The notes under the pieces were generated by a model. The model ran no database searches. It worked only from the letters and a program-made list of their open reading frames with translations, and was not told the DNA's origin. Below, in pieces: positions 1 through 64,000 of a stretch of DNA of 64,000 nucleotides; the stretch's first letter is position 1; each line of letters opens with the position of its first letter. Both the position numbers and the translations under genes were made by a program. The stretch comes from Tissierellia bacterium (GTDB lineage: Bacteria; Bacillota; Clostridia; Tissierellales; Peptoniphilaceae), in assembly GCA_030537855.1 (NCBI GenBank), contig JAUNVD010000004.1:1-64000 (forward strand). The letters are read 5' to 3'.

Positions 1-2
1 AA

Positions 3-626
3 TATATTCCTCATCATCATATAAATGTAGCTTCACTGGATTGTGATTTTATGGTTTTTTCCGGTCACAAAATGTATTCTCCTATGGGTATTGGCGTACT
101 TTGGGGAAGAGAAGAAATCCTAAATCAAATGGAGCCCTTTAATTTAGGAGGGGATATGATTGAATATGTTTATGAAGATTATGCAACATATTTACCTTCA
201 CCTCAAAGATTTGAAGGAGGGACCCCAAATGTAGGAGGTGCTGTGGCTTTCGCAGAAGCTATAAGATTTATAGAAAGTATTGGCATCGATGATATTAGAA
301 AATACGAAGAAAAACTTACTAACTACTGTTATGATGAATTATCTCATATGAATGATCTTGAAGTATACACCACCTCTCACCCTAATCGAGGTCCATTGGT
401 GTCTTTTAATTTTAAGAAAATTCATCCCCATGATGTGGCATCTATATTAGATCAATATGGAATTGCTATACGCTCAGGCCATCATTGTGCTCAACCTTTA
501 CATCGTTACTTAGGATGTCATTTTTCCTGTCGTGCAAGTTTTGCTTTCTATAATACCATTGAGGAAGTGGAATTTTTTATAGAGCATTTAGATCAGGTTA
601 GGAGGTATATGGGTTTTGGATCTTAA
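3..626 (+). CDS. sufS: Cysteine desulfurase SufS, C-terminal part (5' end outside window)
   Basis: The PLP-dependent enzyme takes sulfur from cysteine and passes it as persulfide to the Fe-S scaffold SufU. The frame is open from base 3, before the first ATG at 51, so the gene is cut by the window edge. Visible are the PLP-lysine motif FSGHKMY (about base 57-77), the catalytic-cysteine motif SGHHCAQPLHRYLG (about 474-513) and the following CRASFAFYNT, all typical of group II desulfurases. It overlaps sufU by 11 bases, which implies translational coupling. About 205 of roughly 400 residues are present. The family call is very secure. Confidence 0.95.
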   Translation, partial: YIPHHHINVASLDCDFMVFSGHKMYSPMGIGVLWGREEILNQMEPFNLGGDMIEYVYEDYATYLPSPQRFEGGTPNVGGAVAFAEAIRFIESIGIDDIRKYEEKLTNYCYDELSHMNDLEVYTTSHPNRGPLVSFNFKKIHPHDVASILDQYGIAIRSGHHCAQPLHRYLGCHFSCRASFAFYNTIEEVEFFIEHLDQVRRYMGFGS

Positions 627-1068
627 AGATATTTATACAGAACTTATTTTGGAAGAAAGTCGAAATCCTAGAAATCGACGTCATTTAGAAGATCCTTCTA
701 TGGTGGAGTTAGGTCATAATCCAAGTTGTGGAGATGAAATAACATTAGAGATTAAACTAGAGGGAGATACATTAACAGATATTTCCTATAATGGTCATGG
801 TTGTGCTATTTCCCAAGCTTCAACTTCTATAATGTGTGATTTAACAAGAAAAAAAACAAAAGAAGAGACTTTGTATCTTTGTCATCTTTTTTTAGGGATG
901 GTTAAGGGAGAAATCGAGACGGAAGAGGAATTGGAAGTTTTAGAAGATGGAATGGTTTTTCAAAATATGAAAAATTTACCTGCAAGAATAAAATGTGCCG
1001 TTCTTCCATGGTATACTCTAAAAAATATGTTGGAATCAGGAAACACAAGTGAAAGTTTTCGTCAATAA
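616..1068 (+). CDS. sufU: Fe-S cluster scaffold / sulfurtransferase SufU
   Basis: SufU (150 residues, like the Bacillus protein of about 147) accepts sulfur from SufS through a zinc-bound cysteine and takes part in cytosolic Fe-S assembly. The zinc ligands are visible: Cys38 and Asp40 in PSCGDEI, Cys63 in GHGCAISQAS, and Cys127 in RIKCAVLPW. The start is TTG at 616, placed about 10 bases after AGGAGG (600-605) inside the end of sufS; no ATG start in this frame would keep the N-terminal part. Together with sufS it forms the end of a suf operon whose earlier genes lie left of the window. Confidence 0.93.
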   Translation: MDLKDIYTELILEESRNPRNRRHLEDPSMVELGHNPSCGDEITLEIKLEGDTLTDISYNGHGCAISQASTSIMCDLTRKKTKEETLYLCHLFLGMVKGEIETEEELEVLEDGMVFQNMKNLPARIKCAVLPWYTLKNMLESGNTSESFRQ

Positions 1069-1100
1069 AAAATGTGTCAGGGATTTCTGACACATTTTTT
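1067..1100. terminator. Bidirectional intrinsic terminator between sufU and the flavodoxin-like gene
   Basis: A 14-bp perfect stem (left arm 1067-1080, right arm 1087-1100) has a 6-base loop and carries A and T runs at its two ends. It can end transcription from both converging genes. Confidence 0.9.
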
Positions 1101-1587
1101 ATTTGGAAAAGAGCTCGAAAGCTTTTTTTCCCATTCTTTGGCCATAGATTATAAAATTTTCCTTTTGTTCTTCTAAATCCTTAGCTAAAGCTGCTGGTCC
1201 TAAGTGTATGAAGGGACGACCATTTGCGGCACCTCCTGAATATGGTAACATACCAAAAACAAGTTCATGTCTTATAATTTCCTGTAGGGCAATGGATATC
1301 CCACCATGTAAGTAATCTGCGGTGACAAATGCTCCACCAAGTTTATCTTTCAATCCAAAAGTTCTAGCTTCCCTTTGTAAAAAAGTGGTCATTGGAAGGG
1401 CAAGACCTGCCACATATACAGGACTACCAAAAATAATACATGTAGAATCCTTAATATTATCTAGATTCAGAGAGTCTATACTCATAGTCTTTACGTCCAT
1501 TCCCACATTTTTCATACCTTCTTCAATATATTCTCCTACTATCTTTGTATGACCTGTTTGAGAATAATAAATAATGGAACTTAACAT
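1099..1587 (-). CDS. Flavodoxin-like FMN-binding protein (NAD(P)H-dependent reductase type)
   Basis: This small soluble flavoprotein has 162 residues. The N-terminal loop YYSQTGHT matches the flavodoxin FMN-phosphate loop; GSPVYVAG (about 54-61) and GGAFVTADYLHGG (about 84-96) fit the two isoalloxazine-binding loops of the WrbA/flavodoxin fold. It presumably carries electrons or reduces quinone-like compounds; the partner is unknown. The ATG at 1587 is preceded by AGGAGGTG. It is a single gene, convergent with sufU. It is distinct from classical flavodoxin, but a long-chain flavodoxin role cannot be excluded. Confidence 0.8.
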   Translation of the reverse strand: MLSSIIYYSQTGHTKIVGEYIEEGMKNVGMDVKTMSIDSLNLDNIKDSTCIIFGSPVYVAGLALPMTTFLQREARTFGLKDKLGGAFVTADYLHGGISIALQEIIRHELVFGMLPYSGGAANGRPFIHLGPAALAKDLEEQKENFIIYGQRMGKKAFELFSK

Positions 1588-1722
1588 AGAACACCTCCTA
1601 GTATTATTATCTTAAATTTATAAAAAAGAACAATATTTTTTCTTTTTACCATGAAACTGTAATATTTTTGCAATGTAAGGACTTTTAAGATTTGATATAC
1701 TAAAGAAAGATGAGGTGATACC

Positions 1723-2367
1723 ATGAAAAGAAAAGATATAATTGTAATCCTAACTTTTCTTTGGATTTTCTTTTATAGTACCTCTTCCATGGCAAAGGAT
1801 TTTACAGATACACAAGGACATTGGGCAGAACCATATATCTTAAAATTAAAAAATGAAAAAATTTTAAATGGATATGAAGATAATACTTTTCGTCCTAACA
1901 ACCCTATTAGTCGTGTGGAATTCTATACAATGGTTAATAAATTTGTAGGACTGGAAAAAACTTATACGGTAACCTTTACCGATGTAGATCCTCGAGATTG
2001 GTTTTATTATGAAGTAGCTAAGGGGATTAAAGCTGGTTATTTAATTCCAACCACTGGAAAGTTAAATCCAAATGTAGAAATGACAAGGGAAGAAGGATTG
2101 GAAATTCTAGAATACTTTTACGATTTCCCTAAGAATAAAAAGAAAGACTATCCTTTTGAGGACTGGAAAGAAGTAAGTTCTTCTAGACATAAGGCTGTAG
2201 GCTCTTTTATTGATATTGGTATTCTAAAAGGAGATGGGAAATATTTAAAACCTAAAGATCCTATAACAAGAGGTGAAATCTCAAAAATACTCTATTTATT
2301 ATTAGAGTCTCAAGGTAGACCAAAAGTAAAAAGTATTGTAGATTCAAATATTATATTTGGCACATAA
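1723..2367 (+). CDS. Secreted S-layer-homology (SLH) domain protein, small
   Basis: The protein has 214 residues. A signal peptide (Lys-rich start, hydrophobic stretch, cleavage near SSMAKD, residue 24-25) is followed by three SLH repeats (about 26-75, 83-135 and 140-195). Each repeat carries a version of the TRAE-like binding motif: SRVE, TREE and TRGE. SLH domains bind pyruvylated cell-wall polymer, so the protein should sit on the wall. There is almost nothing beyond the repeats, so it may act only as an anchor or S-layer filler. The ATG at 1723 follows GATGAGGTGATACC. It is a monocistron closed by its own terminator. Confidence 0.88.
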   Translation: MKRKDIIVILTFLWIFFYSTSSMAKDFTDTQGHWAEPYILKLKNEKILNGYEDNTFRPNNPISRVEFYTMVNKFVGLEKTYTVTFTDVDPRDWFYYEVAKGIKAGYLIPTTGKLNPNVEMTREEGLEILEYFYDFPKNKKKDYPFEDWKEVSSSRHKAVGSFIDIGILKGDGKYLKPKDPITRGEISKILYLLLESQGRPKVKSIVDSNIIFGT

Positions 2368-2398
2368 AAACACGAGTCCTAAAGACTCGTGTTTTTAT
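2364..2398. terminator. Bidirectional terminator
   Basis: A perfect 15-bp stem (2364-2378 with 2384-2398) with a 5-base loop and A/T runs lies between the convergent SLH and RDD genes. Confidence 0.92.
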
Positions 2399-2991
2399 GA
2401 TACCATTTGAACATGTCGGATAAGTTCTTCCATTTCCACCTTGATAACCGTAGTATCTGAAAGCATATCACCGATATGCTGTTTTTTTGGAGCGAATGCT
2501 GCAATAATATAGAGAATCATTACTTTTTGTAGGATATAACGACTGAAAAATTCCCTTGTGAGTACATCCCACCAAGTCAATTCATGATGACGTAAAGATA
2601 CAACCTTTAAACCTAAAAGCATCTTTCCTAAGGTTTGCCCTTGGTTTAGTTTTGTCATTAAAACAAAATATAATAGTAAAACAAATATAGAAAGGACTTC
2701 ATAACCAAAGGATAATGGGGACAGTTTAAGCTTTATTGGGCTTAATAAAATTCCTCGAAGTGCAGATACTACCAATAAATCAAAGATAAATGCAATTAAA
2801 CGAATCCAAAACCCTGCATATATAAATTCATCCCAGTTCCCATATTCTTCATGAATCCTATCTGCTTTTTCTTTTGGTTGTCCAAATCCAATATCTTTAT
2901 AAATAGAATCATTTGAGGTAGATGGATGTTCTAAACCTTGTAATTCTTCTTTAACTTCAAGTTCTTGTTCTTCTCTAGGTACTTCATTCAT
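2395..2991 (-). CDS. RDD family membrane protein
   Basis: This protein of about 198 residues starts with an acidic cytosolic segment. It is followed by an RDD domain with about three membrane segments: FWIRLIAFIFDLLVV carries the Arg-Asp signature, then a second hydrophobic stretch, then GQTLGKMLLGLKVV, the typical family motif. The ATG at 2991 overlaps the sppA stop as ATGAATGA and has GGTGGTGA upstream. An upstream in-frame start would begin inside sppA and is less likely. RDD proteins have been linked to ion transport and to membrane proteostasis; coupling to sppA suggests the latter here (inference). Confidence 0.85.
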   Translation of the reverse strand: MNEVPREEQELEVKEELQGLEHPSTSNDSIYKDIGFGQPKEKADRIHEEYGNWDEFIYAGFWIRLIAFIFDLLVVSALRGILLSPIKLKLSPLSFGYEVLSIFVLLLYFVLMTKLNQGQTLGKMLLGLKVVSLRHHELTWWDVLTREFFSRYILQKVMILYIIAAFAPKKQHIGDMLSDTTVIKVEMEELIRHVQMVS

Positions 2992-4036
2992 AAAGGTCAC
3001 CACCAAGTATATACATAGCCCTTGGACTTGAGTTTTCATGATATAAATCTAAGGCATTAACGAGACGACTAACTGGATCTTTTCCAACTTGTAATTTTGA
3101 CAATAAAATATTGGTGAAAGGATTCATATTAAAGGATTCCATCATAAAGATTTCAGGATCATCTACCCCGATTTCTTTAGAAAGTCCAGCAATTGCTTCT
3201 TCGTAGTATCCTAACTCGTCAACTAAACCATTTTCCACAGCTTGTTCCCCATCGTAAATTCTACCATCTGCTAATTGGAGAACCTTTTGACGATCCATCC
3301 CCCGTCCTTTTTCAACAACAGTTACAAATCTTTGGTAGGCAGAGTCAATATAATTTTGAAAAATTTCTTTTTCTTCTTCTGTTGCTGGTCTTGATGAAGA
3401 CCCCATGTCCTTATTCGGTCCCGATTTATAAACTTGAGACTGGATTCCCAGCTTCTCATATAAACCAGTAAGATTCATTCCATCCATAATTACTCCTATA
3501 GAACCAGTTGTGGTTTCTGGAGAAGCATAAATTTTATCTGCAGGAGCAGAAATATAATAACCTCCACTAGCAGCTACAGAACCCATAAGAGAATAAATGG
3601 GAATATGAAATTCTTCTTGAATTTCAGTAATTGCTTTGTATAATTGAGCAGATTCGTAAACTCCACCACCTGGAGAATCAACATCTAAAAGAATTCCTTT
3701 GATCGTTGGGTCATCAGCTACTTGATGTAAAGTATCTAAGACCATTCCATGGTCGTAACTACTACCTCCAATGATAGAAGAATCTCCTTGGGCAATAACC
3801 CCATGGATGGGAATCACTAAAATTCTGTTCTTTTTGTCTGTTCCTGATATTACATTTTCCGTTAATTCATGGGGATTAAAAAAATCACTCAATAAATTTT
3901 TAGATTTATCTTCACTCATGGATGTAAGAAGATTTTTTTGTATAGATCCAGAAATTCCGGACATAACAAATAAGATTACTGCAATCCCAACAGCGATCCA
4001 TCTTTTTTGATCTGAATATTTTTTACTTTCTTTCAT
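2984..4036 (-). CDS. sppA: Signal peptide peptidase SppA
   Basis: This membrane-anchored serine protease degrades leftover signal peptides. The product has 350 residues. One N-terminal membrane helix (about 13-28) precedes a ClpP-like domain with SPGGGVYES (121-129). The nucleophile is Ser157 in MGSVAASGGYY and the general base Lys209 in SGPNKD, 52 residues apart, as I recall for the Bacillus enzyme (Ser147/Lys199). The ATG at 4036 follows GGAGGGTTCT; an in-frame TTG four codons upstream overlaps that site and is rejected. It is co-transcribed with the downstream RDD gene, with an 8-base overlap. Confidence 0.93.
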   Translation of the reverse strand: MKESKKYSDQKRWIAVGIAVILFVMSGISGSIQKNLLTSMSEDKSKNLLSDFFNPHELTENVISGTDKKNRILVIPIHGVIAQGDSSIIGGSSYDHGMVLDTLHQVADDPTIKGILLDVDSPGGGVYESAQLYKAITEIQEEFHIPIYSLMGSVAASGGYYISAPADKIYASPETTTGSIGVIMDGMNLTGLYEKLGIQSQVYKSGPNKDMGSSSRPATEEEKEIFQNYIDSAYQRFVTVVEKGRGMDRQKVLQLADGRIYDGEQAVENGLVDELGYYEEAIAGLSKEIGVDDPEIFMMESFNMNPFTNILLSKLQVGKDPVSRLVNALDLYHENSSPRAMYILGGDLYE

Positions 4037-4209
4037 AGAACCCTCCAAATCTAGTATATTAACAAATCACATTATAACATAGAAAGAGTATGAGAAAATA
4101 GTTTCTTACTTATCCTTCTAGAAAAAAGATGAAAAAGAAAGGGGAATCAAGTATAATAAAACTTAGTAAAAGAGAAAGAAAGGGCTTTAAAAAGGGAAAA
4201 GGAGAAAAT

Positions 4210-5610
4210 ATGCTTACTCCAAATTTACAAGGAAATAGTCAAACACCACTCTATGAACAATTATATATTTATATTAAAGAAGAGATTGAAAAAGGTCATT
4301 TAAAAACAGGAGATAAACTTCCATCGAAACGAACATTAGCTGCACATTTAAATATTGCTATTAATACAATAACCACAGCTTATGAACAATTAGTTGATGA
4401 AGGTTATATTAAGTCCTATGAACGAAAAGGATATTTTGTTGAAAATCTTGATGGTACATTTATTTCTACAAAAGATCCTGTATTTTCATCTGAACTAGAA
4501 GAAGATAACAAAGTATATCGTTTTGACTTTTCCTTTAACAAAGTTGATTATCAAGGATTCCCCTATGTAACTTGGGGGAAATTAGCTAAGAATGTTATGG
4601 CAAGGAAAAATAATGATTTGATTAATTATATGGACCCACAAGGAAGTATATTTTTAAGAAGAGAAATTGCAAACTATTTAAGAGATGCAAGGGGTCTTAC
4701 CATATCTCCCTCTCGAATCATCATATCTTCTGGAACAGAATATTTATTTCAAATTATTTTTGCTCTACTACCAGAAAAAGATATTTTTGGGGTGGAAAAT
4801 CCTGGATACGAAAGAATCAATGGTATGTTTCAAGGAAGTAATCGGAAATGTGTTCCTATTTCTTTAGACGAATCGGGAATGAAAGTAGATCAGCTAGAAA
4901 AATCAAAGGCAAAAGTGGCTTCAGTTACTCCATCTCACCAATTTCCAACAGGTGTTATTATGCCACTTCCAAGAAGGATGGAACTATTAAAATGGGCATC
5001 TGAAAAGGAAGGTCGCTATATTATTGAAGATGACTACGATTCAGAATTTAGATATAGTGGAAAACCCATTCCTCCTTTAAAGAACTTTGATATGGACGAT
5101 GTAGTGATATATATTGGCTCCTTTTCTAAATCTGTATTTCCAGGTCTTCGTATTTCCTACATGGTTTTGCCAGGAAACCTAATGCAGGAATTTTTAAGTA
5201 GACTTGCTTTTTTCCAATGTCCTGTTTCAGTTCCAACACAAGAAGTTCTTGCAAAGTTTATTGCTGGAGGATATTTTGAACGCCATTTAAATCGTATGAG
5301 AAAAAACTATAAAAGAAAGAGGGAAATATTAGTACAAGCTTGTGAAAAAGAGTTCCCTCAAGGAAAAATCTTAGGAGAAGATGCTGGACTTCATCTTTTA
5401 TTAGAACTAGAAGAAACTTGGGATGAAGGAGAGATTATAAAAGTCTTGGAAAAAGGTGGTATTCTTGTTCATGGATTACACGAATACTATATTACTGAGG
5501 AAAAAAATAAGAAACCAACCTTGGTTTTAGGATTTGGAAATTTAGAGGATATGGAAATTACAAGAGCTGTTGCTGTATTAGCAGACGAAATACAAAAGCA
5601 AAGGAAATAG
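4210..5610 (+). CDS. MocR-type transcriptional regulator (GntR HTH plus aminotransferase domain)
   Basis: The protein has 466 residues. The N-terminal winged helix (about 10-80; TPLYEQLYIYIKEEI and LPSKRTLAAHLNI) is GntR type. The rest is a fold-type I aminotransferase domain with IEDDYDSEFRYSG and the PLP-lysine motif GSFSKSVFPGLRISY. Members sense PLP or an amino compound and control vitamin B6, GABA or taurine genes; no such gene is adjacent, so the target is unknown. The start at 4210 has AAGGAG six bases upstream; an in-frame ATG at 4129 lacks a site and would add a Lys-rich tail. It is probably the first gene of an operon with the next three. Confidence 0.9.
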   Translation: MLTPNLQGNSQTPLYEQLYIYIKEEIEKGHLKTGDKLPSKRTLAAHLNIAINTITTAYEQLVDEGYIKSYERKGYFVENLDGTFISTKDPVFSSELEEDNKVYRFDFSFNKVDYQGFPYVTWGKLAKNVMARKNNDLINYMDPQGSIFLRREIANYLRDARGLTISPSRIIISSGTEYLFQIIFALLPEKDIFGVENPGYERINGMFQGSNRKCVPISLDESGMKVDQLEKSKAKVASVTPSHQFPTGVIMPLPRRMELLKWASEKEGRYIIEDDYDSEFRYSGKPIPPLKNFDMDDVVIYIGSFSKSVFPGLRISYMVLPGNLMQEFLSRLAFFQCPVSVPTQEVLAKFIAGGYFERHLNRMRKNYKRKREILVQACEKEFPQGKILGEDAGLHLLLELEETWDEGEIIKVLEKGGILVHGLHEYYITEEKNKKPTLVLGFGNLEDMEITRAVAVLADEIQKQRK

Positions 5611-5623
5611 AACGGGAGTGACA

Positions 5624-6682
5624 ATGAAGAAAAGAGTTTTCATTCGACTTGGTCTTCTAGTTTTTGTCTTATTACTAATATACTATGGTTTTCGAAGGAT
5701 AAAAGCACCGGTAAAGAAGACAACAGAACTAAAAAAACAAATAACATGGGAAACAGACATTGAAAAAGCAAAAATTATCAAAGATCGAATTCTATTTTGG
5801 GATGGAGATTATCTAGTAAGTCTAGATACTGATGGTGTTGTAAAAGATAAAGTGGATCATATGAAGGAAAATTTAGTACCCTTTTTTACGGAGCAATATT
5901 GTTTTTTATATGATAGTCAGATGAATAAATTATATCAATATGACGGAAAAGCTACTTTGAAAAATACGATGGATATAGAAGGGGAACTATACAATGTTCT
6001 AGAACAGGAAGGTAATATTATCTTACATTGTAAAAGGGAAGAAGGAGAGATTCTTTATGCCCTAACGGGAAAAGGAGAACTTGATGGATTTTTTAAAACA
6101 GAAGATTTTATTCTTTCCTTTGATGTGAAAAATCCTTTTGATGATTATGTGGTGTCTGAACTTTCTACTTCTGCTGCAGGATATAAATCTAGAGTTTATG
6201 TGAAAAAAGGTGACCTTAAAAAATATGACTACCCTTCAGAAGTGATAATGGCAGTTTCTAAGGATAAAGATATCTATGTTCTTACAGAAAAAACCTTATA
6301 TCGTCTAACAGGTACAGAAACGATAAAAAAAGAAGTTCCTTTAACGACTGCTATATTGGTTCATAAAGATAAGATATATTTGTTACACAGTGGAATATTA
6401 TCAACCTACAATAAAGATTTGAAAGAAGAAGATAAAAAAGTACTTGCTGCAAATTTAGATCAATTAATGTGGATCAATGGATCCCTTTATGGAAAAGGTA
6501 AAGGAGATTTAGGAGGCCAATTGTTAACAGAAAGTGAATTTTATGCAAAGCTTGGCCCACAAATGGAAGAAATGGATATTTCAGGTGATTTTGTGATTTC
6601 CAAAAGAGAACATGAGCTATTTATATTTAAATTGGTAAATGAAAAAGAAGAAACTAATGAAGGAGGACAAGAAAATCAATGA
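5624..6682 (+). CDS. Membrane-anchored extracytoplasmic protein, DUF5711-like
   Basis: The product has 352 residues. One N-terminal membrane helix (about 5-22) is followed by about 320 residues rich in short beta-type repeats with recurring aromatic and Asp/Gly motifs (ILFWDGDYLVSLDTDG, YVLTEKTLYRLTG), suggesting an outside beta-propeller. Clostridial DUF5711 proteins look like this; I assign the family only tentatively and the function is unknown. The ATG at 5624 has GGGAG upstream; an in-frame GTG at 5618 overlaps that site. It lies 13 bases after the MocR gene, and its stop overlaps the MscS start by 4 bases, so it may act with the channel. Confidence 0.65.
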   Translation: MKKRVFIRLGLLVFVLLLIYYGFRRIKAPVKKTTELKKQITWETDIEKAKIIKDRILFWDGDYLVSLDTDGVVKDKVDHMKENLVPFFTEQYCFLYDSQMNKLYQYDGKATLKNTMDIEGELYNVLEQEGNIILHCKREEGEILYALTGKGELDGFFKTEDFILSFDVKNPFDDYVVSELSTSAAGYKSRVYVKKGDLKKYDYPSEVIMAVSKDKDIYVLTEKTLYRLTGTETIKKEVPLTTAILVHKDKIYLLHSGILSTYNKDLKEEDKKVLAANLDQLMWINGSLYGKGKGDLGGQLLTESEFYAKLGPQMEEMDISGDFVISKREHELFIFKLVNEKEETNEGGQENQ

Positions 6683-7506
6683 GTATATGGAAGGAATATA
6701 TTTATCGAGAAGGTGGAGGGTTAACTGCCCTTGGTAAAATCGGAAGTATTATCCTTGTCATTCTCTTAATACGAATTTTTGTGGCCATTATAAATAAAAT
6801 AATTTCAAAAAGTATCTATACCACCCAAATGAGTAAACTTACAGAAAAAAATCGTATTATTACAATTACTGAGTTAGTGAAAAATATTATTACTTATACT
6901 GGATTTTTTATTGGGTTTCTTATGATACTGGATATAATGGGGATATCTCCTCAAACGATTTTAGCCACTGCAGGAATAGGTTCTTTGGCGGTTGGAATTG
7001 GAGCCCAGTCCCTGATTCGTGATTTGATTAATGGTTTCTTTATTATCTTTGAAGATCAATACTCAGTAGGGGATTTAGTAAAAATTGAAGATTGGGAAGG
7101 AAGAGTAGAGGAACTTGGGATTCGAGTTACCAAATTACGAGGATTTGATGGTAAGCTGATAATCATTCCTAACGGAAACATTAAAGTAGTCACCAATTAC
7201 CAAAGAGGAAGTATGCGAGCGAGAATTGACTATCCCGTCCACCGAGATATTGATCCAGATATGGTATTGACTCTTTTGGAAAAAATAGTTGCTCCTTTTC
7301 GAGAAGAAGCAAAAGTGTTACAAGGTCCAGATATTTGGGGGATTACGGAAAATACAGAAAACAGCTATATTGTAACTATTGTAGCTTATGCAGCACAAGG
7401 AGATCAATACGGTCTAGAACGAGAATTACGTAAAAAAATTACCCAAGAATTTAAACAAAAAGGTATTACCGGACCAAATAAAATGGTAGAAATGGTAACA
7501 CCTTAA
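6679..7506 (+). CDS. mscS: Small-conductance mechanosensitive channel, MscS family
   Basis: The product has 275 residues, close to E. coli MscS (286). It shows three membrane segments (about 18-38, 60-85 and 90-115). The pore helix has the Gly/Ala-rich pattern ATAGIGSLAVGIGAQSLIRD and is followed by INGFFIIFEDQYSVGDLVKI, the start of the beta domain. The protein opens under membrane tension to release solutes during osmotic downshock. Its ATG overlaps the previous stop (ATGA). An MscS gene followed by DUF951 is a pairing I know from other Bacillota, which supports the operon call. Confidence 0.92.
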   Translation: MSIWKEYIYREGGGLTALGKIGSIILVILLIRIFVAIINKIISKSIYTTQMSKLTEKNRIITITELVKNIITYTGFFIGFLMILDIMGISPQTILATAGIGSLAVGIGAQSLIRDLINGFFIIFEDQYSVGDLVKIEDWEGRVEELGIRVTKLRGFDGKLIIIPNGNIKVVTNYQRGSMRARIDYPVHRDIDPDMVLTLLEKIVAPFREEAKVLQGPDIWGITENTENSYIVTIVAYAAQGDQYGLERELRKKITQEFKQKGITGPNKMVEMVTP

Positions 7507-7532
7507 ACTGTATAGACAGAAAGGAGGAGACA

Positions 7533-7760
7533 ATGATTCTCTATTATGAAGTTGGTGATATTGTAACATTGAAAAAAGGCCATCCTTGTGGAGAAAATCA
7601 ATGGGAAATATTGCGAACAGGGGTAGATATTAAATTAAGATGTGAAGGATGCCAACGAACCATTTGGCTCCCTAGGCCAGAATTTGAAAAAAGAGTTCGA
7701 AAAATTATGGAAAATGGAAAATTTATAAGTATTGTTCATCATAAGAAAAAAGAAGATTAG
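7533..7760 (+). CDS. DUF951 family protein
   Basis: This 75-residue basic protein has the features of DUF951: VGDIVTLKKGHPCGENQW near the N-terminus, then RCEGCQRTIWLPRPEFEKRV. The Cys pattern (one Cys in HPCG, then CEGC) could bind a metal, but this is inference. The function is not established. The ATG at 7533 follows AAAGGAGGAGACA. It lies 26 bases after mscS and is the last gene before a strong terminator. Confidence 0.88.
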   Translation: MILYYEVGDIVTLKKGHPCGENQWEILRTGVDIKLRCEGCQRTIWLPRPEFEKRVRKIMENGKFISIVHHKKKED

Positions 7761-7813
7761 AAAAAGGTGGTGTTGCAACATGAATATTATCATTTAGCAA
7801 TACCACTTTTTTT
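7761..7813 (+). terminator. Intrinsic terminator after the DUF951 gene
   Basis: The left arm 7761-7776 pairs with 7797-7813. The core GTGGTGTTGC/GCAATACCAC has one G-U pair and ends in seven T. It starts directly after the stop codon. Confidence 0.9.
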
Positions 7814-8411
7814 ATTGGCAACTTTAAAATATGTAACCAATCAACAATTGTATAAAAACGTCAAGGAATCAAGATTGTTTCTCTATTTACAATCTAATAA
7901 GGTAGCTCTTACTTAGACAAAATAGTATATTATGGATCAATAAGGACTTCAAATTACCTTGGAGAAATAATAATCCTTATCTTTATAGATTTACTTTTAA
8001 CAAAAAATGAAAGTATCATATTACAAAGAAACATGAATTGAAAGAAAAGAATAGCTATAACTTCCACTAAACTAGGATAGGAACCACATATTCAACAATA
8101 CAGTTAAATAATATAAATGGTACAGAAAAAATTTCTAGATTTTTAAGTGTATAATCTAGAAAAAACATTTTAGAATAACATTTAAATATATAAAGAAAGC
8201 ATATGAAAATAAAAAACTTTATGAAGAGATATAAAAATGAAAGAATATAATGATTCGAATCAAATTATATATCAAGTTCTCTTTAAGTGATGGAAAGGAT
8301 TTCCTAAAGGTATTTTTATCATGCAATTATTTATCACGATATCATCAAAATAAGGAAACTGAAACTATTTTTAAAGTTTTTGAAAAAACCTGAAGAAATA
8401 CAAATTTTCTT
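7814..8411. other. About 600 bp without a recognisable gene
   Basis: This stretch is very AT-rich with stops in all frames. I find no coding segment that resembles a known protein. One inverted repeat is visible (TTTCTAGAT/ATCTAGAAA, around 8138-8162). It may be decayed sequence; nothing can be assigned. Confidence 0.5.
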
Positions 8412-8439
8412 TTGTAATTATTTTAAAATAGGTTATAAT
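8412..8439 (+). promoter_or_regulatory. Promoter for nhaC
   Basis: The -35 is TTGTAA (8412-8417) and the -10 is TATAAT (8434-8439), with a 16-base spacer. This gives a 5' leader of about 170 nt before nhaC. Confidence 0.65.
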
Positions 8440-8461
8440 AGTATTGAGCATTGATAAAGGA

Positions 8462-8568
8462 CTCACAATCTTTTTTCGTTGTGAGGGTTCTTTGAAAACA
8501 TTTTTTTAACCTTGAGCAAGTTAAAAAAAGTTCAAAAACCAATACGAAATTTTTACCACAGATTTCGT
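8462..8568 (+). promoter_or_regulatory. Structured 5' leader of nhaC (three stem-loops)
   Basis: Three consecutive inverted repeats fill the leader: CTCACAA/TTGTGAG (8462-8485), TTTTTTTAAC/GTTAAAAAAA (8501-8529, perfect 10 bp) and ACGAAAT/ATTTCGT (8544-8568). I do not recognise lysine, Na+ or c-di-AMP riboswitch consensus parts. It could be a leader regulator or simply stabilising hairpins. Confidence 0.4.
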
Positions 8569-8614
8569 AGTTTGTTCGACATCAAAGCGTTGAAAGTTTA
8601 TTTAGGAGGAGAGT

Positions 8615-10087
8615 ATGAAAGCTTTAAAAAACATCTTCAAACTCACACCGGTAGTATTATTAGCCTTCCTTTTGATTAAATTCGAAATGGATATGCTTAT
8701 TGCCGGACCATTGGCAGCATTTTATGCAGCCTTTGTAGCATATTTGACTGTAGGTTTAAAACCTACAGAAGCCATTGATGTAGCTGTGGATAATGTAAAA
8801 GAAATTCAGTTAGTATTCTTTATTTTAATGATGGCAGCAGCTATGGCCAATGTGTTTATGGAAACAGGGGTAGGTGCAGCAATTGTAAACCTAGCCTTAA
8901 ATGCAGGTATGACAGCAAGAACCATTGCACCTATTGGACTAATGGTCACTGGTATTCTTTCTGTTGCAACAGGTACTAGCTGGGGAACATTTGCAGCTTG
9001 TGCGCCGATTTTCCTTTGGCTAAATCATATTGTAGAAGGAAACCTACTTTACACTACTGCAGCAATTGCCGGAGGAGCTTGTTTTGGAGACAATATTGGT
9101 TTAATTTCTGATACTACCGTAGTTAGTTCTGGTATTCAAGGGGTAGAAATTATTCATCGTATTCGTCACCAAGGTGTTTGGTCTGTAGGATGTTTGGTAA
9201 TAGCAGCAATTATATTTTTTGTCATGAGTGCAAGTTTACCAAATCATGCAGCTACAGGAGCAGATGCCTATGCACAAATAACACCTGAAGCATTTGCTTA
9301 CTTGGAAGAAAATCGGCCCGGTGCAATTACATTACTGGATCAAATACGAGATGGGGTTCCTGCCTATATGGGCTTACCATTGGTGATTGTAGTTGTTGTA
9401 GCCATTATGGGGGTTCCTACCTTATTCTGTTTGGCCATTGGTATTGTATCAGCATTAATCCTTGGATCCTTTGCAGGAACCATTGGTTCACTAGATCATT
9501 TCTTAAATGGAATGGTTATGGGTGGATTTGAAGATGCAGGTTCTTGGGTAATTGTAATGATGATGTGGATTTCCGGATTTGGTGGAATTATGAATCGAAT
9601 GGAAGCTTTTGAACCACTATCTAGATTTGTTCTTATGATTTCAAAATCAGTAAGACAGTTAATGTTCTGGAATGGAGTACTATCATTAGCAGGAAATGCC
9701 TTACTTGCTGACGAAATGGCACAAATTGTAACAGTTGGACCTATTATTCGTGAGTTGGTCGATGAAAACATTGAAGGTTCGGAAGAAGACATGTATACCC
9801 TACATTTGAGAAATGCTACATTCTCTGATGCCCTTGGAGTATTTGGATCACAATTAATACCATGGCATGTATACATAGCTTACTATGTTGGTATTGCTGC
9901 AGCTGTATATCCTCTTCATGAGTTTGTTGGAATGGATATTATCAGATATAATGTTATGGCCTTTGTGGCAGTTGGATCCTTATTAATATTAACATTAACA
10001 GGATTGGATCGATTTATCCCATTATTCCATATGCCAGCTGAACCAAAAGTTCAATTACGTAAAGAGCCTAAAGTCAAAGAAGCTTAA
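8615..10087 (+). CDS. nhaC: Na+/H+ antiporter, NhaC family
   Basis: This polytopic membrane protein (490 residues, about 11-12 segments) exchanges Na+ (or another cation or organic ion) for H+. It shows family motifs VATGTSWGTFAACAPIF (about 119-135) and GGACFGDNIGLISDTTVVSS (about 152-171). Some NhaC relatives carry malate/lactate, arginine or tyrosine, so the exact substrate is open. The ATG at 8615 follows TTAGGAGGAGAGT. It is a single gene behind its own promoter and structured leader, followed by a terminator. Confidence 0.9.
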   Translation: MKALKNIFKLTPVVLLAFLLIKFEMDMLIAGPLAAFYAAFVAYLTVGLKPTEAIDVAVDNVKEIQLVFFILMMAAAMANVFMETGVGAAIVNLALNAGMTARTIAPIGLMVTGILSVATGTSWGTFAACAPIFLWLNHIVEGNLLYTTAAIAGGACFGDNIGLISDTTVVSSGIQGVEIIHRIRHQGVWSVGCLVIAAIIFFVMSASLPNHAATGADAYAQITPEAFAYLEENRPGAITLLDQIRDGVPAYMGLPLVIVVVVAIMGVPTLFCLAIGIVSALILGSFAGTIGSLDHFLNGMVMGGFEDAGSWVIVMMMWISGFGGIMNRMEAFEPLSRFVLMISKSVRQLMFWNGVLSLAGNALLADEMAQIVTVGPIIRELVDENIEGSEEDMYTLHLRNATFSDALGVFGSQLIPWHVYIAYYVGIAAAVYPLHEFVGMDIIRYNVMAFVAVGSLLILTLTGLDRFIPLFHMPAEPKVQLRKEPKVKEA

Positions 10088-10103
10088 TAAACGTAAAAGT
10101 TTG

Positions 10104-10136
10104 AAAGGAATCGGCCTGACAAGGTCGATTCTTTTT
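10104..10136 (+). terminator. Terminator after nhaC
   Basis: The stem GAATCGGCC/GGTCGATTC (10108-10116 with 10123-10131, one G-U pair) is followed by a T run. Confidence 0.85.
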
Positions 10137-10150
10137 AGGTTCTATAATAT

Positions 10151-10178
10151 CTGTTGGGGGATAATTATCCCCCAACAG
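10151..10178. repeat. Perfect 28-bp palindrome (possible second terminator)
   Basis: The 28 bases are self-complementary throughout; the centre is GGGGGATAATTATCCCCC. GTATTTTTAT follows, so it can act as a second intrinsic terminator. The dyad is unusually long and GC-rich for this genome. Confidence 0.75.
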
Positions 10179-10328
10179 GTATTTTTATATAAAATATAAC
10201 AAGATGAAACAAATCAATGGGCATTCATGATTTTATTTCCCAACAATTGACAAAGAGTCTTTTATTATTATTTATTGACTTATTGATTTGATATATAATA
10301 TTTATGATGAATTAAAAAGGAGGATGAC

Positions 10329-11375
10329 ATGAGGAAAAAATTTTTTGTAGGCTTGATTTTTTTATGTATCTTAATTTCTGCCCCTGTCATTGCAGCTCCT
10401 AAGGATATTCAAGGACATTGGGCGGAAAAGAATATTCAATGGGCTATTGATCAAGGCATTATTCAGGGCTATCCCGACGGCACTTTTAAACCGAATCAAA
10501 GTATTACCAAGGCGGAATACTATCGGATTACCAACCAAAGTGAGCCAGTGGAAATTGATCCTAATATTAAAGCCGATGAGATTTTTAAAGATGTAAACAC
10601 GGACAGTTGGTACTATAAAGATGTCCAAGCAGGTTTATCCAGTGGGTATTTAGAAAAAGAAGAATTTTTAAATCCTAATGAAGCAATAACCAGGGAAGAT
10701 GCTGTTCGTATTATATCCCATACCCAAGGCTGGGAAGAAAATAGTCAGGCAATAAAAGAATTTCGAGATTATAATTCTATTTCAGAAAAATATAAAGGGT
10801 TAGTAGGAGCAGCAGTATCCCATAACCTTGTGAAAGGATATCCAGATGGTACCTTAAGACCAAAGTCTTCCTTAACGAGGGCAGAGGTAGTAACGATGAT
10901 TAAAAATTTAAAGGATAAAAACGAACCGAAAAAGACAAAAGTGAAAGTTCTTGTTGATGGAAAAGAAGTTTATTTCGGAAAAGGTCTAGACTATCAAGGA
11001 GAATTATTACTTCCTTTAAACCCAATTATCAATCATGGTGGTGGAGGAATTAATCTTCCCGAATTGGAAGGAGATGAATCTTTTGCGAAAGACCAAGATT
11101 TCAATCTAAAAGAAGGAATGGAATTTCGAACAGGAGGAGTGGAAGGTTCCTGTGATGTCTTTTTTATTTCTCATATTGGTTCTTCCACCTATTCGGTATA
11201 TGATTATGATAAGGACCCTGAAGGAGAAAAAGTCTACCATTCTTTTAGAGCTCCATGTTTTTTAAAGGATGGCTATATTTATTTACATCCTAAGGATATA
11301 GAAGAATTAACCATGGATTATTTAGGTTACAAAATGAATGTTTCAGATACGACCTATACCTTTATTAAGAAGTAA
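10329..11375 (+). CDS. Secreted SLH protein with a degenerate copper-amine-oxidase-N-like tail
   Basis: The product has 348 residues with a signal peptide (cleavage near VIAAPKD, about 22-24). Three SLH repeats follow (about 25-75, 83-135 and 140-195) with motifs TKAE, TRED and TRAE. After residue 200 a segment with KVKVLVDGKEVYFGKG and LLLPLNPII recalls the copper amine oxidase N-terminal-like stalk domain common on clostridial wall proteins; the rest is unassigned. The ATG at 10329 follows AAAAGGAGGATGAC. It is wall-anchored, with unknown cargo role. A terminator with a TTCG loop follows. Confidence 0.85.
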   Translation: MRKKFFVGLIFLCILISAPVIAAPKDIQGHWAEKNIQWAIDQGIIQGYPDGTFKPNQSITKAEYYRITNQSEPVEIDPNIKADEIFKDVNTDSWYYKDVQAGLSSGYLEKEEFLNPNEAITREDAVRIISHTQGWEENSQAIKEFRDYNSISEKYKGLVGAAVSHNLVKGYPDGTLRPKSSLTRAEVVTMIKNLKDKNEPKKTKVKVLVDGKEVYFGKGLDYQGELLLPLNPIINHGGGGINLPELEGDESFAKDQDFNLKEGMEFRTGGVEGSCDVFFISHIGSSTYSVYDYDKDPEGEKVYHSFRAPCFLKDGYIYLHPKDIEELTMDYLGYKMNVSDTTYTFIKK

Positions 11376-11377
11376 AC

Positions 11378-11400
11378 GGACTCCTTCGGGAGTCTTTTTA
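11378..11400 (+). terminator. Terminator with UUCG tetraloop
   Basis: A GGACTCC/GGAGTCT stem with a TTCG loop and a T run follows the SLH gene stop directly. Confidence 0.9.
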
Positions 11401-11505
11401 TTTACCTAAAATATTATATAAATCTCTTTCAATGAATAATGTTTATTATCCAATAGTATATATGTCAATATATTAACATTGTGAAACTGAAGAAAGAAGT
11501 ATAGT

Positions 11506-12310
11506 ATGAATATTGCGATAATACGAGATGGACTCATCCCCTTTGAAGACCTAAAAGAAAGGGAAGAAGCCTATAATCATGTAATTTTTGTTGCCAATGC
11601 TCTCCATGATGTTTTAAAGAAAAAGTATGAAGTTTAAGTTTTTGAGTTAAGTGAAAATATTTTGAATGAGCTAAGAGTTCATGAAGTTGATTTGGTTTTC
11701 AATCTCTCCAATGGAATGGGAAGAGAAGCTTCTTTAACACAAGTACCAAATTTACTGAAAAATGGTAAAATTCCTTACACTGCTTCAGCACCTTTAGGTC
11801 ATGGTATTTCTTATAATAAAATTTTTACTACGAAGATATTACTTGAACATAATATACGATCTCCTAAATTTCTTGCTGTCCATCAATTATCTGACATTGA
11901 TGATATTGCATTACATATCCTTTAAGCGTCAAACCAAAGGATGAAGGTTCTAGTCGAGGGGTTCATAGTAATTCCTTTGTTGAGAATCGTGAGGAATTAG
12001 AAAAAATACTTATATAGCTTTTACCCACCTTTGATCCTCCTTTTATGATTAATGGATATTTAGAAGGAAGGGAATTTACTGTTGGTGTTATCGGAAATCT
12101 CCTCCATTTAGAAATACTACCTATTTTAGAAATTGATTTTTCGTATTTATCTGAAGACATCCCTAAAATTTATCCTTGAAGTGTAATATCAACGATAAGA
12201 TAAAAGAAAATGTATTCCAACTAGAATAGAGGAAAAATTGAAACATGAAATGGAAATTATAGTAAAAAGTCATTAAAAGCTTTAGATTTAAAGACGACCC
12301 TAGCATTGAT
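11506..12310 (+). pseudogene. Degraded D-alanine--D-alanine ligase-like (ATP-grasp) gene
   Basis: Pieces of one ATP-grasp ligase can be read in order. From ATG 11506, MNIAIIRDGL runs to an in-frame TAA near 11635, continues in the same frame (DLVFNLSNGMGREASLTQVP, then PYTASAPLGHGISYNKIFTT) and stops at 11925. A +1 shift then gives PKDEGSSRGVHSNSFVEN, another stop, and FMINGYLEGREFTVGV and LEIDFSYLSE up to about 12177. Remnants of the C-terminal part follow to about 12310. At least three stops and one frameshift make it non-functional. The Ser/Gly-rich ATP loop and the EGREFTVGV strand are typical of Ddl. Its original role (vancomycin-type ligase or plain ddl) cannot be told. Confidence 0.8.
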
Positions 12311-12487
12311 TTTCCCCTAAAAGTATAACATCATATAAAATTGAAATTAATTTTATCTTGTTAAATTCCCAACAGTCAAATATTATTAAGGTTACAGGAG
12401 AAAAATGACATCGGATCCTTTGATTTTAAATGGTTGATTTAGAAAGAAAGAGATATAATATTTCATTATTTATTATCTGATAAGATA

Positions 12488-12516
12488 TTGACATAAATAT
12501 CGCAATATTATAATAT
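12488..12516 (+). promoter_or_regulatory. Promoter and probable ArsR operator for the sulfur operon
   Basis: TTGACA (12488-12493) and TAATAT (12511-12516) are 17 bases apart; TATAAT two bases earlier is an alternative -10. The spacer holds the dyad ATAT-CGCA-ATAT (12497-12508), a plausible self-repression site for the ArsR product. Confidence 0.6.
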
Positions 12517-12545
12517 ATAGATAATATGATTAGGTAGGTGATGGT

Positions 12546-12830
12546 TTGGACAGAAAAAAGGATTTTGCAGTACTTGAAAGGAATTCAGGTTTATTAAAAG
12601 CCCTTGGTCATCCCATTCGTCTTTGTATTACAAGGGGACTATGGGAAGAAGGGGAAAAGAAAGTAGGAGATATGCAGGATTGTCTGGATTTACCACAGTC
12701 AACGGTGTCTCAACATTTAAATACTTTAAAGACAGCTGGAATTATTGATGGGAAACGACAAGGAACCGAAATTTATTATAGTTTAAAGAATGAATCTGTA
12801 GGGAAATTGTTGAAAGTTTTATTTGAGTAA
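12546..12830 (+). CDS. ArsR/SmtB-family transcriptional regulator
   Basis: This 94-residue winged-helix repressor has the core LKALGHPIRLCIT and LPQSTVSQHLNTLKTAGII, then the wing GKRQGTEIYYSL. It has two cysteines, Cys27 and Cys46; it lacks the ELCVCDL metal motif of ArsR. Since the next gene handles persulfide sulfur, a thiol switch like SqrR/BigR is possible, but the Cys positions do not clearly match those proteins. The start is TTG at 12546 after TAGGTAGGTG; the nearby ATG is out of frame. It lies 11 bases before the reductase gene. Confidence 0.88.
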   Translation: MDRKKDFAVLERNSGLLKALGHPIRLCITRGLWEEGEKKVGDMQDCLDLPQSTVSQHLNTLKTAGIIDGKRQGTEIYYSLKNESVGKLLKVLFE

Positions 12831-12841
12831 AGGAGTGAAGT

Positions 12842-15304
12842 ATGAAAAAAACAATTGTAATTGTAGGTGGGGTTGCTGGTGGAGCCAGTGCAGCAGCAAG
12901 ATTAAGACGTTTGTCTGAAGATACAGAAATCATCTTATTAGAAAAAGGGGAATATATATCTTTTGCCAATTGTGGTCTTCCTTATTATATAGGTGGTAGT
13001 ATTGCAGAAAGGGATGCTCTACTTGTTCAAACTGTAGAAGGAATGAGCCAAAGATTTAATATAGATATTCGTAATTTTAACGAAGCTATCAGCATTAATA
13101 AAGAAGAGAAAACCATAAAGGTTAGGGATATTCAAAAACATGAAGAATATGACCTTTCCTATGATTATTTATTATTGTCTCCAGGGGCTGCTCCTATTCA
13201 ACCTCCTATTCCTGGGCTAGAAGAGAGCTCTGATATTTTTAGACTTAGAAATATTCCAGATACAGATAAGATAAAAAATTTTGTAGATGTGAGAAAACCT
13301 GAAAAAGCTGTGGTTATTGGTGGTGGCTTTATCGGGATTGAAATGGTGGAAAACTTAGTGGACCGAGGGATTGCTGTAACTTTAATTGAAGCAGCAGATC
13401 AAGTGATGGCTCCCTTTGATCCGGAAATGGCAGCTTATTTACACAACCATTTACGGGAAAAAGGTGTGGAACTTATTCTTGGAGACGGTGTTGCCAGATT
13501 TGAAGAAAATGGGAAGGTTGTGGCAACTAATTCTGGGAAACGTGTAAATACTGATATGATTATTCTTTCAATTGGAGTACGTCCTGATGCAGCTATTGCT
13601 AAGGATGCAGGCCTTGATATGAATGAAAGAGGTTTTATTAAGGTTGACAAGGAAATGAGAACTTCAGATCCCTCTATTTTTGCAGTTGGGGATGCGATTG
13701 AAAGTTTTGATTATATATATAAAGAACCTATGACTCTTGCTTTAGCAAGTCCTGCAAATCGACAAGCAAGGATTGCTGCTAATGTAATGATGGGAATTGA
13801 AGATGAGTTTAAAGGGTTTATGGGTACTTCTGTTGCTAAGATCTTTGATTATACCGCTGCTTCTACAGGTTGGAATGAAAAAAAATTAAAGGCTGCTGGT
13901 AAAAAATATCATACAGTATTATTACATCCTATGAATCATGCAGGATATTATCCTGGAGCTCAACCGATTCATTTAAAAGTCCTATTTGAAATTCCATCTG
14001 GTAAGGTTCTAGGTGGTCAAGCCTTAGGAATCGGTGAAGGTGTGGAAAAACGTATCGATGTTTTAGCTACTGCCATTACTGCAGGGATGACTATGGATGA
14101 TTTAACAGACTTAGAACTTGCTTATGCACCTCCTTATTCTTCTGCAAAAGATCCTGTAAATATGGCAGGATATATGGGACAAAATGTACAAGATGGAAGA
14201 TCCCCTGATTTAGATATTTTTGAGTTAGATGAGAAATTAAAAGATAATGGATTACTCATTGATGTTAGAAATGAAGAAGAAATATTAATGGGGGAATTCC
14301 CTGAATATTTAAATATTCCACTAGATCAACTAAGGGATTCTCTTGATAAAATTCCGAAAGACAAGGATCTATACGTCACCTGTCAAGTTGGATTACGTGG
14401 GTACTTGGCTCAACAAGTCTTAAAGGAAAATGGCATTGACTCTGTAAATGTTAAAGGTGGATATACTTCTTATCGTGAGTTGAAAGAACAAGAAAATCCA
14501 ACTCCACCAACACCTCCTACAGCTAAGAATGCTCCTATTTTCTGTACGGATAATCCAGATGTTTTAAAGGAAAAGCCCTCAAAAGGACCTGATCGAAGTA
14601 TTGATGCTAGAGGTTTACAATGTCCAGGTCCTATTGCCCAAGTTTATAAAGCTCTAAATGAGATGAAGGATGGAGAGCTACTTGAAGTTAAAGCTACAGA
14701 TACAGGATTTAAAAGGGATATTGGAGCATGGTGTGGAAAAACTCATAATCGTCTTATTAGTTTAACAGAAGGAGATGGTTATACCACTGCTTATATTGCT
14801 AAAGGTGAAGGGGAAAGTTCTGCTTTAGAGCAAATGAAAGAGGGTGCCACCATGGTGGTATTCTCAGGTGATTTTGACAAAACGATGGCTGCTTTAATTA
14901 TTGCAACAGGAGCTGCAGCTATGGGTAAAAAAGTGACTATGTTCTTTACTTTCTGGGGACTAAATATTCTACGTAAAGAAGGTGTTAAAGTAGAAAAAGA
15001 AGGTATGGAAAAAATGTTCTCAAAAATGATGCCAGAAGGGGTTAGTAACTTGAAGCTTTCTAAGATGAATATGATGGGCATGGGAACTAATATGATGAAA
15101 AAAGTTATGGAAGAAAAGAATGTGGATTCTCCAGAGGAATTACTCTACCAAGCTATGGATATGGGTGTAAATCTTGTTGCTTGTGCTATGAGTATGGATA
15201 TTATGGGTATTAAAGAAGAAGAATTAATTGACGGTGTTGATATTGCTGGAGTTGCCACTTATTTAGCAAAAACCGAAGAAGCAGGTTTAAATCTCTTTAT
15301 ATAA
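12842..15304 (+). CDS. CoA-disulfide reductase / rhodanese / TusA / DsrE four-domain fusion
   Basis: The product has 820 residues. Residues 1-450 form an FAD/NAD(P)H disulfide reductase of the CoADR type, with VGGVAGGASAAAR and the single redox Cys44 in SFANCGLPYYIGG. About 455-555 is a rhodanese domain (Cys514 in VTCQVGLRGY), about 580-655 a TusA domain (Cys594 in GLQCPGPI), and about 655-820 a DsrE-like domain with Cys781 in VACAMSMDIMG. Such fusions reduce CoA-, glutathione- or poly-sulfides and hand sulfane sulfur between domains. The promoter and ArsR gene upstream suggest induction by reactive sulfur. All four active cysteines are present. A terminator follows. Confidence 0.92.
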   Translation: MKKTIVIVGGVAGGASAAARLRRLSEDTEIILLEKGEYISFANCGLPYYIGGSIAERDALLVQTVEGMSQRFNIDIRNFNEAISINKEEKTIKVRDIQKHEEYDLSYDYLLLSPGAAPIQPPIPGLEESSDIFRLRNIPDTDKIKNFVDVRKPEKAVVIGGGFIGIEMVENLVDRGIAVTLIEAADQVMAPFDPEMAAYLHNHLREKGVELILGDGVARFEENGKVVATNSGKRVNTDMIILSIGVRPDAAIAKDAGLDMNERGFIKVDKEMRTSDPSIFAVGDAIESFDYIYKEPMTLALASPANRQARIAANVMMGIEDEFKGFMGTSVAKIFDYTAASTGWNEKKLKAAGKKYHTVLLHPMNHAGYYPGAQPIHLKVLFEIPSGKVLGGQALGIGEGVEKRIDVLATAITAGMTMDDLTDLELAYAPPYSSAKDPVNMAGYMGQNVQDGRSPDLDIFELDEKLKDNGLLIDVRNEEEILMGEFPEYLNIPLDQLRDSLDKIPKDKDLYVTCQVGLRGYLAQQVLKENGIDSVNVKGGYTSYRELKEQENPTPPTPPTAKNAPIFCTDNPDVLKEKPSKGPDRSIDARGLQCPGPIAQVYKALNEMKDGELLEVKATDTGFKRDIGAWCGKTHNRLISLTEGDGYTTAYIAKGEGESSALEQMKEGATMVVFSGDFDKTMAALIIATGAAAMGKKVTMFFTFWGLNILRKEGVKVEKEGMEKMFSKMMPEGVSNLKLSKMNMMGMGTNMMKKVMEEKNVDSPEELLYQAMDMGVNLVACAMSMDIMGIKEEELIDGVDIAGVATYLAKTEEAGLNLFI

Positions 15305-15316
15305 ATCAATAGACAG

Positions 15317-15350
15317 GAAAAAGGAATCGTATAGCAGGATTCCTTTTTTC
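15317..15350 (+). terminator. Terminator after the sulfur fusion gene
   Basis: GAAAAAGGAATC (15317-15328) pairs with GATTCCTTTTTTC (15338-15350), with a T run. Confidence 0.9.
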
Positions 15351-15437
15351 TTTGGAATTTTTGAAAAAAATGATAAGTATTTTAGATAAATGGAATATAA
15401 TAGTAATGTGACTATAATCTGGATAGAAAGGATTACT

Positions 15438-16109
15438 ATGATAAAATCTTTAATTTTTGATGGGTTTACTCTAGAGGATGAACAAAAATTTTTAGAAAAA
15501 GGGAATTCATTTACCAAAGAATTTGGAGATGGGGAGGTAATCTTTCATATAGGAGATACCCCAACCCACTTATATATTCTTTTAGATGGGATCGTTCATG
15601 TTGAAAATTTACAACCTTCAGGGCGAAAGGTTTTAGTGAATCGTTTTGAAAATCCTGGAACGGTTTTTGGGGAGGTATATTTGTATTTAAAGGATCAACC
15701 CTTTGATTATCAATGTGTGGCTTCCCGTTATGCGAAGGTTTTATTGATACCTAAAGAAATTTTGTTAGATACGAAAGATCAAGAAGAATTTCAGGAAAAA
15801 ATGAAAAATAATATGTTATCGATTCTTTCTCATAAAGCTTATTATTTGAATCGTCGGTTTTTAGTATTTGCAGAAGGTTCTATTCGGGAAAAGATACTGA
15901 AGGATTTAAAGCAAAGACTGGAGAGGGAAGAAGTATTTACTTTTTATGGTACTCGAGAGGAATGGGCCTCTTTATTAGGAATTCCCCGTCCAAGTTTATC
16001 TAGGGAGTTAGTAAAATTACAGGAAGAGGGAATTTTACAAATCAAAAGAGGAAAAGTGATTGTGAAAAGAGAGGATTTGGACCGTGGATTGGATGAATTG
16101 GAAGCATAG
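15438..16109 (+). CDS. Crp/Fnr-family transcriptional regulator
   Basis: The product has 223 residues. The N-terminal cyclic-nucleotide-type beta-roll (about 20-110, with FGDGEVIFHIGDTPTHLYIL and GTVFGEVYLY) is followed by a dimer helix and a winged helix (about 150-220, EEWASLLGIPRPSLSRELVKL). No N-terminal Cys cluster is seen, so it is not an Fe-S Fnr; the ligand is unknown. The ATG at 15438 has AAAGGA upstream; an in-frame ATG at 15390 lacks a site. It lies next to the persulfide-reductase operon but behind a terminator, so it is a separate unit that may still control it. Confidence 0.88.
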   Translation: MIKSLIFDGFTLEDEQKFLEKGNSFTKEFGDGEVIFHIGDTPTHLYILLDGIVHVENLQPSGRKVLVNRFENPGTVFGEVYLYLKDQPFDYQCVASRYAKVLLIPKEILLDTKDQEEFQEKMKNNMLSILSHKAYYLNRRFLVFAEGSIREKILKDLKQRLEREEVFTFYGTREEWASLLGIPRPSLSRELVKLQEEGILQIKRGKVIVKREDLDRGLDELEA

Positions 16110-16187
16110 AAAAATCATAGGATTGTCATCTCCTGGTAATACAAATTAGGAACATTTCGATATAATAGTATGAAGGAGGGAAGATGA

Positions 16188-18371
16188 ATGAAACAAAGAA
16201 AATTCAGTTTTTTGCTGGCTATGATTTTATTATTGAGTATGATTCCTGTTTTTTCCGTGGAAGCAGCAGCTCCAAACCTTGTTTATCAAGAGCCAATTGG
16301 AGCAGGGGCAACACGTTACAAATATGAATGGCAATTAAAAAAAGGGAAGGTACTTATAAATGTCATTAAATGTGATTTAAATAATCCAAACTTAGAAATT
16401 GGCTTAGTAACTGGTGGAGGGAAGTATACACAAAAGGCTACAGTGAGTCAAATGGCCAATCGAACAGGCGCTGTAGGTTTGGTCAATGGTGATTTTTTTA
16501 ATATGAAGGCTCAAGGAGCACCTCTTGGAGCTTCTGTTTCTGAGGGACGATTACTTAGTGCACCGATGAATTCTATTGGTTATTATACTTTAGGAATCGA
16601 ACAATCTGGTCGTGCCGTAATTGATATGGTAACTTTTGGAGGTCATGTTCACGCAGCGAATGGAAAGAAATATCCTATTCAGGGATTAAATAAAGCGGAG
16701 TATTGGGATAATATTACAGGAGCACATAGTCATACCCATACGATCAATTTATACAATGACCATTGGGCTAGTAAGTCTCGTGGTAAAGCTGGGAAAAATG
16801 CAGTGGAAGTTCTAGTAAATGCTAATGGAAAAGTTGAAGAAATTTCTAAAGGAAGAACCTTGGGATACGCTGTCCCTAAAGGAAAAATCATTTTACAGGC
16901 CAATGATAGAGGTAAGGATTTTATTCGCCAAAATATAAAAGTTGGAGATACTATTAAACTTGATTATAAATTATATCCTGAAAAAAATTGGAAGATGCTT
17001 ATTGGAGGTCATGGTCTTTTAGTGGATAAGGGTGTAAAGATTCCCTATGCCTTAGCACCTCAAAGTATTGCAGGTAATCGTGGAAGAACTGCAGCAGGAA
17101 TTTCTCAAGATGGTAAAACATTATGGATTGCAGCAGCAGAAAAATCCAATCGTTCCAAAGGGTTACAACTTTCAGAACTAAGTGAATTTATGGTATCTTT
17201 AGGATGTTATCGAGCACTTAATTTTGATGGTGGTGGCTCTACAGCTATGGCTGTTGCCTCTACAGGAGAACTTAAACCAGAAATTAAAACAAAGCCGGAA
17301 GCTGGAAGAGAACGATATGTGGTAAATGGTTTAGGGGTTTATAATAAAGCTGAAGAAGGTCCCTTACATGAAATGAAGATTAAAGGACCAAGTACCATGT
17401 TAATTGGTGAAACAGCTTCATTTACTGTCCTTGGTTGGGATGCGAATTATGTTGCTAAAGATATGACGAAAATTCCTGTGAATTATTCTGATGATAAGGA
17501 AGGAATCAATGAATGGAATGGAAATCAAAAAACAACGGTTCATGGTGGAAGTATTAAAGTACTTGCTGAAAGTAATGGAGTAAAAGCTACTAAGGATGTA
17601 AAAATCGAAGGAGCAAAATCTATTAAATCCTTAGAAATTACTGTGGATAAAAGAAATCCTAGTCCTGGAGAAGTTGTAACATTAAAGGCAAAGGCAACTA
17701 CAAAATCAGGACGTAAAGTAGATATTTCCCCAAAGGCAATGAAATATACTTTGGAAGGATTCCAAGGGGAATCTTTAACTGGTACGGGACAGGTTCGAAT
17801 TCACTCTGTTGAGGGAGTTGCCACAGGTAAGATAAAAGGAGATCTTGGTGGGTTTACAACAACTCTTTCTCTTGTTAATCCAAATGCGAAGAATGTTCAT
17901 ATGAGTATTGGTAAAGAGAATTATTCTGTGAATGGTGAACAGAGAAAAATGGATACAGTACCTATTATTATCAAAGACCGAACTATGGTACCTTTACGTT
18001 TCTTAGTGGAAGCTTTTGGTGGGGAAGTAACATGGAATCAGGAAACAAGAACTGCTATCGTCGAATATCGTGGTATAAGAATTGAATTACCAGTAGGTAG
18101 TGATACCATCCATATTAATGGAATAGATCAAAAAATTGACAGTCCTGCTACCATTAAAAATGATAGAACTTTAGTACCCATTCGTTTTGTTAGTGAAGGA
18201 CTTGGAATGATTGTAGAATATGGGGAAAAAGACAAGGTAGTGGATATTTATGAATTACCTTTGGAAAAAACTTCTGAGGCAAAAAAAGCACCTGTGGAAG
18301 TTAAAGTTGAACCGGAAAATGTAAATATCCAAGAATCATCTCCTGAAGAAAATCAAAGTTCACAATCTTAA
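16188..18371 (+). CDS. Secreted phosphodiester glycosidase (NAGPA domain) with copper-amine-oxidase-N-like repeats
   Basis: The product has 727 residues with a signal peptide (cleavage near VEAAAP, 25-27). The NAGPA-type domain (about 50-390) shows LVNGDFFN (about 96-103) and NFDGGGSTAM (about 345-354), the conserved catalytic motifs of phosphodiester glycosidases. The middle (about 395-580) looks like two Ig-like domains. The C-terminus (about 585-705) has a two-part copper amine oxidase N-like unit: KDRTMVPLRFLVEAFGG and KNDRTLVPIRFVSEGLG. It probably trims sugar-phosphodiesters in wall polymers or exopolysaccharide. The start follows GGAGGGAAGATGA. A terminator follows. Confidence 0.9.
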   Translation: MKQRKFSFLLAMILLLSMIPVFSVEAAAPNLVYQEPIGAGATRYKYEWQLKKGKVLINVIKCDLNNPNLEIGLVTGGGKYTQKATVSQMANRTGAVGLVNGDFFNMKAQGAPLGASVSEGRLLSAPMNSIGYYTLGIEQSGRAVIDMVTFGGHVHAANGKKYPIQGLNKAEYWDNITGAHSHTHTINLYNDHWASKSRGKAGKNAVEVLVNANGKVEEISKGRTLGYAVPKGKIILQANDRGKDFIRQNIKVGDTIKLDYKLYPEKNWKMLIGGHGLLVDKGVKIPYALAPQSIAGNRGRTAAGISQDGKTLWIAAAEKSNRSKGLQLSELSEFMVSLGCYRALNFDGGGSTAMAVASTGELKPEIKTKPEAGRERYVVNGLGVYNKAEEGPLHEMKIKGPSTMLIGETASFTVLGWDANYVAKDMTKIPVNYSDDKEGINEWNGNQKTTVHGGSIKVLAESNGVKATKDVKIEGAKSIKSLEITVDKRNPSPGEVVTLKAKATTKSGRKVDISPKAMKYTLEGFQGESLTGTGQVRIHSVEGVATGKIKGDLGGFTTTLSLVNPNAKNVHMSIGKENYSVNGEQRKMDTVPIIIKDRTMVPLRFLVEAFGGEVTWNQETRTAIVEYRGIRIELPVGSDTIHINGIDQKIDSPATIKNDRTLVPIRFVSEGLGMIVEYGEKDKVVDIYELPLEKTSEAKKAPVEVKVEPENVNIQESSPEENQSSQS

Positions 18372-18380
18372 AATATAAGG

Positions 18381-18411
18381 AAACGGCATTCTATTGAGTG
18401 CCGTTTTTTTA
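18381..18411 (+). terminator. Terminator after the phosphodiester glycosidase gene
   Basis: AAACGGCA (18381-18388) pairs with TGCCGTTT (18399-18406) and is followed by T residues. Confidence 0.9.
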
Positions 18412-18580
18412 CTTTGATTTGGTAAATGCATAAAAGAATGATTTACTTGAAAAAACATTTGATTTTTGTTATCCTTTAGATAATAAATATTTTTCTTATA
18501 TAAATAAAATAAACTACTTTTTAATAGTTTTAGATATTAAATAAAAGAGTTAAATGTTTCAATAGAAATTGGAGGGAATG

Positions 18581-19462
18581 ATGGGAGATTTTTTCAATGA
18601 GTACCATCCTGTTGTAAATGCTGTTTTTTTTATTTCTATATTATTTATGGCAATGTTTACAAATTATCCAGTACTACAAATTATAAGTATACTTGGGGCT
18701 TTAATATATTTAATCATATTAAAGGGATTTTCTGGAGCAAAAGGTATTTTATTTGGTTCATTGATTATGTTTTTTATGGTAACCTTATTAAATCCAATTT
18801 TTAATCATAAGGGAGTTACGATTCTTACATATTTTAAAAATGGGAATCCTCTAACATTAGAGTCGATGGTTTACGGTATGAGTGCTGGATTTATGTTTAT
18901 TTCTGTGATCCTTTGGTTTTCGTGTCACAATGTAATTATGACTTCTGATCGTTTAATGTATTTATTTGGACGGTTAGCACCTGCTCTTTCCCTGATATTT
19001 TCTATGTCCTTAAGATTTGTACCTCTTTATAAAAAAAGAATTGATGAAATTACTTTAGCAAGAAGTGGAATTGGTATGAATCCTAAAAATGGAAATCTTT
19101 GGAATCGTATGAAGTCTGCATTAGCTATTTTTTCTATTTTTGTAACATGGGCTTTGGAGTCTTCCATTGAAACTGCGGATTCTATGAGGTCTAGAGGGTA
19201 TGGCTTGAAGGGAAGAAAGGCCTTTTCTCTTTTCCACTTTCGAAAACGAGATGGGATTCTTTTAACTTTCATTGTATTTATAGATTTTCTTTTGCTGTAT
19301 CTCATGAAAGACCGTGTATTTAAAATCGTCTTTTACCCAGCCATTAAAATTGCAAAGGTTCGTCTTGAAACAATTTTGGGAATACTGGCATTTGCTTTCT
19401 TAGCTTTTTTACCTACAGGAATATCTATTTGGGAGGAATGGCGATGGGAATATTACAATTAG
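18581..19462 (+). CDS. ECF transporter T component (EcfT/CbiQ-like)
   Basis: This 293-residue integral membrane protein has about five or six helices. The cytosolic coupling helix carries SMRSRGYGLKGR (about 206-217), a variant of the two short Ala-Arg-Gly motifs that grip the ATPases. It joins a substrate-binding S component to the ATPase pair. The ATG at 18581 lies five bases after GGAGGGA; the adjacent ATG at 18578 is possible. It overlaps the ATPase gene by about 19 bases. No S component is adjacent, and no B12-riboswitch motif is seen in the 170 bases upstream. Confidence 0.88.
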   Translation: MGDFFNEYHPVVNAVFFISILFMAMFTNYPVLQIISILGALIYLIILKGFSGAKGILFGSLIMFFMVTLLNPIFNHKGVTILTYFKNGNPLTLESMVYGMSAGFMFISVILWFSCHNVIMTSDRLMYLFGRLAPALSLIFSMSLRFVPLYKKRIDEITLARSGIGMNPKNGNLWNRMKSALAIFSIFVTWALESSIETADSMRSRGYGLKGRKAFSLFHFRKRDGILLTFIVFIDFLLLYLMKDRVFKIVFYPAIKIAKVRLETILGILAFAFLAFLPTGISIWEEWRWEYYN

Positions 19463-21072
19463 ATACATTTAGTTTCTGCTATCCAGAAGGAAAGGAGGAT
19501 ACTTTAAAGAATCTTTCCTTTCAAGTGGAAGAAGGAGAATTTGTCCTCTTAACTGGTTTATCTGGTTCAGGAAAAACAACATTATTAAGACAATGTAAAC
19601 CGATTTTAGCTGCTCATGGGACAAGGAAGGGGAAGATTCTTTTTCGAGGTCAACCACTCCAGTCTCTAAAACAAAGAGAATCCGTTACAGATATTGGATT
19701 TGTTCAGCAAGATACAGAAAATCAAGTGGTAACCGATAAGGTCTGGCATGAATTAGCTTTTGGATTAGAGTCTTTAGGAATGGATACAGATACTATTCGC
19801 CTACGGGTTGGTGAAATTGCAGGATTCTTTGGTATGGAACATTGGTTTTATAAGGATATTAAAGAACTTTCCGGGGGACAGTTACAAATGGTGAATCTTG
19901 CTTCTATTTTGGCCATGCAACCAAAATTATTATTGTTAGATGAGCCAACGAGTCAACTGGATCCCATCGCTGCAGGAGAGTTTTTTCAAGCTGTAAAACG
20001 TGTTAGTGATGAATTAGGTATTACTGTGATTTTAAGTGAACATCGTTTGGGAGAAGTGTTTTCAATTGCTGATAGAATACTACATTTGGAAAATGGAGAA
20101 TTAACTTATGATGGAACTCCTAGAAAGTTTGGTGAGAGTTTAGCAGTTGATAAAAAAGATATCCTATATTCTATTCCTGTCCCAGCTCAAATATATGCAG
20201 GTGCTGATTTAGGGGGCGCATGTCCCTTAACAGTGGGAGAAGGTGCAAGATGGCTACCGGAATTAGATACTAAAATCGTTTTTGATGATAAATGGATAGA
20301 GTCATCACCAAGGATTTTACTTGATCATATATTTTTCAAATATGAGAAAAATGGACCTATGATATTAAAGGATGTAAATCTTAAAATTTACGAGGGAAAG
20401 GTTAATTGTATCCTAGGAGGAAATGGAGCTGGGAAAAGTACAACCTTGAAAGTTTTATCCGGTATGGCGGAACCTCTTCGTGGGAAGGTTTTTGATGGGA
20501 AAAAAAGAAGAAAGCATAAAAAAGAATTAAGAGAGGGCATTGCTGTTGTCCCACAAAATCCAAAATCCCTTTTTGTAAAAAAGACAGTAAAAGAAGAGCT
20601 ATTAGAATTAGGAGATGGGTCTAAAGAAGCCTTGGAAAAAGGGAAAGAATATGCAAAGATATTTGATCTAATGCATATTTTAAATCATCATCCCTATGAT
20701 ATTAGTGGTGGGGAACAACAAAGACTAGCTTTGGCAAAAGTCCTAATGACAGACCCTAAGGTTTTAATGTTAGATGAACCAACTAAGGGAATGGACGGAG
20801 CTTTTAAAAAAATTTTTGCAGGAATCATTGAAGCATTAATTACACAAGGGATAACATTAGTTATTGTAAGTCACGATTTAGAGTTTTGTGGAAATGTAGC
20901 AGATTATTGTTATCTCTTTTTTGCTGGAGAAGTTATTAGTGAAGGTCCAAAGAGAAAGTTTTTTTCTGGGAATCATTTTTATACAACTGAGGCCAATAAA
21001 ATGTGTCGTAAAATAAGCCCAGAAATTATAACGATTGAAGAATCTTTGGAAGCAATTCATAGGTCTTCGTGA
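19444..21072 (+). CDS. ECF transporter ATPase, two ATP-binding domains in one chain
   Basis: The product has 542 residues, two ABC domains fused (EcfA1-EcfA2 style). Domain 1 has Walker A GLSGSGKTT (39-47), signature LSGGQ and Walker B LLLLDEP. Domain 2 (from about 285) has GGNGAGKST, ISGGEQQRLALAKVL and VLMLDEP. It powers vitamin uptake through the T component. The start at 19444 is seven bases after GGGAGG; earlier in-frame TTG/ATG codons overlap that site. It lies in an operon with ecfT and, 37 bases on, the two surface proteins. Confidence 0.92.
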   Translation: MGILQLDTFSFCYPEGKEDTLKNLSFQVEEGEFVLLTGLSGSGKTTLLRQCKPILAAHGTRKGKILFRGQPLQSLKQRESVTDIGFVQQDTENQVVTDKVWHELAFGLESLGMDTDTIRLRVGEIAGFFGMEHWFYKDIKELSGGQLQMVNLASILAMQPKLLLLDEPTSQLDPIAAGEFFQAVKRVSDELGITVILSEHRLGEVFSIADRILHLENGELTYDGTPRKFGESLAVDKKDILYSIPVPAQIYAGADLGGACPLTVGEGARWLPELDTKIVFDDKWIESSPRILLDHIFFKYEKNGPMILKDVNLKIYEGKVNCILGGNGAGKSTTLKVLSGMAEPLRGKVFDGKKRRKHKKELREGIAVVPQNPKSLFVKKTVKEELLELGDGSKEALEKGKEYAKIFDLMHILNHHPYDISGGEQQRLALAKVLMTDPKVLMLDEPTKGMDGAFKKIFAGIIEALITQGITLVIVSHDLEFCGNVADYCYLFFAGEVISEGPKRKFFSGNHFYTTEANKMCRKISPEIITIEESLEAIHRSS

Positions 21073-21109
21073 GGCATGACTACTTTATATATGTTATGAG
21101 GAGGAAAGT

Positions 21110-22669
21110 ATGAAAAGAAAAAGTTTATTATTATTTTTGATTTTTACTTTACTTTTAAGCTTTACTGCACCAGTAATGGCTCAAAGTGAGGTAGATATCA
21201 ACGCTGAGGTAGAAAAGACAGCAAATTTCTTAATGAATAAGGTAGATGCTCCAAAATTCGGGTCTATAGCTGGAGAATGGACGATTTTAAGCTTGGCTAG
21301 ATCAGGGGTGAAATTACCTGAAAATTATATTGAAAATTATCATAAACATATTGATCAAGTTGTTGCTGGTAAAAATGGACAATTATCTAAAAATAAATTT
21401 ACAGAATACTCAAGATTAATAGTAGCATTAACAGCAACAGACAAAGATGTTACAAATGTAGGTGGACATAATTTAATTCCACCTCTAGGTAATTTTAAAG
21501 ATGTGATTAAACAAGGGATTAATGGTCCTATTTGGGCATTAATTGCTTTAGACACAAAAGGATTTGAAATTCCGGATATTGGGAATTCAACAGATCAAAA
21601 TTCTAGAGAAAGAATGGTTGAAGAAATTTTAAACCGTGAAATATCCGGTGGTGGCTGGGCACTAATGGGAGAAAAAGCTGATGTAGATATAACGGCAATG
21701 ACACTTTATTCTTTGGTTCACTATAAAGATAATCCAAAGGTAGCAGCAGCTATTGAGCGTGGTGTAAATAAATTAAGTGAAATGCAATTAGCATCTGGTG
21801 GCTTTACCTCCATGAATGATGAGAATTCTGAAAGTACAGCTCAAACAATAATAGCTCTTTCAACATTAGGGATTGATCCTTTTAAAGACCCAAGATTTAT
21901 AAAAACAGATGAACAAGGTGTGAAGCGTTCCCCTGTAGATGCACTTTTAACATTCCGTAGCAAAGATGGTGGTTTTAAACATGTCTATAGTGAAACAGAA
22001 GCGAATGCAATGGGAACAGACCAAGCTTTAGAAGCCTTAGTAGCTGCAAAAAGATATCTTGAAGGTAAACCAGCTCTATTTGATATGTCAGATGTAGGGG
22101 AAAAACCAAGTTCTCCTACTGGAGTATTTACTGATATAGAAAAATCTTGGGCAAAAGATATTATTTTGAAAACAAAAGGATATGGAATTGCTGGTGATAC
22201 TACTGAATTTAAACCGGAACAAGCCATTAAACGTGGGGAATTTGCATTTGGTTTAGTCCAAGGACTTGGTTTAACCAAAGGAGATAAAATTCTTGAATTT
22301 TCAGATGTAAAATCTGGTAGTCCACATTATGATGCAATTATAATTGCCGCCTCTTTAGGAGTGATCGAAGGTCGTGGAGACGGTATCTTTGATCCAAATG
22401 CAACGATAACAAGAGAAGAAGCTATGGCTATTGTCCAAAGAGCTTTAAAAACAAAGGGAGTTGGACAAGAGTATACAGTGGAAAAAGCGAATGAATTACT
22501 AAAGAAATTCCCAGATGGAGATAAGGTTTCTTCATGGGCAAAAGTTCCGGCAGCTTTTAATATTGATAAAAAGATTATTGAAGGACGCCCAGAAGGAATT
22601 GTACCAAAAGGTAATATTACAAGAGCAGAAGCTGTTAAAGTTATTTTAACGGCTACTGACGTAAAGTAA
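21110..22669 (+). CDS. Secreted alpha/alpha-barrel (terpene-cyclase/transcobalamin alpha-like) protein with SLH anchor
   Basis: The product has 519 residues with a signal peptide (cleavage near VMAQSE, 23-25). Residues about 30-325 form helical repeats of the squalene-cyclase/prenyltransferase-repeat type, with SGGGWALMGEKADVDITAMT and ASGGFTSMNDENSESTAQT, followed by DGGFKHVYSETEANAMGTDQ. This is the fold of the alpha domain of intrinsic factor and transcobalamin. Three SLH repeats close the chain (about 337-390, 400-455 and 460-515; KRGE, TREE, TRAE). The protein is secreted and wall-bound. The ATG at 21110 follows ATGAGGAGGAAAGT. Operon context with ECF genes and a DUF4430 protein points to ligand capture, perhaps a corrinoid (inference). 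Confidence 0.85.
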   Translation: MKRKSLLLFLIFTLLLSFTAPVMAQSEVDINAEVEKTANFLMNKVDAPKFGSIAGEWTILSLARSGVKLPENYIENYHKHIDQVVAGKNGQLSKNKFTEYSRLIVALTATDKDVTNVGGHNLIPPLGNFKDVIKQGINGPIWALIALDTKGFEIPDIGNSTDQNSRERMVEEILNREISGGGWALMGEKADVDITAMTLYSLVHYKDNPKVAAAIERGVNKLSEMQLASGGFTSMNDENSESTAQTIIALSTLGIDPFKDPRFIKTDEQGVKRSPVDALLTFRSKDGGFKHVYSETEANAMGTDQALEALVAAKRYLEGKPALFDMSDVGEKPSSPTGVFTDIEKSWAKDIILKTKGYGIAGDTTEFKPEQAIKRGEFAFGLVQGLGLTKGDKILEFSDVKSGSPHYDAIIIAASLGVIEGRGDGIFDPNATITREEAMAIVQRALKTKGVGQEYTVEKANELLKKFPDGDKVSSWAKVPAAFNIDKKIIEGRPEGIVPKGNITRAEAVKVILTATDVK

Positions 22670-22682
22670 GAAGTGATTTGAT

Positions 22683-23858
22683 ATGAAAAAGCTCACGAAG
22701 AAACAAAAAATTATAGGTCTTGCTATCATAACCATTTTAATTGCTTACTCTCTTTTATATAATGCTGATTTTTTACGAAAAGAACAAGTGGCAACAGAAG
22801 ATCAAGTAAAGGAATTAAAAGAAGAAGAGAATAAAGACCTTCATAGTATTACAAAATATACACCTCCAGAAGAAGAGGAGGAAACTCTAGGTGGTAGCAT
22901 TACTACTTTTTACATCTCTTCAGAAGGGGAAACGGTGGCTCCTGGTGGTAATTTGAATTTTACAGGTTATTTTGAAGGTACCGGAGAATTTGACCGTAGT
23001 ATAAATTGGACGGTACAAGGAGCACATCACCCTGATACAGGAATTGGTAATGACGGCGTTTTAAAAGTCTCTCCTCAAGAAAAGAATACAGAGTTATTTG
23101 TACGAGGTGTTTCCCAATATGATGATTCAAAAGTGGCTGAAAAATCTGTTGCAGTTACTCAGCCTGAAGTATCAAACCCTTCAGCTCCTACAACTACTCC
23201 CACAAAGAAGGCCTCTGTTGGAAAACCAAAAACAAAAGAAGAATTAAAACAAAAGGCACAAGAAGTAAAACAACAGGTTTCAACGGAAGAAGTGGCAAAA
23301 AAAGAAGAAGAGGCAAAAAAACTAAAAGCTCAAGCTATCGCCAAAGATCAAAAGAATGTTGGACAAAAAGATAAATATCTTACAGATCCAACTCCAGAAG
23401 GAAAGCCGAAGCCTGTAGATGATCCAGGTGAAATTAACAAGAACAACCCACAAACTGCATATTTATCTGTAAATTGTTCCACTATCTTAGATCATATGGA
23501 TTTATTTGATATGGATAAAATCGACGTTCTTCCTGTGGATGGGGTAATTTTAGGAAAGACTGAAGTAACTTTTTATCCTGGAGAAACAGTGTATGATGTA
23601 TTAAGTCGAGAAATGCAAAACAGAAAAATTCACATGGAATCCACTTTTACCCCAATTTATAACTCTGCCTATATTCAAGGGATTAATAATCTGTATGAAT
23701 TTGATTGTGGAGAACTTTCCGGTTGGATGTATCGTGTAAATGATTGGTTTCCTAATTATGGAGTTAGTCGTTATGCAGTTCAACCAGGAGATAATATAGA
23801 ATTTTTATATACCTGTGAATTAGGTAAAGATGTGGGAGATAATAGTATGACAAAATAG
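22683..23858 (+). CDS. Membrane-anchored DUF4430 (transcobalamin beta-like) protein
   Basis: The product has 391 residues. An N-terminal membrane helix (about 9-25) is followed by an acidic linker, an Ig-like domain (about 72-165), a Lys/Glu/Ala-rich helical spacer (about 180-225) and a C-terminal DUF4430 domain (about 290-385). The last has YPGETVYDVLSREMQN, then SGWMYRVNDWFPNYGVSRY and QPGDNIEFLYTC. DUF4430 is the beta domain of intrinsic factor/transcobalamin. The gene starts 13 bases after the alpha-like gene. The two proteins could together form a surface ligand-binding pair feeding the ECF transporter (inference). Confidence 0.85.
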   Translation: MKKLTKKQKIIGLAIITILIAYSLLYNADFLRKEQVATEDQVKELKEEENKDLHSITKYTPPEEEEETLGGSITTFYISSEGETVAPGGNLNFTGYFEGTGEFDRSINWTVQGAHHPDTGIGNDGVLKVSPQEKNTELFVRGVSQYDDSKVAEKSVAVTQPEVSNPSAPTTTPTKKASVGKPKTKEELKQKAQEVKQQVSTEEVAKKEEEAKKLKAQAIAKDQKNVGQKDKYLTDPTPEGKPKPVDDPGEINKNNPQTAYLSVNCSTILDHMDLFDMDKIDVLPVDGVILGKTEVTFYPGETVYDVLSREMQNRKIHMESTFTPIYNSAYIQGINNLYEFDCGELSGWMYRVNDWFPNYGVSRYAVQPGDNIEFLYTCELGKDVGDNSMTK

Positions 23859-23898
23859 TCTGTCTATATCATAAAAATGACTAAAAAAGTGAGATTTT

Positions 23899-23927
23899 AA
23901 GAGGGGATCGAAAGATTCCCTCTTTCC
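23899..23927 (+). terminator. Terminator after the DUF4430 gene
   Basis: An 11-bp stem (23899-23909 with 23914-23924, one G-U pair) with a GAAA loop and a short T/C tail closes the ECF operon. Confidence 0.75.
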
Positions 23928-23929
23928 AT

Positions 23930-23970
23930 AAAAAAAGCACCAAATGGCTAGCTTTTACTAACCTTGGTGC
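23930..23970 (-). terminator. Minus-strand terminator for the YcxB-like gene
   Basis: GCACCAA (23937-23943) pairs with TTGGTGC (23964-23970). On the minus strand the stem is followed by seven T. Confidence 0.75.
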
Positions 23971-23981
23971 CGTTGTGGGAA

Positions 23982-23999
23982 TCCTAATATATATTAGGA
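23982..23999. repeat. Perfect 18-bp palindrome
   Basis: TCCTAATATATATTAGGA is fully self-complementary and lies between two terminators of converging genes. Its function is unknown. Confidence 0.7.
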
Positions 24000-24032
24000 G
24001 TAACTATATCTTATCAATAAATCTTTGAAATA

Positions 24033-24575
24033 TCAAGAATTATTATCAAGACTTTTTTTAAATACTGATTTCATACCTAGTTTATTTTTGATTTCTTTTA
24101 ATTGATCTTCGGTAAGATATTTTTTAGGTAAGGTATAGGCAATACCAGGCCCTTCATAAATATAGATATAATCTTTCGTTTCTACTGCTCGAAATACATT
24201 TTTATAAAATAATTTCTTTTTTCGTCCTTTTGTTGTTTCCATTAAATATTTATCATGAAATTCCATAGATTTAATTCCAAAATTATTATTATTAGTTTGA
24301 GATTTTAGTATTTTCCGCATCTTCAATTCAATAATTTTTTTAAATACCTTACGATATATAACAGTCCAAAGTATTGTAACAATTAAAAAAATTAAAACTC
24401 CTTTGAAAAAAGAAACAGATTGCTTTATATATTTAAAAACTAAATATATAAAGAATATGATTAAAGGAACACCAGTTTGTAAACGAAATGCTTTTTGTGC
24501 CCTTTTATCCATTTCTAAGTGGAATAAGTTAAATTGAATTAAATCTTCAGCATTAATTTCATACTCTATTTTCAC
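24033..24575 (-). CDS. YcxB family membrane protein
   Basis: The product has 180 residues with two close membrane segments (about 34-50 and 58-75) followed by a basic C-terminal domain ending in YEGPGIAYTLPKKYLT, the recurring end motif of YcxB-like proteins. The function is unknown. The start is GTG at 24575 with AAAGGTGAT upstream. It is a single gene divergent from the following ABC operon. The membership rests on the layout plus the PKKYL motif, so it is moderately sure. Confidence 0.75.
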   Translation of the reverse strand: MKIEYEINAEDLIQFNLFHLEMDKRAQKAFRLQTGVPLIIFFIYLVFKYIKQSVSFFKGVLIFLIVTILWTVIYRKVFKKIIELKMRKILKSQTNNNNFGIKSMEFHDKYLMETTKGRKKKLFYKNVFRAVETKDYIYIYEGPGIAYTLPKKYLTEDQLKEIKNKLGMKSVFKKSLDNNS

Positions 24576-24672
24576 AAAATCACCTTTCTTGGGAATAATT
24601 AAAGAAATAGTTTGAAAATTTCTTTTTCTATGTTACTCTTATTATAACATAATTATATTTAGGGGGAATAGA

Positions 24673-25701
24673 ATGAAACAAAAGAAAATAGCTTTGCTTC
24701 TAACTTTTATTATATTACTTACAACGATTCTAGGAGGTTGTAGTCCTAAGGATCAAAAAGAAAATATAGGAAGCAATACAGTAGATAATGATACAAAGGT
24801 AGAAGATGGGGGAACTGAAAAGAAAGAAGAAAATCCTAGTCGTATCTTTGCTTTAAAGGGGCCTACAGCTATGGGACTTATTAAGCTTTTTAAAGATATA
24901 GACAATGGAGAAGAAAATTATACCTACACCATTGGGAATTCTCCAGAAGAAGCTATTGCAGCTATTGGTGGTGGGAAGGCTGATATTTTGACGATTCCTG
25001 GAAATATGGCAGCTTCTATTTATAATAAAAACAAAAATCTTAAAATTGCTGGAATTAATACATTAGGAGTTCTCTACTTTGCATCTTCTGGGGACGAAAT
25101 ACATTCCTTTGACGAGCTGAAAGGAAAAACAATTCTTCTTTCTGGTAAAGGTGCTACTCCAGAGTTTGCATTAAAAGTCTTGTTAAAAGAATCTAATCTT
25201 TCAGAAGAAGATGTTACTCTTGAATTTAAGTCAGAACATACAGAAGTGGTTCAAGGGTTAGGAGAAAATCCTAGTAGTATCGGTTTGTTACCCCAACCCT
25301 TTTTAACGGTTGCAACGACAAAGAATGATTCTCTACATCCAATTTTTGATTTAAATAATAGTTGGAAAGAGTATTTTGATCATGATATGGTAACAGGTGT
25401 GGTTGTTGTTACCAAGGATTTTGCAGAAAATCATCCGGAAAAGGTAAGAGATTTTTTAGAAAAATATAAAGAATCTGTTTACTTTGTAAATGAAAATATT
25501 GACGAAGCTTCAGAGCTTATAGGCTCTTATGATATTTTCCCTACTCCTGTTGCAAAAAAAGCAATACCTTATTGTAATATTGTTATGATCGATGGGGAAG
25601 AGATGGAAAAAACCTGTGATACTTATTTCAAAGCCTTATTTGAAGTAGAGCCAAAGGCTGTGGGAGGAATGGTTCCCGATGGAGAGATTTATTTCAAATA
25701 A
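24673..25701 (+). CDS. ABC transporter substrate-binding lipoprotein (NMT1/TauA type)
   Basis: The product has 342 residues. A lipoprotein signal ends in the lipobox ILGGC (Cys23); an acidic linker and a type-2 periplasmic-binding fold follow. IGGGKADILTIPGNMAASIYN (inside 97-120) resembles the ligand loop of NMT1/TauA/SsuA proteins. These bind sulfonates, nitrate, thiamine precursors or amino compounds; the substrate cannot be read off. The gene overlaps the permease start by 23 bases. The operon ends in D-serine ammonia-lyase, so a link to an amino acid ligand is possible. Confidence 0.85.
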   Translation: MKQKKIALLLTFIILLTTILGGCSPKDQKENIGSNTVDNDTKVEDGGTEKKEENPSRIFALKGPTAMGLIKLFKDIDNGEENYTYTIGNSPEEAIAAIGGGKADILTIPGNMAASIYNKNKNLKIAGINTLGVLYFASSGDEIHSFDELKGKTILLSGKGATPEFALKVLLKESNLSEEDVTLEFKSEHTEVVQGLGENPSSIGLLPQPFLTVATTKNDSLHPIFDLNNSWKEYFDHDMVTGVVVVTKDFAENHPEKVRDFLEKYKESVYFVNENIDEASELIGSYDIFPTPVAKKAIPYCNIVMIDGEEMEKTCDTYFKALFEVEPKAVGGMVPDGEIYFK

Positions 25702-26431
25702 AAAATTTAAAATTAGTATAGCTATAGGACTTTGGATTCTTCTATGGGAATTACTGGCATATTATATAAATGAGGAGATTCTTTTGGTATCTCCTTTGTC
25801 CGTATTTCAAAGAATCCTTAAAGAATGTAAAAATCCTAATTTTTGGATTATTCTTGGAAACACAGGTCTTCATATTATTATAGGATTTTTTTTAGGAGGA
25901 ATTTTTGGTCTATTTATTGCCATCCTTTCTTTTTATCAATCTTTTTTAAGATTCTTTTTTCGACCTATGGTACTTGCTATTCAAGGCACTCCTGTGGTTA
26001 GTTTTATAATTTTAATCCTTTTGTGGGTTCCTGTTTCTAGATTATCTATTATTATCTCTGCCCTTATTGTTTTTCCTATTTTCTACCATAATACATTATT
26101 GGGAATGGAAAATGTAACAAAGGATTATTTGGATATGGCAAAGGTTTTTTGTTGGACCGAACGAAAAAAGTGGAAGTATCTATATCTACCTTCTTTAAAA
26201 CTATTTTTAGGCTCTGCTATGTGTACTGGAGTTGGTTTAGCATGGAAAGCCGGTCTTGCAGCTGAAGTTATTGGTTTGCCAAAAGGGACTGTGGGAGAGA
26301 AAATATATGAATCTAAAATATTTTTAGATACAGAAGGACTATTTGCTTATACTATTGTAGCAGTTTTACTTTCTTTTCTAATGGAAGGAGGTTTGAAAAA
26401 ACTATGGAAACCATTAAAATCCAATCATTAG
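25679..26431 (+). CDS. ABC transporter permease (TauC/SsuC type)
   Basis: The product has 250 residues with about six membrane segments. A BPD-type cytosolic loop is visible: MENVTKDYLDMAKVF, then LPSLKLFLGSAMCTGVGLAWKAG, matching the EAA loop region. It forms the channel of the importer with the upstream binding lipoprotein. The ATG at 25679 is inside the end of the lipoprotein gene, and the 3' end overlaps the ATPase by 28 bases, which is tight translational coupling. Confidence 0.88.
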   Translation: MERFISNKKFKISIAIGLWILLWELLAYYINEEILLVSPLSVFQRILKECKNPNFWIILGNTGLHIIIGFFLGGIFGLFIAILSFYQSFLRFFFRPMVLAIQGTPVVSFIILILLWVPVSRLSIIISALIVFPIFYHNTLLGMENVTKDYLDMAKVFCWTERKKWKYLYLPSLKLFLGSAMCTGVGLAWKAGLAAEVIGLPKGTVGEKIYESKIFLDTEGLFAYTIVAVLLSFLMEGGLKKLWKPLKSNH

Positions 26432-26988
26432 AAAAATATTATAGAGACAAATCTCTCTTTAAGCCTGTAAATCTTGAAATTTCTCATCATGAACGTTTGG
26501 CAGTCTTAGGACCCTCTGGACGTGGAAAGACAACATTTTTAAAGATCGTAGCAGGATTAGTAAAACCTACCTTTGGTAGAATTGATATACCAAAAGATCA
26601 TACGATTTCCATGGTTTTTCAAGAAAATTTATTGCTAGAAGGATTTCACGGTGTAGATAATATAAAATCTGTTGTAAACTGGAAGGAGGAAAGGATTTTA
26701 TCCTGGCTTCAAAAATTGTCATTAGAAAAAGATGGGTATCAATTTGTTCATAATTATAGTGGAGGAATGAAAAGAAGATTAGCTCTTTTACGAGCCTTAG
26801 CTGTAAAGCCAAGGATTTTGTTACTGGATGAAGCTTTCCGTGAAGTAGATGAAAGGAATAAGAATGCTATGGTGGATTTAGTTCTTTCAGAAATGGAAAA
26901 TAAGATTTTGATTTTTACAACCCATGATAATAATGATTTAAAAATGTTAAAACCTACAAAATGTTTAGAACTTGAGGAGTGTGAATGA
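26404..26988 (+). CDS. ABC transporter ATP-binding protein (short)
   Basis: The product has 194 residues, short for the SsuB/TauB group (about 240-260). It has Walker A GPSGRGKTT (about 36-44), Q-loop VFQENLL, signature YSGGMKRRLALLRAL, Walker B ILLLDEA and H-loop TTHD. In Walker A, Arg replaces the common Ser/Cys before GKT. The C-terminal extra domain is missing, but all catalytic motifs are present. It is the third gene of the importer operon; its stop overlaps the dsdA start. Confidence 0.9.
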   Translation: METIKIQSLEKYYRDKSLFKPVNLEISHHERLAVLGPSGRGKTTFLKIVAGLVKPTFGRIDIPKDHTISMVFQENLLLEGFHGVDNIKSVVNWKEERILSWLQKLSLEKDGYQFVHNYSGGMKRRLALLRALAVKPRILLLDEAFREVDERNKNAMVDLVLSEMENKILIFTTHDNNDLKMLKPTKCLELEECE

Positions 26989-28286
26989 TGAAAGGGCGTA
27001 TCAAAGAATATTTAAAAAATCCTTTGATTCAAAAATTATCAAATTTAGAAGAAGTGTTTTGGGAAAATCCTAAATGTGGAAATGGGGAAAATATGTTTCC
27101 TATTTCTTTGGAAGAAATCGAAGAAGCGGAAGCTCGTCTATTACGTTTTGCCCCTTTGATTGAAAAAGTATTTCCTGAAACGAAAGAAGATAATGGTGTG
27201 ATAGAATCTCCACTTATCGAAATACCAAGTATGAAAAAAGCATTGGAAAACAAGGGGGAAATTCCTGGGAAACTATATTTAAAAATGGATTCTCACCTAC
27301 CTATTGCTGGGTCTATTAAGGCAAGGGGAGGTATTTACGAAGTCTTAAAACATACTGAAGATTTAGCGAAAGAACATGGAATTTTAAAAGAAGGAGACTC
27401 CTATGAAGTCCTTGGAACAAAGGAATCCAGAGATTTTTTTAAAGATAAAATCATCCAAGTAGGTTCTACTGGAAACTTAGGTTTATCCATAGGTATTACA
27501 TCAGCTGCCATAGGTTATCAAGTTATTGTCCATATGTCAGCAGATGCAAAACAATGGAAAAAGGACTTACTTCGAGAAAAAGGAGTGATTGTCAAAGAAT
27601 ATTCTTCAGATTATTCTTTAGCTGTGAAAGAAGGGCGTAGAGAATCTAATGAGAATCCTAATTCCTATTTTATCGATGATGAAAATTCTAAGGACTTATT
27701 TTTAGGTTATGCAGTAGCGGCAAAACGGTTAAAAGCACAATTAAATGATCTTGGGATGGTTCCTACGAAGGAGAAACCTTTGATTTTATATCTTCCTTGT
27801 GGAGTAGGTGGAGCTCCAGGTGGTGTAGCCTATGGATGTAAATTAATCTTTCAGGACGCTGTTAAAATATACTTTGTAGAACCAACCCATGCTCCTTGTA
27901 TGCTTTTAGGAATGGCTACAGAAGAATATGGAAATATAAAAGTAAGTGACATAGGAATTGATGGTAAAACCATAGCAGATGGTTTGGCAGTAGGGCAGTC
28001 CTCTGGATTTGTAGGAGAAATTATGGATCCTATTATTAATGGTATCTTTACAGTGGAAGATCGTCGACTATTGCCAATAATGGCCTTCTTAAAAGATACA
28101 GAGGATATTATTATTGAACCTTCTGCATGTTCCGCTTTTATAGGTCCTTTATATTTTTCTAACTATGGGGATTTACAAGAAGGTTACCATATCCCATGGG
28201 CTACTGGAGGAGCTTTAGTACCCTCTTCGATAGCCAATAAAGAAATTGAAGAAGGTCGAAAACTAAAAGATACTCTTTTTCTTTAA
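26985..28286 (+). CDS. dsdA: D-serine ammonia-lyase (D-serine dehydratase)
   Basis: This PLP enzyme converts D-serine to pyruvate and ammonia. The product has 433 residues (E. coli DsdA 442). PLP-lysine Lys112 lies in GSIKARGGIYE; the Gly-rich cofactor loop is GSTGNLGLSIG; LPCGVGGAPGGVAYG and IEPSACSAF are further family blocks. It is fused to the operon by a 4-base overlap with the ABC ATPase (ATGATG with GAGGAG upstream). The context suggests uptake and catabolism of D-serine or a related compound, or detoxification of D-amino acids from peptidoglycan turnover (inference). Confidence 0.95.
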   Translation: MMKGRIKEYLKNPLIQKLSNLEEVFWENPKCGNGENMFPISLEEIEEAEARLLRFAPLIEKVFPETKEDNGVIESPLIEIPSMKKALENKGEIPGKLYLKMDSHLPIAGSIKARGGIYEVLKHTEDLAKEHGILKEGDSYEVLGTKESRDFFKDKIIQVGSTGNLGLSIGITSAAIGYQVIVHMSADAKQWKKDLLREKGVIVKEYSSDYSLAVKEGRRESNENPNSYFIDDENSKDLFLGYAVAAKRLKAQLNDLGMVPTKEKPLILYLPCGVGGAPGGVAYGCKLIFQDAVKIYFVEPTHAPCMLLGMATEEYGNIKVSDIGIDGKTIADGLAVGQSSGFVGEIMDPIINGIFTVEDRRLLPIMAFLKDTEDIIIEPSACSAFIGPLYFSNYGDLQEGYHIPWATGGALVPSSIANKEIEEGRKLKDTLFL

Positions 28287-28322
28287 AAGTAGAATTTAAG
28301 AAAGGGATATCTTAAAATTGGG

Positions 28323-28328
28323 TATAAT
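28323..28328 (+). promoter_or_regulatory. -10 element for the ABC/FtsX operon
   Basis: TATAAT lies 36 bases before the preferred start of the ATPase gene. No good -35 is seen at 17 bases, so this is a weak call. Confidence 0.4.
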
Positions 28329-28363
28329 TATAAACAAATATGTTTAGAAAGGACTGTGAAGAG

Positions 28364-29065
28364 ATGTCCTATGTAGAAGTGAAAAATTGTGTAAAAAAAT
28401 ACACCATGGGAGATACTGTTATTTATGCTAATAATGGGATTTCCTTTGAAATAGAAAAAGGAGAATTTGTTGTAGTGGTTGGCCCTTCAGGAGCAGGGAA
28501 ATCTACATTTTTAAATATTCTCGGTGGAATGGATACAAATGATGAAGGCTCTGTTATTGTAGATGGTAAGAATATTTCAGAGTTTAATGAAAAAGAACTA
28601 ACCTCATATCGTCGAAATGATATAGGATTTGTTTTTCAATTTTATAATTTAATTCCTAATTTAACGACGAAAGAAAATGTAGAGTTGGCAGCTCAAATTG
28701 TTTCCAATGCTAAGGATTCTGAAGAAGTGTTACGACAAGTTGGCTTAGGAGAGAGGTTGGATAATTTTCCTGCCCAATTATCAGGTGGAGAGCAACAAAG
28801 AGTTGCTATTGCAAGGGCTTTAGCAAAGAATCCAAAGCTCTTACTTTGTGATGAACCAACTGGTGCCTTAGATTATCAAACAGGACGCCAGGTCTTAAAG
28901 CTACTACAAGATACTTGTAAAAACACGAATACCACTGTGGTTGTGATTACGCACAATACTGCCCTAACCCCTATGGCAGATCGGGTAATAGAAATTAATG
29001 ATGCTAAAGTTAGAAGTACAAGATTAAATAAGGAGCCTAAAAGTGTAACGGAATTAGAATGGTAG
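28364..29065 (+). CDS. ABC transporter ATP-binding protein (MacB/LolD type)
   Basis: The product has 233 residues with Walker [11 protein letters not shown]-loop [17 protein letters not shown] (the typical MacB/FtsE-type pattern), signature [15 protein letters not shown] and Walker [13 protein letters not shown]. It forms a pair with the FtsX-type permease seven bases downstream. The preferred start is ATG 28364; an in-frame ATG at 28340 lies too close to the TATAAT. Partners of this class move lipids, lipoproteins or peptides, or act as mechanical couplers, rather than importing small solutes. Confidence 0.92.
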
Positions 29066-29072
29066 GTCTAAG

Positions 29073-32000
29073 ATGAAAAAGAAAGCATTGTGGAAGGATA
29101 CGATTCGAGAAATAAAAAGAACATATCCACGATTTTTATCTATTCTTTTAATGATTACCCTTGGTGCTTTTGTTTTAGTTGGATTAACAGTAACTGGAGA
29201 AGTGATGCGTCATTCTGCAGAAGTTAAAATAAAAGATGGAAATCTTCAAGACTTATTAGTTTCCAATGCCTTTGGATTAGAAGATAAAGATTTGGACCTA
29301 TTAAGTCAATTAGAAGATATTGAAGATGTAGAACTACGATATTCCAAGGATTTTCAGGATTCCACAGGAAGGTTTAATCTTCGGTTATTTTCTTTACCAA
29401 GTAGGATTTCTCTTCCTTTACTTCGAGAAGGAAGATTACCAGAACTTGAAGATGAATTGGCTTTAGACTATTACTTAAAAAAAGAAGGGTTTCAATTAGG
29501 TGATAGGATAACTTTTACTCAAAAGCCTAATAAATATAAACCTGAGGATGAAAAAGATGATCCCTTTTTAAAGAGGTATACGTATAAAATTGTAGGATTT
29601 GTAGAAACACCGGAACAATTGGAAAATATTTTTAAAGGTTCTAGTATTGACGGTACATCATTAAATGGTTTTGCCTATGTTTTACCTGAGGTATTTGATA
29701 TGGATCAACCTACTGAAGCTAGAATTATATTTTCTCCAACATCTCAATGGAATACAGGAGATAAAGAATATTGGGATTATACAAATTTAAAAGAAGAAGA
29801 AGCAAAGAATCTCCTATCCAATCGTTCAAAAGAAAGATTGGAAGATCTACGTGGAGAGATTCAAGATGAACTTGATGCTGGAGAAGAAGAAATACGTGAT
29901 GCTAAGGCAAAGTTAGAAGATGGAGAACAGAAATTACTTCAAGGGAAGAAAGATTTAAAAAAGGGAGAGTCTGATTATGTGAAAGGGAAGAGAACTTTTG
30001 CATCAGAAACTTCAAAGGGAAAATCTAAATTAGCGAAAGGTAAAAAAGATTTAGAAAAAGCCCGTAAAGAATTAGATGATAATAAAACGAAATTAAAAGA
30101 TGGAGAAAGAAAACTTGAAGAAGGTCGCTCTAAATTAAAAGAGAGTGAGAGAGATTTCAAAGAAGGGCAAGAAAAATATGCAGAAGGAGTATCTAAGTAC
30201 CAAGAAGGAAAGGATAAATTAGAAAAAGAAAAATCCAAACTTAAAGAGGGAAAAGATAAGTTAGATGCTTCTAAAATAGAAATAGAAGAGAGTAGAAAAA
30301 AACTAGCAGAAGGAGAACGGGAACTAGAAAAAGGCCGTCGTGAATTAGCGGAAAAAGAACCGGAACTTCAAAAAGGAATTCAAGAATATGAAGCTGGGCT
30401 TGAAGATTATAATCAAGGAAAAGCAGAATTGGAAGCTTCACAAAGTAAATTAAATCAAGGCAAAATAGAGATTCAAGAAGGAGAAGCAAAGTTAAAGGCA
30501 GCAGAAATTGAAATTCAAAAAGGAAAAGCTGCCATAACTGGATTGACAGGACAAATCACTGGAATCAATGGACAAATACAACAATTAGAAGGAGTTCTTG
30601 GAACCAACACTGATCCAGAGGAGCAGAAAAAGATTCAAGGACAAATCCAAGGATTACAAGGACAAAAATCAGCTTTAGAAAATGAGAAGAATAAGATTAG
30701 TCAATCGGTAACTCAAGGGGAACAAGAATACTCTCAAGGATTGGCAAAGTTAAATGCTGCAAAGGCTGAATATGAAGCGGGTTTAGCAGAATATAATGCT
30801 GGTAAAGAGAAACTAGCCCAAGGAAAAGAACAGTTAGATATTGCTAAGAGAAAAATAGATCAAGGGCAAGAAGAACTAGCGAAAGGTCGAAAAAAGCTAG
30901 CAGCTGGTGAAGCAGAACTTCAATCTGGGAAGTCTCAACTCCTAGAAGGTGAAAAGAAATACCATCAAGGACTTTCTGATTTTGAAGATGGAAAGAAGAA
31001 GTTAAAGGATGGAGAACAAAAACTAACAGATTCTAGAATAGAATTAGATAGACGAGGACGAGAACTAGAAGAAGGTCGAGAAAAGCTAGAAGAGGGTAAG
31101 AAAGATTTAAAGACAAAAGAATCTGAACTTACTGATGCCAAAGATAAACTTCAAGAAGGAGAAGAAAAATATCAGTCTGGTCAAAGGGATCTCATTTCAG
31201 GACAAAAAAGATTAGAAAGGGAAATTGCCAAAGGAAAGAAGGATCTTCGTATTGCTCTTGGTAAACTTCAAGATGCTCGTAAAGATGTTACAGAAGGGGA
31301 AAAGGAGTACGAAGAGAAAAAAGAAGAAGCAGAGGAAGAAATTGCCAAAGGGGAAAAAGATATTAAGGATTGGTCTGATATTTTAGAAATTTTAAAACAG
31401 CCAGCCTATTCTGTAGAAGCGAGACAAAATAATCGTTCTATTTACCAATATTTAGATTATGCTAGGAGAGTAGATTTATTAGCATTATTCTTCCCTATAT
31501 TTTTCTTTATTATTGCCATGTTAATTTCCTCTACAACTATGACTAGAATGGTTGATGAAAACAGAATTCAAATTGGAACATTAAAGGCTCTAGGTTATTC
31601 AAGTTGGGATATTAGCAAGAAATATCTATTTTATGGTGCGATAGCTTCTTTATTTGGTGGAATCATAGGTGCCATTGGAGGTAACTTTATTCTTACTTGG
31701 GTAATAGGCACTGCATATTCAACAGGTTCTATTATCGATGAATTAATAATAGGCTTTTATTGGGATAAAATTCTCCTTGCTATAGGAGTAGGTCTAGTAT
31801 GTACCGGAATTGTAGCATGGGCCACTGTAGGGAAAACACTAAGAACCAATGCTGCTGAACTAATGAGACCAAAACCTCCAAAGGGCGGGACGAGAATTTT
31901 TATTGAAAGAATTAAGCCTTTTTGGAATCGCTTAGATTTTTTAAGAAAGGTAACTGCAAGAAATATCTTCCGATATAAGAAACGGATGATTTTAACTTTA

Positions 32001-33077
32001 ACAGGAGTAATGGGTTGTACAGCTCTTTTAGTACTAGGATTTGGAATTAAAACATCTGTTGCCGGTCTTGTAGAAAAACAATATGATGAGTTAACACGTT
32101 TTGATATGGTATTAATTCATGAAAGAAGATTATCCTCTAATGGATTTAAAGAGTATTCGTCAGAAATTGGAAAAGATGAAAGAATAAAAAATCTTGCTCA
32201 TGGAAGAATGGAAATGGTAAAAATGGAAGTTCCTGGAATCATAGACCAAACCATTACCACCTTAATTCCTGATAATGTGAAAGAATTTGAAAAGCAAGTG
32301 ACTTTACGAATACCAAGAAAAGATGAATTTGATTTACCTAAAGATGGAGTTGTAATTACAGAAAAATTAGCTACCATTACAAACTTAAAAATTGGGGATA
32401 CTATTGTTTTTGAAGATGATGAAAATATAAAAAGATCTGGAAAAATTTCAGGAATTACAGAGGGCTATGCTGGCCATTACATGTATTTAAGTAAAGATTC
32501 TTATGAAAAAATATTTCAAGATAAATATGAAACCAATGCAGATTTGATTCAATTAAAAGACAATAATAAGGAAATGATCGAAGAGGTTAGTGCCCATTAT
32601 CAAAAGGAAAAAGTTATTGTAACTGCTATTACCTTTGATTATATGAAAGATATGATGGAACAATTGGTGGATTCTATATCTCAAGTTGTTATTGTTATAT
32701 TAGTGGCTTCAACTATTCTTGCATTTGTGGTTCTTTATAATTTAACGAATATCAATGTAGAAGAACGAAGAAGGGAACTATCTACCATAAAAGTACTAGG
32801 TTTTTACTCCCCTGAAGTAACTGAATACGTCTATCGGGAAACTTGGGTTCTTACGGTAATGGGGATTCTTATTGGTTGTGTTATGGGAAAAATTCTTCAT
32901 TACAATGTAATGAAAGTAGTTGTTCCAGATAATGCATCTTTATACCCAGTTTTAAATTGGTTAAATTATTTTATACCATCTTTGATTACGATTATAATCT
33001 CAATTGTAGTTAGAATCTTTATTCACAAAAAACTACGGGCTATTAATATGGTGGAAGCTTTAAAAGCTGTAGAATAA
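29073..33077 (+). CDS. Giant FtsX-like ABC permease with about 500-residue heptad-repeat domain
   Basis: The product has 1334 residues. One N-terminal membrane helix (about 16-40) is followed by an extracellular beta-type domain to about 240. Next come about 515 residues (250-766) of Lys/Glu/Gly-rich heptads, often with Gly at the same heptad place (GEQKLLQ, GKKDLKK, GESDYVK), broken by a Gln/Gly-rich stretch near 488-542. Two FtsX-type units follow: three helices about 805-925, then a second outside domain and three helices about 1200-1320. The repeat region should form a long extracellular coiled coil that may span the wall. The substrate is unknown. Similar YhgE/FtsX hybrids occur in Bacillota. 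Confidence 0.88.
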   Translation: MKKKALWKDTIREIKRTYPRFLSILLMITLGAFVLVGLTVTGEVMRHSAEVKIKDGNLQDLLVSNAFGLEDKDLDLLSQLEDIEDVELRYSKDFQDSTGRFNLRLFSLPSRISLPLLREGRLPELEDELALDYYLKKEGFQLGDRITFTQKPNKYKPEDEKDDPFLKRYTYKIVGFVETPEQLENIFKGSSIDGTSLNGFAYVLPEVFDMDQPTEARIIFSPTSQWNTGDKEYWDYTNLKEEEAKNLLSNRSKERLEDLRGEIQDELDAGEEEIRDAKAKLEDGEQKLLQGKKDLKKGESDYVKGKRTFASETSKGKSKLAKGKKDLEKARKELDDNKTKLKDGERKLEEGRSKLKESERDFKEGQEKYAEGVSKYQEGKDKLEKEKSKLKEGKDKLDASKIEIEESRKKLAEGERELEKGRRELAEKEPELQKGIQEYEAGLEDYNQGKAELEASQSKLNQGKIEIQEGEAKLKAAEIEIQKGKAAITGLTGQITGINGQIQQLEGVLGTNTDPEEQKKIQGQIQGLQGQKSALENEKNKISQSVTQGEQEYSQGLAKLNAAKAEYEAGLAEYNAGKEKLAQGKEQLDIAKRKIDQGQEELAKGRKKLAAGEAELQSGKSQLLEGEKKYHQGLSDFEDGKKKLKDGEQKLTDSRIELDRRGRELEEGREKLEEGKKDLKTKESELTDAKDKLQEGEEKYQSGQRDLISGQKRLEREIAKGKKDLRIALGKLQDARKDVTEGEKEYEEKKEEAEEEIAKGEKDIKDWSDILEILKQPAYSVEARQNNRSIYQYLDYARRVDLLALFFPIFFFIIAMLISSTTMTRMVDENRIQIGTLKALGYSSWDISKKYLFYGAIASLFGGIIGAIGGNFILTWVIGTAYSTGSIIDELIIGFYWDKILLAIGVGLVCTGIVAWATVGKTLRTNAAELMRPKPPKGGTRIFIERIKPFWNRLDFLRKVTARNIFRYKKRMILTLTGVMGCTALLVLGFGIKTSVAGLVEKQYDELTRFDMVLIHERRLSSNGFKEYSSEIGKDERIKNLAHGRMEMVKMEVPGIIDQTITTLIPDNVKEFEKQVTLRIPRKDEFDLPKDGVVITEKLATITNLKIGDTIVFEDDENIKRSGKISGITEGYAGHYMYLSKDSYEKIFQDKYETNADLIQLKDNNKEMIEEVSAHYQKEKVIVTAITFDYMKDMMEQLVDSISQVVIVILVASTILAFVVLYNLTNINVEERRRELSTIKVLGFYSPEVTEYVYRETWVLTVMGILIGCVMGKILHYNVMKVVVPDNASLYPVLNWLNYFIPSLITIIISIVVRIFIHKKLRAINMVEALKAVE

Positions 33078-33078
33078 T

Positions 33079-33112
33079 AAAAATCGATGGAGAACTTCTC
33101 CATCGATTTTTT
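33079..33112 (+). terminator. Terminator after the FtsX-type gene
   Basis: A near-perfect palindrome (AAAAATCGATGGAGAA with its complement, one central base) ends in six T. Confidence 0.92.
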
Positions 33113-33147
33113 AATTTATCTCTTCATGTAAGAAATAAAAGATCATA

Positions 33148-34092
33148 TTAATTTACTTGATTTGGTGCTTTTCCACCATCTCGAATAGCTAGTAAGTTTT
33201 CCAATGCATTCGTTCCCATTTCCATTCTTGCTTCGTAAGTAGCATTTCCTAAATGAGGAGACAAAATAACATTATCAAAGTCTAAAAGTTCTTTTGAAAA
33301 TTTTGGTTCAAATTCATAGACATCTAATGCTGCTCCTGCTATTTTTTCTTCTCTTAATGCTTGAATCAAAGCTTCTTCTTTTACTAAAGGTCCTCTTGCT
33401 GCATTGATAATAATAGCAGAAGGTTTCATCTTGTTAAAAGCTACCTCATCAACAAGGTGATGAAGTTCAGGAGCATATGCTGAATGAAGGGAAATAAAAT
33501 CTGAACCCATAAGTAGTTCTTCAAAAGAAACAGATAACCAAGTTTCTGGAGTGGTTTTTGGACTTCTGGAACAATAAAGAATATTCATTCCAAATGCTTC
33601 AGCACGTTTTGCAAGTTCAAAGCCAATATTGCCAAGTCCAAAAATACCTAAGGTTTTACCTCTTAACTGATGTCCAAGCCCAAAGGTTGGTCTCCAACCT
33701 TGAAATTTTTCATTTCTCATAAAGGAATCTCCCCATACTAAATGACGAGCAGATGCTAAGAGAAGACCAAAGGTAAGTTCTGCTGTAGATACAGCAGAAG
33801 AAGGTGCTGGAGCATTGGTAACAACAATTCCTTCCTCCTTTGCACTTTGGATATCAATATTATCAAATCCAGCACCATAATTGGCTACTATTTTTAACTG
33901 GGGATTTGATGTTAGAATTCGCGCTGTTATTTTATCAGAAAGGGGACAAAGGATCCCTTCACAATCTTTAGCTCCTTCAAGAATTTCATCTTCACGTAAT
34001 GGCTCTAAAGAATCATGGTATAAAATATCAAATTCTTCTTCTAATCTTTCTTTAATGAGCTGGGGCACAGGGCCTGTTACAAATATTTTCAT
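33148..34092 (-). CDS. D-isomer 2-hydroxyacid dehydrogenase
   Basis: The product has 314 residues. The NAD site is GIFGLGNIG (about 149-157). The catalytic Arg is in NAARGPLV (about 232), Glu in DVYEFEP (about 261) and His in LSPHLGNAT (about 279), the complete triad. It reduces a 2-oxoacid (glyoxylate, hydroxypyruvate or phenylpyruvate-like); the substrate is not readable from sequence. The ATG at 34092 follows TAGGAGGAATTTAA. It is a single gene, divergent from the MATE gene. Confidence 0.9.
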   Translation of the reverse strand: MKIFVTGPVPQLIKERLEEEFDILYHDSLEPLREDEILEGAKDCEGILCPLSDKITARILTSNPQLKIVANYGAGFDNIDIQSAKEEGIVVTNAPAPSSAVSTAELTFGLLLASARHLVWGDSFMRNEKFQGWRPTFGLGHQLRGKTLGIFGLGNIGFELAKRAEAFGMNILYCSRSPKTTPETWLSVSFEELLMGSDFISLHSAYAPELHHLVDEVAFNKMKPSAIIINAARGPLVKEEALIQALREEKIAGAALDVYEFEPKFSKELLDFDNVILSPHLGNATYEARMEMGTNALENLLAIRDGGKAPNQVN

Positions 34093-34194
34093 TTAAATTC
34101 CTCCTATTTTACTGGTATCTAGATATATACCCAAAAAGATAGCTTCAAAAAATGAGTTTTGTGGTATAATGAAATATTCAGGGAGGGGGAAAAA

Positions 34195-35568
34195 TTGAAA
34201 GAGAATAGATTGGGATATGAACCAATTCCAAAACTACTTGTGAGTATGAGTTTGCCTATTATGGGGTCGATGTTAATCCAAGCACTTTATAATATAGTTG
34301 ATTCTATTTTTGTATCAAGAATAAGTGAAGATGCTCTAGCAGCAGTATCTATGGCTTTTCCATTACAAAATCTTTTAATATCAACAGCAGTGGGAACTGC
34401 CGTAGGGATGAACGCACTTTTGTCCCGTTCCTTAGGTCAGAAGAAATTTGAAAAAGCAAATAGAACAGGGGAACATGGACTTATCTTAGGAATTCTTACA
34501 TCCTTTCTTTTTGTATTATTTGGAATTTTTGGGACTCGATTTTTTTATGAAACACAAACAAATTCAGAAATGATTATTCAGCATGGAGTAGAGTATTTAA
34601 GAATTGTATCTCTATTTTGTGTGGGAATTTATATACAAATTACAAGTGAAAGACTTTTACAGTCCACTGGGAAAGCTTTTTATTCGATGATCACTCAAAG
34701 TATAGGGGCAATTATCAATATTATTCTAGACCCTATATTAATTTTTGGTTTACTAGGATTTCCGAAATTTGGAGTTGCTGGTGCTGCGTATGCAACAGTA
34801 ATAGGACAATTTTGTGGTGCAGGAACAGGTATTTATTTAAATCATAAAGTAAATCATGACATTCAATTAAGTTTTAAAGGATTCCAATGGGATTGGAAAT
34901 TAATTAGAGAAATGTATGCTGTAGGATTACCTTCTATATTAATGATGTCTATTGCATCCTTTAGCACGTACTTTATCAATAAAATTGTAGGGGTTTTTAC
35001 ATCCACTGCTGTTGCAGCTTTTGGCATTTTTGTAAAAATTCAAAGTTTTGTACTAATGCCTTTATTTGGAATGACCAATGGAATCGTGTCCATCATAGCT
35101 TATAATTATGGAGCTGGAAAGACAGATAGATTGAAAGAAACCATGAGACTTGGATTAGTGGTAGGTTCTATAATGACCATTACAGGCTGTGTCGTCTTAT
35201 TAATCGGAGCACCATCAATATTAAGAGCTTTTGACGCAGGGAAAGAAATGATGGATATCGGTTTAGTTGCTCTTCGTCGTATTAGTATTTCTTTTATTTT
35301 AGCTGGTGCCTCCATAGTATGTTCAGCAATTTTTCAAGCATTAGGGAATGGAGTTCTTAGTATGTTTATATCATTTGTCAGACAATTGATTGTCTTAGTA
35401 CCTTTAGCATACTTACTAAGTTTAACCCATAATTTGGATGCGGTATGGTTTGCTTTTCCTATTGCAGAAGTAATTTGTTTAGCACTATGTATTTATTTTT
35501 TGAAAAAGGTTGTAAAAAAAGAAGTAGATAATAATCCTAACTTGAAATACGAAAAAGTGGCAGAATAA
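34195..35568 (+). CDS. MATE family efflux transporter
   Basis: The product has 457 residues with twelve predicted membrane segments. The first helix has the MATE/DinF-type pattern IMGSMLIQALYNIVDSIFVSR, and the symmetrical second half starts near LPSILMMSIASFSTYFINK. It exports cationic drugs or toxins with Na+ or H+. The start is TTG at 34195, right after GGGAGGGGGAAAAA; an in-frame GTG at 34159 would overlap the TATAAT at 34163 and is rejected. It ends in a terminator shared with the convergent flavodiiron gene. Confidence 0.9.
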   Translation: MKENRLGYEPIPKLLVSMSLPIMGSMLIQALYNIVDSIFVSRISEDALAAVSMAFPLQNLLISTAVGTAVGMNALLSRSLGQKKFEKANRTGEHGLILGILTSFLFVLFGIFGTRFFYETQTNSEMIIQHGVEYLRIVSLFCVGIYIQITSERLLQSTGKAFYSMITQSIGAIINIILDPILIFGLLGFPKFGVAGAAYATVIGQFCGAGTGIYLNHKVNHDIQLSFKGFQWDWKLIREMYAVGLPSILMMSIASFSTYFINKIVGVFTSTAVAAFGIFVKIQSFVLMPLFGMTNGIVSIIAYNYGAGKTDRLKETMRLGLVVGSIMTITGCVVLLIGAPSILRAFDAGKEMMDIGLVALRRISISFILAGASIVCSAIFQALGNGVLSMFISFVRQLIVLVPLAYLLSLTHNLDAVWFAFPIAEVICLALCIYFLKKVVKKEVDNNPNLKYEKVAE

Positions 35569-35582
35569 TCTGCCACTTTTTT
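35552..35582. terminator. Bidirectional terminator
   Basis: AAAAAGTGGCAGA pairs with TCTGCCACTTTTTT across a 4-base loop, between convergent genes. Confidence 0.92.
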
Positions 35583-36804
35583 AATTTCCTAAGATGGAAG
35601 TAGCTAATGTATCAGCTAAAACTTGTAATTCTTCCATTTGTTCTGAAGTTCTACGTGATAATATATTAAAAGTATCTCCAATTTGTTCTACATCTTTCAT
35701 ATTTTGTAAAAATTCCTGAACTTGTTTTTCAGCTTGTCCACCCCAAGACTTACTAACCGTTAATGCGTATTTACGGTTTTGATAATTTGTATGGGTTAGT
35801 TCATTCATTAAATTATGCATAGGGTAGTATAAATTTGTATTATAATTAATCACATGAAAAACAGCATGGGAGTATTGAAATAACTTTGCCATTATCGTTG
35901 TTGGATCTGTTTGGGAGATATCAAACATTTGAATGTTTCTTACCCCTCGTTCAGCTAAGAGAATGGAAAACTCCTCTGCCAAGTCCTTAGAATTACCGTA
36001 CATAGAAGCATAAACTTGAACCACTCCTGTAGTCTCTGGTGTATAAGAAGACCATTTTTGATACAAATCTAGGATAAGACTAATATTCTCTTCATCTCGA
36101 AAACAAAGAGCATGAAGTGGGAAAATTTCTTTGATTTCCACATCTTCTATTTTTTTAAAAAGTTTTTGAACAGGGGCACCATGACGTCCAACGATGTTTA
36201 TATAATATCTTCTCATTTCGTCAATCCATTCATTCATATCTACTTCATCAGCCCAGTAATTTCCATTAAGAGCCTTGAATCCTCCAAAGGCATCTGCAGA
36301 AAAGAATCGTTTATCCACAGAATCATAGGTCATAAAAACCTCTGGCCAGTGAACCATTGGTGCCATAATAAATTGATACTTATGATTTTTTGTTTCTAAA
36401 GTATCTCCCTCTTTAATCACTCTAGCTTGTCCAGACTCTATTGCATCATAAAAATAAAACTGCTTTAGAAATTGAAAACTTTTCTTGTTTCCAATAATAG
36501 TCATTTTAGGATATTTTTTTAACATGATAATAATCCCTGCACAGTGATCAGGCTCTACATGTTGTATCACCATATAATCAATAGGTCGATCTTCTAAAAT
36601 ATTATCAATATTTTCTTGCCAATCTCGTAAGACTGCAGAATCAACAGAATCAAATAGGACTACAGCATCTTCATCCACAATTAGATAGGAGTTGTAGGCA
36701 ACTCCTTCTCCATTGGTAAGAGGGATGATGTTTTCAAACATATTAATCCGACGGTCTGACCCTCCAACATTATAAATATCCTTTCCCATTTTACGATAGG
36801 CCAT
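35581..36804 (-). CDS. Flavodiiron protein, FprA family (O2/NO reductase)
   Basis: The product has 407 residues. The N-terminal metallo-beta-lactamase-like diiron domain has HVEPDHCAG (ligands His82, Glu84, Asp86, His87), MVHWPEVFMTYD and FPLHALCFR. The C-terminal flavodoxin domain starts near VYASMYGNSKDLAE (about 265). Such proteins reduce O2 to water or NO to N2O, protecting anaerobes. Length and motifs match class A. The ATG at 36804 follows AAAAAGGAGGTATCT. It is monocistronic. The electron donor (rubredoxin) is not in the window. Confidence 0.94.
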   Translation of the reverse strand: MAYRKMGKDIYNVGGSDRRINMFENIIPLTNGEGVAYNSYLIVDEDAVVLFDSVDSAVLRDWQENIDNILEDRPIDYMVIQHVEPDHCAGIIIMLKKYPKMTIIGNKKSFQFLKQFYFYDAIESGQARVIKEGDTLETKNHKYQFIMAPMVHWPEVFMTYDSVDKRFFSADAFGGFKALNGNYWADEVDMNEWIDEMRRYYINIVGRHGAPVQKLFKKIEDVEIKEIFPLHALCFRDEENISLILDLYQKWSSYTPETTGVVQVYASMYGNSKDLAEEFSILLAERGVRNIQMFDISQTDPTTIMAKLFQYSHAVFHVINYNTNLYYPMHNLMNELTHTNYQNRKYALTVSKSWGGQAEKQVQEFLQNMKDVEQIGDTFNILSRRTSEQMEELQVLADTLATSILGN

Positions 36805-37086
36805 AGATACCTCCTTTTTAATTTTTCCATTTCTTTCTACTTATATTTTATTAAATAAATGAAATTATTTTACCAATTTATAGTGATAATTTTTATAAAA
36901 TGATGAAAATATAGGAAATATTCAAAATATTAATGACACATTTTTGAAAAATCCTAATATTTCTCAAGTAAAAACATAATGTAACACAATATCATAAAAA
37001 TAAACGAAGTATTTACACTTTATAAATACAAAAATTTAATAAAATAAAGGAAAGAAAAGGAAAAAGCGTAGATGGAAGGAGGGAAT

Positions 37087-38469
37087 ATGGAAAAGAAAAG
37101 AAAATTAAAGTTTCCCGACACGGCATTTTTATTGATGGTAATCATTTTTATTGCAGCATTATTAACCTATATTGTACCGGCAGGGGAGTTTGATCGAATT
37201 ACAGATGAAGAAACTGGAAGAACTTTAGTACAAGCAGGAACCTATCACTTGACACAGGGGAACCCCACTTCTTTAGTGGAACTTATGTCTTCTGTTTTTC
37301 GTGGTTTAGTGCGTGCTAGTGAAATTGTAGCTTTTGTATTTGTTGTTGGAGGTAGTTTTGGAATAGTATCTAGAACAGGAGCTATTGCAGCAGGAATTTC
37401 AGCCCTTATTAAAAAACTACATGGGTCAGAATCTATATTAATCGCTTTGATTATGACGGTCTTTGCTATTTGTGGAGCTACTTTTGGAATGGCAGAAGAA
37501 TCACTACCCTTTGTAGTTATACTGGTGGTAGCAGCGTTGAAAATGGGATATGATCCTATTGTTGGAGTTTCCATGGTAGTTGTTGGAATTTATTGTGGGT
37601 ATTCACCTGGTCCTCTAAATCCCTTTAATACAGGGATTGCCCAAGGAATTGCAGAATTACCTACATTTAGTGGTATTGGTCTTCGATTACTATTGATGGT
37701 TGGAGCCTTGATCATTGCTATTTTCTTTACGATTCGTCATGGTCATAAATATAAAAAAGAAAATAACGACAATGATGCTATTTTAGCAACTTATGAAATA
37801 CCAGAAGAAAGAGATCTTAATAAAACGGATATCCTTGTATTATTAACATTAGCTGCTACGATTATCGGATTGATTTTTGGAGTAGTGAAATATGGTTGGT
37901 ACTTTATAGAAATATCTGCTCTATTTTTTGGTATGGGAATTCTTGTAGGATTTATTTATCATAAAACTAACCTAGAAAAAATAGCTTTAGATTTTGTTGC
38001 TGGAGCTTGTGAAATGACGACAGCAGCAATCTTTATCGGTTTATCAAGAGCTATTTTAGTAATACTGGAAGATGGAATTATTATGGATTCCATAGTATAT
38101 TATTTATCTCTACCTTTAGGGAAATTAAATAATGTATTTGGGGCTTGGGGAATTTATATTTCTCAAGGATTAATTAATATTTTCATTCCTTCTTCAACAG
38201 GGCAAGCAGTAGTAGTTATGCCTATACTATCTCCATTATCAGATGTTATTAATGTTAGTCGTCAAACTGCTGTACTAGCATACCAAGCAGGAGATGGATT
38301 TTGGAATATGATTACACCTACACATTCTGTATTAATGGCTTCCTTAGGTTTAGCAAAAGTTCCATTTGGAAAATGGTTTAAATTTGCTTTTCCACTAGTA
38401 CTTGCTTGGACGATTTGGGTATTTGTTGTTCTTGCCATTGCAGTTATTATTGGATATGGTCCATTTTAA
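37087..38469 (+). CDS. YfcC family (C4-dicarboxylate/amino-acid carrier-like) membrane protein
   Basis: The product has 460 residues with about 12 membrane segments and no signal peptide. KFPDTAFLLMVIIFIAALLT starts the first helix, and YIVPAGEFDR follows it, a hallmark of YfcC/ArcD-like carriers. GMAEESLPF and PSSTGQAVVVMPI are the conserved re-entrant regions. Substrates in this family include arginine/ornithine and other amino acids; here it is unknown. The ATG at 37087 follows GGAGGG; the upstream ATG at 37072 is before that site. It is a single gene with a terminator. Confidence 0.88.
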   Translation: MEKKRKLKFPDTAFLLMVIIFIAALLTYIVPAGEFDRITDEETGRTLVQAGTYHLTQGNPTSLVELMSSVFRGLVRASEIVAFVFVVGGSFGIVSRTGAIAAGISALIKKLHGSESILIALIMTVFAICGATFGMAEESLPFVVILVVAALKMGYDPIVGVSMVVVGIYCGYSPGPLNPFNTGIAQGIAELPTFSGIGLRLLLMVGALIIAIFFTIRHGHKYKKENNDNDAILATYEIPEERDLNKTDILVLLTLAATIIGLIFGVVKYGWYFIEISALFFGMGILVGFIYHKTNLEKIALDFVAGACEMTTAAIFIGLSRAILVILEDGIIMDSIVYYLSLPLGKLNNVFGAWGIYISQGLINIFIPSSTGQAVVVMPILSPLSDVINVSRQTAVLAYQAGDGFWNMITPTHSVLMASLGLAKVPFGKWFKFAFPLVLAWTIWVFVVLAIAVIIGYGPF

Positions 38470-38521
38470 TCTAAAGAAGGTATCCGTTGCCATAAGTAGT
38501 AATACTTTTTAAACGAAGTAT

Positions 38522-38556
38522 AAAAAATTTCCACTAAAAATTAGTGGAAATTTTTT
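38522..38556. terminator. Bidirectional terminator
   Basis: A perfect 16-bp stem (38522-38537 with 38541-38556) with A and T runs lies between the convergent YfcC and peroxiredoxin genes. Confidence 0.92.
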
Positions 38557-38584
38557 GTAGAATTATAACTTTTATAAACTTAGA

Positions 38585-39049
38585 TTAAGACTTTTTAATA
38601 ACATCTAGTATTTCGTGGATATCTGGTAATTGGGAAGGTTCATATTCCTTTGACCAAAGTACTTTCCCATTTTCATCAATTAAAACACAACCACGTCCAC
38701 TTGCTCCAGAATCCTCTTTAAAAATTCCAAATGCCTTTGACATTTCCCCAAGGGGGTGGAAGTCAGATAGAATTCTTAAGTTAGAAAGACAAAGGGCTTG
38801 TGCCCATGCTTTCTTTGCAGGTTGGGGGTCAACAGAAACTCCAAAGGGAAGAATATGGTTCTTTTCAAAAGTTTCATAATTCCTTTCAAGGGCTCTCATT
38901 TGATCGGTGCAAACTGGAGTAAAGGCAAGGGGATGCCAAGATAAAAAATATTTTTTACCCTTTAGATCTTCACTTTTCACATGTTCTCCATTTTGGTCAA
39001 CTAAATCAAAATCTGGAGCTTGTTCTCCCTTTTTTATAAATTCTTTCAT
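38585..39049 (-). CDS. Peroxiredoxin (AhpC/TSA family)
   Basis: This 154-residue thioredoxin-fold peroxidase has its peroxidatic Cys47 in AFTPVCTDQMRAL (Thr-x-x-Cys motif). Other Cys residues (in ALCLSN and GRGCVL) may resolve, but no second canonical Cys is in the BCP place, so it may be one-Cys or atypical. It removes hydroperoxides, which fits the FprA protein nearby as a second oxygen defence. The ATG at 39049 follows AGGAGGTATTC. Confidence 0.9.
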   Translation of the reverse strand: MKEFIKKGEQAPDFDLVDQNGEHVKSEDLKGKKYFLSWHPLAFTPVCTDQMRALERNYETFEKNHILPFGVSVDPQPAKKAWAQALCLSNLRILSDFHPLGEMSKAFGIFKEDSGASGRGCVLIDENGKVLWSKEYEPSQLPDIHEILDVIKKS

Positions 39050-39153
39050 GAATACCTCCTAGATACATCCAATTACTTAATATTTATAGATCTATTATTA
39101 TTCATACCCTTGATAAACTTATTATAACAAGGGATCTTTTTAGGTAATATAAA

Positions 39154-40938
39154 CTATTTACGATCTACCAAGGATTTTAAGAACATACCAACAGTAGGAG
39201 AAAATCGTTCCAAATCTGTAATATAGGCGAAATCTGTACCGTAAATAAATTGCTGATTAGATACATCTTCTTCTTCGCCAGTAAAAACACCTAGGACAGA
39301 AAGTCCCTTTAATCGACATTGTAAAACTTCCTTTGCCGTATCCATAAGTGCTTCTTGTCCCTCGTAGTTAATTCCATTTACCCCAGGTTCCCCTACCATA
39401 CCAATATTAACCTTATCATTTGGTTTTCCATCATTTAGTACAATTAAAATTTGATGTTCCGAGGTTTCTTGCATAGTTCCAGCAACTACTTTTATAGCTA
39501 GACCATCTCGGTTACTTCCTGAAGAATGGTACTGAAAAATATCCCTGTTTTTACTAATGGGATCATTGTAATCTCGGAACTCACGAAAAACTAAGTAGTT
39601 AAAAAGATTATGAAAACCTAAAACCCTTGTAGGGATATTTAGCTTTGTTAAAGCTTCTGTAATAATATAGGCTTGGATGGCAACTTCAGATTGCCTTTCG
39701 TCTTGGGATCCACTGGCATCTAAAAGAATATCCACAGATAAAGTTCCATAGTCATTTTTTTGTGTCCTTTGAAAAATCTTCCCATCTCCTAAATATTCTT
39801 GACGCCATAATTTTGAAGGAATCAAAGTACCTGTGGTAGACATACTCACTTCATCTTCCAAGTCTTGTAAAATAGACTTTTTTAGAATTTCCATTAATTG
39901 TAAAATCGCTCGTCGATAAAGAGTAGCATCTTCGTTCCATAATCTCTTAGTTTCTAACTCTCGATTAATAATTTCGTCACGATAATACCTACTAACAATA
40001 TCATCTTCAAATTCGCCTCTAGTGGTAAACAATCGAATACCACGATGAATTCCTGTACAAAACTTTTCTTCTAAGGCATTTATTTCACCTTGAGGTAATA
40101 TACACCTGCCGTAATGATGTTTTACCTTATCTGCTGTTTTTGCATCTTTTTCAGAAGATACATGTAAAGTTGGAGACAAATCATCTTCATCTCTTTCCAC
40201 CATATTTTCAAATAAATTCATAGTAAACTCTGCAGATTCAATGAGATATTTTTCTAAATCCTCTTCCGCTGTTTTAGGTAAAATACTCTTTCTAGAAAAT
40301 GGTTTCGGTGTTTTTTTCCTTTTTACTTTGAAAGTCTTTTTTTCTTCCTCTTCTTCAAGCCTATCTTTAAAATAATTCTTTGCTCCAGAAATATAAAAAT
40401 GGCGATGAAATATAGTATCGAACTGTTCCAATAAATCTTCAGTATCTTTAGGATAGGGAAGATCTAAAATCCCTTCTGCTAAAGCAACATGAAGAGGTGT
40501 GGTCATCGGAACCTTTTTTAAAACGAGACAAAAATAAGTATATTCAATTTCTTCAGAAAAAGTTTTTCGTCCATATTTATCATAAAACTCTAATCTATCT
40601 TTAAAGTAGGGAAGCCGTTTAGAAGCTGCTCCTGGTCTATATTTTTTTAATAATGGATACAAATGATGATCAAAAATAAGCTCTGCAACTTTTCGTAAAT
40701 CTTTTCGATTATTTAAAGAATTTATATAGGTTTGAAAATACTCATTCACTTCATCCTTTTTAAAAATAAGGGCAGAAAATCCTTCTAAGGCATTAGGATA
40801 AAAATCCTCTTGAAAATTTCCTCTATTTTCAAAAATAGGATCTCCTGTGGCAACCCTATGATTTTGTGCCATAGTCCAAATTAAATTTTCTCTTCTTAAA
40901 TCTCGTTTCATACTATCACTTAAAAAGTTCCTTTGCAT
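39154..40938 (-). CDS. VWA-domain protein paired with MoxR ATPase (CobT/NorD-like)
   Basis: The product has 594 residues. The helical N-terminal two-thirds has a Lys/Glu-rich stretch (about 185-215). A C-terminal von Willebrand A domain has an intact MIDAS motif DASGS (about 405-410) and later TMQETSEHQILIVLNDG. Together with the overlapping MoxR gene upstream it forms the common AAA+/VWA chelatase-like pair, which inserts metals or remodels target enzymes. The target is unknown. The ATG at 40938 lies in the 3' end of the MoxR gene with AAGGATTTAG upstream; ATG 40911 is an alternative. Confidence 0.85.
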   Translation of the reverse strand: MQRNFLSDSMKRDLRRENLIWTMAQNHRVATGDPIFENRGNFQEDFYPNALEGFSALIFKKDEVNEYFQTYINSLNNRKDLRKVAELIFDHHLYPLLKKYRPGAASKRLPYFKDRLEFYDKYGRKTFSEEIEYTYFCLVLKKVPMTTPLHVALAEGILDLPYPKDTEDLLEQFDTIFHRHFYISGAKNYFKDRLEEEEEKKTFKVKRKKTPKPFSRKSILPKTAEEDLEKYLIESAEFTMNLFENMVERDEDDLSPTLHVSSEKDAKTADKVKHHYGRCILPQGEINALEEKFCTGIHRGIRLFTTRGEFEDDIVSRYYRDEIINRELETKRLWNEDATLYRRAILQLMEILKKSILQDLEDEVSMSTTGTLIPSKLWRQEYLGDGKIFQRTQKNDYGTLSVDILLDASGSQDERQSEVAIQAYIITEALTKLNIPTRVLGFHNLFNYLVFREFRDYNDPISKNRDIFQYHSSGSNRDGLAIKVVAGTMQETSEHQILIVLNDGKPNDKVNIGMVGEPGVNGINYEGQEALMDTAKEVLQCRLKGLSVLGVFTGEEEDVSNQQFIYGTDFAYITDLERFSPTVGMFLKSLVDRK

Positions 40939-41839
40939 CTAAATCCTTAGGGATTAACGTATCAATAATATCTCTTACAATTTCTTTTTCATAGGAATCG
41001 AAACTTTTATCCACCATTCCCATATCTAAAGATTGTCCAATAGAAAGTCCTCGTTTCATCAATTGTATCGCAGCCATAAGACCTCGTAAATCAATGGGTT
41101 TAGATGAAATTTCAGAATGGAGACTTTTTTCTTGTAAATCTAAGAAAAGGCGGACAAATAATTTAATATATTCATCCTTTAATGTAGTTTCTTCTTCTAA
41201 AATTTCCTTAAAATCCTCTGGGGATATTGTAGGCATATCAATAACTAAAAACCTTGATACCAGTGCTTCATTAAGTTCCCTTGTTCCAATATAACCATAA
41301 TTCATGGTACCGATAAATCTTGTGGCCTCATGAAGAGGAAGTAAATGATAACCTGGCACATCTAAAATCCGTCGATAGTCTAAAGCAGAGTGAATCACAG
41401 ATAGAGCTTCATTTTTTGCCATATTAATCTCATCTAAAATAGCAAAACCACCTTTTTCAGCAGCTAAATATATAGGACCTGGTCGCAACCTAACTTCCCC
41501 TCCAGCAAAGGTATCAGCACCAATAAGACCTGCTGAATCAGTAGTAACATTTAAAGAAACATTCCATTGGGGACGACCAAATAAAAGTGCTAAATTTTCA
41601 CAAAGAACATTTTTTCCTGTGGCCTTTGGACCAGAAAGTAAAAGATGTTGCCCTTCTAACACCCCTGTAATCACTTTATTCCAAATTTCTCTTCCATAAT
41701 ATTTATACCTAGGGTTGGGAATCCGAACTTGGTATTTTTCTTCCACACCATGTTCTTTTCGAAAATCCTCTACCCCTTTTAGAAGTTCTGGTTTCACGCC
41801 GTGTTTTTCTAAAAAATCCATTAAAATTTTATATTCCAT
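40916..41839 (-). CDS. AAA+ ATPase, MoxR family
   Basis: The product has 307 residues. Walker A is SGPKATGKN (69-77), Walker B GGFAILDEINMAK (about 131-143), sensor 1 GTMNYG, and Arg-finger region LNEALVSRFLVIDMP. The long N-terminus and the pairing with a VWA gene are typical of MoxR chaperones. The ATG at 41839 follows AAGGAGATAAT. Its promoter is seen upstream. Start of a two-gene unit. Confidence 0.92.
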   Translation of the reverse strand: MEYKILMDFLEKHGVKPELLKGVEDFRKEHGVEEKYQVRIPNPRYKYYGREIWNKVITGVLEGQHLLLSGPKATGKNVLCENLALLFGRPQWNVSLNVTTDSAGLIGADTFAGGEVRLRPGPIYLAAEKGGFAILDEINMAKNEALSVIHSALDYRRILDVPGYHLLPLHEATRFIGTMNYGYIGTRELNEALVSRFLVIDMPTISPEDFKEILEEETTLKDEYIKLFVRLFLDLQEKSLHSEISSKPIDLRGLMAAIQLMKRGLSIGQSLDMGMVDKSFDSYEKEIVRDIIDTLIPKDLDAKELFK

Positions 41840-41877
41840 ATTATCTCCTTCTTATATCCATTCATAGTTCTTGTATC

Positions 41878-41905
41878 ATTGTAACACTTTTACCCTTGGC
41901 TTCAA
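41878..41905 (-). promoter_or_regulatory. Promoter for the MoxR/VWA operon
   Basis: On the minus strand TTGAAG (41905-41900) and TACAAT (41883-41878) are 16 bases apart. Confidence 0.6.
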
Positions 41906-42077
41906 TAAAAAATTGTGGAGGATGAGAGAAAATAAAAGAATAAAAAAATCTTCATCCCATATCAATAAAAAGAGAAAGGATCCTTTTATGAAAGATAAAT
42001 AGTATTCACCTAAAAGTAGTATGTCTTAATGATCTTACTTTAGAACAGCTTGATAAAAGGAAAATCATAAGAAATAC

Positions 42078-42105
42078 TTGAAACATTTTTTATTCATGTT
42101 ATAAT
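42078..42105 (+). promoter_or_regulatory. Promoter for tRNA-Pro
   Basis: TTGAAA (42078-42083) and TATAAT (42100-42105), with a 16-base spacer, lie 22 bases before the tRNA. Confidence 0.8.
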
Positions 42106-42127
42106 AAATCATGTTACAAAAATTTTC

Positions 42128-42204
42128 CGAGATGTAGCGCAGTTTGGTAGCGTACATGTCTGGGGGACATGGGGTCGCAGGTTCAAATCCTGTCATCTCG
42201 ACCA
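42128..42204 (+). tRNA. tRNA-Pro (anticodon GGG)
   Basis: The 77-nt cloverleaf is complete: acceptor CGAGATG/CATCTCG, D-arm with AGTTTGGTAG, anticodon stem CATGT/ACATG with loop CTGGGGG (anticodon GGG), T-loop GTTCAAATC and encoded CCA. It is a solitary gene with its own promoter and terminator. Confidence 0.95.
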
Positions 42205-42205
42205 A

Positions 42206-42246
42206 AAAACACCTTATTTCCTTTTAGGTTATAAGGTGTTTTCCTT
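42206..42246 (+). terminator. Terminator after tRNA-Pro
   Basis: AAAACACCTTAT (42206-42217) pairs with ATAAGGTGTTTT (42231-42242). Confidence 0.85.
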
Positions 42247-42394
42247 TTGTTATTAGATCTTATTAGAAAAATATCTTAGATGTACTCTATAAAAGATCCC
42301 TTGAAACAAGGAGTTTCCTATGTACTAGGGAATATATTATAATCTTACAAGAAAATAAAGAATTTATTCTTACACAATTTTATTTTAAATATGT

Positions 42395-42691
42395 TATAAT
42401 ACTTTTGTATTGGAAGGTTATATTTTTCCTTAGGAGGGTACCATGGCCACTTGGTTTTTATATTCCCATCTGTTTAGAAGAGCAAGAGGGGATAATGTCA
42501 AGTTGATAGGTTTCTCTGTACTTTTTAATAGGGAAGGTATAAATAAAATTATAATACCGTTTTCCCCCTTTATGAAATGGGGTCAATTATGGTATCTTTG
42601 TGGAAATATTTTTATTATGGTGGACAATTCTATAGCTGGGTTTTTGTACCCTTTTTTCGAAGGCTTTGAGTGGATTCAAATGCCTTTTTTT
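42395..42691 (+). promoter_or_regulatory. Purine-operon leader: -10 box, hairpins and attenuator before purC
   Basis: TATAAT (42395-42400) starts the leader; the -35 is weak. Inside are nested stems: ATACC/GGTAT (42554-42558 with 42591-42595) around CCCC/GGGG (42564-42567 with 42579-42582). A weak GGGT/ACCC hairpin with six T (42638-42657) follows, then a strong terminator (AAGGC-TTTGA with TCAAA-GCCTT, one bulge, 42660-42691) directly before the purC ribosome site. Read-through must therefore be controlled, or expression is set low. It resembles no purine, PRPP, ppGpp or ZTP riboswitch consensus that I can recall. Confidence 0.6.
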
Positions 42692-42706
42692 AATGGAAGG
42701 AGTTAA
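42443..42706 (+). CDS. Possible leader ORF of the purine operon (uncertain)
   Basis: An 87-codon frame starts with ATG after AGGAGGG (42432-42438), a good ribosome site, and ends three bases before purC. The sequence is rich in aromatic residues and Ile (MATWFLYSHLFRRARGDN) and resembles no protein I know; it is not a PurE remnant. It runs across the attenuator hairpin, so ribosomes translating it would break the terminator. It may be a regulatory leader peptide, or just a chance frame through a structured RNA. Confidence 0.35.
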   Translation: MATWFLYSHLFRRARGDNVKLIGFSVLFNREGINKIIIPFSPFMKWGQLWYLCGNIFIMVDNSIAGFLYPFFEGFEWIQMPFFNGRS

Positions 42707-42708
42707 GA

Positions 42709-43407
42709 ATGGAAAAATTATATGAAGGAAAAGCCAAAGAAGTCTTTAAAACTGATGTAGATAATGAAGTTATTATTCGCTACAAAGATGATGCTACAGC
42801 AGGAAATGGAGAAAAGAAAGATGTTTTTGAAGGAAAAGGTCCTTTGAATTTAGCCATTACCACCTTAGTTTTTGAAAAGCTAAAAAAAGAAGGGATTCCA
42901 ACCCATTTTATAAAAACTTTAAATGAACGTGATATGTTAGTGAAAAAAGTAGTCATTCTACCTCTGGAAGTGATTGTGAGAAATATTTCTGCAGGGTCTT
43001 TTGCTAAAAGATATGGTGTGGAAGAAGGGATTGTTTTTCATAAGCCAATATTTGAAATTTCTTATAAAAATGATGATTTAGGTGATCCATTAATGTGTGA
43101 AGATCATGCCATTGCTCTAGGTTTTATAACGAAAGAAGAATATGATTATATCAAGAATATGACTCTAAAGATTAATAAACTATTACAGAAAATCTTTTTA
43201 GAGATTCGTTTAAAACTTGTAGATTTTAAAATTGAATTTGGAAAAGATAGAGAAGGGAATATTCTACTAGCAGATGAAATATCTCCAGATACTTGCCGTC
43301 TTTGGGATGTGGAAACTAACAAAAAATTTGACAAAGATATTTTCCGTCGTGACTTAGGAAATTTAATAGAAGGTTATGGGGAAGTTTTAGATAGATTGAG
43401 AGGCTAA
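42709..43407 (+). CDS. purC: Phosphoribosylaminoimidazole-succinocarboxamide synthase PurC
   Basis: PurC joins CAIR and aspartate with ATP to give SAICAR. The product has 232 residues, the usual single-domain size. It shows YEGKAKEVFKTD at the start, the substrate block LEVIVRNISAGSFAKRYG (about 85-102) and KLVDFKIEFGKD, then LADEISPDTCRLWD. It is the first structural gene of the purine operon, with GGAAGGAG seven bases before ATG 42709. purF follows after one base. Confidence 0.96.
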   Translation: MEKLYEGKAKEVFKTDVDNEVIIRYKDDATAGNGEKKDVFEGKGPLNLAITTLVFEKLKKEGIPTHFIKTLNERDMLVKKVVILPLEVIVRNISAGSFAKRYGVEEGIVFHKPIFEISYKNDDLGDPLMCEDHAIALGFITKEEYDYIKNMTLKINKLLQKIFLEIRLKLVDFKIEFGKDREGNILLADEISPDTCRLWDVETNKKFDKDIFRRDLGNLIEGYGEVLDRLRG

Positions 43408-43408
43408 T

Positions 43409-44761
43409 ATGTGTGGAATCATCGGTATGTTTTCCGATAAGGATGTTACAAAACCCTTATTTTATGGACTTTCCAGTTTACAACATCGAGGACAGGAATC
43501 AGCAGGTCTTTCTATTGGGAATGGACAAGAAATTATCCGTAAAAAGGGTATGGGCTTAGTTACAGATGTTTTTACTCCTAGTATATTAGAGGAATGGAAA
43601 GGTAATGTTGGTATTGGTCATGTTCGCTACTCTACTTCTGGTGGTAGCTATGAATATAATTCTCAACCCCTTATGGCTTTTGCCAGAGGAGAAACTTTAA
43701 GTCTTGCCCATAATGGAAATTTAATTAATTATCAAATTTTAAGAACTAGACTTGAAGAAGAAGGAATGATGTTTCAAACAACGATAGATTCTGAAGTGAT
43801 CCTATATCTTATCTCACGTTACTATCATGGAGATATTGTAGATGCTATACGAAAAACCATGGATCTTATTGAAGGGGCCTATGCTATTGTATTGATTTTA
43901 AAAGATACTCTTGTTGCTTTCCGTGACCCTTACGGAATTCGGCCATTAGTTCTTGGAAAAAAACCTGGAGAAGGAACCATTGTTTCTTCTGAATCCTCTT
44001 CGGTGGAAATTATGGGAGGACAAGTTTTAAGAGATATTCACCCTGGAGAGATTGTAGTGATTGATAAATCAGGACAACAATCCTATCAGTACAAACATGA
44101 GCAAAAAACACCGAAACATTGTGTTTTTGAATATGTATATTTTGCAAGAAATGACGCCACTTTAGATGGGGTAAATGCGTATATGTTTCGCCGTCGATGT
44201 GGGGAAATTCTTTATGATGAAGCTCCTGCTAATGTGGACTTGGTAATACCTGTTCCTGACAGTGGAATTCCCTCTGCTATTGGCTATTCCCAAAGGTCTA
44301 AGATTCCATTAGCTGAAGGTCTTGTGAAAAATCGTTACATGGGCAGAACCTTTATAAAGCCAAGTCAAGAAGAAAGGGAAATGGCAGTTAAATTAAAATT
44401 AAATCCATTAACCCATGTTGTGATTGATAAAAAAATAGTTTTAGTGGATGATTCCATTGTTCGAGGAACAACTTCGGCGAATCTTATTCGACGGTTACGA
44501 GATGCAGGGGCAAAGGAAGTCCATATGCGTATCACTTCTCCTCCTGTTATTAATCCATGTTACTATGGGATTGACACTCCACAAAGAAGTAAATTAATTG
44601 CAGCTAATTATTCTATAGAGGAGATTCAAAAGAAAATTGGTGCTGATTCTTTGGCTTTTATCAGTTTAGAAGGGCTTGATAAGGCTACGAGAATTCAAGG
44701 AGAGCATTTGTGTAAAGCTTGTTTTGATGGTGTATATCCTGTGGATCCCATCGTGTTATAA
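43409..44761 (+). CDS. purF: Amidophosphoribosyltransferase PurF
   Basis: PurF makes phosphoribosylamine from PRPP and glutamine, the committed step. The product has 450 residues. The N-terminal glutamine domain begins directly with MCGIIGMFSD, so Cys2 becomes the nucleophile with no propeptide, unlike the Bacillus enzyme. The PRPP loop is VLVDDSIVRGTTS (about 347-359). Cysteines in CVFEYVYFARND, NPCYYGID and LCKACFDG fit the [4Fe-4S] ligands of the oxygen-sensitive Bacillus-type enzyme. It is coupled to purC (one base gap) and 11 bases before purM. Confidence 0.96.
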   Translation: MCGIIGMFSDKDVTKPLFYGLSSLQHRGQESAGLSIGNGQEIIRKKGMGLVTDVFTPSILEEWKGNVGIGHVRYSTSGGSYEYNSQPLMAFARGETLSLAHNGNLINYQILRTRLEEEGMMFQTTIDSEVILYLISRYYHGDIVDAIRKTMDLIEGAYAIVLILKDTLVAFRDPYGIRPLVLGKKPGEGTIVSSESSSVEIMGGQVLRDIHPGEIVVIDKSGQQSYQYKHEQKTPKHCVFEYVYFARNDATLDGVNAYMFRRRCGEILYDEAPANVDLVIPVPDSGIPSAIGYSQRSKIPLAEGLVKNRYMGRTFIKPSQEEREMAVKLKLNPLTHVVIDKKIVLVDDSIVRGTTSANLIRRLRDAGAKEVHMRITSPPVINPCYYGIDTPQRSKLIAANYSIEEIQKKIGADSLAFISLEGLDKATRIQGEHLCKACFDGVYPVDPIVL

Positions 44762-44772
44762 AGGAGGCTTAT

Positions 44773-45801
44773 ATGAAATTAACATATTCCGATGCTGGAG
44801 TGGATATTCGAGAAGGTAATCGTGCTGTGGAATTGATGAAAGAATCTGTTAGGTCTACTTATACCTCAGGAGTTATTGGTGATATCGGATTATTTAGTGG
44901 AGGTTTTAGTTTAAAAGAGTTCACTTCCATGGAAGAACCTGTACTTTTAGCTTCTACTGATGGAGTGGGAACAAAGGTCCTTATTGGACAAGAAATGAAT
45001 ATCCATAATACACTAGGGATTGATTTAGTTGCTATGTGTGTCAATGATTTAATTTGCCAAGGGGCGAAACCTTTATTCTTTTTAGACTATATTGCTACAG
45101 GAAAATTAAAAGGGGAAAAAATAGGGAAAATTGTTGATGGAATTGCTGAAGGTTGTCGCCAAGGTAATCTAGCTCTTATTGGTGGAGAAACAGCTGAAAT
45201 GCCTGGACTATATCAAGAAGATGAGTATGATTTAGCAGGATTTTCTGTAGGAATTGCTGATAAAAAGAATCTTATTACAGGAGAAGATATTGAACCTGGA
45301 GATATTATTCTTGGCTTAGCTTCTACAGGACTTCATTCTAACGGGTATTCTTTAGCAAGAAAATTATTTTTAGAAGAACTAGGATATTCTTTAGATCTTT
45401 TTATTCCTGAATTAGGAGAAAGTATTGGGGAAGCTTTACTACGTCCAACAAAAATCTATGTGAAAGAAATTCAATCTTTAATGGAAAAATTCACTATTAA
45501 GGGAATATCTAATATTACTGGTGGTGGATTTTATGAGAATATTCCAAGAATATTGAAAAAGGGTTTAGGTGCAAAGATCAAGGAAAACTCTTGGGATAAA
45601 GGAGCACTTTTTAATTTTATTATAAAAACGGATAAAATAGAAAAGAAAGAGCTTTACCGTTCTTTTAATATGGGAATTGGTATAATCCTTGTTATTTCCC
45701 CTAAGGATGAAATCGAAGTATTAAAGGAATTGGAAAGTCTTCACTGGAAAGGGTATTCCATTGGGAAGGTCATCCTAGGGGAAGGAGTGTCCTTTACATG
45801 A
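44773..45801 (+). CDS. purM: Phosphoribosylformylglycinamidine cyclo-ligase PurM
   Basis: AIR synthetase closes the imidazole ring (FGAM to AIR). The product has 342 residues, the normal size. It shows LTYSDAGVDIREGNRAVELM at the start, TDGVGTKVLIG, GGETAEMPGLY (about 137-147) and the C-terminal block NITGGGFYENIPRIL. The ATG follows AAGGAGGCTTAT. The stop overlaps the purN start by 4 bases (ATGA). Confidence 0.96.
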   Translation: MKLTYSDAGVDIREGNRAVELMKESVRSTYTSGVIGDIGLFSGGFSLKEFTSMEEPVLLASTDGVGTKVLIGQEMNIHNTLGIDLVAMCVNDLICQGAKPLFFLDYIATGKLKGEKIGKIVDGIAEGCRQGNLALIGGETAEMPGLYQEDEYDLAGFSVGIADKKNLITGEDIEPGDIILGLASTGLHSNGYSLARKLFLEELGYSLDLFIPELGESIGEALLRPTKIYVKEIQSLMEKFTIKGISNITGGGFYENIPRILKKGLGAKIKENSWDKGALFNFIIKTDKIEKKELYRSFNMGIGIILVISPKDEIEVLKELESLHWKGYSIGKVILGEGVSFT

Positions 45802-46367
45802 GACTGGCAGTCTTTATTTCTGGAGGAGGAACTAATTTACAAGCTTTGATTGAGGGGGAAAGGGATCATTTATTTCGTTCAAAGATTGTTTTAGTCCTGT
45901 CTTCAAATCCTAATGCGTATGGGATAAAACGAGGAAGGAATGCTGGAATCCCCACCTTTATTTCTAAAAATGAAGAAAAAATCTTAGACCTTTGTAATTA
46001 TTATAAGGTGGAAGGAATTGTTCTAGCTGGTTATTTACAAATAGTTACAAACACTCTGTTAATTCCCTATAAAAATAAAATCATAAATATACATCCTTCA
46101 CTTCTCCCGAAGTATGGAGGTCTTGGAATGTATGGTATGAAAGTTCATGAAAAAGTTTTTGAAAATAAGGAAAGGTATAGTGGTGCTACAGTACATATGG
46201 TTACTGAAGAAGTAGATGGTGGAAAAATGATCCTTCAGGAAGCCATTGATATTTCAAATTGTAAAAATCCAAAGGAAATTCAAGAAAAAGTACTTACTGT
46301 AGAACATAACATATTTCCAAAAGGAATTAAAATATGGGAGGCAAGTAATGAAACATGCATTGATTAG
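45798..46367 (+). CDS. purN: Phosphoribosylglycinamide formyltransferase PurN
   Basis: GAR transformylase uses 10-formyl-THF. The product has 189 residues. Asn and His of NIHPSLLPKYGG and the Asp of VTEEVDGGKMIL are the catalytic residues. The substrate loop is GLGMYGMKVHE, as in some clostridial PurN, in place of the commoner GLHG. The operon position (after purM with a 4-base overlap) supports the call. The 3' end overlaps purH by 20 bases. Confidence 0.94.
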   Translation: MRLAVFISGGGTNLQALIEGERDHLFRSKIVLVLSSNPNAYGIKRGRNAGIPTFISKNEEKILDLCNYYKVEGIVLAGYLQIVTNTLLIPYKNKIINIHPSLLPKYGGLGMYGMKVHEKVFENKERYSGATVHMVTEEVDGGKMILQEAIDISNCKNPKEIQEKVLTVEHNIFPKGIKIWEASNETCID

Positions 46368-47871
46368 CGTTACAAATAAAGAAGGAATTGTAGAATTTGC
46401 TCGGAAGTTGGTGGAAAATAATTATAAGATTATTTCCACTGGAGGGACTTTAAAAGTATTGGAAGAAGGTAAGGTACCTGTTACAGGGATTGAGGAGTAT
46501 ACAAAGTTTCCAGAAATTTTAGATGGACGAGTGAAGACACTACATCCAAAGGTACATGGTGGCTTGCTCTTTAAAAGAGATACTCGTGAACATGTAAATA
46601 CAATTGAAGAACTTGATATTACTCCTATTGATATGGTAGTTGTCAATTTATACCGTTTTGAAGAAAGCTATAAAGAAGGGAAAAGTCAAGAGGAGATAAT
46701 TGAGAGTATTGATATTGGCGGGCCATCTATGATTCGTTCAGCTGCAAAGAATTTTAAGGATGTTTTAGTAGTAACGGATCCTCTTGATTATGATGAAGTT
46801 GTAAAAAAAATAGAAGATAACTCTGTTGATAAAGAATATCGAGAATACTTGGCTATGAAGGCTTTTTCACTTACTGCATACTATGATTCTATGATTTCCA
46901 GATATTTTATGGAAACGACAATGAAAGAAGGACCTTATTTTTCCTTTGGTCTAAAGTTAGAAGGACATTTACGCTATGGAGAAAACCCCCATCAAAATGC
47001 AAAATTATATAAAGACGGATTTGTAGATTCCTATTATTCTAATATGGAACAAATCCAAGGAAAGGAATTATCTTTTAATAATTTAAATGATTTAAATACA
47101 GCAGTGGAATTAGCAGGAGAATATTCTAAGGAGGAAGGAATCATATGTGTAGCTTTGAAACATGCCACTCCTTGTGGAGTAGGACTTGGAGGCTCCACCT
47201 TAGAAGCCTATGAAAAGGCCTTTGAAGGAGATCCTCTATCTATTTTTGGTGGAGTACTTGCTTTTAATGATGTGGTAGATGGAGAAACTGCAAAGAAAAT
47301 GACGGAGATTTTCTTAGAAGTGATTGCAGCTCCAGATTTCACAGATGAAGCATTATCTATTTTCAAAGAAAAGAATAATTTACGATTATTAAAAATTGAT
47401 GTTTCGAAAGAAAGAGTTCCTTTTGATATGAAATATGTAAGTGGAAAGGTACTCTTCCAAGAAAGTGATCGAAAAACTCACGAAGATTTTTCCATTGTTA
47501 CAAAGAAAAAACCTACAACTCAAGAAGAAAAAGACTTATCTTTTGGAATGAAGGTTTGTAAATATGCTCGTTCCAATGCCATTGTTATTGTTAAAGATGG
47601 AATGACCCTTGGAGTTGGTGGAGGACAAACCTCTAGGATTTGGGCCTTAGAATCTATTTTTAATAATCATCCAGAACGTGATTTTTCTGGAGCTGTCCTT
47701 GCAAGTGATGCCTTTTTCCCCTTTGATGATGTTGTAAAGGCAGCTAAGAAAAAGGGAATTACTTCAATCATTCAACCTGGGGGATCCATTCGAGATGAAG
47801 ACTCTATTAAAGCATGTGATGAAGCAGGGATTTCCATGGTATTTACAGGTGTAAGACATTTCCGTCATTAA
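46348..47871 (+). CDS. purH: Bifunctional AICAR transformylase/IMP cyclohydrolase PurH
   Basis: PurH does the last two steps to IMP. The product has 507 residues, standard. The cyclohydrolase part (1-200) begins KHALISVTNKEGIVEFARKL and has VKTLHPKVHGGLL. The transformylase part has RYGENPHQNAKLYKDG, ALKHATPCGVGLG (about 268-280, Lys-His pair) and SDAFFPFDD near the end. It closes with TGVRHFRH, as the family does. The start has GGGAGGCAAGTA upstream inside the purN end. Confidence 0.96.
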   Translation: MKHALISVTNKEGIVEFARKLVENNYKIISTGGTLKVLEEGKVPVTGIEEYTKFPEILDGRVKTLHPKVHGGLLFKRDTREHVNTIEELDITPIDMVVVNLYRFEESYKEGKSQEEIIESIDIGGPSMIRSAAKNFKDVLVVTDPLDYDEVVKKIEDNSVDKEYREYLAMKAFSLTAYYDSMISRYFMETTMKEGPYFSFGLKLEGHLRYGENPHQNAKLYKDGFVDSYYSNMEQIQGKELSFNNLNDLNTAVELAGEYSKEEGIICVALKHATPCGVGLGGSTLEAYEKAFEGDPLSIFGGVLAFNDVVDGETAKKMTEIFLEVIAAPDFTDEALSIFKEKNNLRLLKIDVSKERVPFDMKYVSGKVLFQESDRKTHEDFSIVTKKKPTTQEEKDLSFGMKVCKYARSNAIVIVKDGMTLGVGGGQTSRIWALESIFNNHPERDFSGAVLASDAFFPFDDVVKAAKKKGITSIIQPGGSIRDEDSIKACDEAGISMVFTGVRHFRH

Positions 47872-47884
47872 AAAGGAGCAAGGG

Positions 47885-50800
47885 ATGAAAATTTTAATTA
47901 TAGGTAGTGGTGGAAGAGAGCATGCTCTAGGAATGGCATTGGCAAAAGAAAATAGGAAGCTTTATTTTGCCCCTGGAAATGGTGGGACAGAAGAGATTGG
48001 TACAAATATTAATATATTACCAACAGATATTTCAGGGTTACTAAAGTTTGCAGAACAAGAGGGTATTGATTATACCGTTGTGGGACCTGAAGATCCATTG
48101 GTTCAAGGAATCGTAGATGAATTTGAAAATCGAGGAATGGAAATTTTTGGTCCAAGAAAAGAAGGGGCTTTACTAGAAGGAAGTAAAGAATTTGCCAAAG
48201 AATTTTGTATTCGCCATAAGATTCCAACAGCAAAGTACTTTGTTTCTTCTAATAGGGATGATGGAAGAGATAGGGCTTTAGAATTTTTAAAGGAAGACGG
48301 CATTGTTGTCTTGAAAGCAGATGGACTTTGTGCTGGAAAAGGGGTAACCATTGCGAAATCAGAAGAAGATATAGAAATCTTTCTAAGGGAAATGTTTGAT
48401 GAAAATAAATATGGTAAAAAACGTCTCCTTGTGGAAAAATTTTTACCAGGTTTCGAAGTAAGTTATCTTTGTTTTACCGATGGACATGTAATTCGTCCTT
48501 TAGCTTCTTCTAGAGATCATAAAAAAATATTTGAAGGAGAAAGAGGGCCAAATACTGGAGGAATGGGAACCTATAGCCCTAATGATGGAGCTGACATTTA
48601 CAGAGATGAAGTAGAAGAAAAAATCTTGAATCCATTTTTAAAAGGGTTACAAGAAGATGAGATAGATTTTCGAGGGTTAATCTTTATTGGTTGTATGATT
48701 ACTAAGGAAGGTATCTCTGTCTTAGAATTTAATACAAGATTTGGTGATCCGGAAACCCAATCTGTTCTCCATCGTCTAGATACAGATTTACTTGAAGTGA
48801 TGATGGGAACATCTAGAGGACAATTAAAAAATATAGAAGTGAAAGAAAATAATCATAAAGTTGTTTCTGTGGTGCTCGCTTCCAAAGGATATCCAGGGGA
48901 ATATGAAAAAGATAAGATTATAACAGGATTAGATTCTGTTAAAGATGTTTTTGTATACCATGCAGGAACGATGAAAAAAGGAAATCATATCCTTACAAAT
49001 GGAGGACGTGTTCTTTGTATTACGGCCATTGGAAAAACTTTTTCAGAAGCTTATAAAAAAGCCTATCGTGAAGTGAAAAAGATTTATTTTGAGGGAATGG
49101 TCTATCGACAGGATATTGGTCCTCTTGTACAAAGGGTTTATGTGAAAAAGAAAAAAGAATTTGACCAGGAAGGTCCTTTAATAAAAAAAGAGTTGACTGA
49201 ATCCCTTTCATTCCCTATAGAAGAAGTGGAAATCTATCATCGATATGATATTGAACATCTTCCTAAAGAATTATTAGAAGAAGTTATAACAAAGGTATTG
49301 TCCGAGCCTCCTGTAGATGAAGCTTACAGTGGGAAAGAGGCGTTTCTTTTAGAAAAGAATTTGGACCATCCCATTGTTATTGAGTACTTACCTGGACAGT
49401 TTGACCAAAGGGAACAGGGTATGATCGACACCATTGCTGTTACCACTGGTTTGGAAACTTTAGGTAAAGTGGCAAAGGTCCTTAATATAAAAGGAGATAT
49501 TTCTATAGAAGATCTTATAAAAATCAAAGATTATTTTATCAATCCTGTAGATCAACAAGAAGGTCAATTACTAGGAATTCCCACAACATTAAAAAAATCC
49601 TATAAGAAAAATATGAAAAACCCAATATATCAAGGATTTTGTCAATGGTCAAAAGATGAATTAAAAGACTTTTTAAAAGAATATGGACTTGCCATGTCTT
49701 TCGAAGATATAGAGATGGTTCAATCTTATTATAAAACAATAGGACGTGACCCTAACGAAGTGGAGCTTGCTGTTTTAGATACCTATTGGTCAGATCATTG
49801 TCGCCATACCACCTTTAACACGGAAATCCAAGTAGAGGAATTTTCTGATAAAAGCCTTTTAGATCAAAGAATTAAAAAAGCATATAAAGAGTATGAGAAT
49901 TTACATGATAAAATATCTTCTCATAAAAACCAAAGCTTTATGGATCTTGGAACTATAGTGGCTAAGGAATTAAGGGAAAAGGGAAAACTTGACGATGTAG
50001 AGGTTTCTGACGAAATCAATGCTTGTTCAGTAGAAGTATCTGCAAGGATTCAGAATCCTAAAACAAAGGTTGAAAAGAATATTCCATATTTATTTATGTT
50101 TAAAAATGAAACACATAATCACCCTACAGAAGTGGAACCTTTTGGAGGAGCCTCTACCTGTTTAGGAGGAGCGATTCGAGATCCCCTAAGTGGAAGGTCC
50201 TATGTGTATCAGGCTATGAGGGTCACTGGAGCAGCTAATCCTTTCAAAACAAAAACGATGGAAGGAAAATTACCTCAAAAAAAGATTATACAAGAAGCGA
50301 TGAAAGGTTATAGTTCTTATGGGAATCAAATAGGGTTGGCAACAGGATTAACAGAAGAATTATATCATCCAGGATATGTAGCAAAGAGAATGGAAGTAGG
50401 TGCTGTACTAGGTGCTGCTCCTAAATCACATGTAATTCGAAAAAAGCCTGAAAAAGGGGATGTTATTTTATTAATTGGTGGGCGTACTGGAAGGGACGGT
50501 GTCGGTGGAGCAACAGGTTCTTCTCAAGCCCATAATATGACTTCCATTGTTGAATCCTCTGCTGAAGTTCAAAAGGGAAATGCTCCTATGGAAAGAAAAC
50601 TCCAAAGACTTTTCCGAAAAAAAGAGGTGGCTTCTAAAATAAAGAAATGTAATGATTTTGGAGCAGGAGGAGTTGCTGTAGCCATTGGAGAACTAGCAGA
50701 TTCTTTGATTATTTACTTGGATCGTGTTCCCTTAAAATATATGGGGCTTAGTCCAAAGGAAATTGCTATTTCTGAATCCCAAGAAAGAATGGCAGTAGTG

Positions 50801-52798
50801 ATTGATAAAAAAGATTTAGACTTTTTTATAGAAGAATGTAAAAAAGAAAATCTTGAAGTTACCAATGTTTCCACAGTAACTGATACTGGATATATGGAAA
50901 TGAAAATAGGGGAGGAAACAGTTCTTAAACTATCCCGTGAATTCCTTGATTCTGCAGGTGCCTCTAGATCACAAAGGATTAAGGTTTTAAGTGAAGATGT
51001 ACCATGTTCTTTAACAGAAGATAGAGATGAAGATTTAAAGACGGTTCTTACAGAAAAATATCCTTCACAGAAAAACATGAGTCAACAATTTGACTCTACT
51101 ATTGGACGAGGTACTGTTTTAGCACCATATGGTGGAAGAAATCAAAGTACTCCTGTACGAGGTATGGTTGCTGCTCTTCCGTCTTTAGAAGGAGAATCCC
51201 AAACAGTTTCTATCATGACCTATGGTTTTGATCCTACTTTAAGTGAGGAAAGTCAATTTTTAGGTGGATATTATGCTGTGGTAGAATCTTTATGTAACTT
51301 TGCAGCTCTTGGAGGAAATCCTTTAAAAGCAAGACTTAGTTTTCAAGAATACTTCCAAAGTCTCGGAGAAGATGAAGAAACTTGGAGTAAACCATTAAAA
51401 TCTTTATTAGGAGCATTTACGATTACTAGAGAACTAGGTGTTCCACCGATTGGAGGAAAAGATTCTATGTCTGGAACTTTTCATGAATACCATGTTCCTC
51501 CTACATTAATTTCCTTTGCAGCAGGAGTAACTGATATTGAAAATATTATTTCACCAGAATTTAAAGGAAAGGGAAAAATAGGTATTATTGAAACGAAACT
51601 CTTGGAAGATGGCACCTTAGATATAGAAGAATTGAAGAAGAATTTTACCTTAATTCAAAGGGAAAACAATGGGAATATATTAGCACTATCTGCGATCAAT
51701 CATTATGGTCTTCTTCCAACAGCTTTTCTTATGGCTTTAGGGAATGATTTGGATTTTACTATAAATTCAAAAAATACAACAGGAACAAGATATGGTTCTT
51801 TTCTTGTGGAATACCAATATCCTGTTAAAGGAATCCAAGAGATTGGGAATTTTTCTAATAAAACAATAATAAATAATGTTGAAATACCAAGAAAAGAAAT
51901 TGAAAAAGAGCATTTGGGAAAACTAGATTCCATCTTTGCTCCTGAACTGAAAAGTAAACCTAAGATTAGAACTGGAAAGGTTCAAAGTCGGTATAGACCT
52001 TGTAAAAAGCCTGTACAAGTTCCGAAGGTTTTGATTCCTACATTTCCAGGAACCAATTGTGAATGGGATACTTTAGAAGCTTTTGAACGGGAAGGAGCTA
52101 AAGGAGAAATTCTTGTTTTCCGAAATAATACAATAGATGAAATTAAAGAGTCTATGGATCAATTAGCAAAGGCTATTTCTGAAAGTCAAATTTTAGTACT
52201 CCCAGGAGGATTTTCCTTAGGAGATGAACCAGATGGTTCTGCAAAATTCATAGCTAATGTTTTACGTAATAAAAAGGTGGCAAAAGCGATTGAAATATTA
52301 TTAACGGAAAATGATGGTTTGATTTTAGGGATCTGTAATGGATTCCAAGGTCTTATAAAATCTGGTTTATTACCATATGGTAAAGTTATGGACCTTAAAG
52401 AAGATTCACCTACATTAACGTATAATAATAGTGGACGTCATATAGCAAGATTTATTTCCACGAAGATACAAACCTTAGATAGTCCATGGTTATCTCAAGG
52501 AGATTTAGATCAAAGCTATATTCTTCCTATTTCCAATGGAGAAGGACGTTTTATTTGTAATGAAGAAGTTTATAGAGAATTATTGGCAAAAGATCAAATT
52601 GCAACTATTTATGAAGAAACTCCTAATGGTTCTTACTATGGAATTGAAGGCCTTCTTTCTCCAGATGGAAAGATTCTAGGAAAAATGGGTCATACAGAGC
52701 GAGTATTGGAAAATCGTTGTATCAATATTCCAAATCAAGTTATCCAACCAATAATTGCATCAGGAGTTGCTTATATGAAAGGAAAAAAGAATGATTGA
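47885..52798 (+). CDS. purDL: PurD-PurL fusion: GAR synthetase joined to FGAM synthase
   Basis: The frame has 1637 codons without interruption. Residues 1-417 are PurD (GSGGREHALGMALAKE, ATP-grasp GLCAGKGVTIAKS, LEFNTRFGDPETQ), ending FEGMVYRQDIG. From Val418 it is long, clostridial-type PurL: PurS-like part (418-560), AIRS domains with LAVLDTYWSDHCRHTTFN and THNHPTEVEPFGGAST, second AIRS part GVPPIGGKDSMSGT, then glutaminase from about 1378 (VPKVLIPTFPGTNCEWDT) with nucleophile Cys in LGICNGFQG. It thus does steps 2 and 4 of purine synthesis. No linker exists. In-frame GTG codon 420 has AAAGGG five bases upstream, so separate PurL may also be made. Confidence 0.93.
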   Translation: MKILIIGSGGREHALGMALAKENRKLYFAPGNGGTEEIGTNINILPTDISGLLKFAEQEGIDYTVVGPEDPLVQGIVDEFENRGMEIFGPRKEGALLEGSKEFAKEFCIRHKIPTAKYFVSSNRDDGRDRALEFLKEDGIVVLKADGLCAGKGVTIAKSEEDIEIFLREMFDENKYGKKRLLVEKFLPGFEVSYLCFTDGHVIRPLASSRDHKKIFEGERGPNTGGMGTYSPNDGADIYRDEVEEKILNPFLKGLQEDEIDFRGLIFIGCMITKEGISVLEFNTRFGDPETQSVLHRLDTDLLEVMMGTSRGQLKNIEVKENNHKVVSVVLASKGYPGEYEKDKIITGLDSVKDVFVYHAGTMKKGNHILTNGGRVLCITAIGKTFSEAYKKAYREVKKIYFEGMVYRQDIGPLVQRVYVKKKKEFDQEGPLIKKELTESLSFPIEEVEIYHRYDIEHLPKELLEEVITKVLSEPPVDEAYSGKEAFLLEKNLDHPIVIEYLPGQFDQREQGMIDTIAVTTGLETLGKVAKVLNIKGDISIEDLIKIKDYFINPVDQQEGQLLGIPTTLKKSYKKNMKNPIYQGFCQWSKDELKDFLKEYGLAMSFEDIEMVQSYYKTIGRDPNEVELAVLDTYWSDHCRHTTFNTEIQVEEFSDKSLLDQRIKKAYKEYENLHDKISSHKNQSFMDLGTIVAKELREKGKLDDVEVSDEINACSVEVSARIQNPKTKVEKNIPYLFMFKNETHNHPTEVEPFGGASTCLGGAIRDPLSGRSYVYQAMRVTGAANPFKTKTMEGKLPQKKIIQEAMKGYSSYGNQIGLATGLTEELYHPGYVAKRMEVGAVLGAAPKSHVIRKKPEKGDVILLIGGRTGRDGVGGATGSSQAHNMTSIVESSAEVQKGNAPMERKLQRLFRKKEVASKIKKCNDFGAGGVAVAIGELADSLIIYLDRVPLKYMGLSPKEIAISESQERMAVVIDKKDLDFFIEECKKENLEVTNVSTVTDTGYMEMKIGEETVLKLSREFLDSAGASRSQRIKVLSEDVPCSLTEDRDEDLKTVLTEKYPSQKNMSQQFDSTIGRGTVLAPYGGRNQSTPVRGMVAALPSLEGESQTVSIMTYGFDPTLSEESQFLGGYYAVVESLCNFAALGGNPLKARLSFQEYFQSLGEDEETWSKPLKSLLGAFTITRELGVPPIGGKDSMSGTFHEYHVPPTLISFAAGVTDIENIISPEFKGKGKIGIIETKLLEDGTLDIEELKKNFTLIQRENNGNILALSAINHYGLLPTAFLMALGNDLDFTINSKNTTGTRYGSFLVEYQYPVKGIQEIGNFSNKTIINNVEIPRKEIEKEHLGKLDSIFAPELKSKPKIRTGKVQSRYRPCKKPVQVPKVLIPTFPGTNCEWDTLEAFEREGAKGEILVFRNNTIDEIKESMDQLAKAISESQILVLPGGFSLGDEPDGSAKFIANVLRNKKVAKAIEILLTENDGLILGICNGFQGLIKSGLLPYGKVMDLKEDSPTLTYNNSGRHIARFISTKIQTLDSPWLSQGDLDQSYILPISNGEGRFICNEEVYRELLAKDQIATIYEETPNGSYYGIEGLLSPDGKILGKMGHTERVLENRCINIPNQVIQPIIASGVAYMKGKKND
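49131..49144 (+). promoter_or_regulatory. Possible internal ribosome site and GTG start for PurL
   Basis: AAAGGG (49131-49136), then five bases, then GTG (49142-49144) lie in frame at the domain junction, where free-standing PurL would begin (VKKKKEFDQ). It could be the relic of the PurL start or still be in use. Confidence 0.4.
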
Positions 52799-54221
52799 TT
52801 ATCAAAGATATAATAATCCTTTAAATACTCGATATGCCTCTCGGGAAATGTCTTATTTATTTTCCGAAGAGAAAAAATTTCAAACCTATCGGAAGCTTTG
52901 GCTAGCTTTGGCAAAAGGGGAAAAGAAACTTGGACTTCCTATTACAGAAGAACAAATTTTAGAATTAGAAGAAAATATTGAAAATATTGATTTTAAACGA
53001 GCTGAGGAAATCGAAAGTTTAGTTCGCCATGATGTGATGGCTCATGTAAAAGCTTATGGAGAACTTACACCTAAAGCTGCTGGGATTATTCACCTTGGTG
53101 CAACATCTTGTTATGTTACTGATAATACAGATTTATTGATTATGAGGGAAGGGTTAGATTTACTTTTATCGAAATTTCCTACATTAATAAAACAATTACG
53201 TGATTTTGCCTGGGAATATAGAGATTTACCTACCTTAGGGTATACCCACTACCAACCAGCACAGCCAGTAACCTTAGGAAAACGGGCTTGTCTTTGGCTT
53301 CAAGATTTAATCTATGACTATGAAGAATTAAAATACCGTAGAAATAAGTTAAGACTACGTGGAGTAAAAGGAACGACAGGAACTCAAGCCTCTTTTATGG
53401 AACTTTTCAATGGAAATGAAGAAAAGGTAAAGGAATTAGATCAAATCGTTTGTAAGGAAATGGGATTTGAAACATCCTATCCTATTACAGGACAAACTTA
53501 TTCTAGAAAAATTGATACTTTAATACTACAGGCCCTTGGAGGAGTTGGACAAAGCTTGCATAAAATGACCAATGATTTACGAATTATGCAACATTTAAAA
53601 GAAGTAGAAGAACCTTTTGAAGAATTCCAAATTGGAAGTTCAGCTATGGCATATAAAAGAAATCCTATGAGGTCGGAAAGAATTTCTTCCTTATCAAAGT
53701 ATGTAATATCTTTAGCTAATAATCCTGTATGGGTTCATAGCACCCAATGGTTAGAAAGAACCTTAGATGATTCAGCGAATAGACGTCTTTCCATTGGAGA
53801 AGGTTTTTTAACTACAGATGCTCTTTTAGAAATTGCTATTAATGTAACCTCTGGTCTTGTCGTCTACCCCCACAGGATCCAAAAACATTTAAAGGAAGAA
53901 TTACCATTTATGGCCACAGAAAATATTTTAATGGAAGAAGTGAAACGAGGAGGAAATCGACAAGTACTCCATGAAAGAATTCGTAAACACTCTCAAGAAA
54001 CAGCTAGAGCTGTGAAAGAAAAAGGCAAAAGGAATGATCTTATTTCACGAATTGGAGAAGATGAGAATTTCACATTGACAAAAGAAGAGTTAGTAAAACT
54101 AGTAGATGCTCAAAAATTTATTGGAAGAGCTTCCTCTCAAGTACAGGAGTTTCTCGAAGATATTGTAGATCCAATTCTAGAAGATAAAAGAACAGATTAT
54201 ACATCTACCTTAAATGTATAA
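52791..54221 (+). CDS. purB: Adenylosuccinate lyase PurB
   Basis: PurB cleaves SAICAR in IMP synthesis and adenylosuccinate in AMP synthesis. The product has 476 residues, the longer form. It has RHDVMAHVKAYG and HLGATSCYVTDNTD (catalytic region), THYQPAQPVTLGKRA, and the signature GSSAMAYKRNPMRSERIS (about 286-303) with the flexible-loop serine. The ATG overlaps the purDL stop by 8 bases. It is the last gene of the operon, closed by a perfect-stem terminator. Confidence 0.96.
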   Translation: MIDYQRYNNPLNTRYASREMSYLFSEEKKFQTYRKLWLALAKGEKKLGLPITEEQILELEENIENIDFKRAEEIESLVRHDVMAHVKAYGELTPKAAGIIHLGATSCYVTDNTDLLIMREGLDLLLSKFPTLIKQLRDFAWEYRDLPTLGYTHYQPAQPVTLGKRACLWLQDLIYDYEELKYRRNKLRLRGVKGTTGTQASFMELFNGNEEKVKELDQIVCKEMGFETSYPITGQTYSRKIDTLILQALGGVGQSLHKMTNDLRIMQHLKEVEEPFEEFQIGSSAMAYKRNPMRSERISSLSKYVISLANNPVWVHSTQWLERTLDDSANRRLSIGEGFLTTDALLEIAINVTSGLVVYPHRIQKHLKEELPFMATENILMEEVKRGGNRQVLHERIRKHSQETARAVKEKGKRNDLISRIGEDENFTLTKEELVKLVDAQKFIGRASSQVQEFLEDIVDPILEDKRTDYTSTLNV

Positions 54222-54224
54222 GGA

Positions 54225-54262
54225 AAGATAAAACCCTGGTTTTCAAAAATCAGGGTTTTATC
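54225..54262 (+). terminator. Terminator of the purine operon
   Basis: A perfect 13-bp stem, AGATAAAACCCTG (54225-54237) with its complement (54250-54262). The T run is short and inside the stem. Confidence 0.85.
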
Positions 54263-54345
54263 TAATAATTATTTACAGTTTGGAAACAACTATGTTCAAC
54301 AAGGCATATCCATTATATAATATTAAAAAAAATAAGGAGATGTCT

Positions 54346-55125
54346 ATGAAAATAAAAAATTTTAATCAAGGATTCATCATTGCAGTGATTGGTTCTCTAG
54401 TTGGAATCGGCGGTTTATTTATTAGTTATTTTATTTGGGGAGATGCATCTGAAGCTAAACTAACTTCCCTTTTATCTTATATTCCACCACTAATTCTCAT
54501 ATATTTATTATATCGTGTTTTTCAACGGGATATAGACTTTGGTATCAATGGAAATACTGCAAAGATTTACTTTACAAAAGGTTGGTATTTATTTGTCACT
54601 AGTGGGATTATACTAGGATTAGGATTACTATCATTAAAGAAAGAAATGATGGTCGTACCAAAAGTAAGTACAGTTTTAATACACTTAGGAATTTGTCTAT
54701 CTACAGGACTTTTTGAAGAACTTTTATGTCGAGGGTTTTCTCAAAATATATTAGTTGAAGGAGCAATTAGAGATAGGAAAGATCCTTGGAAGGGAATTTT
54801 TACTGCTTCTCTTATTTTTGGACTTATTCACTTGATTCGTCTTATAAATAATCCAGAACTACTTATTACTACAATAACCCAAGGAATCTATGCCTTTGGA
54901 ATTGGCTTGTTTTTAGGAGTTCTATACTTTAAGTATAAAAATTTATTAGTAGTGATATTACTCCATGCTACCTTTAATTTCCTAGGTTTGTTTATTGGAA
55001 TTATAACCAAACCAGGGAATATTACAGGAGATATTCCTATTAGTTCTGCAATATTACAATTAGTGATTATTTTACCATTAGCTTTTATAGCTAGGAAAAT
55101 GTATATAAGAGATCCTATAAAATAA
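54346..55125 (+). CDS. CPBP family intramembrane metalloprotease
   Basis: The product has 259 residues with about seven membrane segments. The CAAX-protease/bacteriocin-processing motif FEELLCRGFSQ (EExxxR) lies near residue 124-134, followed by FGLIHL and LLHATFNFLG with the two conserved histidines. Roles in the family range from bacteriocin self-immunity to protein processing; here it stands alone. The preferred start is ATG 54346, six bases after AAGGAG. A TATAAT lies about 30 bases upstream, which excludes the far-upstream ATG at 54280. Confidence 0.88.
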   Translation: MKIKNFNQGFIIAVIGSLVGIGGLFISYFIWGDASEAKLTSLLSYIPPLILIYLLYRVFQRDIDFGINGNTAKIYFTKGWYLFVTSGIILGLGLLSLKKEMMVVPKVSTVLIHLGICLSTGLFEELLCRGFSQNILVEGAIRDRKDPWKGIFTASLIFGLIHLIRLINNPELLITTITQGIYAFGIGLFLGVLYFKYKNLLVVILLHATFNFLGLFIGIITKPGNITGDIPISSAILQLVIILPLAFIARKMYIRDPIK

Positions 55126-55127
55126 GG

Positions 55128-55152
55128 AAAGCTGCCAATTGGCAGCTTTTTT
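55128..55152. terminator. Bidirectional terminator
   Basis: The palindrome AAAGCTGCCAATTGGCAG plus its last bases, followed by T, lies between the convergent CPBP and AraC-type genes. Confidence 0.88.
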
Positions 55153-57481
55153 AAAATCTTTCAATTTTATAAAAATGGATACTAAAGGGTACCATTTCTG
55201 TTTCTATACATAAATCGTCTTTCGTAGTAATTTGTAAAGTTTCTAATTTTGGCATCGTTGCTCTTTCAATATAATTCCAAGATTCCTTTGATAGAAACTC
55301 AGGATTATAAAAATTAGCCAATGTAGAATTAAAATCTCCATGATAATAATCTAAACTTTTATGAGTAATAGAATAGCTTCCTGGTAAATCTTTTAAGACA
55401 ACAGAGTTTTTCCAAGAATAATTTAGCATATTGTACTTTTGCATATAAAAGTAGGAAGTTTCCGTTACGCTATATATAAGCATATAGAAAATATCCCCAT
55501 CTTTAAATACAATACTACCATTGTCATTATAGATAATATCTCCTTTGATGTCATTACTTAATAACATAGTGTAGTAAAGCATATTAACAAAACCATGGCG
55601 ATTAAATAAGGAAACATCGTATTTTTCCCCATCACTAACAATGGTAATACACCCAACACCGTCAATCGCCTTTAAAGTTTGGCTAAAACCTTCTAAAACC
55701 ACAGTATTGAAAAAGGAATTCCATAGTTTTCGGTCTAATAGGGAAAGATTGAAGTAGAGATAAAATCTTGTGATATAAACTTTAATATTCCAATTTTCCC
55801 TTATTGTATTTGTACACTTTGACAAATCTTCAATGATTCTTTCGTAAGTATAAAGGAGATGGTCTACATTTGAATTCCCTGATTCTGAATCCTTTTCATC
55901 CACAGAAAGGGAAAGGAAACTTGGAAGGAGATATTGTGCCCTTAGCCCTTCTAATACTTTATCAAGATAAATAACATTTTGAAGATTAACCTCAGAAACT
56001 TGTACTCCCCAGTTTAAATGGTTCTTATAAACGCTTTTTTGTAGATTTTGTATTAGTTTTTTTAGTAAGATAGCTGCATCATAAGTTGATTTTTCCACAT
56101 CGGAAGAGTGGAGAATATTTCCAAGAGAAAATTCAAGAGATATGTTTTTCATCGTCTTAAAATCAATAATTGAGAAAAAGTCAAAAAATTTTCTTTCATC
56201 AAAAACATCTAAGAGAACTTCCTCCCCATTCTTTTTGATTAAATCGTCAAAACTATCATAATTTAAAGTTACAAAATCAACACTAATAATAAACCCACTA
56301 TCTTTTGCAAAATGTCTTAAAATATTAACTAATGTAGATTGCTTTAACGTAAAGAAAGATTCATTTCCTAAATCAATGAAAAATTTTCCGTCATTACGAT
56401 ATAAAAGCTTTAGTCGGTAATTATCGTATTCTAAGTCGTTAAAATATTTTAGTTTATTCTTAGAAAAAGCAATGTTTTCTTCAAACCGAAATTGACGAAA
56501 ATCTGCTAAGTTTTTCCAAACTGGTTTGAATTTCTGGATGCTTTCATATTTTTCTACTACATGATGGGTATTTCTTTCTTCTTTTTCTCCAGTACTAACT
56601 ATACTTTGGTCATTTAAAAGAGTACTAGTGTAATCTAAATATAATTGGAAAGAAGGAGAATCAATAAATTCCATATCCATTGGAGAATCCTTCATCATTT
56701 GGCGAAGTTTTTTAAAGGAATAGCCTGTAATTAGACGTAGGGATTCCTTCATTATTTTTTCATTTCTAAAACCCGCCAAATATGTCATTTCCTGGGAAGA
56801 CTTTTGTATATTATTAAAAGTGGAAGATACTCTACGAAGTCTTAAATAATCGACTAAATTGATATTAGTAATTTTTTTAAACTTACTAGATACATAAGAT
56901 CTACTATAATCAAAGTCCTCAAAAATATCTTTAAGATTTTTTTGTTGAGTATCAGGATCCTGTAATTCAGTATAAAATTGTTCGGCAATAGAAATATTAT
57001 TTTCTGTTTCCGTATTAATATTGGTGCGAATAATAATACTGTTAAATAATTCAACAATATGATTTAATACTACTTTAAAGTCTGTAGGCACATTATCGAT
57101 TTCCATAGAACAAAGATTCCCTACAAGAACATTTAACTCAGCCCGTGCTTTATCGTCTAATACTATATGATATCCAACCATACGATTTTTAAAATGTTCA
57201 TAGAAAAAGCTCTTTTTAATAGAAAGTACTAGTAAAAGAGTATTATCATTTAAAGTAAATAGAAAATCAGGGTTCATGGAAGTACTTAATAATATGTCAA
57301 AGGGCTTTACGGTGTCATAATTTTCTAAATCATACTCTTCGATTTGATTCCCAATATAATAGTAATTTCCACTTAATGGGATGATAAGATTAAATGTTAA
57401 GGGATCACATTCTATGAATTTTTCATTATATAAATGGATTGAATAAAAAGATTGATTGGTATTTTTGCTTAATAGTGACAA
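55151..57481 (-). CDS. Large AraC-type regulator with probable glycoside-hydrolase-like sensor domain
   Basis: The product has 776 residues. An N-terminal cupin-like region (about 15-120) is followed by an AraC-type double helix-turn-helix (about 182-262; SRSYVSSKFKKITNINLVDYL, then TGYSFKKLRQM) and then about 500 residues. In the last part, blocks such as WNIKVYITRFYLYFNLSLLD resemble, in place and pattern, the GH39-like barrel of some Firmicute AraC regulators; the likeness is from memory and weak. An inactive enzyme-like sensor for a sugar is likely. No sugar gene is adjacent, so the target is unknown. The start has AGACC... no strong site is visible upstream of 57481 beyond GGAGG-like GGTCT complement. 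Confidence 0.72.
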   Translation of the reverse strand: MSLLSKNTNQSFYSIHLYNEKFIECDPLTFNLIIPLSGNYYYIGNQIEEYDLENYDTVKPFDILLSTSMNPDFLFTLNDNTLLLVLSIKKSFFYEHFKNRMVGYHIVLDDKARAELNVLVGNLCSMEIDNVPTDFKVVLNHIVELFNSIIIRTNINTETENNISIAEQFYTELQDPDTQQKNLKDIFEDFDYSRSYVSSKFKKITNINLVDYLRLRRVSSTFNNIQKSSQEMTYLAGFRNEKIMKESLRLITGYSFKKLRQMMKDSPMDMEFIDSPSFQLYLDYTSTLLNDQSIVSTGEKEERNTHHVVEKYESIQKFKPVWKNLADFRQFRFEENIAFSKNKLKYFNDLEYDNYRLKLLYRNDGKFFIDLGNESFFTLKQSTLVNILRHFAKDSGFIISVDFVTLNYDSFDDLIKKNGEEVLLDVFDERKFFDFFSIIDFKTMKNISLEFSLGNILHSSDVEKSTYDAAILLKKLIQNLQKSVYKNHLNWGVQVSEVNLQNVIYLDKVLEGLRAQYLLPSFLSLSVDEKDSESGNSNVDHLLYTYERIIEDLSKCTNTIRENWNIKVYITRFYLYFNLSLLDRKLWNSFFNTVVLEGFSQTLKAIDGVGCITIVSDGEKYDVSLFNRHGFVNMLYYTMLLSNDIKGDIIYNDNGSIVFKDGDIFYMLIYSVTETSYFYMQKYNMLNYSWKNSVVLKDLPGSYSITHKSLDYYHGDFNSTLANFYNPEFLSKESWNYIERATMPKLETLQITTKDDLCIETEMVPFSIHFYKIERF

Positions 57482-57918
57482 AGTAAGACCTCCATTCTTA
57501 AAATATAGAAATAATCCTAAAAAATAATAATTTCAACTTATAAGGAATAAATAAATCGCAAAAATATTTTTTTTCACTAACTTTCTTTATTATAGCACAA
57601 ATAGTAGAGTATTTATATAAGAACCTATTGTTTAAATCTTTAAATGTAATGTAAATTTTTATAATATTATCGGATAAATATTTTTATATATGATAGTATT
57701 TATTTTATTTATTGAAATAATTAAAGTAATCTCGAGTATAATGAGTAGAAAAGAAATCGGATATTTATATGTAAATAAAAAATTCCTTTTTAAAACATAT
57801 AATTTATAATGGTGTATAAGTAGATTGAAATAGTTATTATAGATTTCAAAATTTAATAATAAGGGATTCTAATAAGTTTTTGGGTATGAATCATTAAAAG
57901 GAAAGATTAGGAGGGATG
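57482..57918. other. About 430 bp intergenic, no gene seen
   Basis: This very AT-rich divergent intergenic region presumably holds the promoters of both flanking genes. TATAAT at about 57738 is one candidate -10, but its -35 is poor. I see no structured RNA. Confidence 0.5.
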
Positions 57919-58272
57919 ATGATAGAACTTATATGTTATAAAAAATGTTCTACATGTAGAGATGTGGAAAAGAAATTGAAGGATTTAAAGGTTGAATATA
58001 CGTATCGGGAAATTGATAAGGAAATCCCAAATCAAGAAGAATTAAAAGAGTGGCATAAAAAATCAGGACTTCCATTAAAACGCTTTTTCAACACAAGTGG
58101 AAAAGTATATCGAGAAATGAAATTAAAAGATAAATTACAAGATATGTCCCATGAGGATCAATATCTACTATTGTCAAAGGATGGTATGCTTATAAAGCGT
58201 CCAATTCTACTATATGAGGACCAAATTTATATTGGTCCTGATGTTAAAAAATATATAGAGTCGATGAAATAA
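57919..58272 (+). CDS. ArsC/Spx-family thioredoxin-fold protein
   Basis: The product has 117 residues. CYKKCSTCRDVEK carries a CxxC (Cys10-Cys13 from this start) as in Spx and MgsR; GLPLKRFFNTSGKVYREM and LLSKDGMLIKRPIL are family blocks, the latter with the RP motif also used by ArsC. It could be an Spx-like RNA polymerase-binding regulator or an arsenate/thiol reductase; YffB/MgsR-like is likeliest. The Gly52-type Spx detail cannot be checked by eye. ATG 57919 lies four bases after AGGAGGG; ATG 57916 is adjacent to that site. Confidence 0.85.
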   Translation: MIELICYKKCSTCRDVEKKLKDLKVEYTYREIDKEIPNQEELKEWHKKSGLPLKRFFNTSGKVYREMKLKDKLQDMSHEDQYLLLSKDGMLIKRPILLYEDQIYIGPDVKKYIESMK

Positions 58273-58298
58273 AAGTCCCTGAAAGAGGGACTTTTATT
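58268..58298. terminator. Bidirectional terminator
   Basis: AATAAAAGTCCCT pairs with AGGGACTTTTATT around GAAAG, between convergent genes. Confidence 0.9.
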
Positions 58299-59475
58299 CT
58301 AAACCTGGGTGAAACTCTTCTTTTTCTATAACCGTTCCTTGTGTGTCAGAAATCGTTAATGTAACTAAGTTTTCTTTTTTATCATACAAAGTAGTATAAA
58401 TAAGTCTCGTTGACCCTATAAGATATTCGATACTTCCTTCAAAAAGTGGGAAACCCTTTGGGAAGGATTTTCCCCCGTCATGGAGTAAAGGGCTAATATA
58501 TTTTCTTGTAGGAGCCTTTGAGGCTTGATAAACTTTTGCATCTCGATTCATTTCTTCCACATAAGCTTTTGCTTGCTCATAAGTTTCTATTGACAGTTTA
58601 AGACTGTATTCATCTACATCAAAATCTAGGAATAAATATTCTGGAATAATATCATATGGTCTTAGTCCTTGTTCGGAACGAACACCATATCCATAACTAT
58701 ATTCTCCATTTTTCTTTTTATTTAAAGCTAAACAAATATACTCATTGGCGCCGATAACACTGACAAAATCATTATTAATAAAATTATAGCCTTCATAATG
58801 GACGAAAAGATATAACTTTATTTGTCCATTCTCAGTTTCTCGACCTAATTCGTGCCAAGCTAAAGCTATGATTTCTGGTTGGCCAATATCTCTAGGTGGA
58901 TAAAGTTGTTTTAAACCTTGACGAATAGCTTTTACAATATCTTTGGTAGGCTCAAGCTTTTCCTCATTTTCATAAATCCAAATATTAGAAAAGTTTATAC
59001 GATCTAACTCATGATATAAATTTTGAAAGGCTTTTATAGTATCAATATTGGTATCCAATGGTCTACCTATATACATTTCTGCTTCCCTTCGTGTTAAAGG
59101 ATGGTATTTTGTACCACCATTTTTAAAAGTAACATCAATTTCCTCTAGTTTTGGATACATGGAAAATAGTAAAATTGCATTTCTAGCAGTAATGTCTTTT
59201 TGAGGCTCACTCATTTCATCATCTAATGGATAATGTATGATTCCATGATTATTTTTAATTGTCATTTCAGATTGTGAAGTAGAATTTTCTCCCTTTGAAA
59301 TAAAATATTGGGTTTCTTTAATTTTTTCAGGTCTATCTTTTAAAATTTCATACACAGGATCAGCTTTTTCAAATGAATGACTTTTTTCTATTCTCGGCTT
59401 TTGATAAAAAACAAATAAATATATTCCTAAAAGTCCAATGATGATTCCTGCTAAAAGAAGTAATTTTTTACCCAT
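58294..59475 (-). CDS. Membrane-anchored protein with DUF4825-like segment
   Basis: The product has 393 residues. One N-terminal membrane helix (about 4-23) is followed by an outside domain. AILLFSMYPKLEEIDVTF (about 97-114) and HPLTRREAEMYIGRPL recall DUF4825, a domain seen near BlaR/penicillin-sensor genes; the match is tentative. The middle has YLFVHYEGYNFINNDF. The function is unknown. It is divergent from the L,D-transpeptidase gene, so a cell-wall role is possible. The ATG at 59475 follows AAAGGAGGTTTTT. Confidence 0.6.
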   Translation of the reverse strand: MGKKLLLLAGIIIGLLGIYLFVFYQKPRIEKSHSFEKADPVYEILKDRPEKIKETQYFISKGENSTSQSEMTIKNNHGIIHYPLDDEMSEPQKDITARNAILLFSMYPKLEEIDVTFKNGGTKYHPLTRREAEMYIGRPLDTNIDTIKAFQNLYHELDRINFSNIWIYENEEKLEPTKDIVKAIRQGLKQLYPPRDIGQPEIIALAWHELGRETENGQIKLYLFVHYEGYNFINNDFVSVIGANEYICLALNKKKNGEYSYGYGVRSEQGLRPYDIIPEYLFLDFDVDEYSLKLSIETYEQAKAYVEEMNRDAKVYQASKAPTRKYISPLLHDGGKSFPKGFPLFEGSIEYLIGSTRLIYTTLYDKKENLVTLTISDTQGTVIEKEEFHPGLE

Positions 59476-59642
59476 AAAAACCTCCTTTTCAATTTTTACA
59501 TAATTAGTATATCACAAGATTTACAATTCATTACACAATTTTTAATTGGTTACAATATAGTGAAAACCTCATATCATTGTTTACATATTCCTAGTGAACT
59601 GATAAACTTATAATATTAATGGGAAGGGAAATGGTAGAAAAG

Positions 59643-61028
59643 ATGAAAAAAACGATTGGTATTGTTCTTACCGTTATTTTAGGAATCATTCTAGCTGTAT
59701 ATATTGGGGGAGTTGCTTTTTTTAGCAATTATTTTTTACCGAAAACCTATATTAATGGTAAGGATGTTAGCTTAACAAAAAAGACAGAATTGGACAAAAC
59801 GTATTCAAAAATATGGGATACCTTTCAATTAAATATTCAAGGAAGAAACAATAAACAAGATAAAATTTCTGCAAAAGAAATAGATTATGTTGAAAAACTA
59901 AAAAAAGGGCAAAGTGTTCCACAACTTCCTTATTATTGGTTTATATCTTCTTTACAAGATAAAAATTATAAACTAGAAAAAGACAGATCATTTAACGAAC
60001 AGAAACTAACTCAAGTTATGGGGCGTTTACATGTACTTCATGATAAGGATATTACAGATCCTGTAGATGCTATGATTGGATATGAGGAAGGTAAGGGATA
60101 TGTTATTATTCCTGAGGTCAAGGGTACGAGGATTGTACCACAAGCTTTACGAGAAAAAATATTAAAGGGTTTTGAAGAAGAAAGAAATGTTTTGAAACTT
60201 GATGATGAAGGATTATATGCTGACCCTGAAATCACTTCTGATAATCCTATATTAATCAACAAAACAGCATCCTTAAATAGGATAGACTCTTTTATATTAA
60301 CTTATGATTTTGAAGATCGAAAAGAAGAATTAAAAGGGGAGAGTTTAGTAAACCTTCATGATCAACAACCAGATGGAACCTTAGTTCCTTCCGAAGAAAA
60401 AGTAAAAGAGTACATTGCTAATTTAGCAGCTCGATATGATACCTATCGAACGACGAGAGACTTCCAAATTACTGGAGGAGGAACGGTAAGAATCAAAGGA
60501 GGAATCTACGGGTGGCAAACAGACCAAGTAGCAACGACTGCTGCTTTATTACAAGCCATTCAAGATGGGAAAACTGTAACGATGAAACCTGTTTACAATA
60601 TGGAAGCAATGAGTCGGGCAACTAATGATATTGGCTCATCTTATGTGGAAATTGACATTGCAAGACAACATATGTGGGTATATAAAGATGGACAAATGGT
60701 CACAGAAACCCCTGTTGTAACAGGAAATCCTTATGCAGGAAATGCTACTCCTACAGGTGTTGGAAAAGTATGGTCAAAAGAACAGGATCGATTTTTAACA
60801 GGAGCAGACTACCGAAGTTATGTTCGATACTGGATGCCCTTTAACTGGTCAGGTTGTGGCATTCATGATAGTTCTTGGAGAAGTCGTTATGGAGGTAATA
60901 TATATAAAGGTGGAGGGAGTCATGGTTGTGTGAATACCCCTCCAGCTAATATAAAAACCGTCTTCAATAATACAGTGAAAGGTACACCAGTTGTCGTATA
61001 TAACTCAGCAACTCAAAAAATTAGTTAA
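59643..61028 (+). CDS. L,D-transpeptidase (YkuD domain) with membrane anchor
   Basis: The product has about 461 residues. An N-terminal membrane helix (about 4-28) is followed by a peptidoglycan-binding-4-like region (about 60-330, with GGTVRIKGGIYGWQTDQ near its end) and the YkuD catalytic domain (about 335-461): VEIDIARQHMWVYKDG, then the conserved His and SHGCVNTPP with catalytic Cys429. It makes 3-3 crosslinks or attaches proteins to peptidoglycan outside the membrane. TATAAT at 59609-59614 rules out the ATG at 59619; ATG 59631 and 59643 remain, neither with an ideal ribosome site. A terminator follows. Confidence 0.9.
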   Translation: MKKTIGIVLTVILGIILAVYIGGVAFFSNYFLPKTYINGKDVSLTKKTELDKTYSKIWDTFQLNIQGRNNKQDKISAKEIDYVEKLKKGQSVPQLPYYWFISSLQDKNYKLEKDRSFNEQKLTQVMGRLHVLHDKDITDPVDAMIGYEEGKGYVIIPEVKGTRIVPQALREKILKGFEEERNVLKLDDEGLYADPEITSDNPILINKTASLNRIDSFILTYDFEDRKEELKGESLVNLHDQQPDGTLVPSEEKVKEYIANLAARYDTYRTTRDFQITGGGTVRIKGGIYGWQTDQVATTAALLQAIQDGKTVTMKPVYNMEAMSRATNDIGSSYVEIDIARQHMWVYKDGQMVTETPVVTGNPYAGNATPTGVGKVWSKEQDRFLTGADYRSYVRYWMPFNWSGCGIHDSSWRSRYGGNIYKGGGSHGCVNTPPANIKTVFNNTVKGTPVVVYNSATQKIS

Positions 61029-61030
61029 CT

Positions 61031-61062
61031 AGTAGCATGACTTAAAATCATGCTACTTTTTC
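61031..61062 (+). terminator. Terminator after the L,D-transpeptidase gene
   Basis: AGTAGCATGA (61031-61040) pairs with TCATGCTACT (61048-61057), followed by T. Confidence 0.9.
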
Positions 61063-61085
61063 TTTTGTTTTCCTTAGAAAAAAGG

Positions 61086-61121
61086 TATAATGTTAACAAT
61101 AAGTTAATAATAGTTGACAAT
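61086..61121 (+). promoter_or_regulatory. bioB -10 box and BirA-type operator
   Basis: TATAAT (61086-61091) overlaps the dyad AATGTTAAC (61089-61097), 15 bases, GTTGACAAT (61113-61121). This fits the biotin-repressor pattern TTGTTAAC-N15-GTTAACAA with two mismatches. Binding there would block transcription start. BirA itself is not in the window. Confidence 0.75.
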
Positions 61122-61138
61122 ACCTAGGAGAAAATACA

Positions 61139-62086
61139 ATGAAAAGATTAAAGGAAAAGATTTTAGAAGGTTATGGAATAACAAAAGAAGAAGCTATGGA
61201 ATTATGGACTGTTCCACTAGAGGAATTAAAATCCTATGCCAATGATATACGAGAATTTTACTGTGGATCCTCTTTTGATATATGTACCATTATCAATGCT
61301 AAATCAGGGAAATGTTCAGAAGATTGTAAATTTTGTGCTCAAAGTATACATTACTCCCAATCTATCTTAACCTATCCTTTATTAGATGAAGATAAAATTA
61401 TCACAGATGCGAAAAAACAGGAAGGTCAAGGGATTCGTAGATATAGTTTAGTTACTTCAGGAAGAAAATTATCAAAAAGTGATTTACAATCAGTAGTCCA
61501 AATTGTAAAACGGTTACGAGATGAAACTTCTTTAAATATTTGTGTTTCTTTCGGACTCCTTACAGAAGAGGAATTTAGACAATTAAAAGAAGCAGGTGTT
61601 TCTCGTGTCCACAATAATTTGGAAGCAAGTAAAAATTATTTTTCAAAGATTTGCACAACTCATTCCTTTGAAGATAAGATGAAAGCCATATCTAATGCTA
61701 TGAATGCTGGCTTGGACATTTGTAGTGGGGGTATTATTGGAATGGGAGAAACTTTAAAAGACCGAGTGGATTTAGCCTTTGCTCTTAAAGATTTAAATAT
61801 TAATAGTGTACCTATCAATGTATTAAATCCAATTCCTGGAACTCCCTTTGGAGATTTAGACCCCTTACCCTATGAGGAAATTCTTAGAACTATTAGTATC
61901 TTCCGTTTCATCCTTCCAGATAGATTTTTACGTTTAGCTGGGGGACGTGCATTATTTCCTGACAAGGGTAGAGAGGCTTTACGCAGTGGAATCAACGCAT
62001 TTATTAGTGGAGATATGTTAACCACCGCTGGAATTTCTACAAAGGATGATTTAAAAATGATAGAAGAAGAATTTTCTTACTACTAA
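61139..62086 (+). CDS. bioB: Biotin synthase BioB
   Basis: This radical-SAM enzyme inserts sulfur into dethiobiotin. The product has 315 residues. The 4Fe-4S/SAM cysteines are Cys59, Cys63 and Cys66 in GKCSEDCKFCAQS; later blocks are HNNLEASKNYFSKICTTH, CSGGIIGMGE and the end region RLAGGRALFP. It has the usual N-terminal helix. The start follows CCTAGGAGAAAATACA. No other bio gene is nearby, so the cell may take up dethiobiotin or keep the rest elsewhere. Regulation by BirA is likely from the operator upstream. Confidence 0.94.
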   Translation: MKRLKEKILEGYGITKEEAMELWTVPLEELKSYANDIREFYCGSSFDICTIINAKSGKCSEDCKFCAQSIHYSQSILTYPLLDEDKIITDAKKQEGQGIRRYSLVTSGRKLSKSDLQSVVQIVKRLRDETSLNICVSFGLLTEEEFRQLKEAGVSRVHNNLEASKNYFSKICTTHSFEDKMKAISNAMNAGLDICSGGIIGMGETLKDRVDLAFALKDLNINSVPINVLNPIPGTPFGDLDPLPYEEILRTISIFRFILPDRFLRLAGGRALFPDKGREALRSGINAFISGDMLTTAGISTKDDLKMIEEEFSYY

Positions 62087-62092
62087 ATACTA

Positions 62093-62120
62093 AAAAAGAG
62101 TGATTTCTCTTTTTATTTTT
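62093..62120 (+). terminator. Terminator after bioB
   Basis: AAAAAGAG (62093-62100) pairs with CTCTTTTT (62107-62114), then ATTTTTT. Confidence 0.75.
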
Positions 62121-62172
62121 TATGGACTATGGTATATTTTAAATAGGGGTATGGGGCTAAAGTGAGGTTTAA

Positions 62173-62271
62173 ATGATAAAAGAAAATTACAGTGTGAAGG
62201 GATGTTTCTTACAATCTAAAGAGGAATATTTCCTTTTTACCTTTATTTGGAGTAAAGACCATGAAAAATAA
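62173..62271 (+). CDS. Possible 32-residue small ORF before eutP
   Basis: ATG 62173 has GAGG at good spacing. The frame (MIKENYSVKGCFLQSKEEYF onwards) ends overlapping the eutP start by 11 bases. It resembles nothing I know. It may be a real small protein coupled to eutP, or the chance translation of a leader. Confidence 0.3.
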   Translation: MIKENYSVKGCFLQSKEEYFLFTFIWSKDHEK

Positions 62272-62701
62272 GAAAATTTTACTTATTGGTCGCTCGTCCT
62301 CTGGAAAGACAACTTTATTAGAACATTTACTTTATGGATCTTCTTCTTGTAAAAAAACCCAGTCTGTCGAACGAGTAAAGAACTTTATAGATACTCCAGG
62401 TGAGTATATAGAAATTCCAACTTTCTATAATGCTCTTATCATCACTTCTTATGATGCTGATGTGATTATGCTAATTGGAGAAGCAGTGGAACATCATTCT
62501 ATTTTTCCACCAAATTTCGGTTCCGCTTTTCGGAAACCTATTATTGGCGTAATTACAAAAGTTGATCAAGGAGGATCCGTTGATAGAGCTCGGGAACATT
62601 TACAAAAGGCTGGAGCAAAAGATATTTTTATAATTGATTATCGGAAGCCAAAAACTTTAGTAGAATTAGAAAATTACTTAAGTAAAGACCTTCTCCTTTA
62701 A
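62261..62701 (+). CDS. eutP: EutP/PduV-family GTPase
   Basis: The product has 146 residues. The P-loop is GRSSSGKTT (9-17); KKTQSVE (switch I region) and FIDTPGEYIE (G3, DTPG) are typical of EutP, and GVITKVDQ is the G4 motif with TKVD. EutP/PduV are linked to ethanolamine or propanediol microcompartments. No other eut or pdu gene is seen in the window, unless the divergent alcohol-dehydrogenase homologue next to it counts as EutG-derived. The ATG at 62261 follows TTGGAGTAAAGACC. A terminator overlaps its 3' end. Confidence 0.9.
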   Translation: MKNKKILLIGRSSSGKTTLLEHLLYGSSSCKKTQSVERVKNFIDTPGEYIEIPTFYNALIITSYDADVIMLIGEAVEHHSIFPPNFGSAFRKPIIGVITKVDQGGSVDRAREHLQKAGAKDIFIIDYRKPKTLVELENYLSKDLLL

Positions 62702-62717
62702 GAGGAAGGTCTTTTTT
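62684..62717. terminator. Terminator after eutP (overlaps its last codons)
   Basis: AAAGACCTTC (62684-62693) pairs with GAAGGTCTTT (62705-62714). T run on the plus strand, A run on the other. Confidence 0.85.
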
Positions 62718-62722
62718 CATAT

Positions 62723-63841
62723 CTATGCAACTAATAATAAAAGTTCACGAATATCTTTTAAAGTCATAGGAATTGGATTGTACGAAATATCCTGACTTTT
62801 ATAAATATCATTAGCCAAATCATCCATAGATGCAATTAAATCGCCATAGTCAATACCAATTTCATGTAATTTTTGAGGTAAATGTAATGATTTACGAATA
62901 CTTTTAAAATTCTCTACAAATGCTTGAGCATTTAATTCATCATGGTTGTAATGGAAATTAATTTTCCTTGCTAACTTAGCATATTGTGCTTTGATCATAT
63001 TATTTTTTATATTAAAGTTTATAATTTCAGGCATTAAGATAGGAAAATATTGGTATAAATCCCCATCAAAATATTTGTATAAATACAAAGAGATTAACCA
63101 ACTTAATCCTATGGAAGATTGGTTTAATGCTAAACCGGACATAACAGAGCCTAATTGTATTTGATTTAAAAGTAGACTATAGTCTAACTCATTAAGTAAT
63201 AATATGGAACGATTCATAATCTTTAAGCTACGATTAGAATAAAGAGTAGAAAAATCATCTGCCATTGTAGAAATATAGGCGTCAATATTGGAACATATTG
63301 CCATAAGGACCATATACTTTATCTTTTCTTTATCGATGGTACTAGCCATGGATGGAGATAAAATAAGGATATCTGGTATTAAATGATCGCTACTAATCCA
63401 CTGTAGGGTTTTTGAGTTTTTGTCTACCATAAATGCCGTCTTAGTAATTTCAAAACCACCAGCAGTAGGAACAGGTATATGGATATGGGTTGGTTTTTGA
63501 TTAAGTTTATTCATAGATTGGTAGGTATTAATTACATAATAATTAATTAATTTTGTATAGTTTATTAAAGAAAAATCCCCTAATGTAATAATAATTTTAG
63601 GTTCAAATTTTATCGTTAATAAAACACTTTGTTCAATATTATTTAAAGTAGGGTACTGTTTTTCAGAAACATAAATGATCTTAATTTCACGATTCCTTAA
63701 AGCTGGATATATTTGTTTATTGTATTGATTCAAATATTTATATTCCATAAAAATAAGTACTTTACCGGGATTTAATGTATCTAAGATTTCTAATTTCTTG
63801 TCATTATATATAATATTCGTTTTCATATTAAACCCACGCAT
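62723..63841 (-). CDS. Divergent iron-type alcohol dehydrogenase homologue, metal ligands missing
   Basis: The product has 372 residues, the normal size for group III alcohol dehydrogenases. IPVPTAGGFEITKTA (about 121-135) matches the nucleotide-loop block PTTAGTGSE-T, and PDILILSP the following strand. In the metal site, NIDAYISTMADDF matches the family's MDALTHAIEAY but the His is Ser, and the two later metal histidines (HxxxHPLG and PHG) are replaced in SSIGLSWLISLYLYKY and GDLYQYFPILMPEI. Only the Asp remains. It is therefore probably a non-catalytic or regulatory relative. The start follows GGGAGTGGATAAAA. It is convergent with eutP. Confidence 0.7.
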   Translation of the reverse strand: MRGFNMKTNIIYNDKKLEILDTLNPGKVLIFMEYKYLNQYNKQIYPALRNREIKIIYVSEKQYPTLNNIEQSVLLTIKFEPKIIITLGDFSLINYTKLINYYVINTYQSMNKLNQKPTHIHIPVPTAGGFEITKTAFMVDKNSKTLQWISSDHLIPDILILSPSMASTIDKEKIKYMVLMAICSNIDAYISTMADDFSTLYSNRSLKIMNRSILLLNELDYSLLLNQIQLGSVMSGLALNQSSIGLSWLISLYLYKYFDGDLYQYFPILMPEIINFNIKNNMIKAQYAKLARKINFHYNHDELNAQAFVENFKSIRKSLHLPQKLHEIGIDYGDLIASMDDLANDIYKSQDISYNPIPMTLKDIRELLLLVA

Positions 63842-63866
63842 TTTTATCCACTCCCTTTATAATAAT

Positions 63867-63895
63867 AGAGTACCGAAATATGGAATAAAGGTCAA
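63867..63895 (-). promoter_or_regulatory. Promoter for the alcohol-dehydrogenase homologue
   Basis: On the minus strand TTGACC (63895-63890) and TACTCT (63872-63867) are 17 bases apart. The -10 is weak. Confidence 0.5.
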
Positions 63896-64000
63896 CGGAT
63901 TTAATTGACAGATTTTTCTTCCGTCTATAATATTTTGTGAAAATCGGATACTTTTTTATGAATTAAAGAAAATGTTATAGGATTATTTCGCTTATTCTCA

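Follow-up and report, generated by a model that had tools for sequence, protein, structure and literature searches.

A string of four genes in the genome of a Tissierellia bacterium probably encodes an ECF-class importer of corrinoids (vitamin B12-type compounds) with a receptor on the outer side of the membrane that is split in two and resembles intrinsic factor, to judge from sequence comparison. The kind of transporter is already known, as ECF transport of B12; the putative intrinsic-factor-like receptor appears to be the new part. The DNA analyzed, referred to below as the window, is a 64,000-nt stretch of assembly GCA_030537855.1 (contig JAUNVD010000004.1, positions 1–64,000).

The cassette and its S component

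The features of the cassette are as follows.

18376–18411, + strand: intrinsic terminator of the upstream gene, which marks the start of the transcription unit
18581–19462, + strand: ecfT, ECF transmembrane coupling protein (motifs; CbiQ matches in orthologs)
19429–21072, + strand: ecfAA, double ECF ATPase in a single chain, both halves intact
21110–22669, + strand: secreted, wall-anchored toroid protein (signal peptide, alpha/alpha toroid, three SLH repeats)
21245–22099, + strand: alpha/alpha toroid domain (structure model, PDB match, profile), counterpart of the alpha domain of intrinsic factor and transcobalamin
22127–22648, + strand: three SLH repeats, cell wall anchor (Pfam)
22683–23858, + strand: membrane-anchored DUF4430 protein (N-terminal transmembrane helix, Ig-like segment, Lys/Pro-rich linker, DUF4430)
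23580–23813, + strand: DUF4430 domain (Pfam, E 3.5e-15; alignment), counterpart of the beta domain of intrinsic factor and transcobalamin

The four genes form one tight string on the + strand, with spacings of −34, +37 and +13 nt from ecfT through ecfAA and the toroid gene to the DUF4430 gene. All four reading frames are intact, and the proteins are 49–67% identical to orthologs in the same family. The initial annotation had listed these four genes, and all are present and intact where it placed them, but it overlooked that an S component is missing.

EcfT starts at the ATG at 18581, which is preceded by GGAGGG, or a few codons upstream, the frame being open from a TTG at 18569. The protein has six transmembrane segments and both coupling motifs, ARSGIG at residue 164 and RSRGYG at residue 207. 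It scores under the Pfam CbiQ cut-off; among the syntenic orthologs of the first loci, to which it is 39–57% identical, two match CbiQ at or just below the cut-off. EcfAA has two complete ABC halves by Pfam, each with a Walker A motif, a signature and a Walker B motif, and its best NCBIfam models are ECF_ATPase_1/2, with scores just below their cut-offs. Of the features expected of an ECF transporter, the EcfT motifs and the two ATPase halves are thus found in the cassette and the S component elsewhere in the genome.

There is no S component within the window or beside the cassette. In a census of the host genome by targeted searches, the only close match was on another contig (G000:C83:18991-19737). 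This protein is 55% identical to the S domain that is fused to EcfAA in relatives, and its sole PDB match is CbrT, a cobalamin S component (6fnp, E 9.4e-9). In relatives, the S component is either a C-terminal fusion to EcfAA (more than 10 loci) or a separate gene after ecfAA. Three relatives from the same family (G007, G031 and G057) have the gene order ecfT-ecfAA-toroid-DUF4430-(other genes)-S. Since the S gene is kept behind the cassette in all three, its separation in the host genome looks like a rearrangement. The host genome encodes six further EcfT-like proteins, able in principle to use the same S component, so we only infer, from the synteny in these three relatives, that the EcfT and EcfAA of the window pair with it.

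Of 299 genomes searched across the phylum, 84 have the S component. Neighborhoods were mapped for 38 S loci, drawn from the phylum and family searches, in addition to the first-round loci. The toroid, DUF4430, ecfT, ecfAA and S occur together in most of them, and the order toroid-DUF4430-ecfT-ecfAA-S is shared by many genera. The co-occurrence of both domains with ECF genes that the initial annotation had proposed to survey is therefore borne out, with the cassette recurring in many genera across Bacillota. Because unrelated genera have the same gene set, the genes cannot be neighbors by chance.

The form of the two extracellular proteins varies between relatives. In many, a large leading protein bears both the toroid and DUF4430, and in several the two domains are joined by a short linker and span about 400 residues, which is the size and domain order of intrinsic factor. 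One locus (L107) encodes the S component, the toroid and SLH repeats in a single protein of 737 aa. The toroid-DUF4430 fusions and this one S-toroid-SLH fusion imply, at the level of sequence, that the toroid and DUF4430 would lie close to one another. Latilactobacillus curvatus has a split pair, made up of a toroid protein with an LPXTG anchor (toroid profile 7.8e-59) and a DUF4430 protein; ecfT, ecfAA and S come after the pair. At two further loci (L109 and L113) the C-terminus of the toroid protein is a copper-amine-oxidase-N-like domain in place of SLH, as called by similarity to the window's own protein encoded at 16188–18371. The wall anchor thus varies while the toroid and DUF4430 are constant, which suggests that the location of the toroid protein in the wall matters.

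Resemblance to intrinsic factor

Pfam matches of the toroid protein are weak (SQHop/Prenyltrans). Its structure was modeled with a pLDDT of 91.6 and a pTM of 0.91, and the first PDB match of the model by Foldseek was transcobalamin (4.2e-5), tied with terpene cyclases and farnesyltransferase; the toroid fold alone is therefore unspecific. For the other protein, the Pfam match is to PF14478, and the C-terminus of transcobalamin is itself a DUF4430 domain (PMC4350170). A phmmer search with the window's DUF4430 protein had a sole match, to a capsid Ig-like domain, in the middle segment.

A natural fusion of the two domains is more specific. The module L006:3112-4299 from Paenibacillus (396 aa, with an 18-residue linker) was modeled with a pLDDT of 84.7 and a pTM of 0.75. 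Transcobalamin, haptocorrin and intrinsic factor fill the first 15 places among the PDB matches of this model (2.5e-10 to 8.6e-8, with 402–437 alignment columns), and the next class, terpene cyclases, begins at 7.9e-6. Its DUF4430 domain also matches the isolated beta domain of transcobalamin (5no0). The placement of the two domains in the model is unlike that in the closed, ligand-bound structures (TM about 0.4, rmsd 21 Å against intrinsic factor), so that no closed binding cleft is predicted. The initial proposal that the pair has the two domains of intrinsic factor therefore holds for the fusion, which best matches transcobalamin and intrinsic factor over both domains; the window toroid taken alone is equally like a terpene cyclase. 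A role of the toroid as an enzyme, which the equal match to terpene cyclases raises, is disfavored by the DUF4430 fusions and by linkage to riboswitches (see below).

Sequence searches were less informative. The Pfam family Cobalamin_bind (PF01122) does not match the window toroid at E 1. A scan of the whole host genome with PF01122 gave 0 matches, and the control was silent too. Searched against the PDB, a toroid sequence profile matched squalene-hopene cyclases and TED domains, with intrinsic factor absent, and a DUF4430 sequence profile had no matches. Without a match to intrinsic factor in these profile searches, sequence alone cannot decide the likeness. Of the features of the intrinsic factor and transcobalamin family, the window has the toroid alpha domain, unspecific on its own, and the DUF4430-type beta domain; it lacks the single chain, the domains being encoded by two genes, and the PF01122 signature. 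Based on the structure models, the system is built, and probably works, like intrinsic factor, a claim that stops short of membership in that family.

Ligand, mechanism and alternatives

Most related cassettes are associated with cobalamin riboswitches. Rfam scans found one at most 700 nt upstream in 26 of 29 toroid/DUF4430-ECF loci, some of them in tandem. The 29 loci counted each have 700 nt or more of sequence upstream, and some are close relatives and hence not independent; one riboswitch (L039) was counted by hand, as a 147-aa ORF intervenes. By chance, a riboswitch would be expected at about 0.001–0.003 per locus, and ECF-S loci without the toroid and DUF4430 had one in 1 of 7. The orthologous loci in G007, G031 and G057 all have a cobalamin riboswitch. 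Upstream of ecfT in the window there is none, degenerate forms included, up to E = 1. Compared with a cobalamin transporter of the CbrT type, the host thus has the CbrT-related S component, and riboswitch control, which is common but non-essential, is absent at the window locus. Six B12-binding domains above cut-off are encoded in the host genome, which therefore probably uses corrinoids; a BtuFCD/CbiM locus is present as well, and its cobalamin riboswitch scores below the threshold. The riboswitches in relatives and the CbrT-like S component point to corrinoids as the ligand, and the corrinoid reading of the initial annotation is, on these sequence grounds, well supported.

The S component of the host lies directly behind genes for a 724-aa NifH-NifD fusion and a 424-aa NifK-like protein. 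In G031 and G057, nitrogenase-like genes are found between DUF4430 and S, within ECF operons that have a cobalamin riboswitch in front of them (34.6 bits in G031, 98.4 bits in G057). Close homologs were found in only five of the genomes searched (G000, the host, and G031, G057, G266 and G575) and adjoin S in three, so these genes were rejected as a general partner of the cassette. The G266 copy adjoins DUF3786 and CobW, and the G575 copy adjoins a cysteine-rich, zf-like gene. Both cluster cysteines are retained in the NifH part and three cysteines in the NifD part; the NifK-like part has only two of the usual three. Tentatively, and from gene context, a dedicated nitrogenase-like reductase might process the imported corrinoid or a corrinoid-carrying enzyme, as a nitrogenase-family enzyme in B12 salvage.

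Conserved synteny and the fold likeness of both domains make the initially proposed receptor, split between wall and membrane and feeding ECF uptake, the best reading of the cassette. Each protein would contribute half of a corrinoid site, the SLH-anchored toroid from the wall and the DUF4430 protein from the membrane. As in intrinsic factor and transcobalamin, the corrinoid would sit between the two domains, which would close around it. Kept near the membrane, it would then be passed to the CbrT-like S component, with EcfT and the double EcfA powering import through S by ATP hydrolysis.

The cassette could instead import another trace ligand – heme, a cobalt or nickel complex, or another tetrapyrrole – with the intrinsic-factor-like fold as a shared scaffold. 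An ECF heme transporter is known (PMC7299338), the window copy has no riboswitch, the BtuFCD/CbiM locus may already cover B12 uptake, and the nitrogenase-like genes that adjoin S have tetrapyrrole reductases among their relatives. This is unlikely, however, given the cobalamin riboswitches at 26 of 29 related cassettes, including the three in the same family, and an S component whose only PDB relative is CbrT; B12 uptake by ECF-CbrT is, moreover, not competed by hemin (PMC5997447).

It is very improbable that the toroid and DUF4430 proteins bind no ligand, serve as scaffolds of the wall or envelope and share the operon by happenstance. Surface scaffolds typically contain SLH, Ig-like and linker segments, and the toroid fold has many uses unrelated to B12, but in the fusions both domains match intrinsic factor and transcobalamin in the same order. 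They are also conserved with ECF-S genes in many genera, under cobalamin riboswitches, and are retained where the anchor is swapped between SLH and LPXTG. Nor is there much to commend the idea that the window holds a degenerating copy, its S component and riboswitch lost and its transporter no longer working. Neither lies alongside the cassette, unlike in G007, G031 and G057, yet the four frames are intact, the ATPase motifs are complete, identity to the orthologs in the family is 49–67%, and the 55%-identical S component is still in the host genome; such decay is highly improbable.

Relation to known systems

ECF transport of cobalamin is known from ECF-CbrT of Lactobacillus delbrueckii (PMC5997447; PDB 6fnp). 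The system described here is like it in having an ECF module, an S component of the same family (E 9e-9) and cobalamin or cobinamide as the predicted substrate. The two differ in that the general ECF module used by CbrT serves other S components too, whereas the cassette has a dedicated EcfT, a fused double EcfA and two putative extracellular receptor proteins. Some Lactobacillus proteins have been labeled automatically as an 'additional lipoprotein component of putative cobalamin ECF transporter' (PMC9963975). The setting resembles the cassette, with a DUF4430 protein beside an ECF transporter and the same gene set in L. curvatus, but the wall-anchored toroid partner and the intrinsic-factor-like architecture lie outside the label. 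The Lactobacillus protein so labeled is presumably the DUF4430 one.

The same two domains, an alpha/alpha toroid and after it a beta domain of DUF4430 type, are those of the vertebrate proteins intrinsic factor, transcobalamin and haptocorrin (2pmv, 2bb6, 4kki). In the window, however, each domain has a chain of its own, the toroid in the wall and DUF4430 at the membrane. PF01122 does not match the toroid, and import would be by an ECF pump rather than endocytosis. The BtuG/BtuB system of Bacteroides captures corrinoids at the surface and is an outer-membrane system of Gram-negatives. It is similar in that a surface protein catches the corrinoid ahead of a membrane transporter, but the folds are unrelated and the outer-membrane setting is different. 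The literature searched, which covered few subscription journals, held no description of the toroid partner or of an intrinsic-factor-like split receptor in bacteria.

If this reading is correct, many Gram-positives, gut species included, would own a bacterial counterpart of intrinsic factor – a relay of corrinoids from wall to membrane for an ECF pump. A role would be explained for DUF4430 proteins and for SLH- or LPXTG-anchored toroid proteins, and ECF transport, whose binding subunit is the S component itself, would gain a receptor layer. The linked nitrogenase-like genes would make a possible new corrinoid chemistry testable. The system would also matter for B12 competition in the gut, and a shared origin with the B12 carriers of animals would become a question to ask.

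Other genes of the window

The genes just upstream of the ECF cassette encode a surface protein and a Crp-like regulator, and genes similar to this pair are found near the ECF cassette of a family relative (L038:16742-19901 in G031). The ORF at 47885-52798 lies within a purine gene cluster and, assigned by eye alone, reads like PurD fused to full-length PurL.

12546-12830: ArsR-like regulator, adjoining the next gene
12842-15304: 820-aa protein that joins disulfide reductase, rhodanese, TusA and DsrE-like domains in one chain
15390-16109: Crp-like regulator
16188-18371: NAGPA/copper-amine-oxidase-N surface protein
24673-28286: SsuA/ThiY-like ABC importer comprising a binding protein, a permease and an ATPase, then D-serine ammonia-lyase
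47885-52798: 1637-aa ORF

Toroid protein architectures in relatives

Giant SLH proteins of 1000–1700 aa, carrying toroid and DUF4430 domains, are found in clusters at five loci of family relatives (L042, L043, L044, L045 and L039), either adjoining the ECF cassette or separate from it. Three other toroid proteins differ in architecture, and the C-terminal domain of the last two is a possible third type of wall anchor.

L107:7613-9826: ECF S component, toroid and three SLH repeats in one 737-aa chain
L109:7420-8799: toroid protein, C-terminal copper-amine-oxidase-N-like domain replacing SLH
L113:7707-9065: same architecture as L109

Nitrogenase-like genes and a possible second corrinoid or cobalt locus

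A CbrT-like S component is encoded immediately 3' of genes for a nitrogenase-like NifH-NifD fusion and a NifK-like protein. The ECF operons of two relatives contain these nitrogenase-like genes, one operon being preceded by a 98-bit cobalamin riboswitch.

L050:6565-10738 (G000:C83:15564-19737, window's own genome): NifH-NifD fusion, NifK-like gene, CbrT-like S component
L038:10261-14392 (relative): NifH-NifD fusion, NifK-like and S component region
L039/L040: NifH-NifD fusion, NifK-like and S component region
L049:2129-8191 (G000:C46, window's own genome): genes for a BtuF/FecCD-type importer, together with CbiM, a CbiQ-like gene and an ATPase gene

The BtuF/FecCD-CbiM locus has a sub-threshold cobalamin riboswitch in front of it, and may provide the organism with a second corrinoid or cobalt route.
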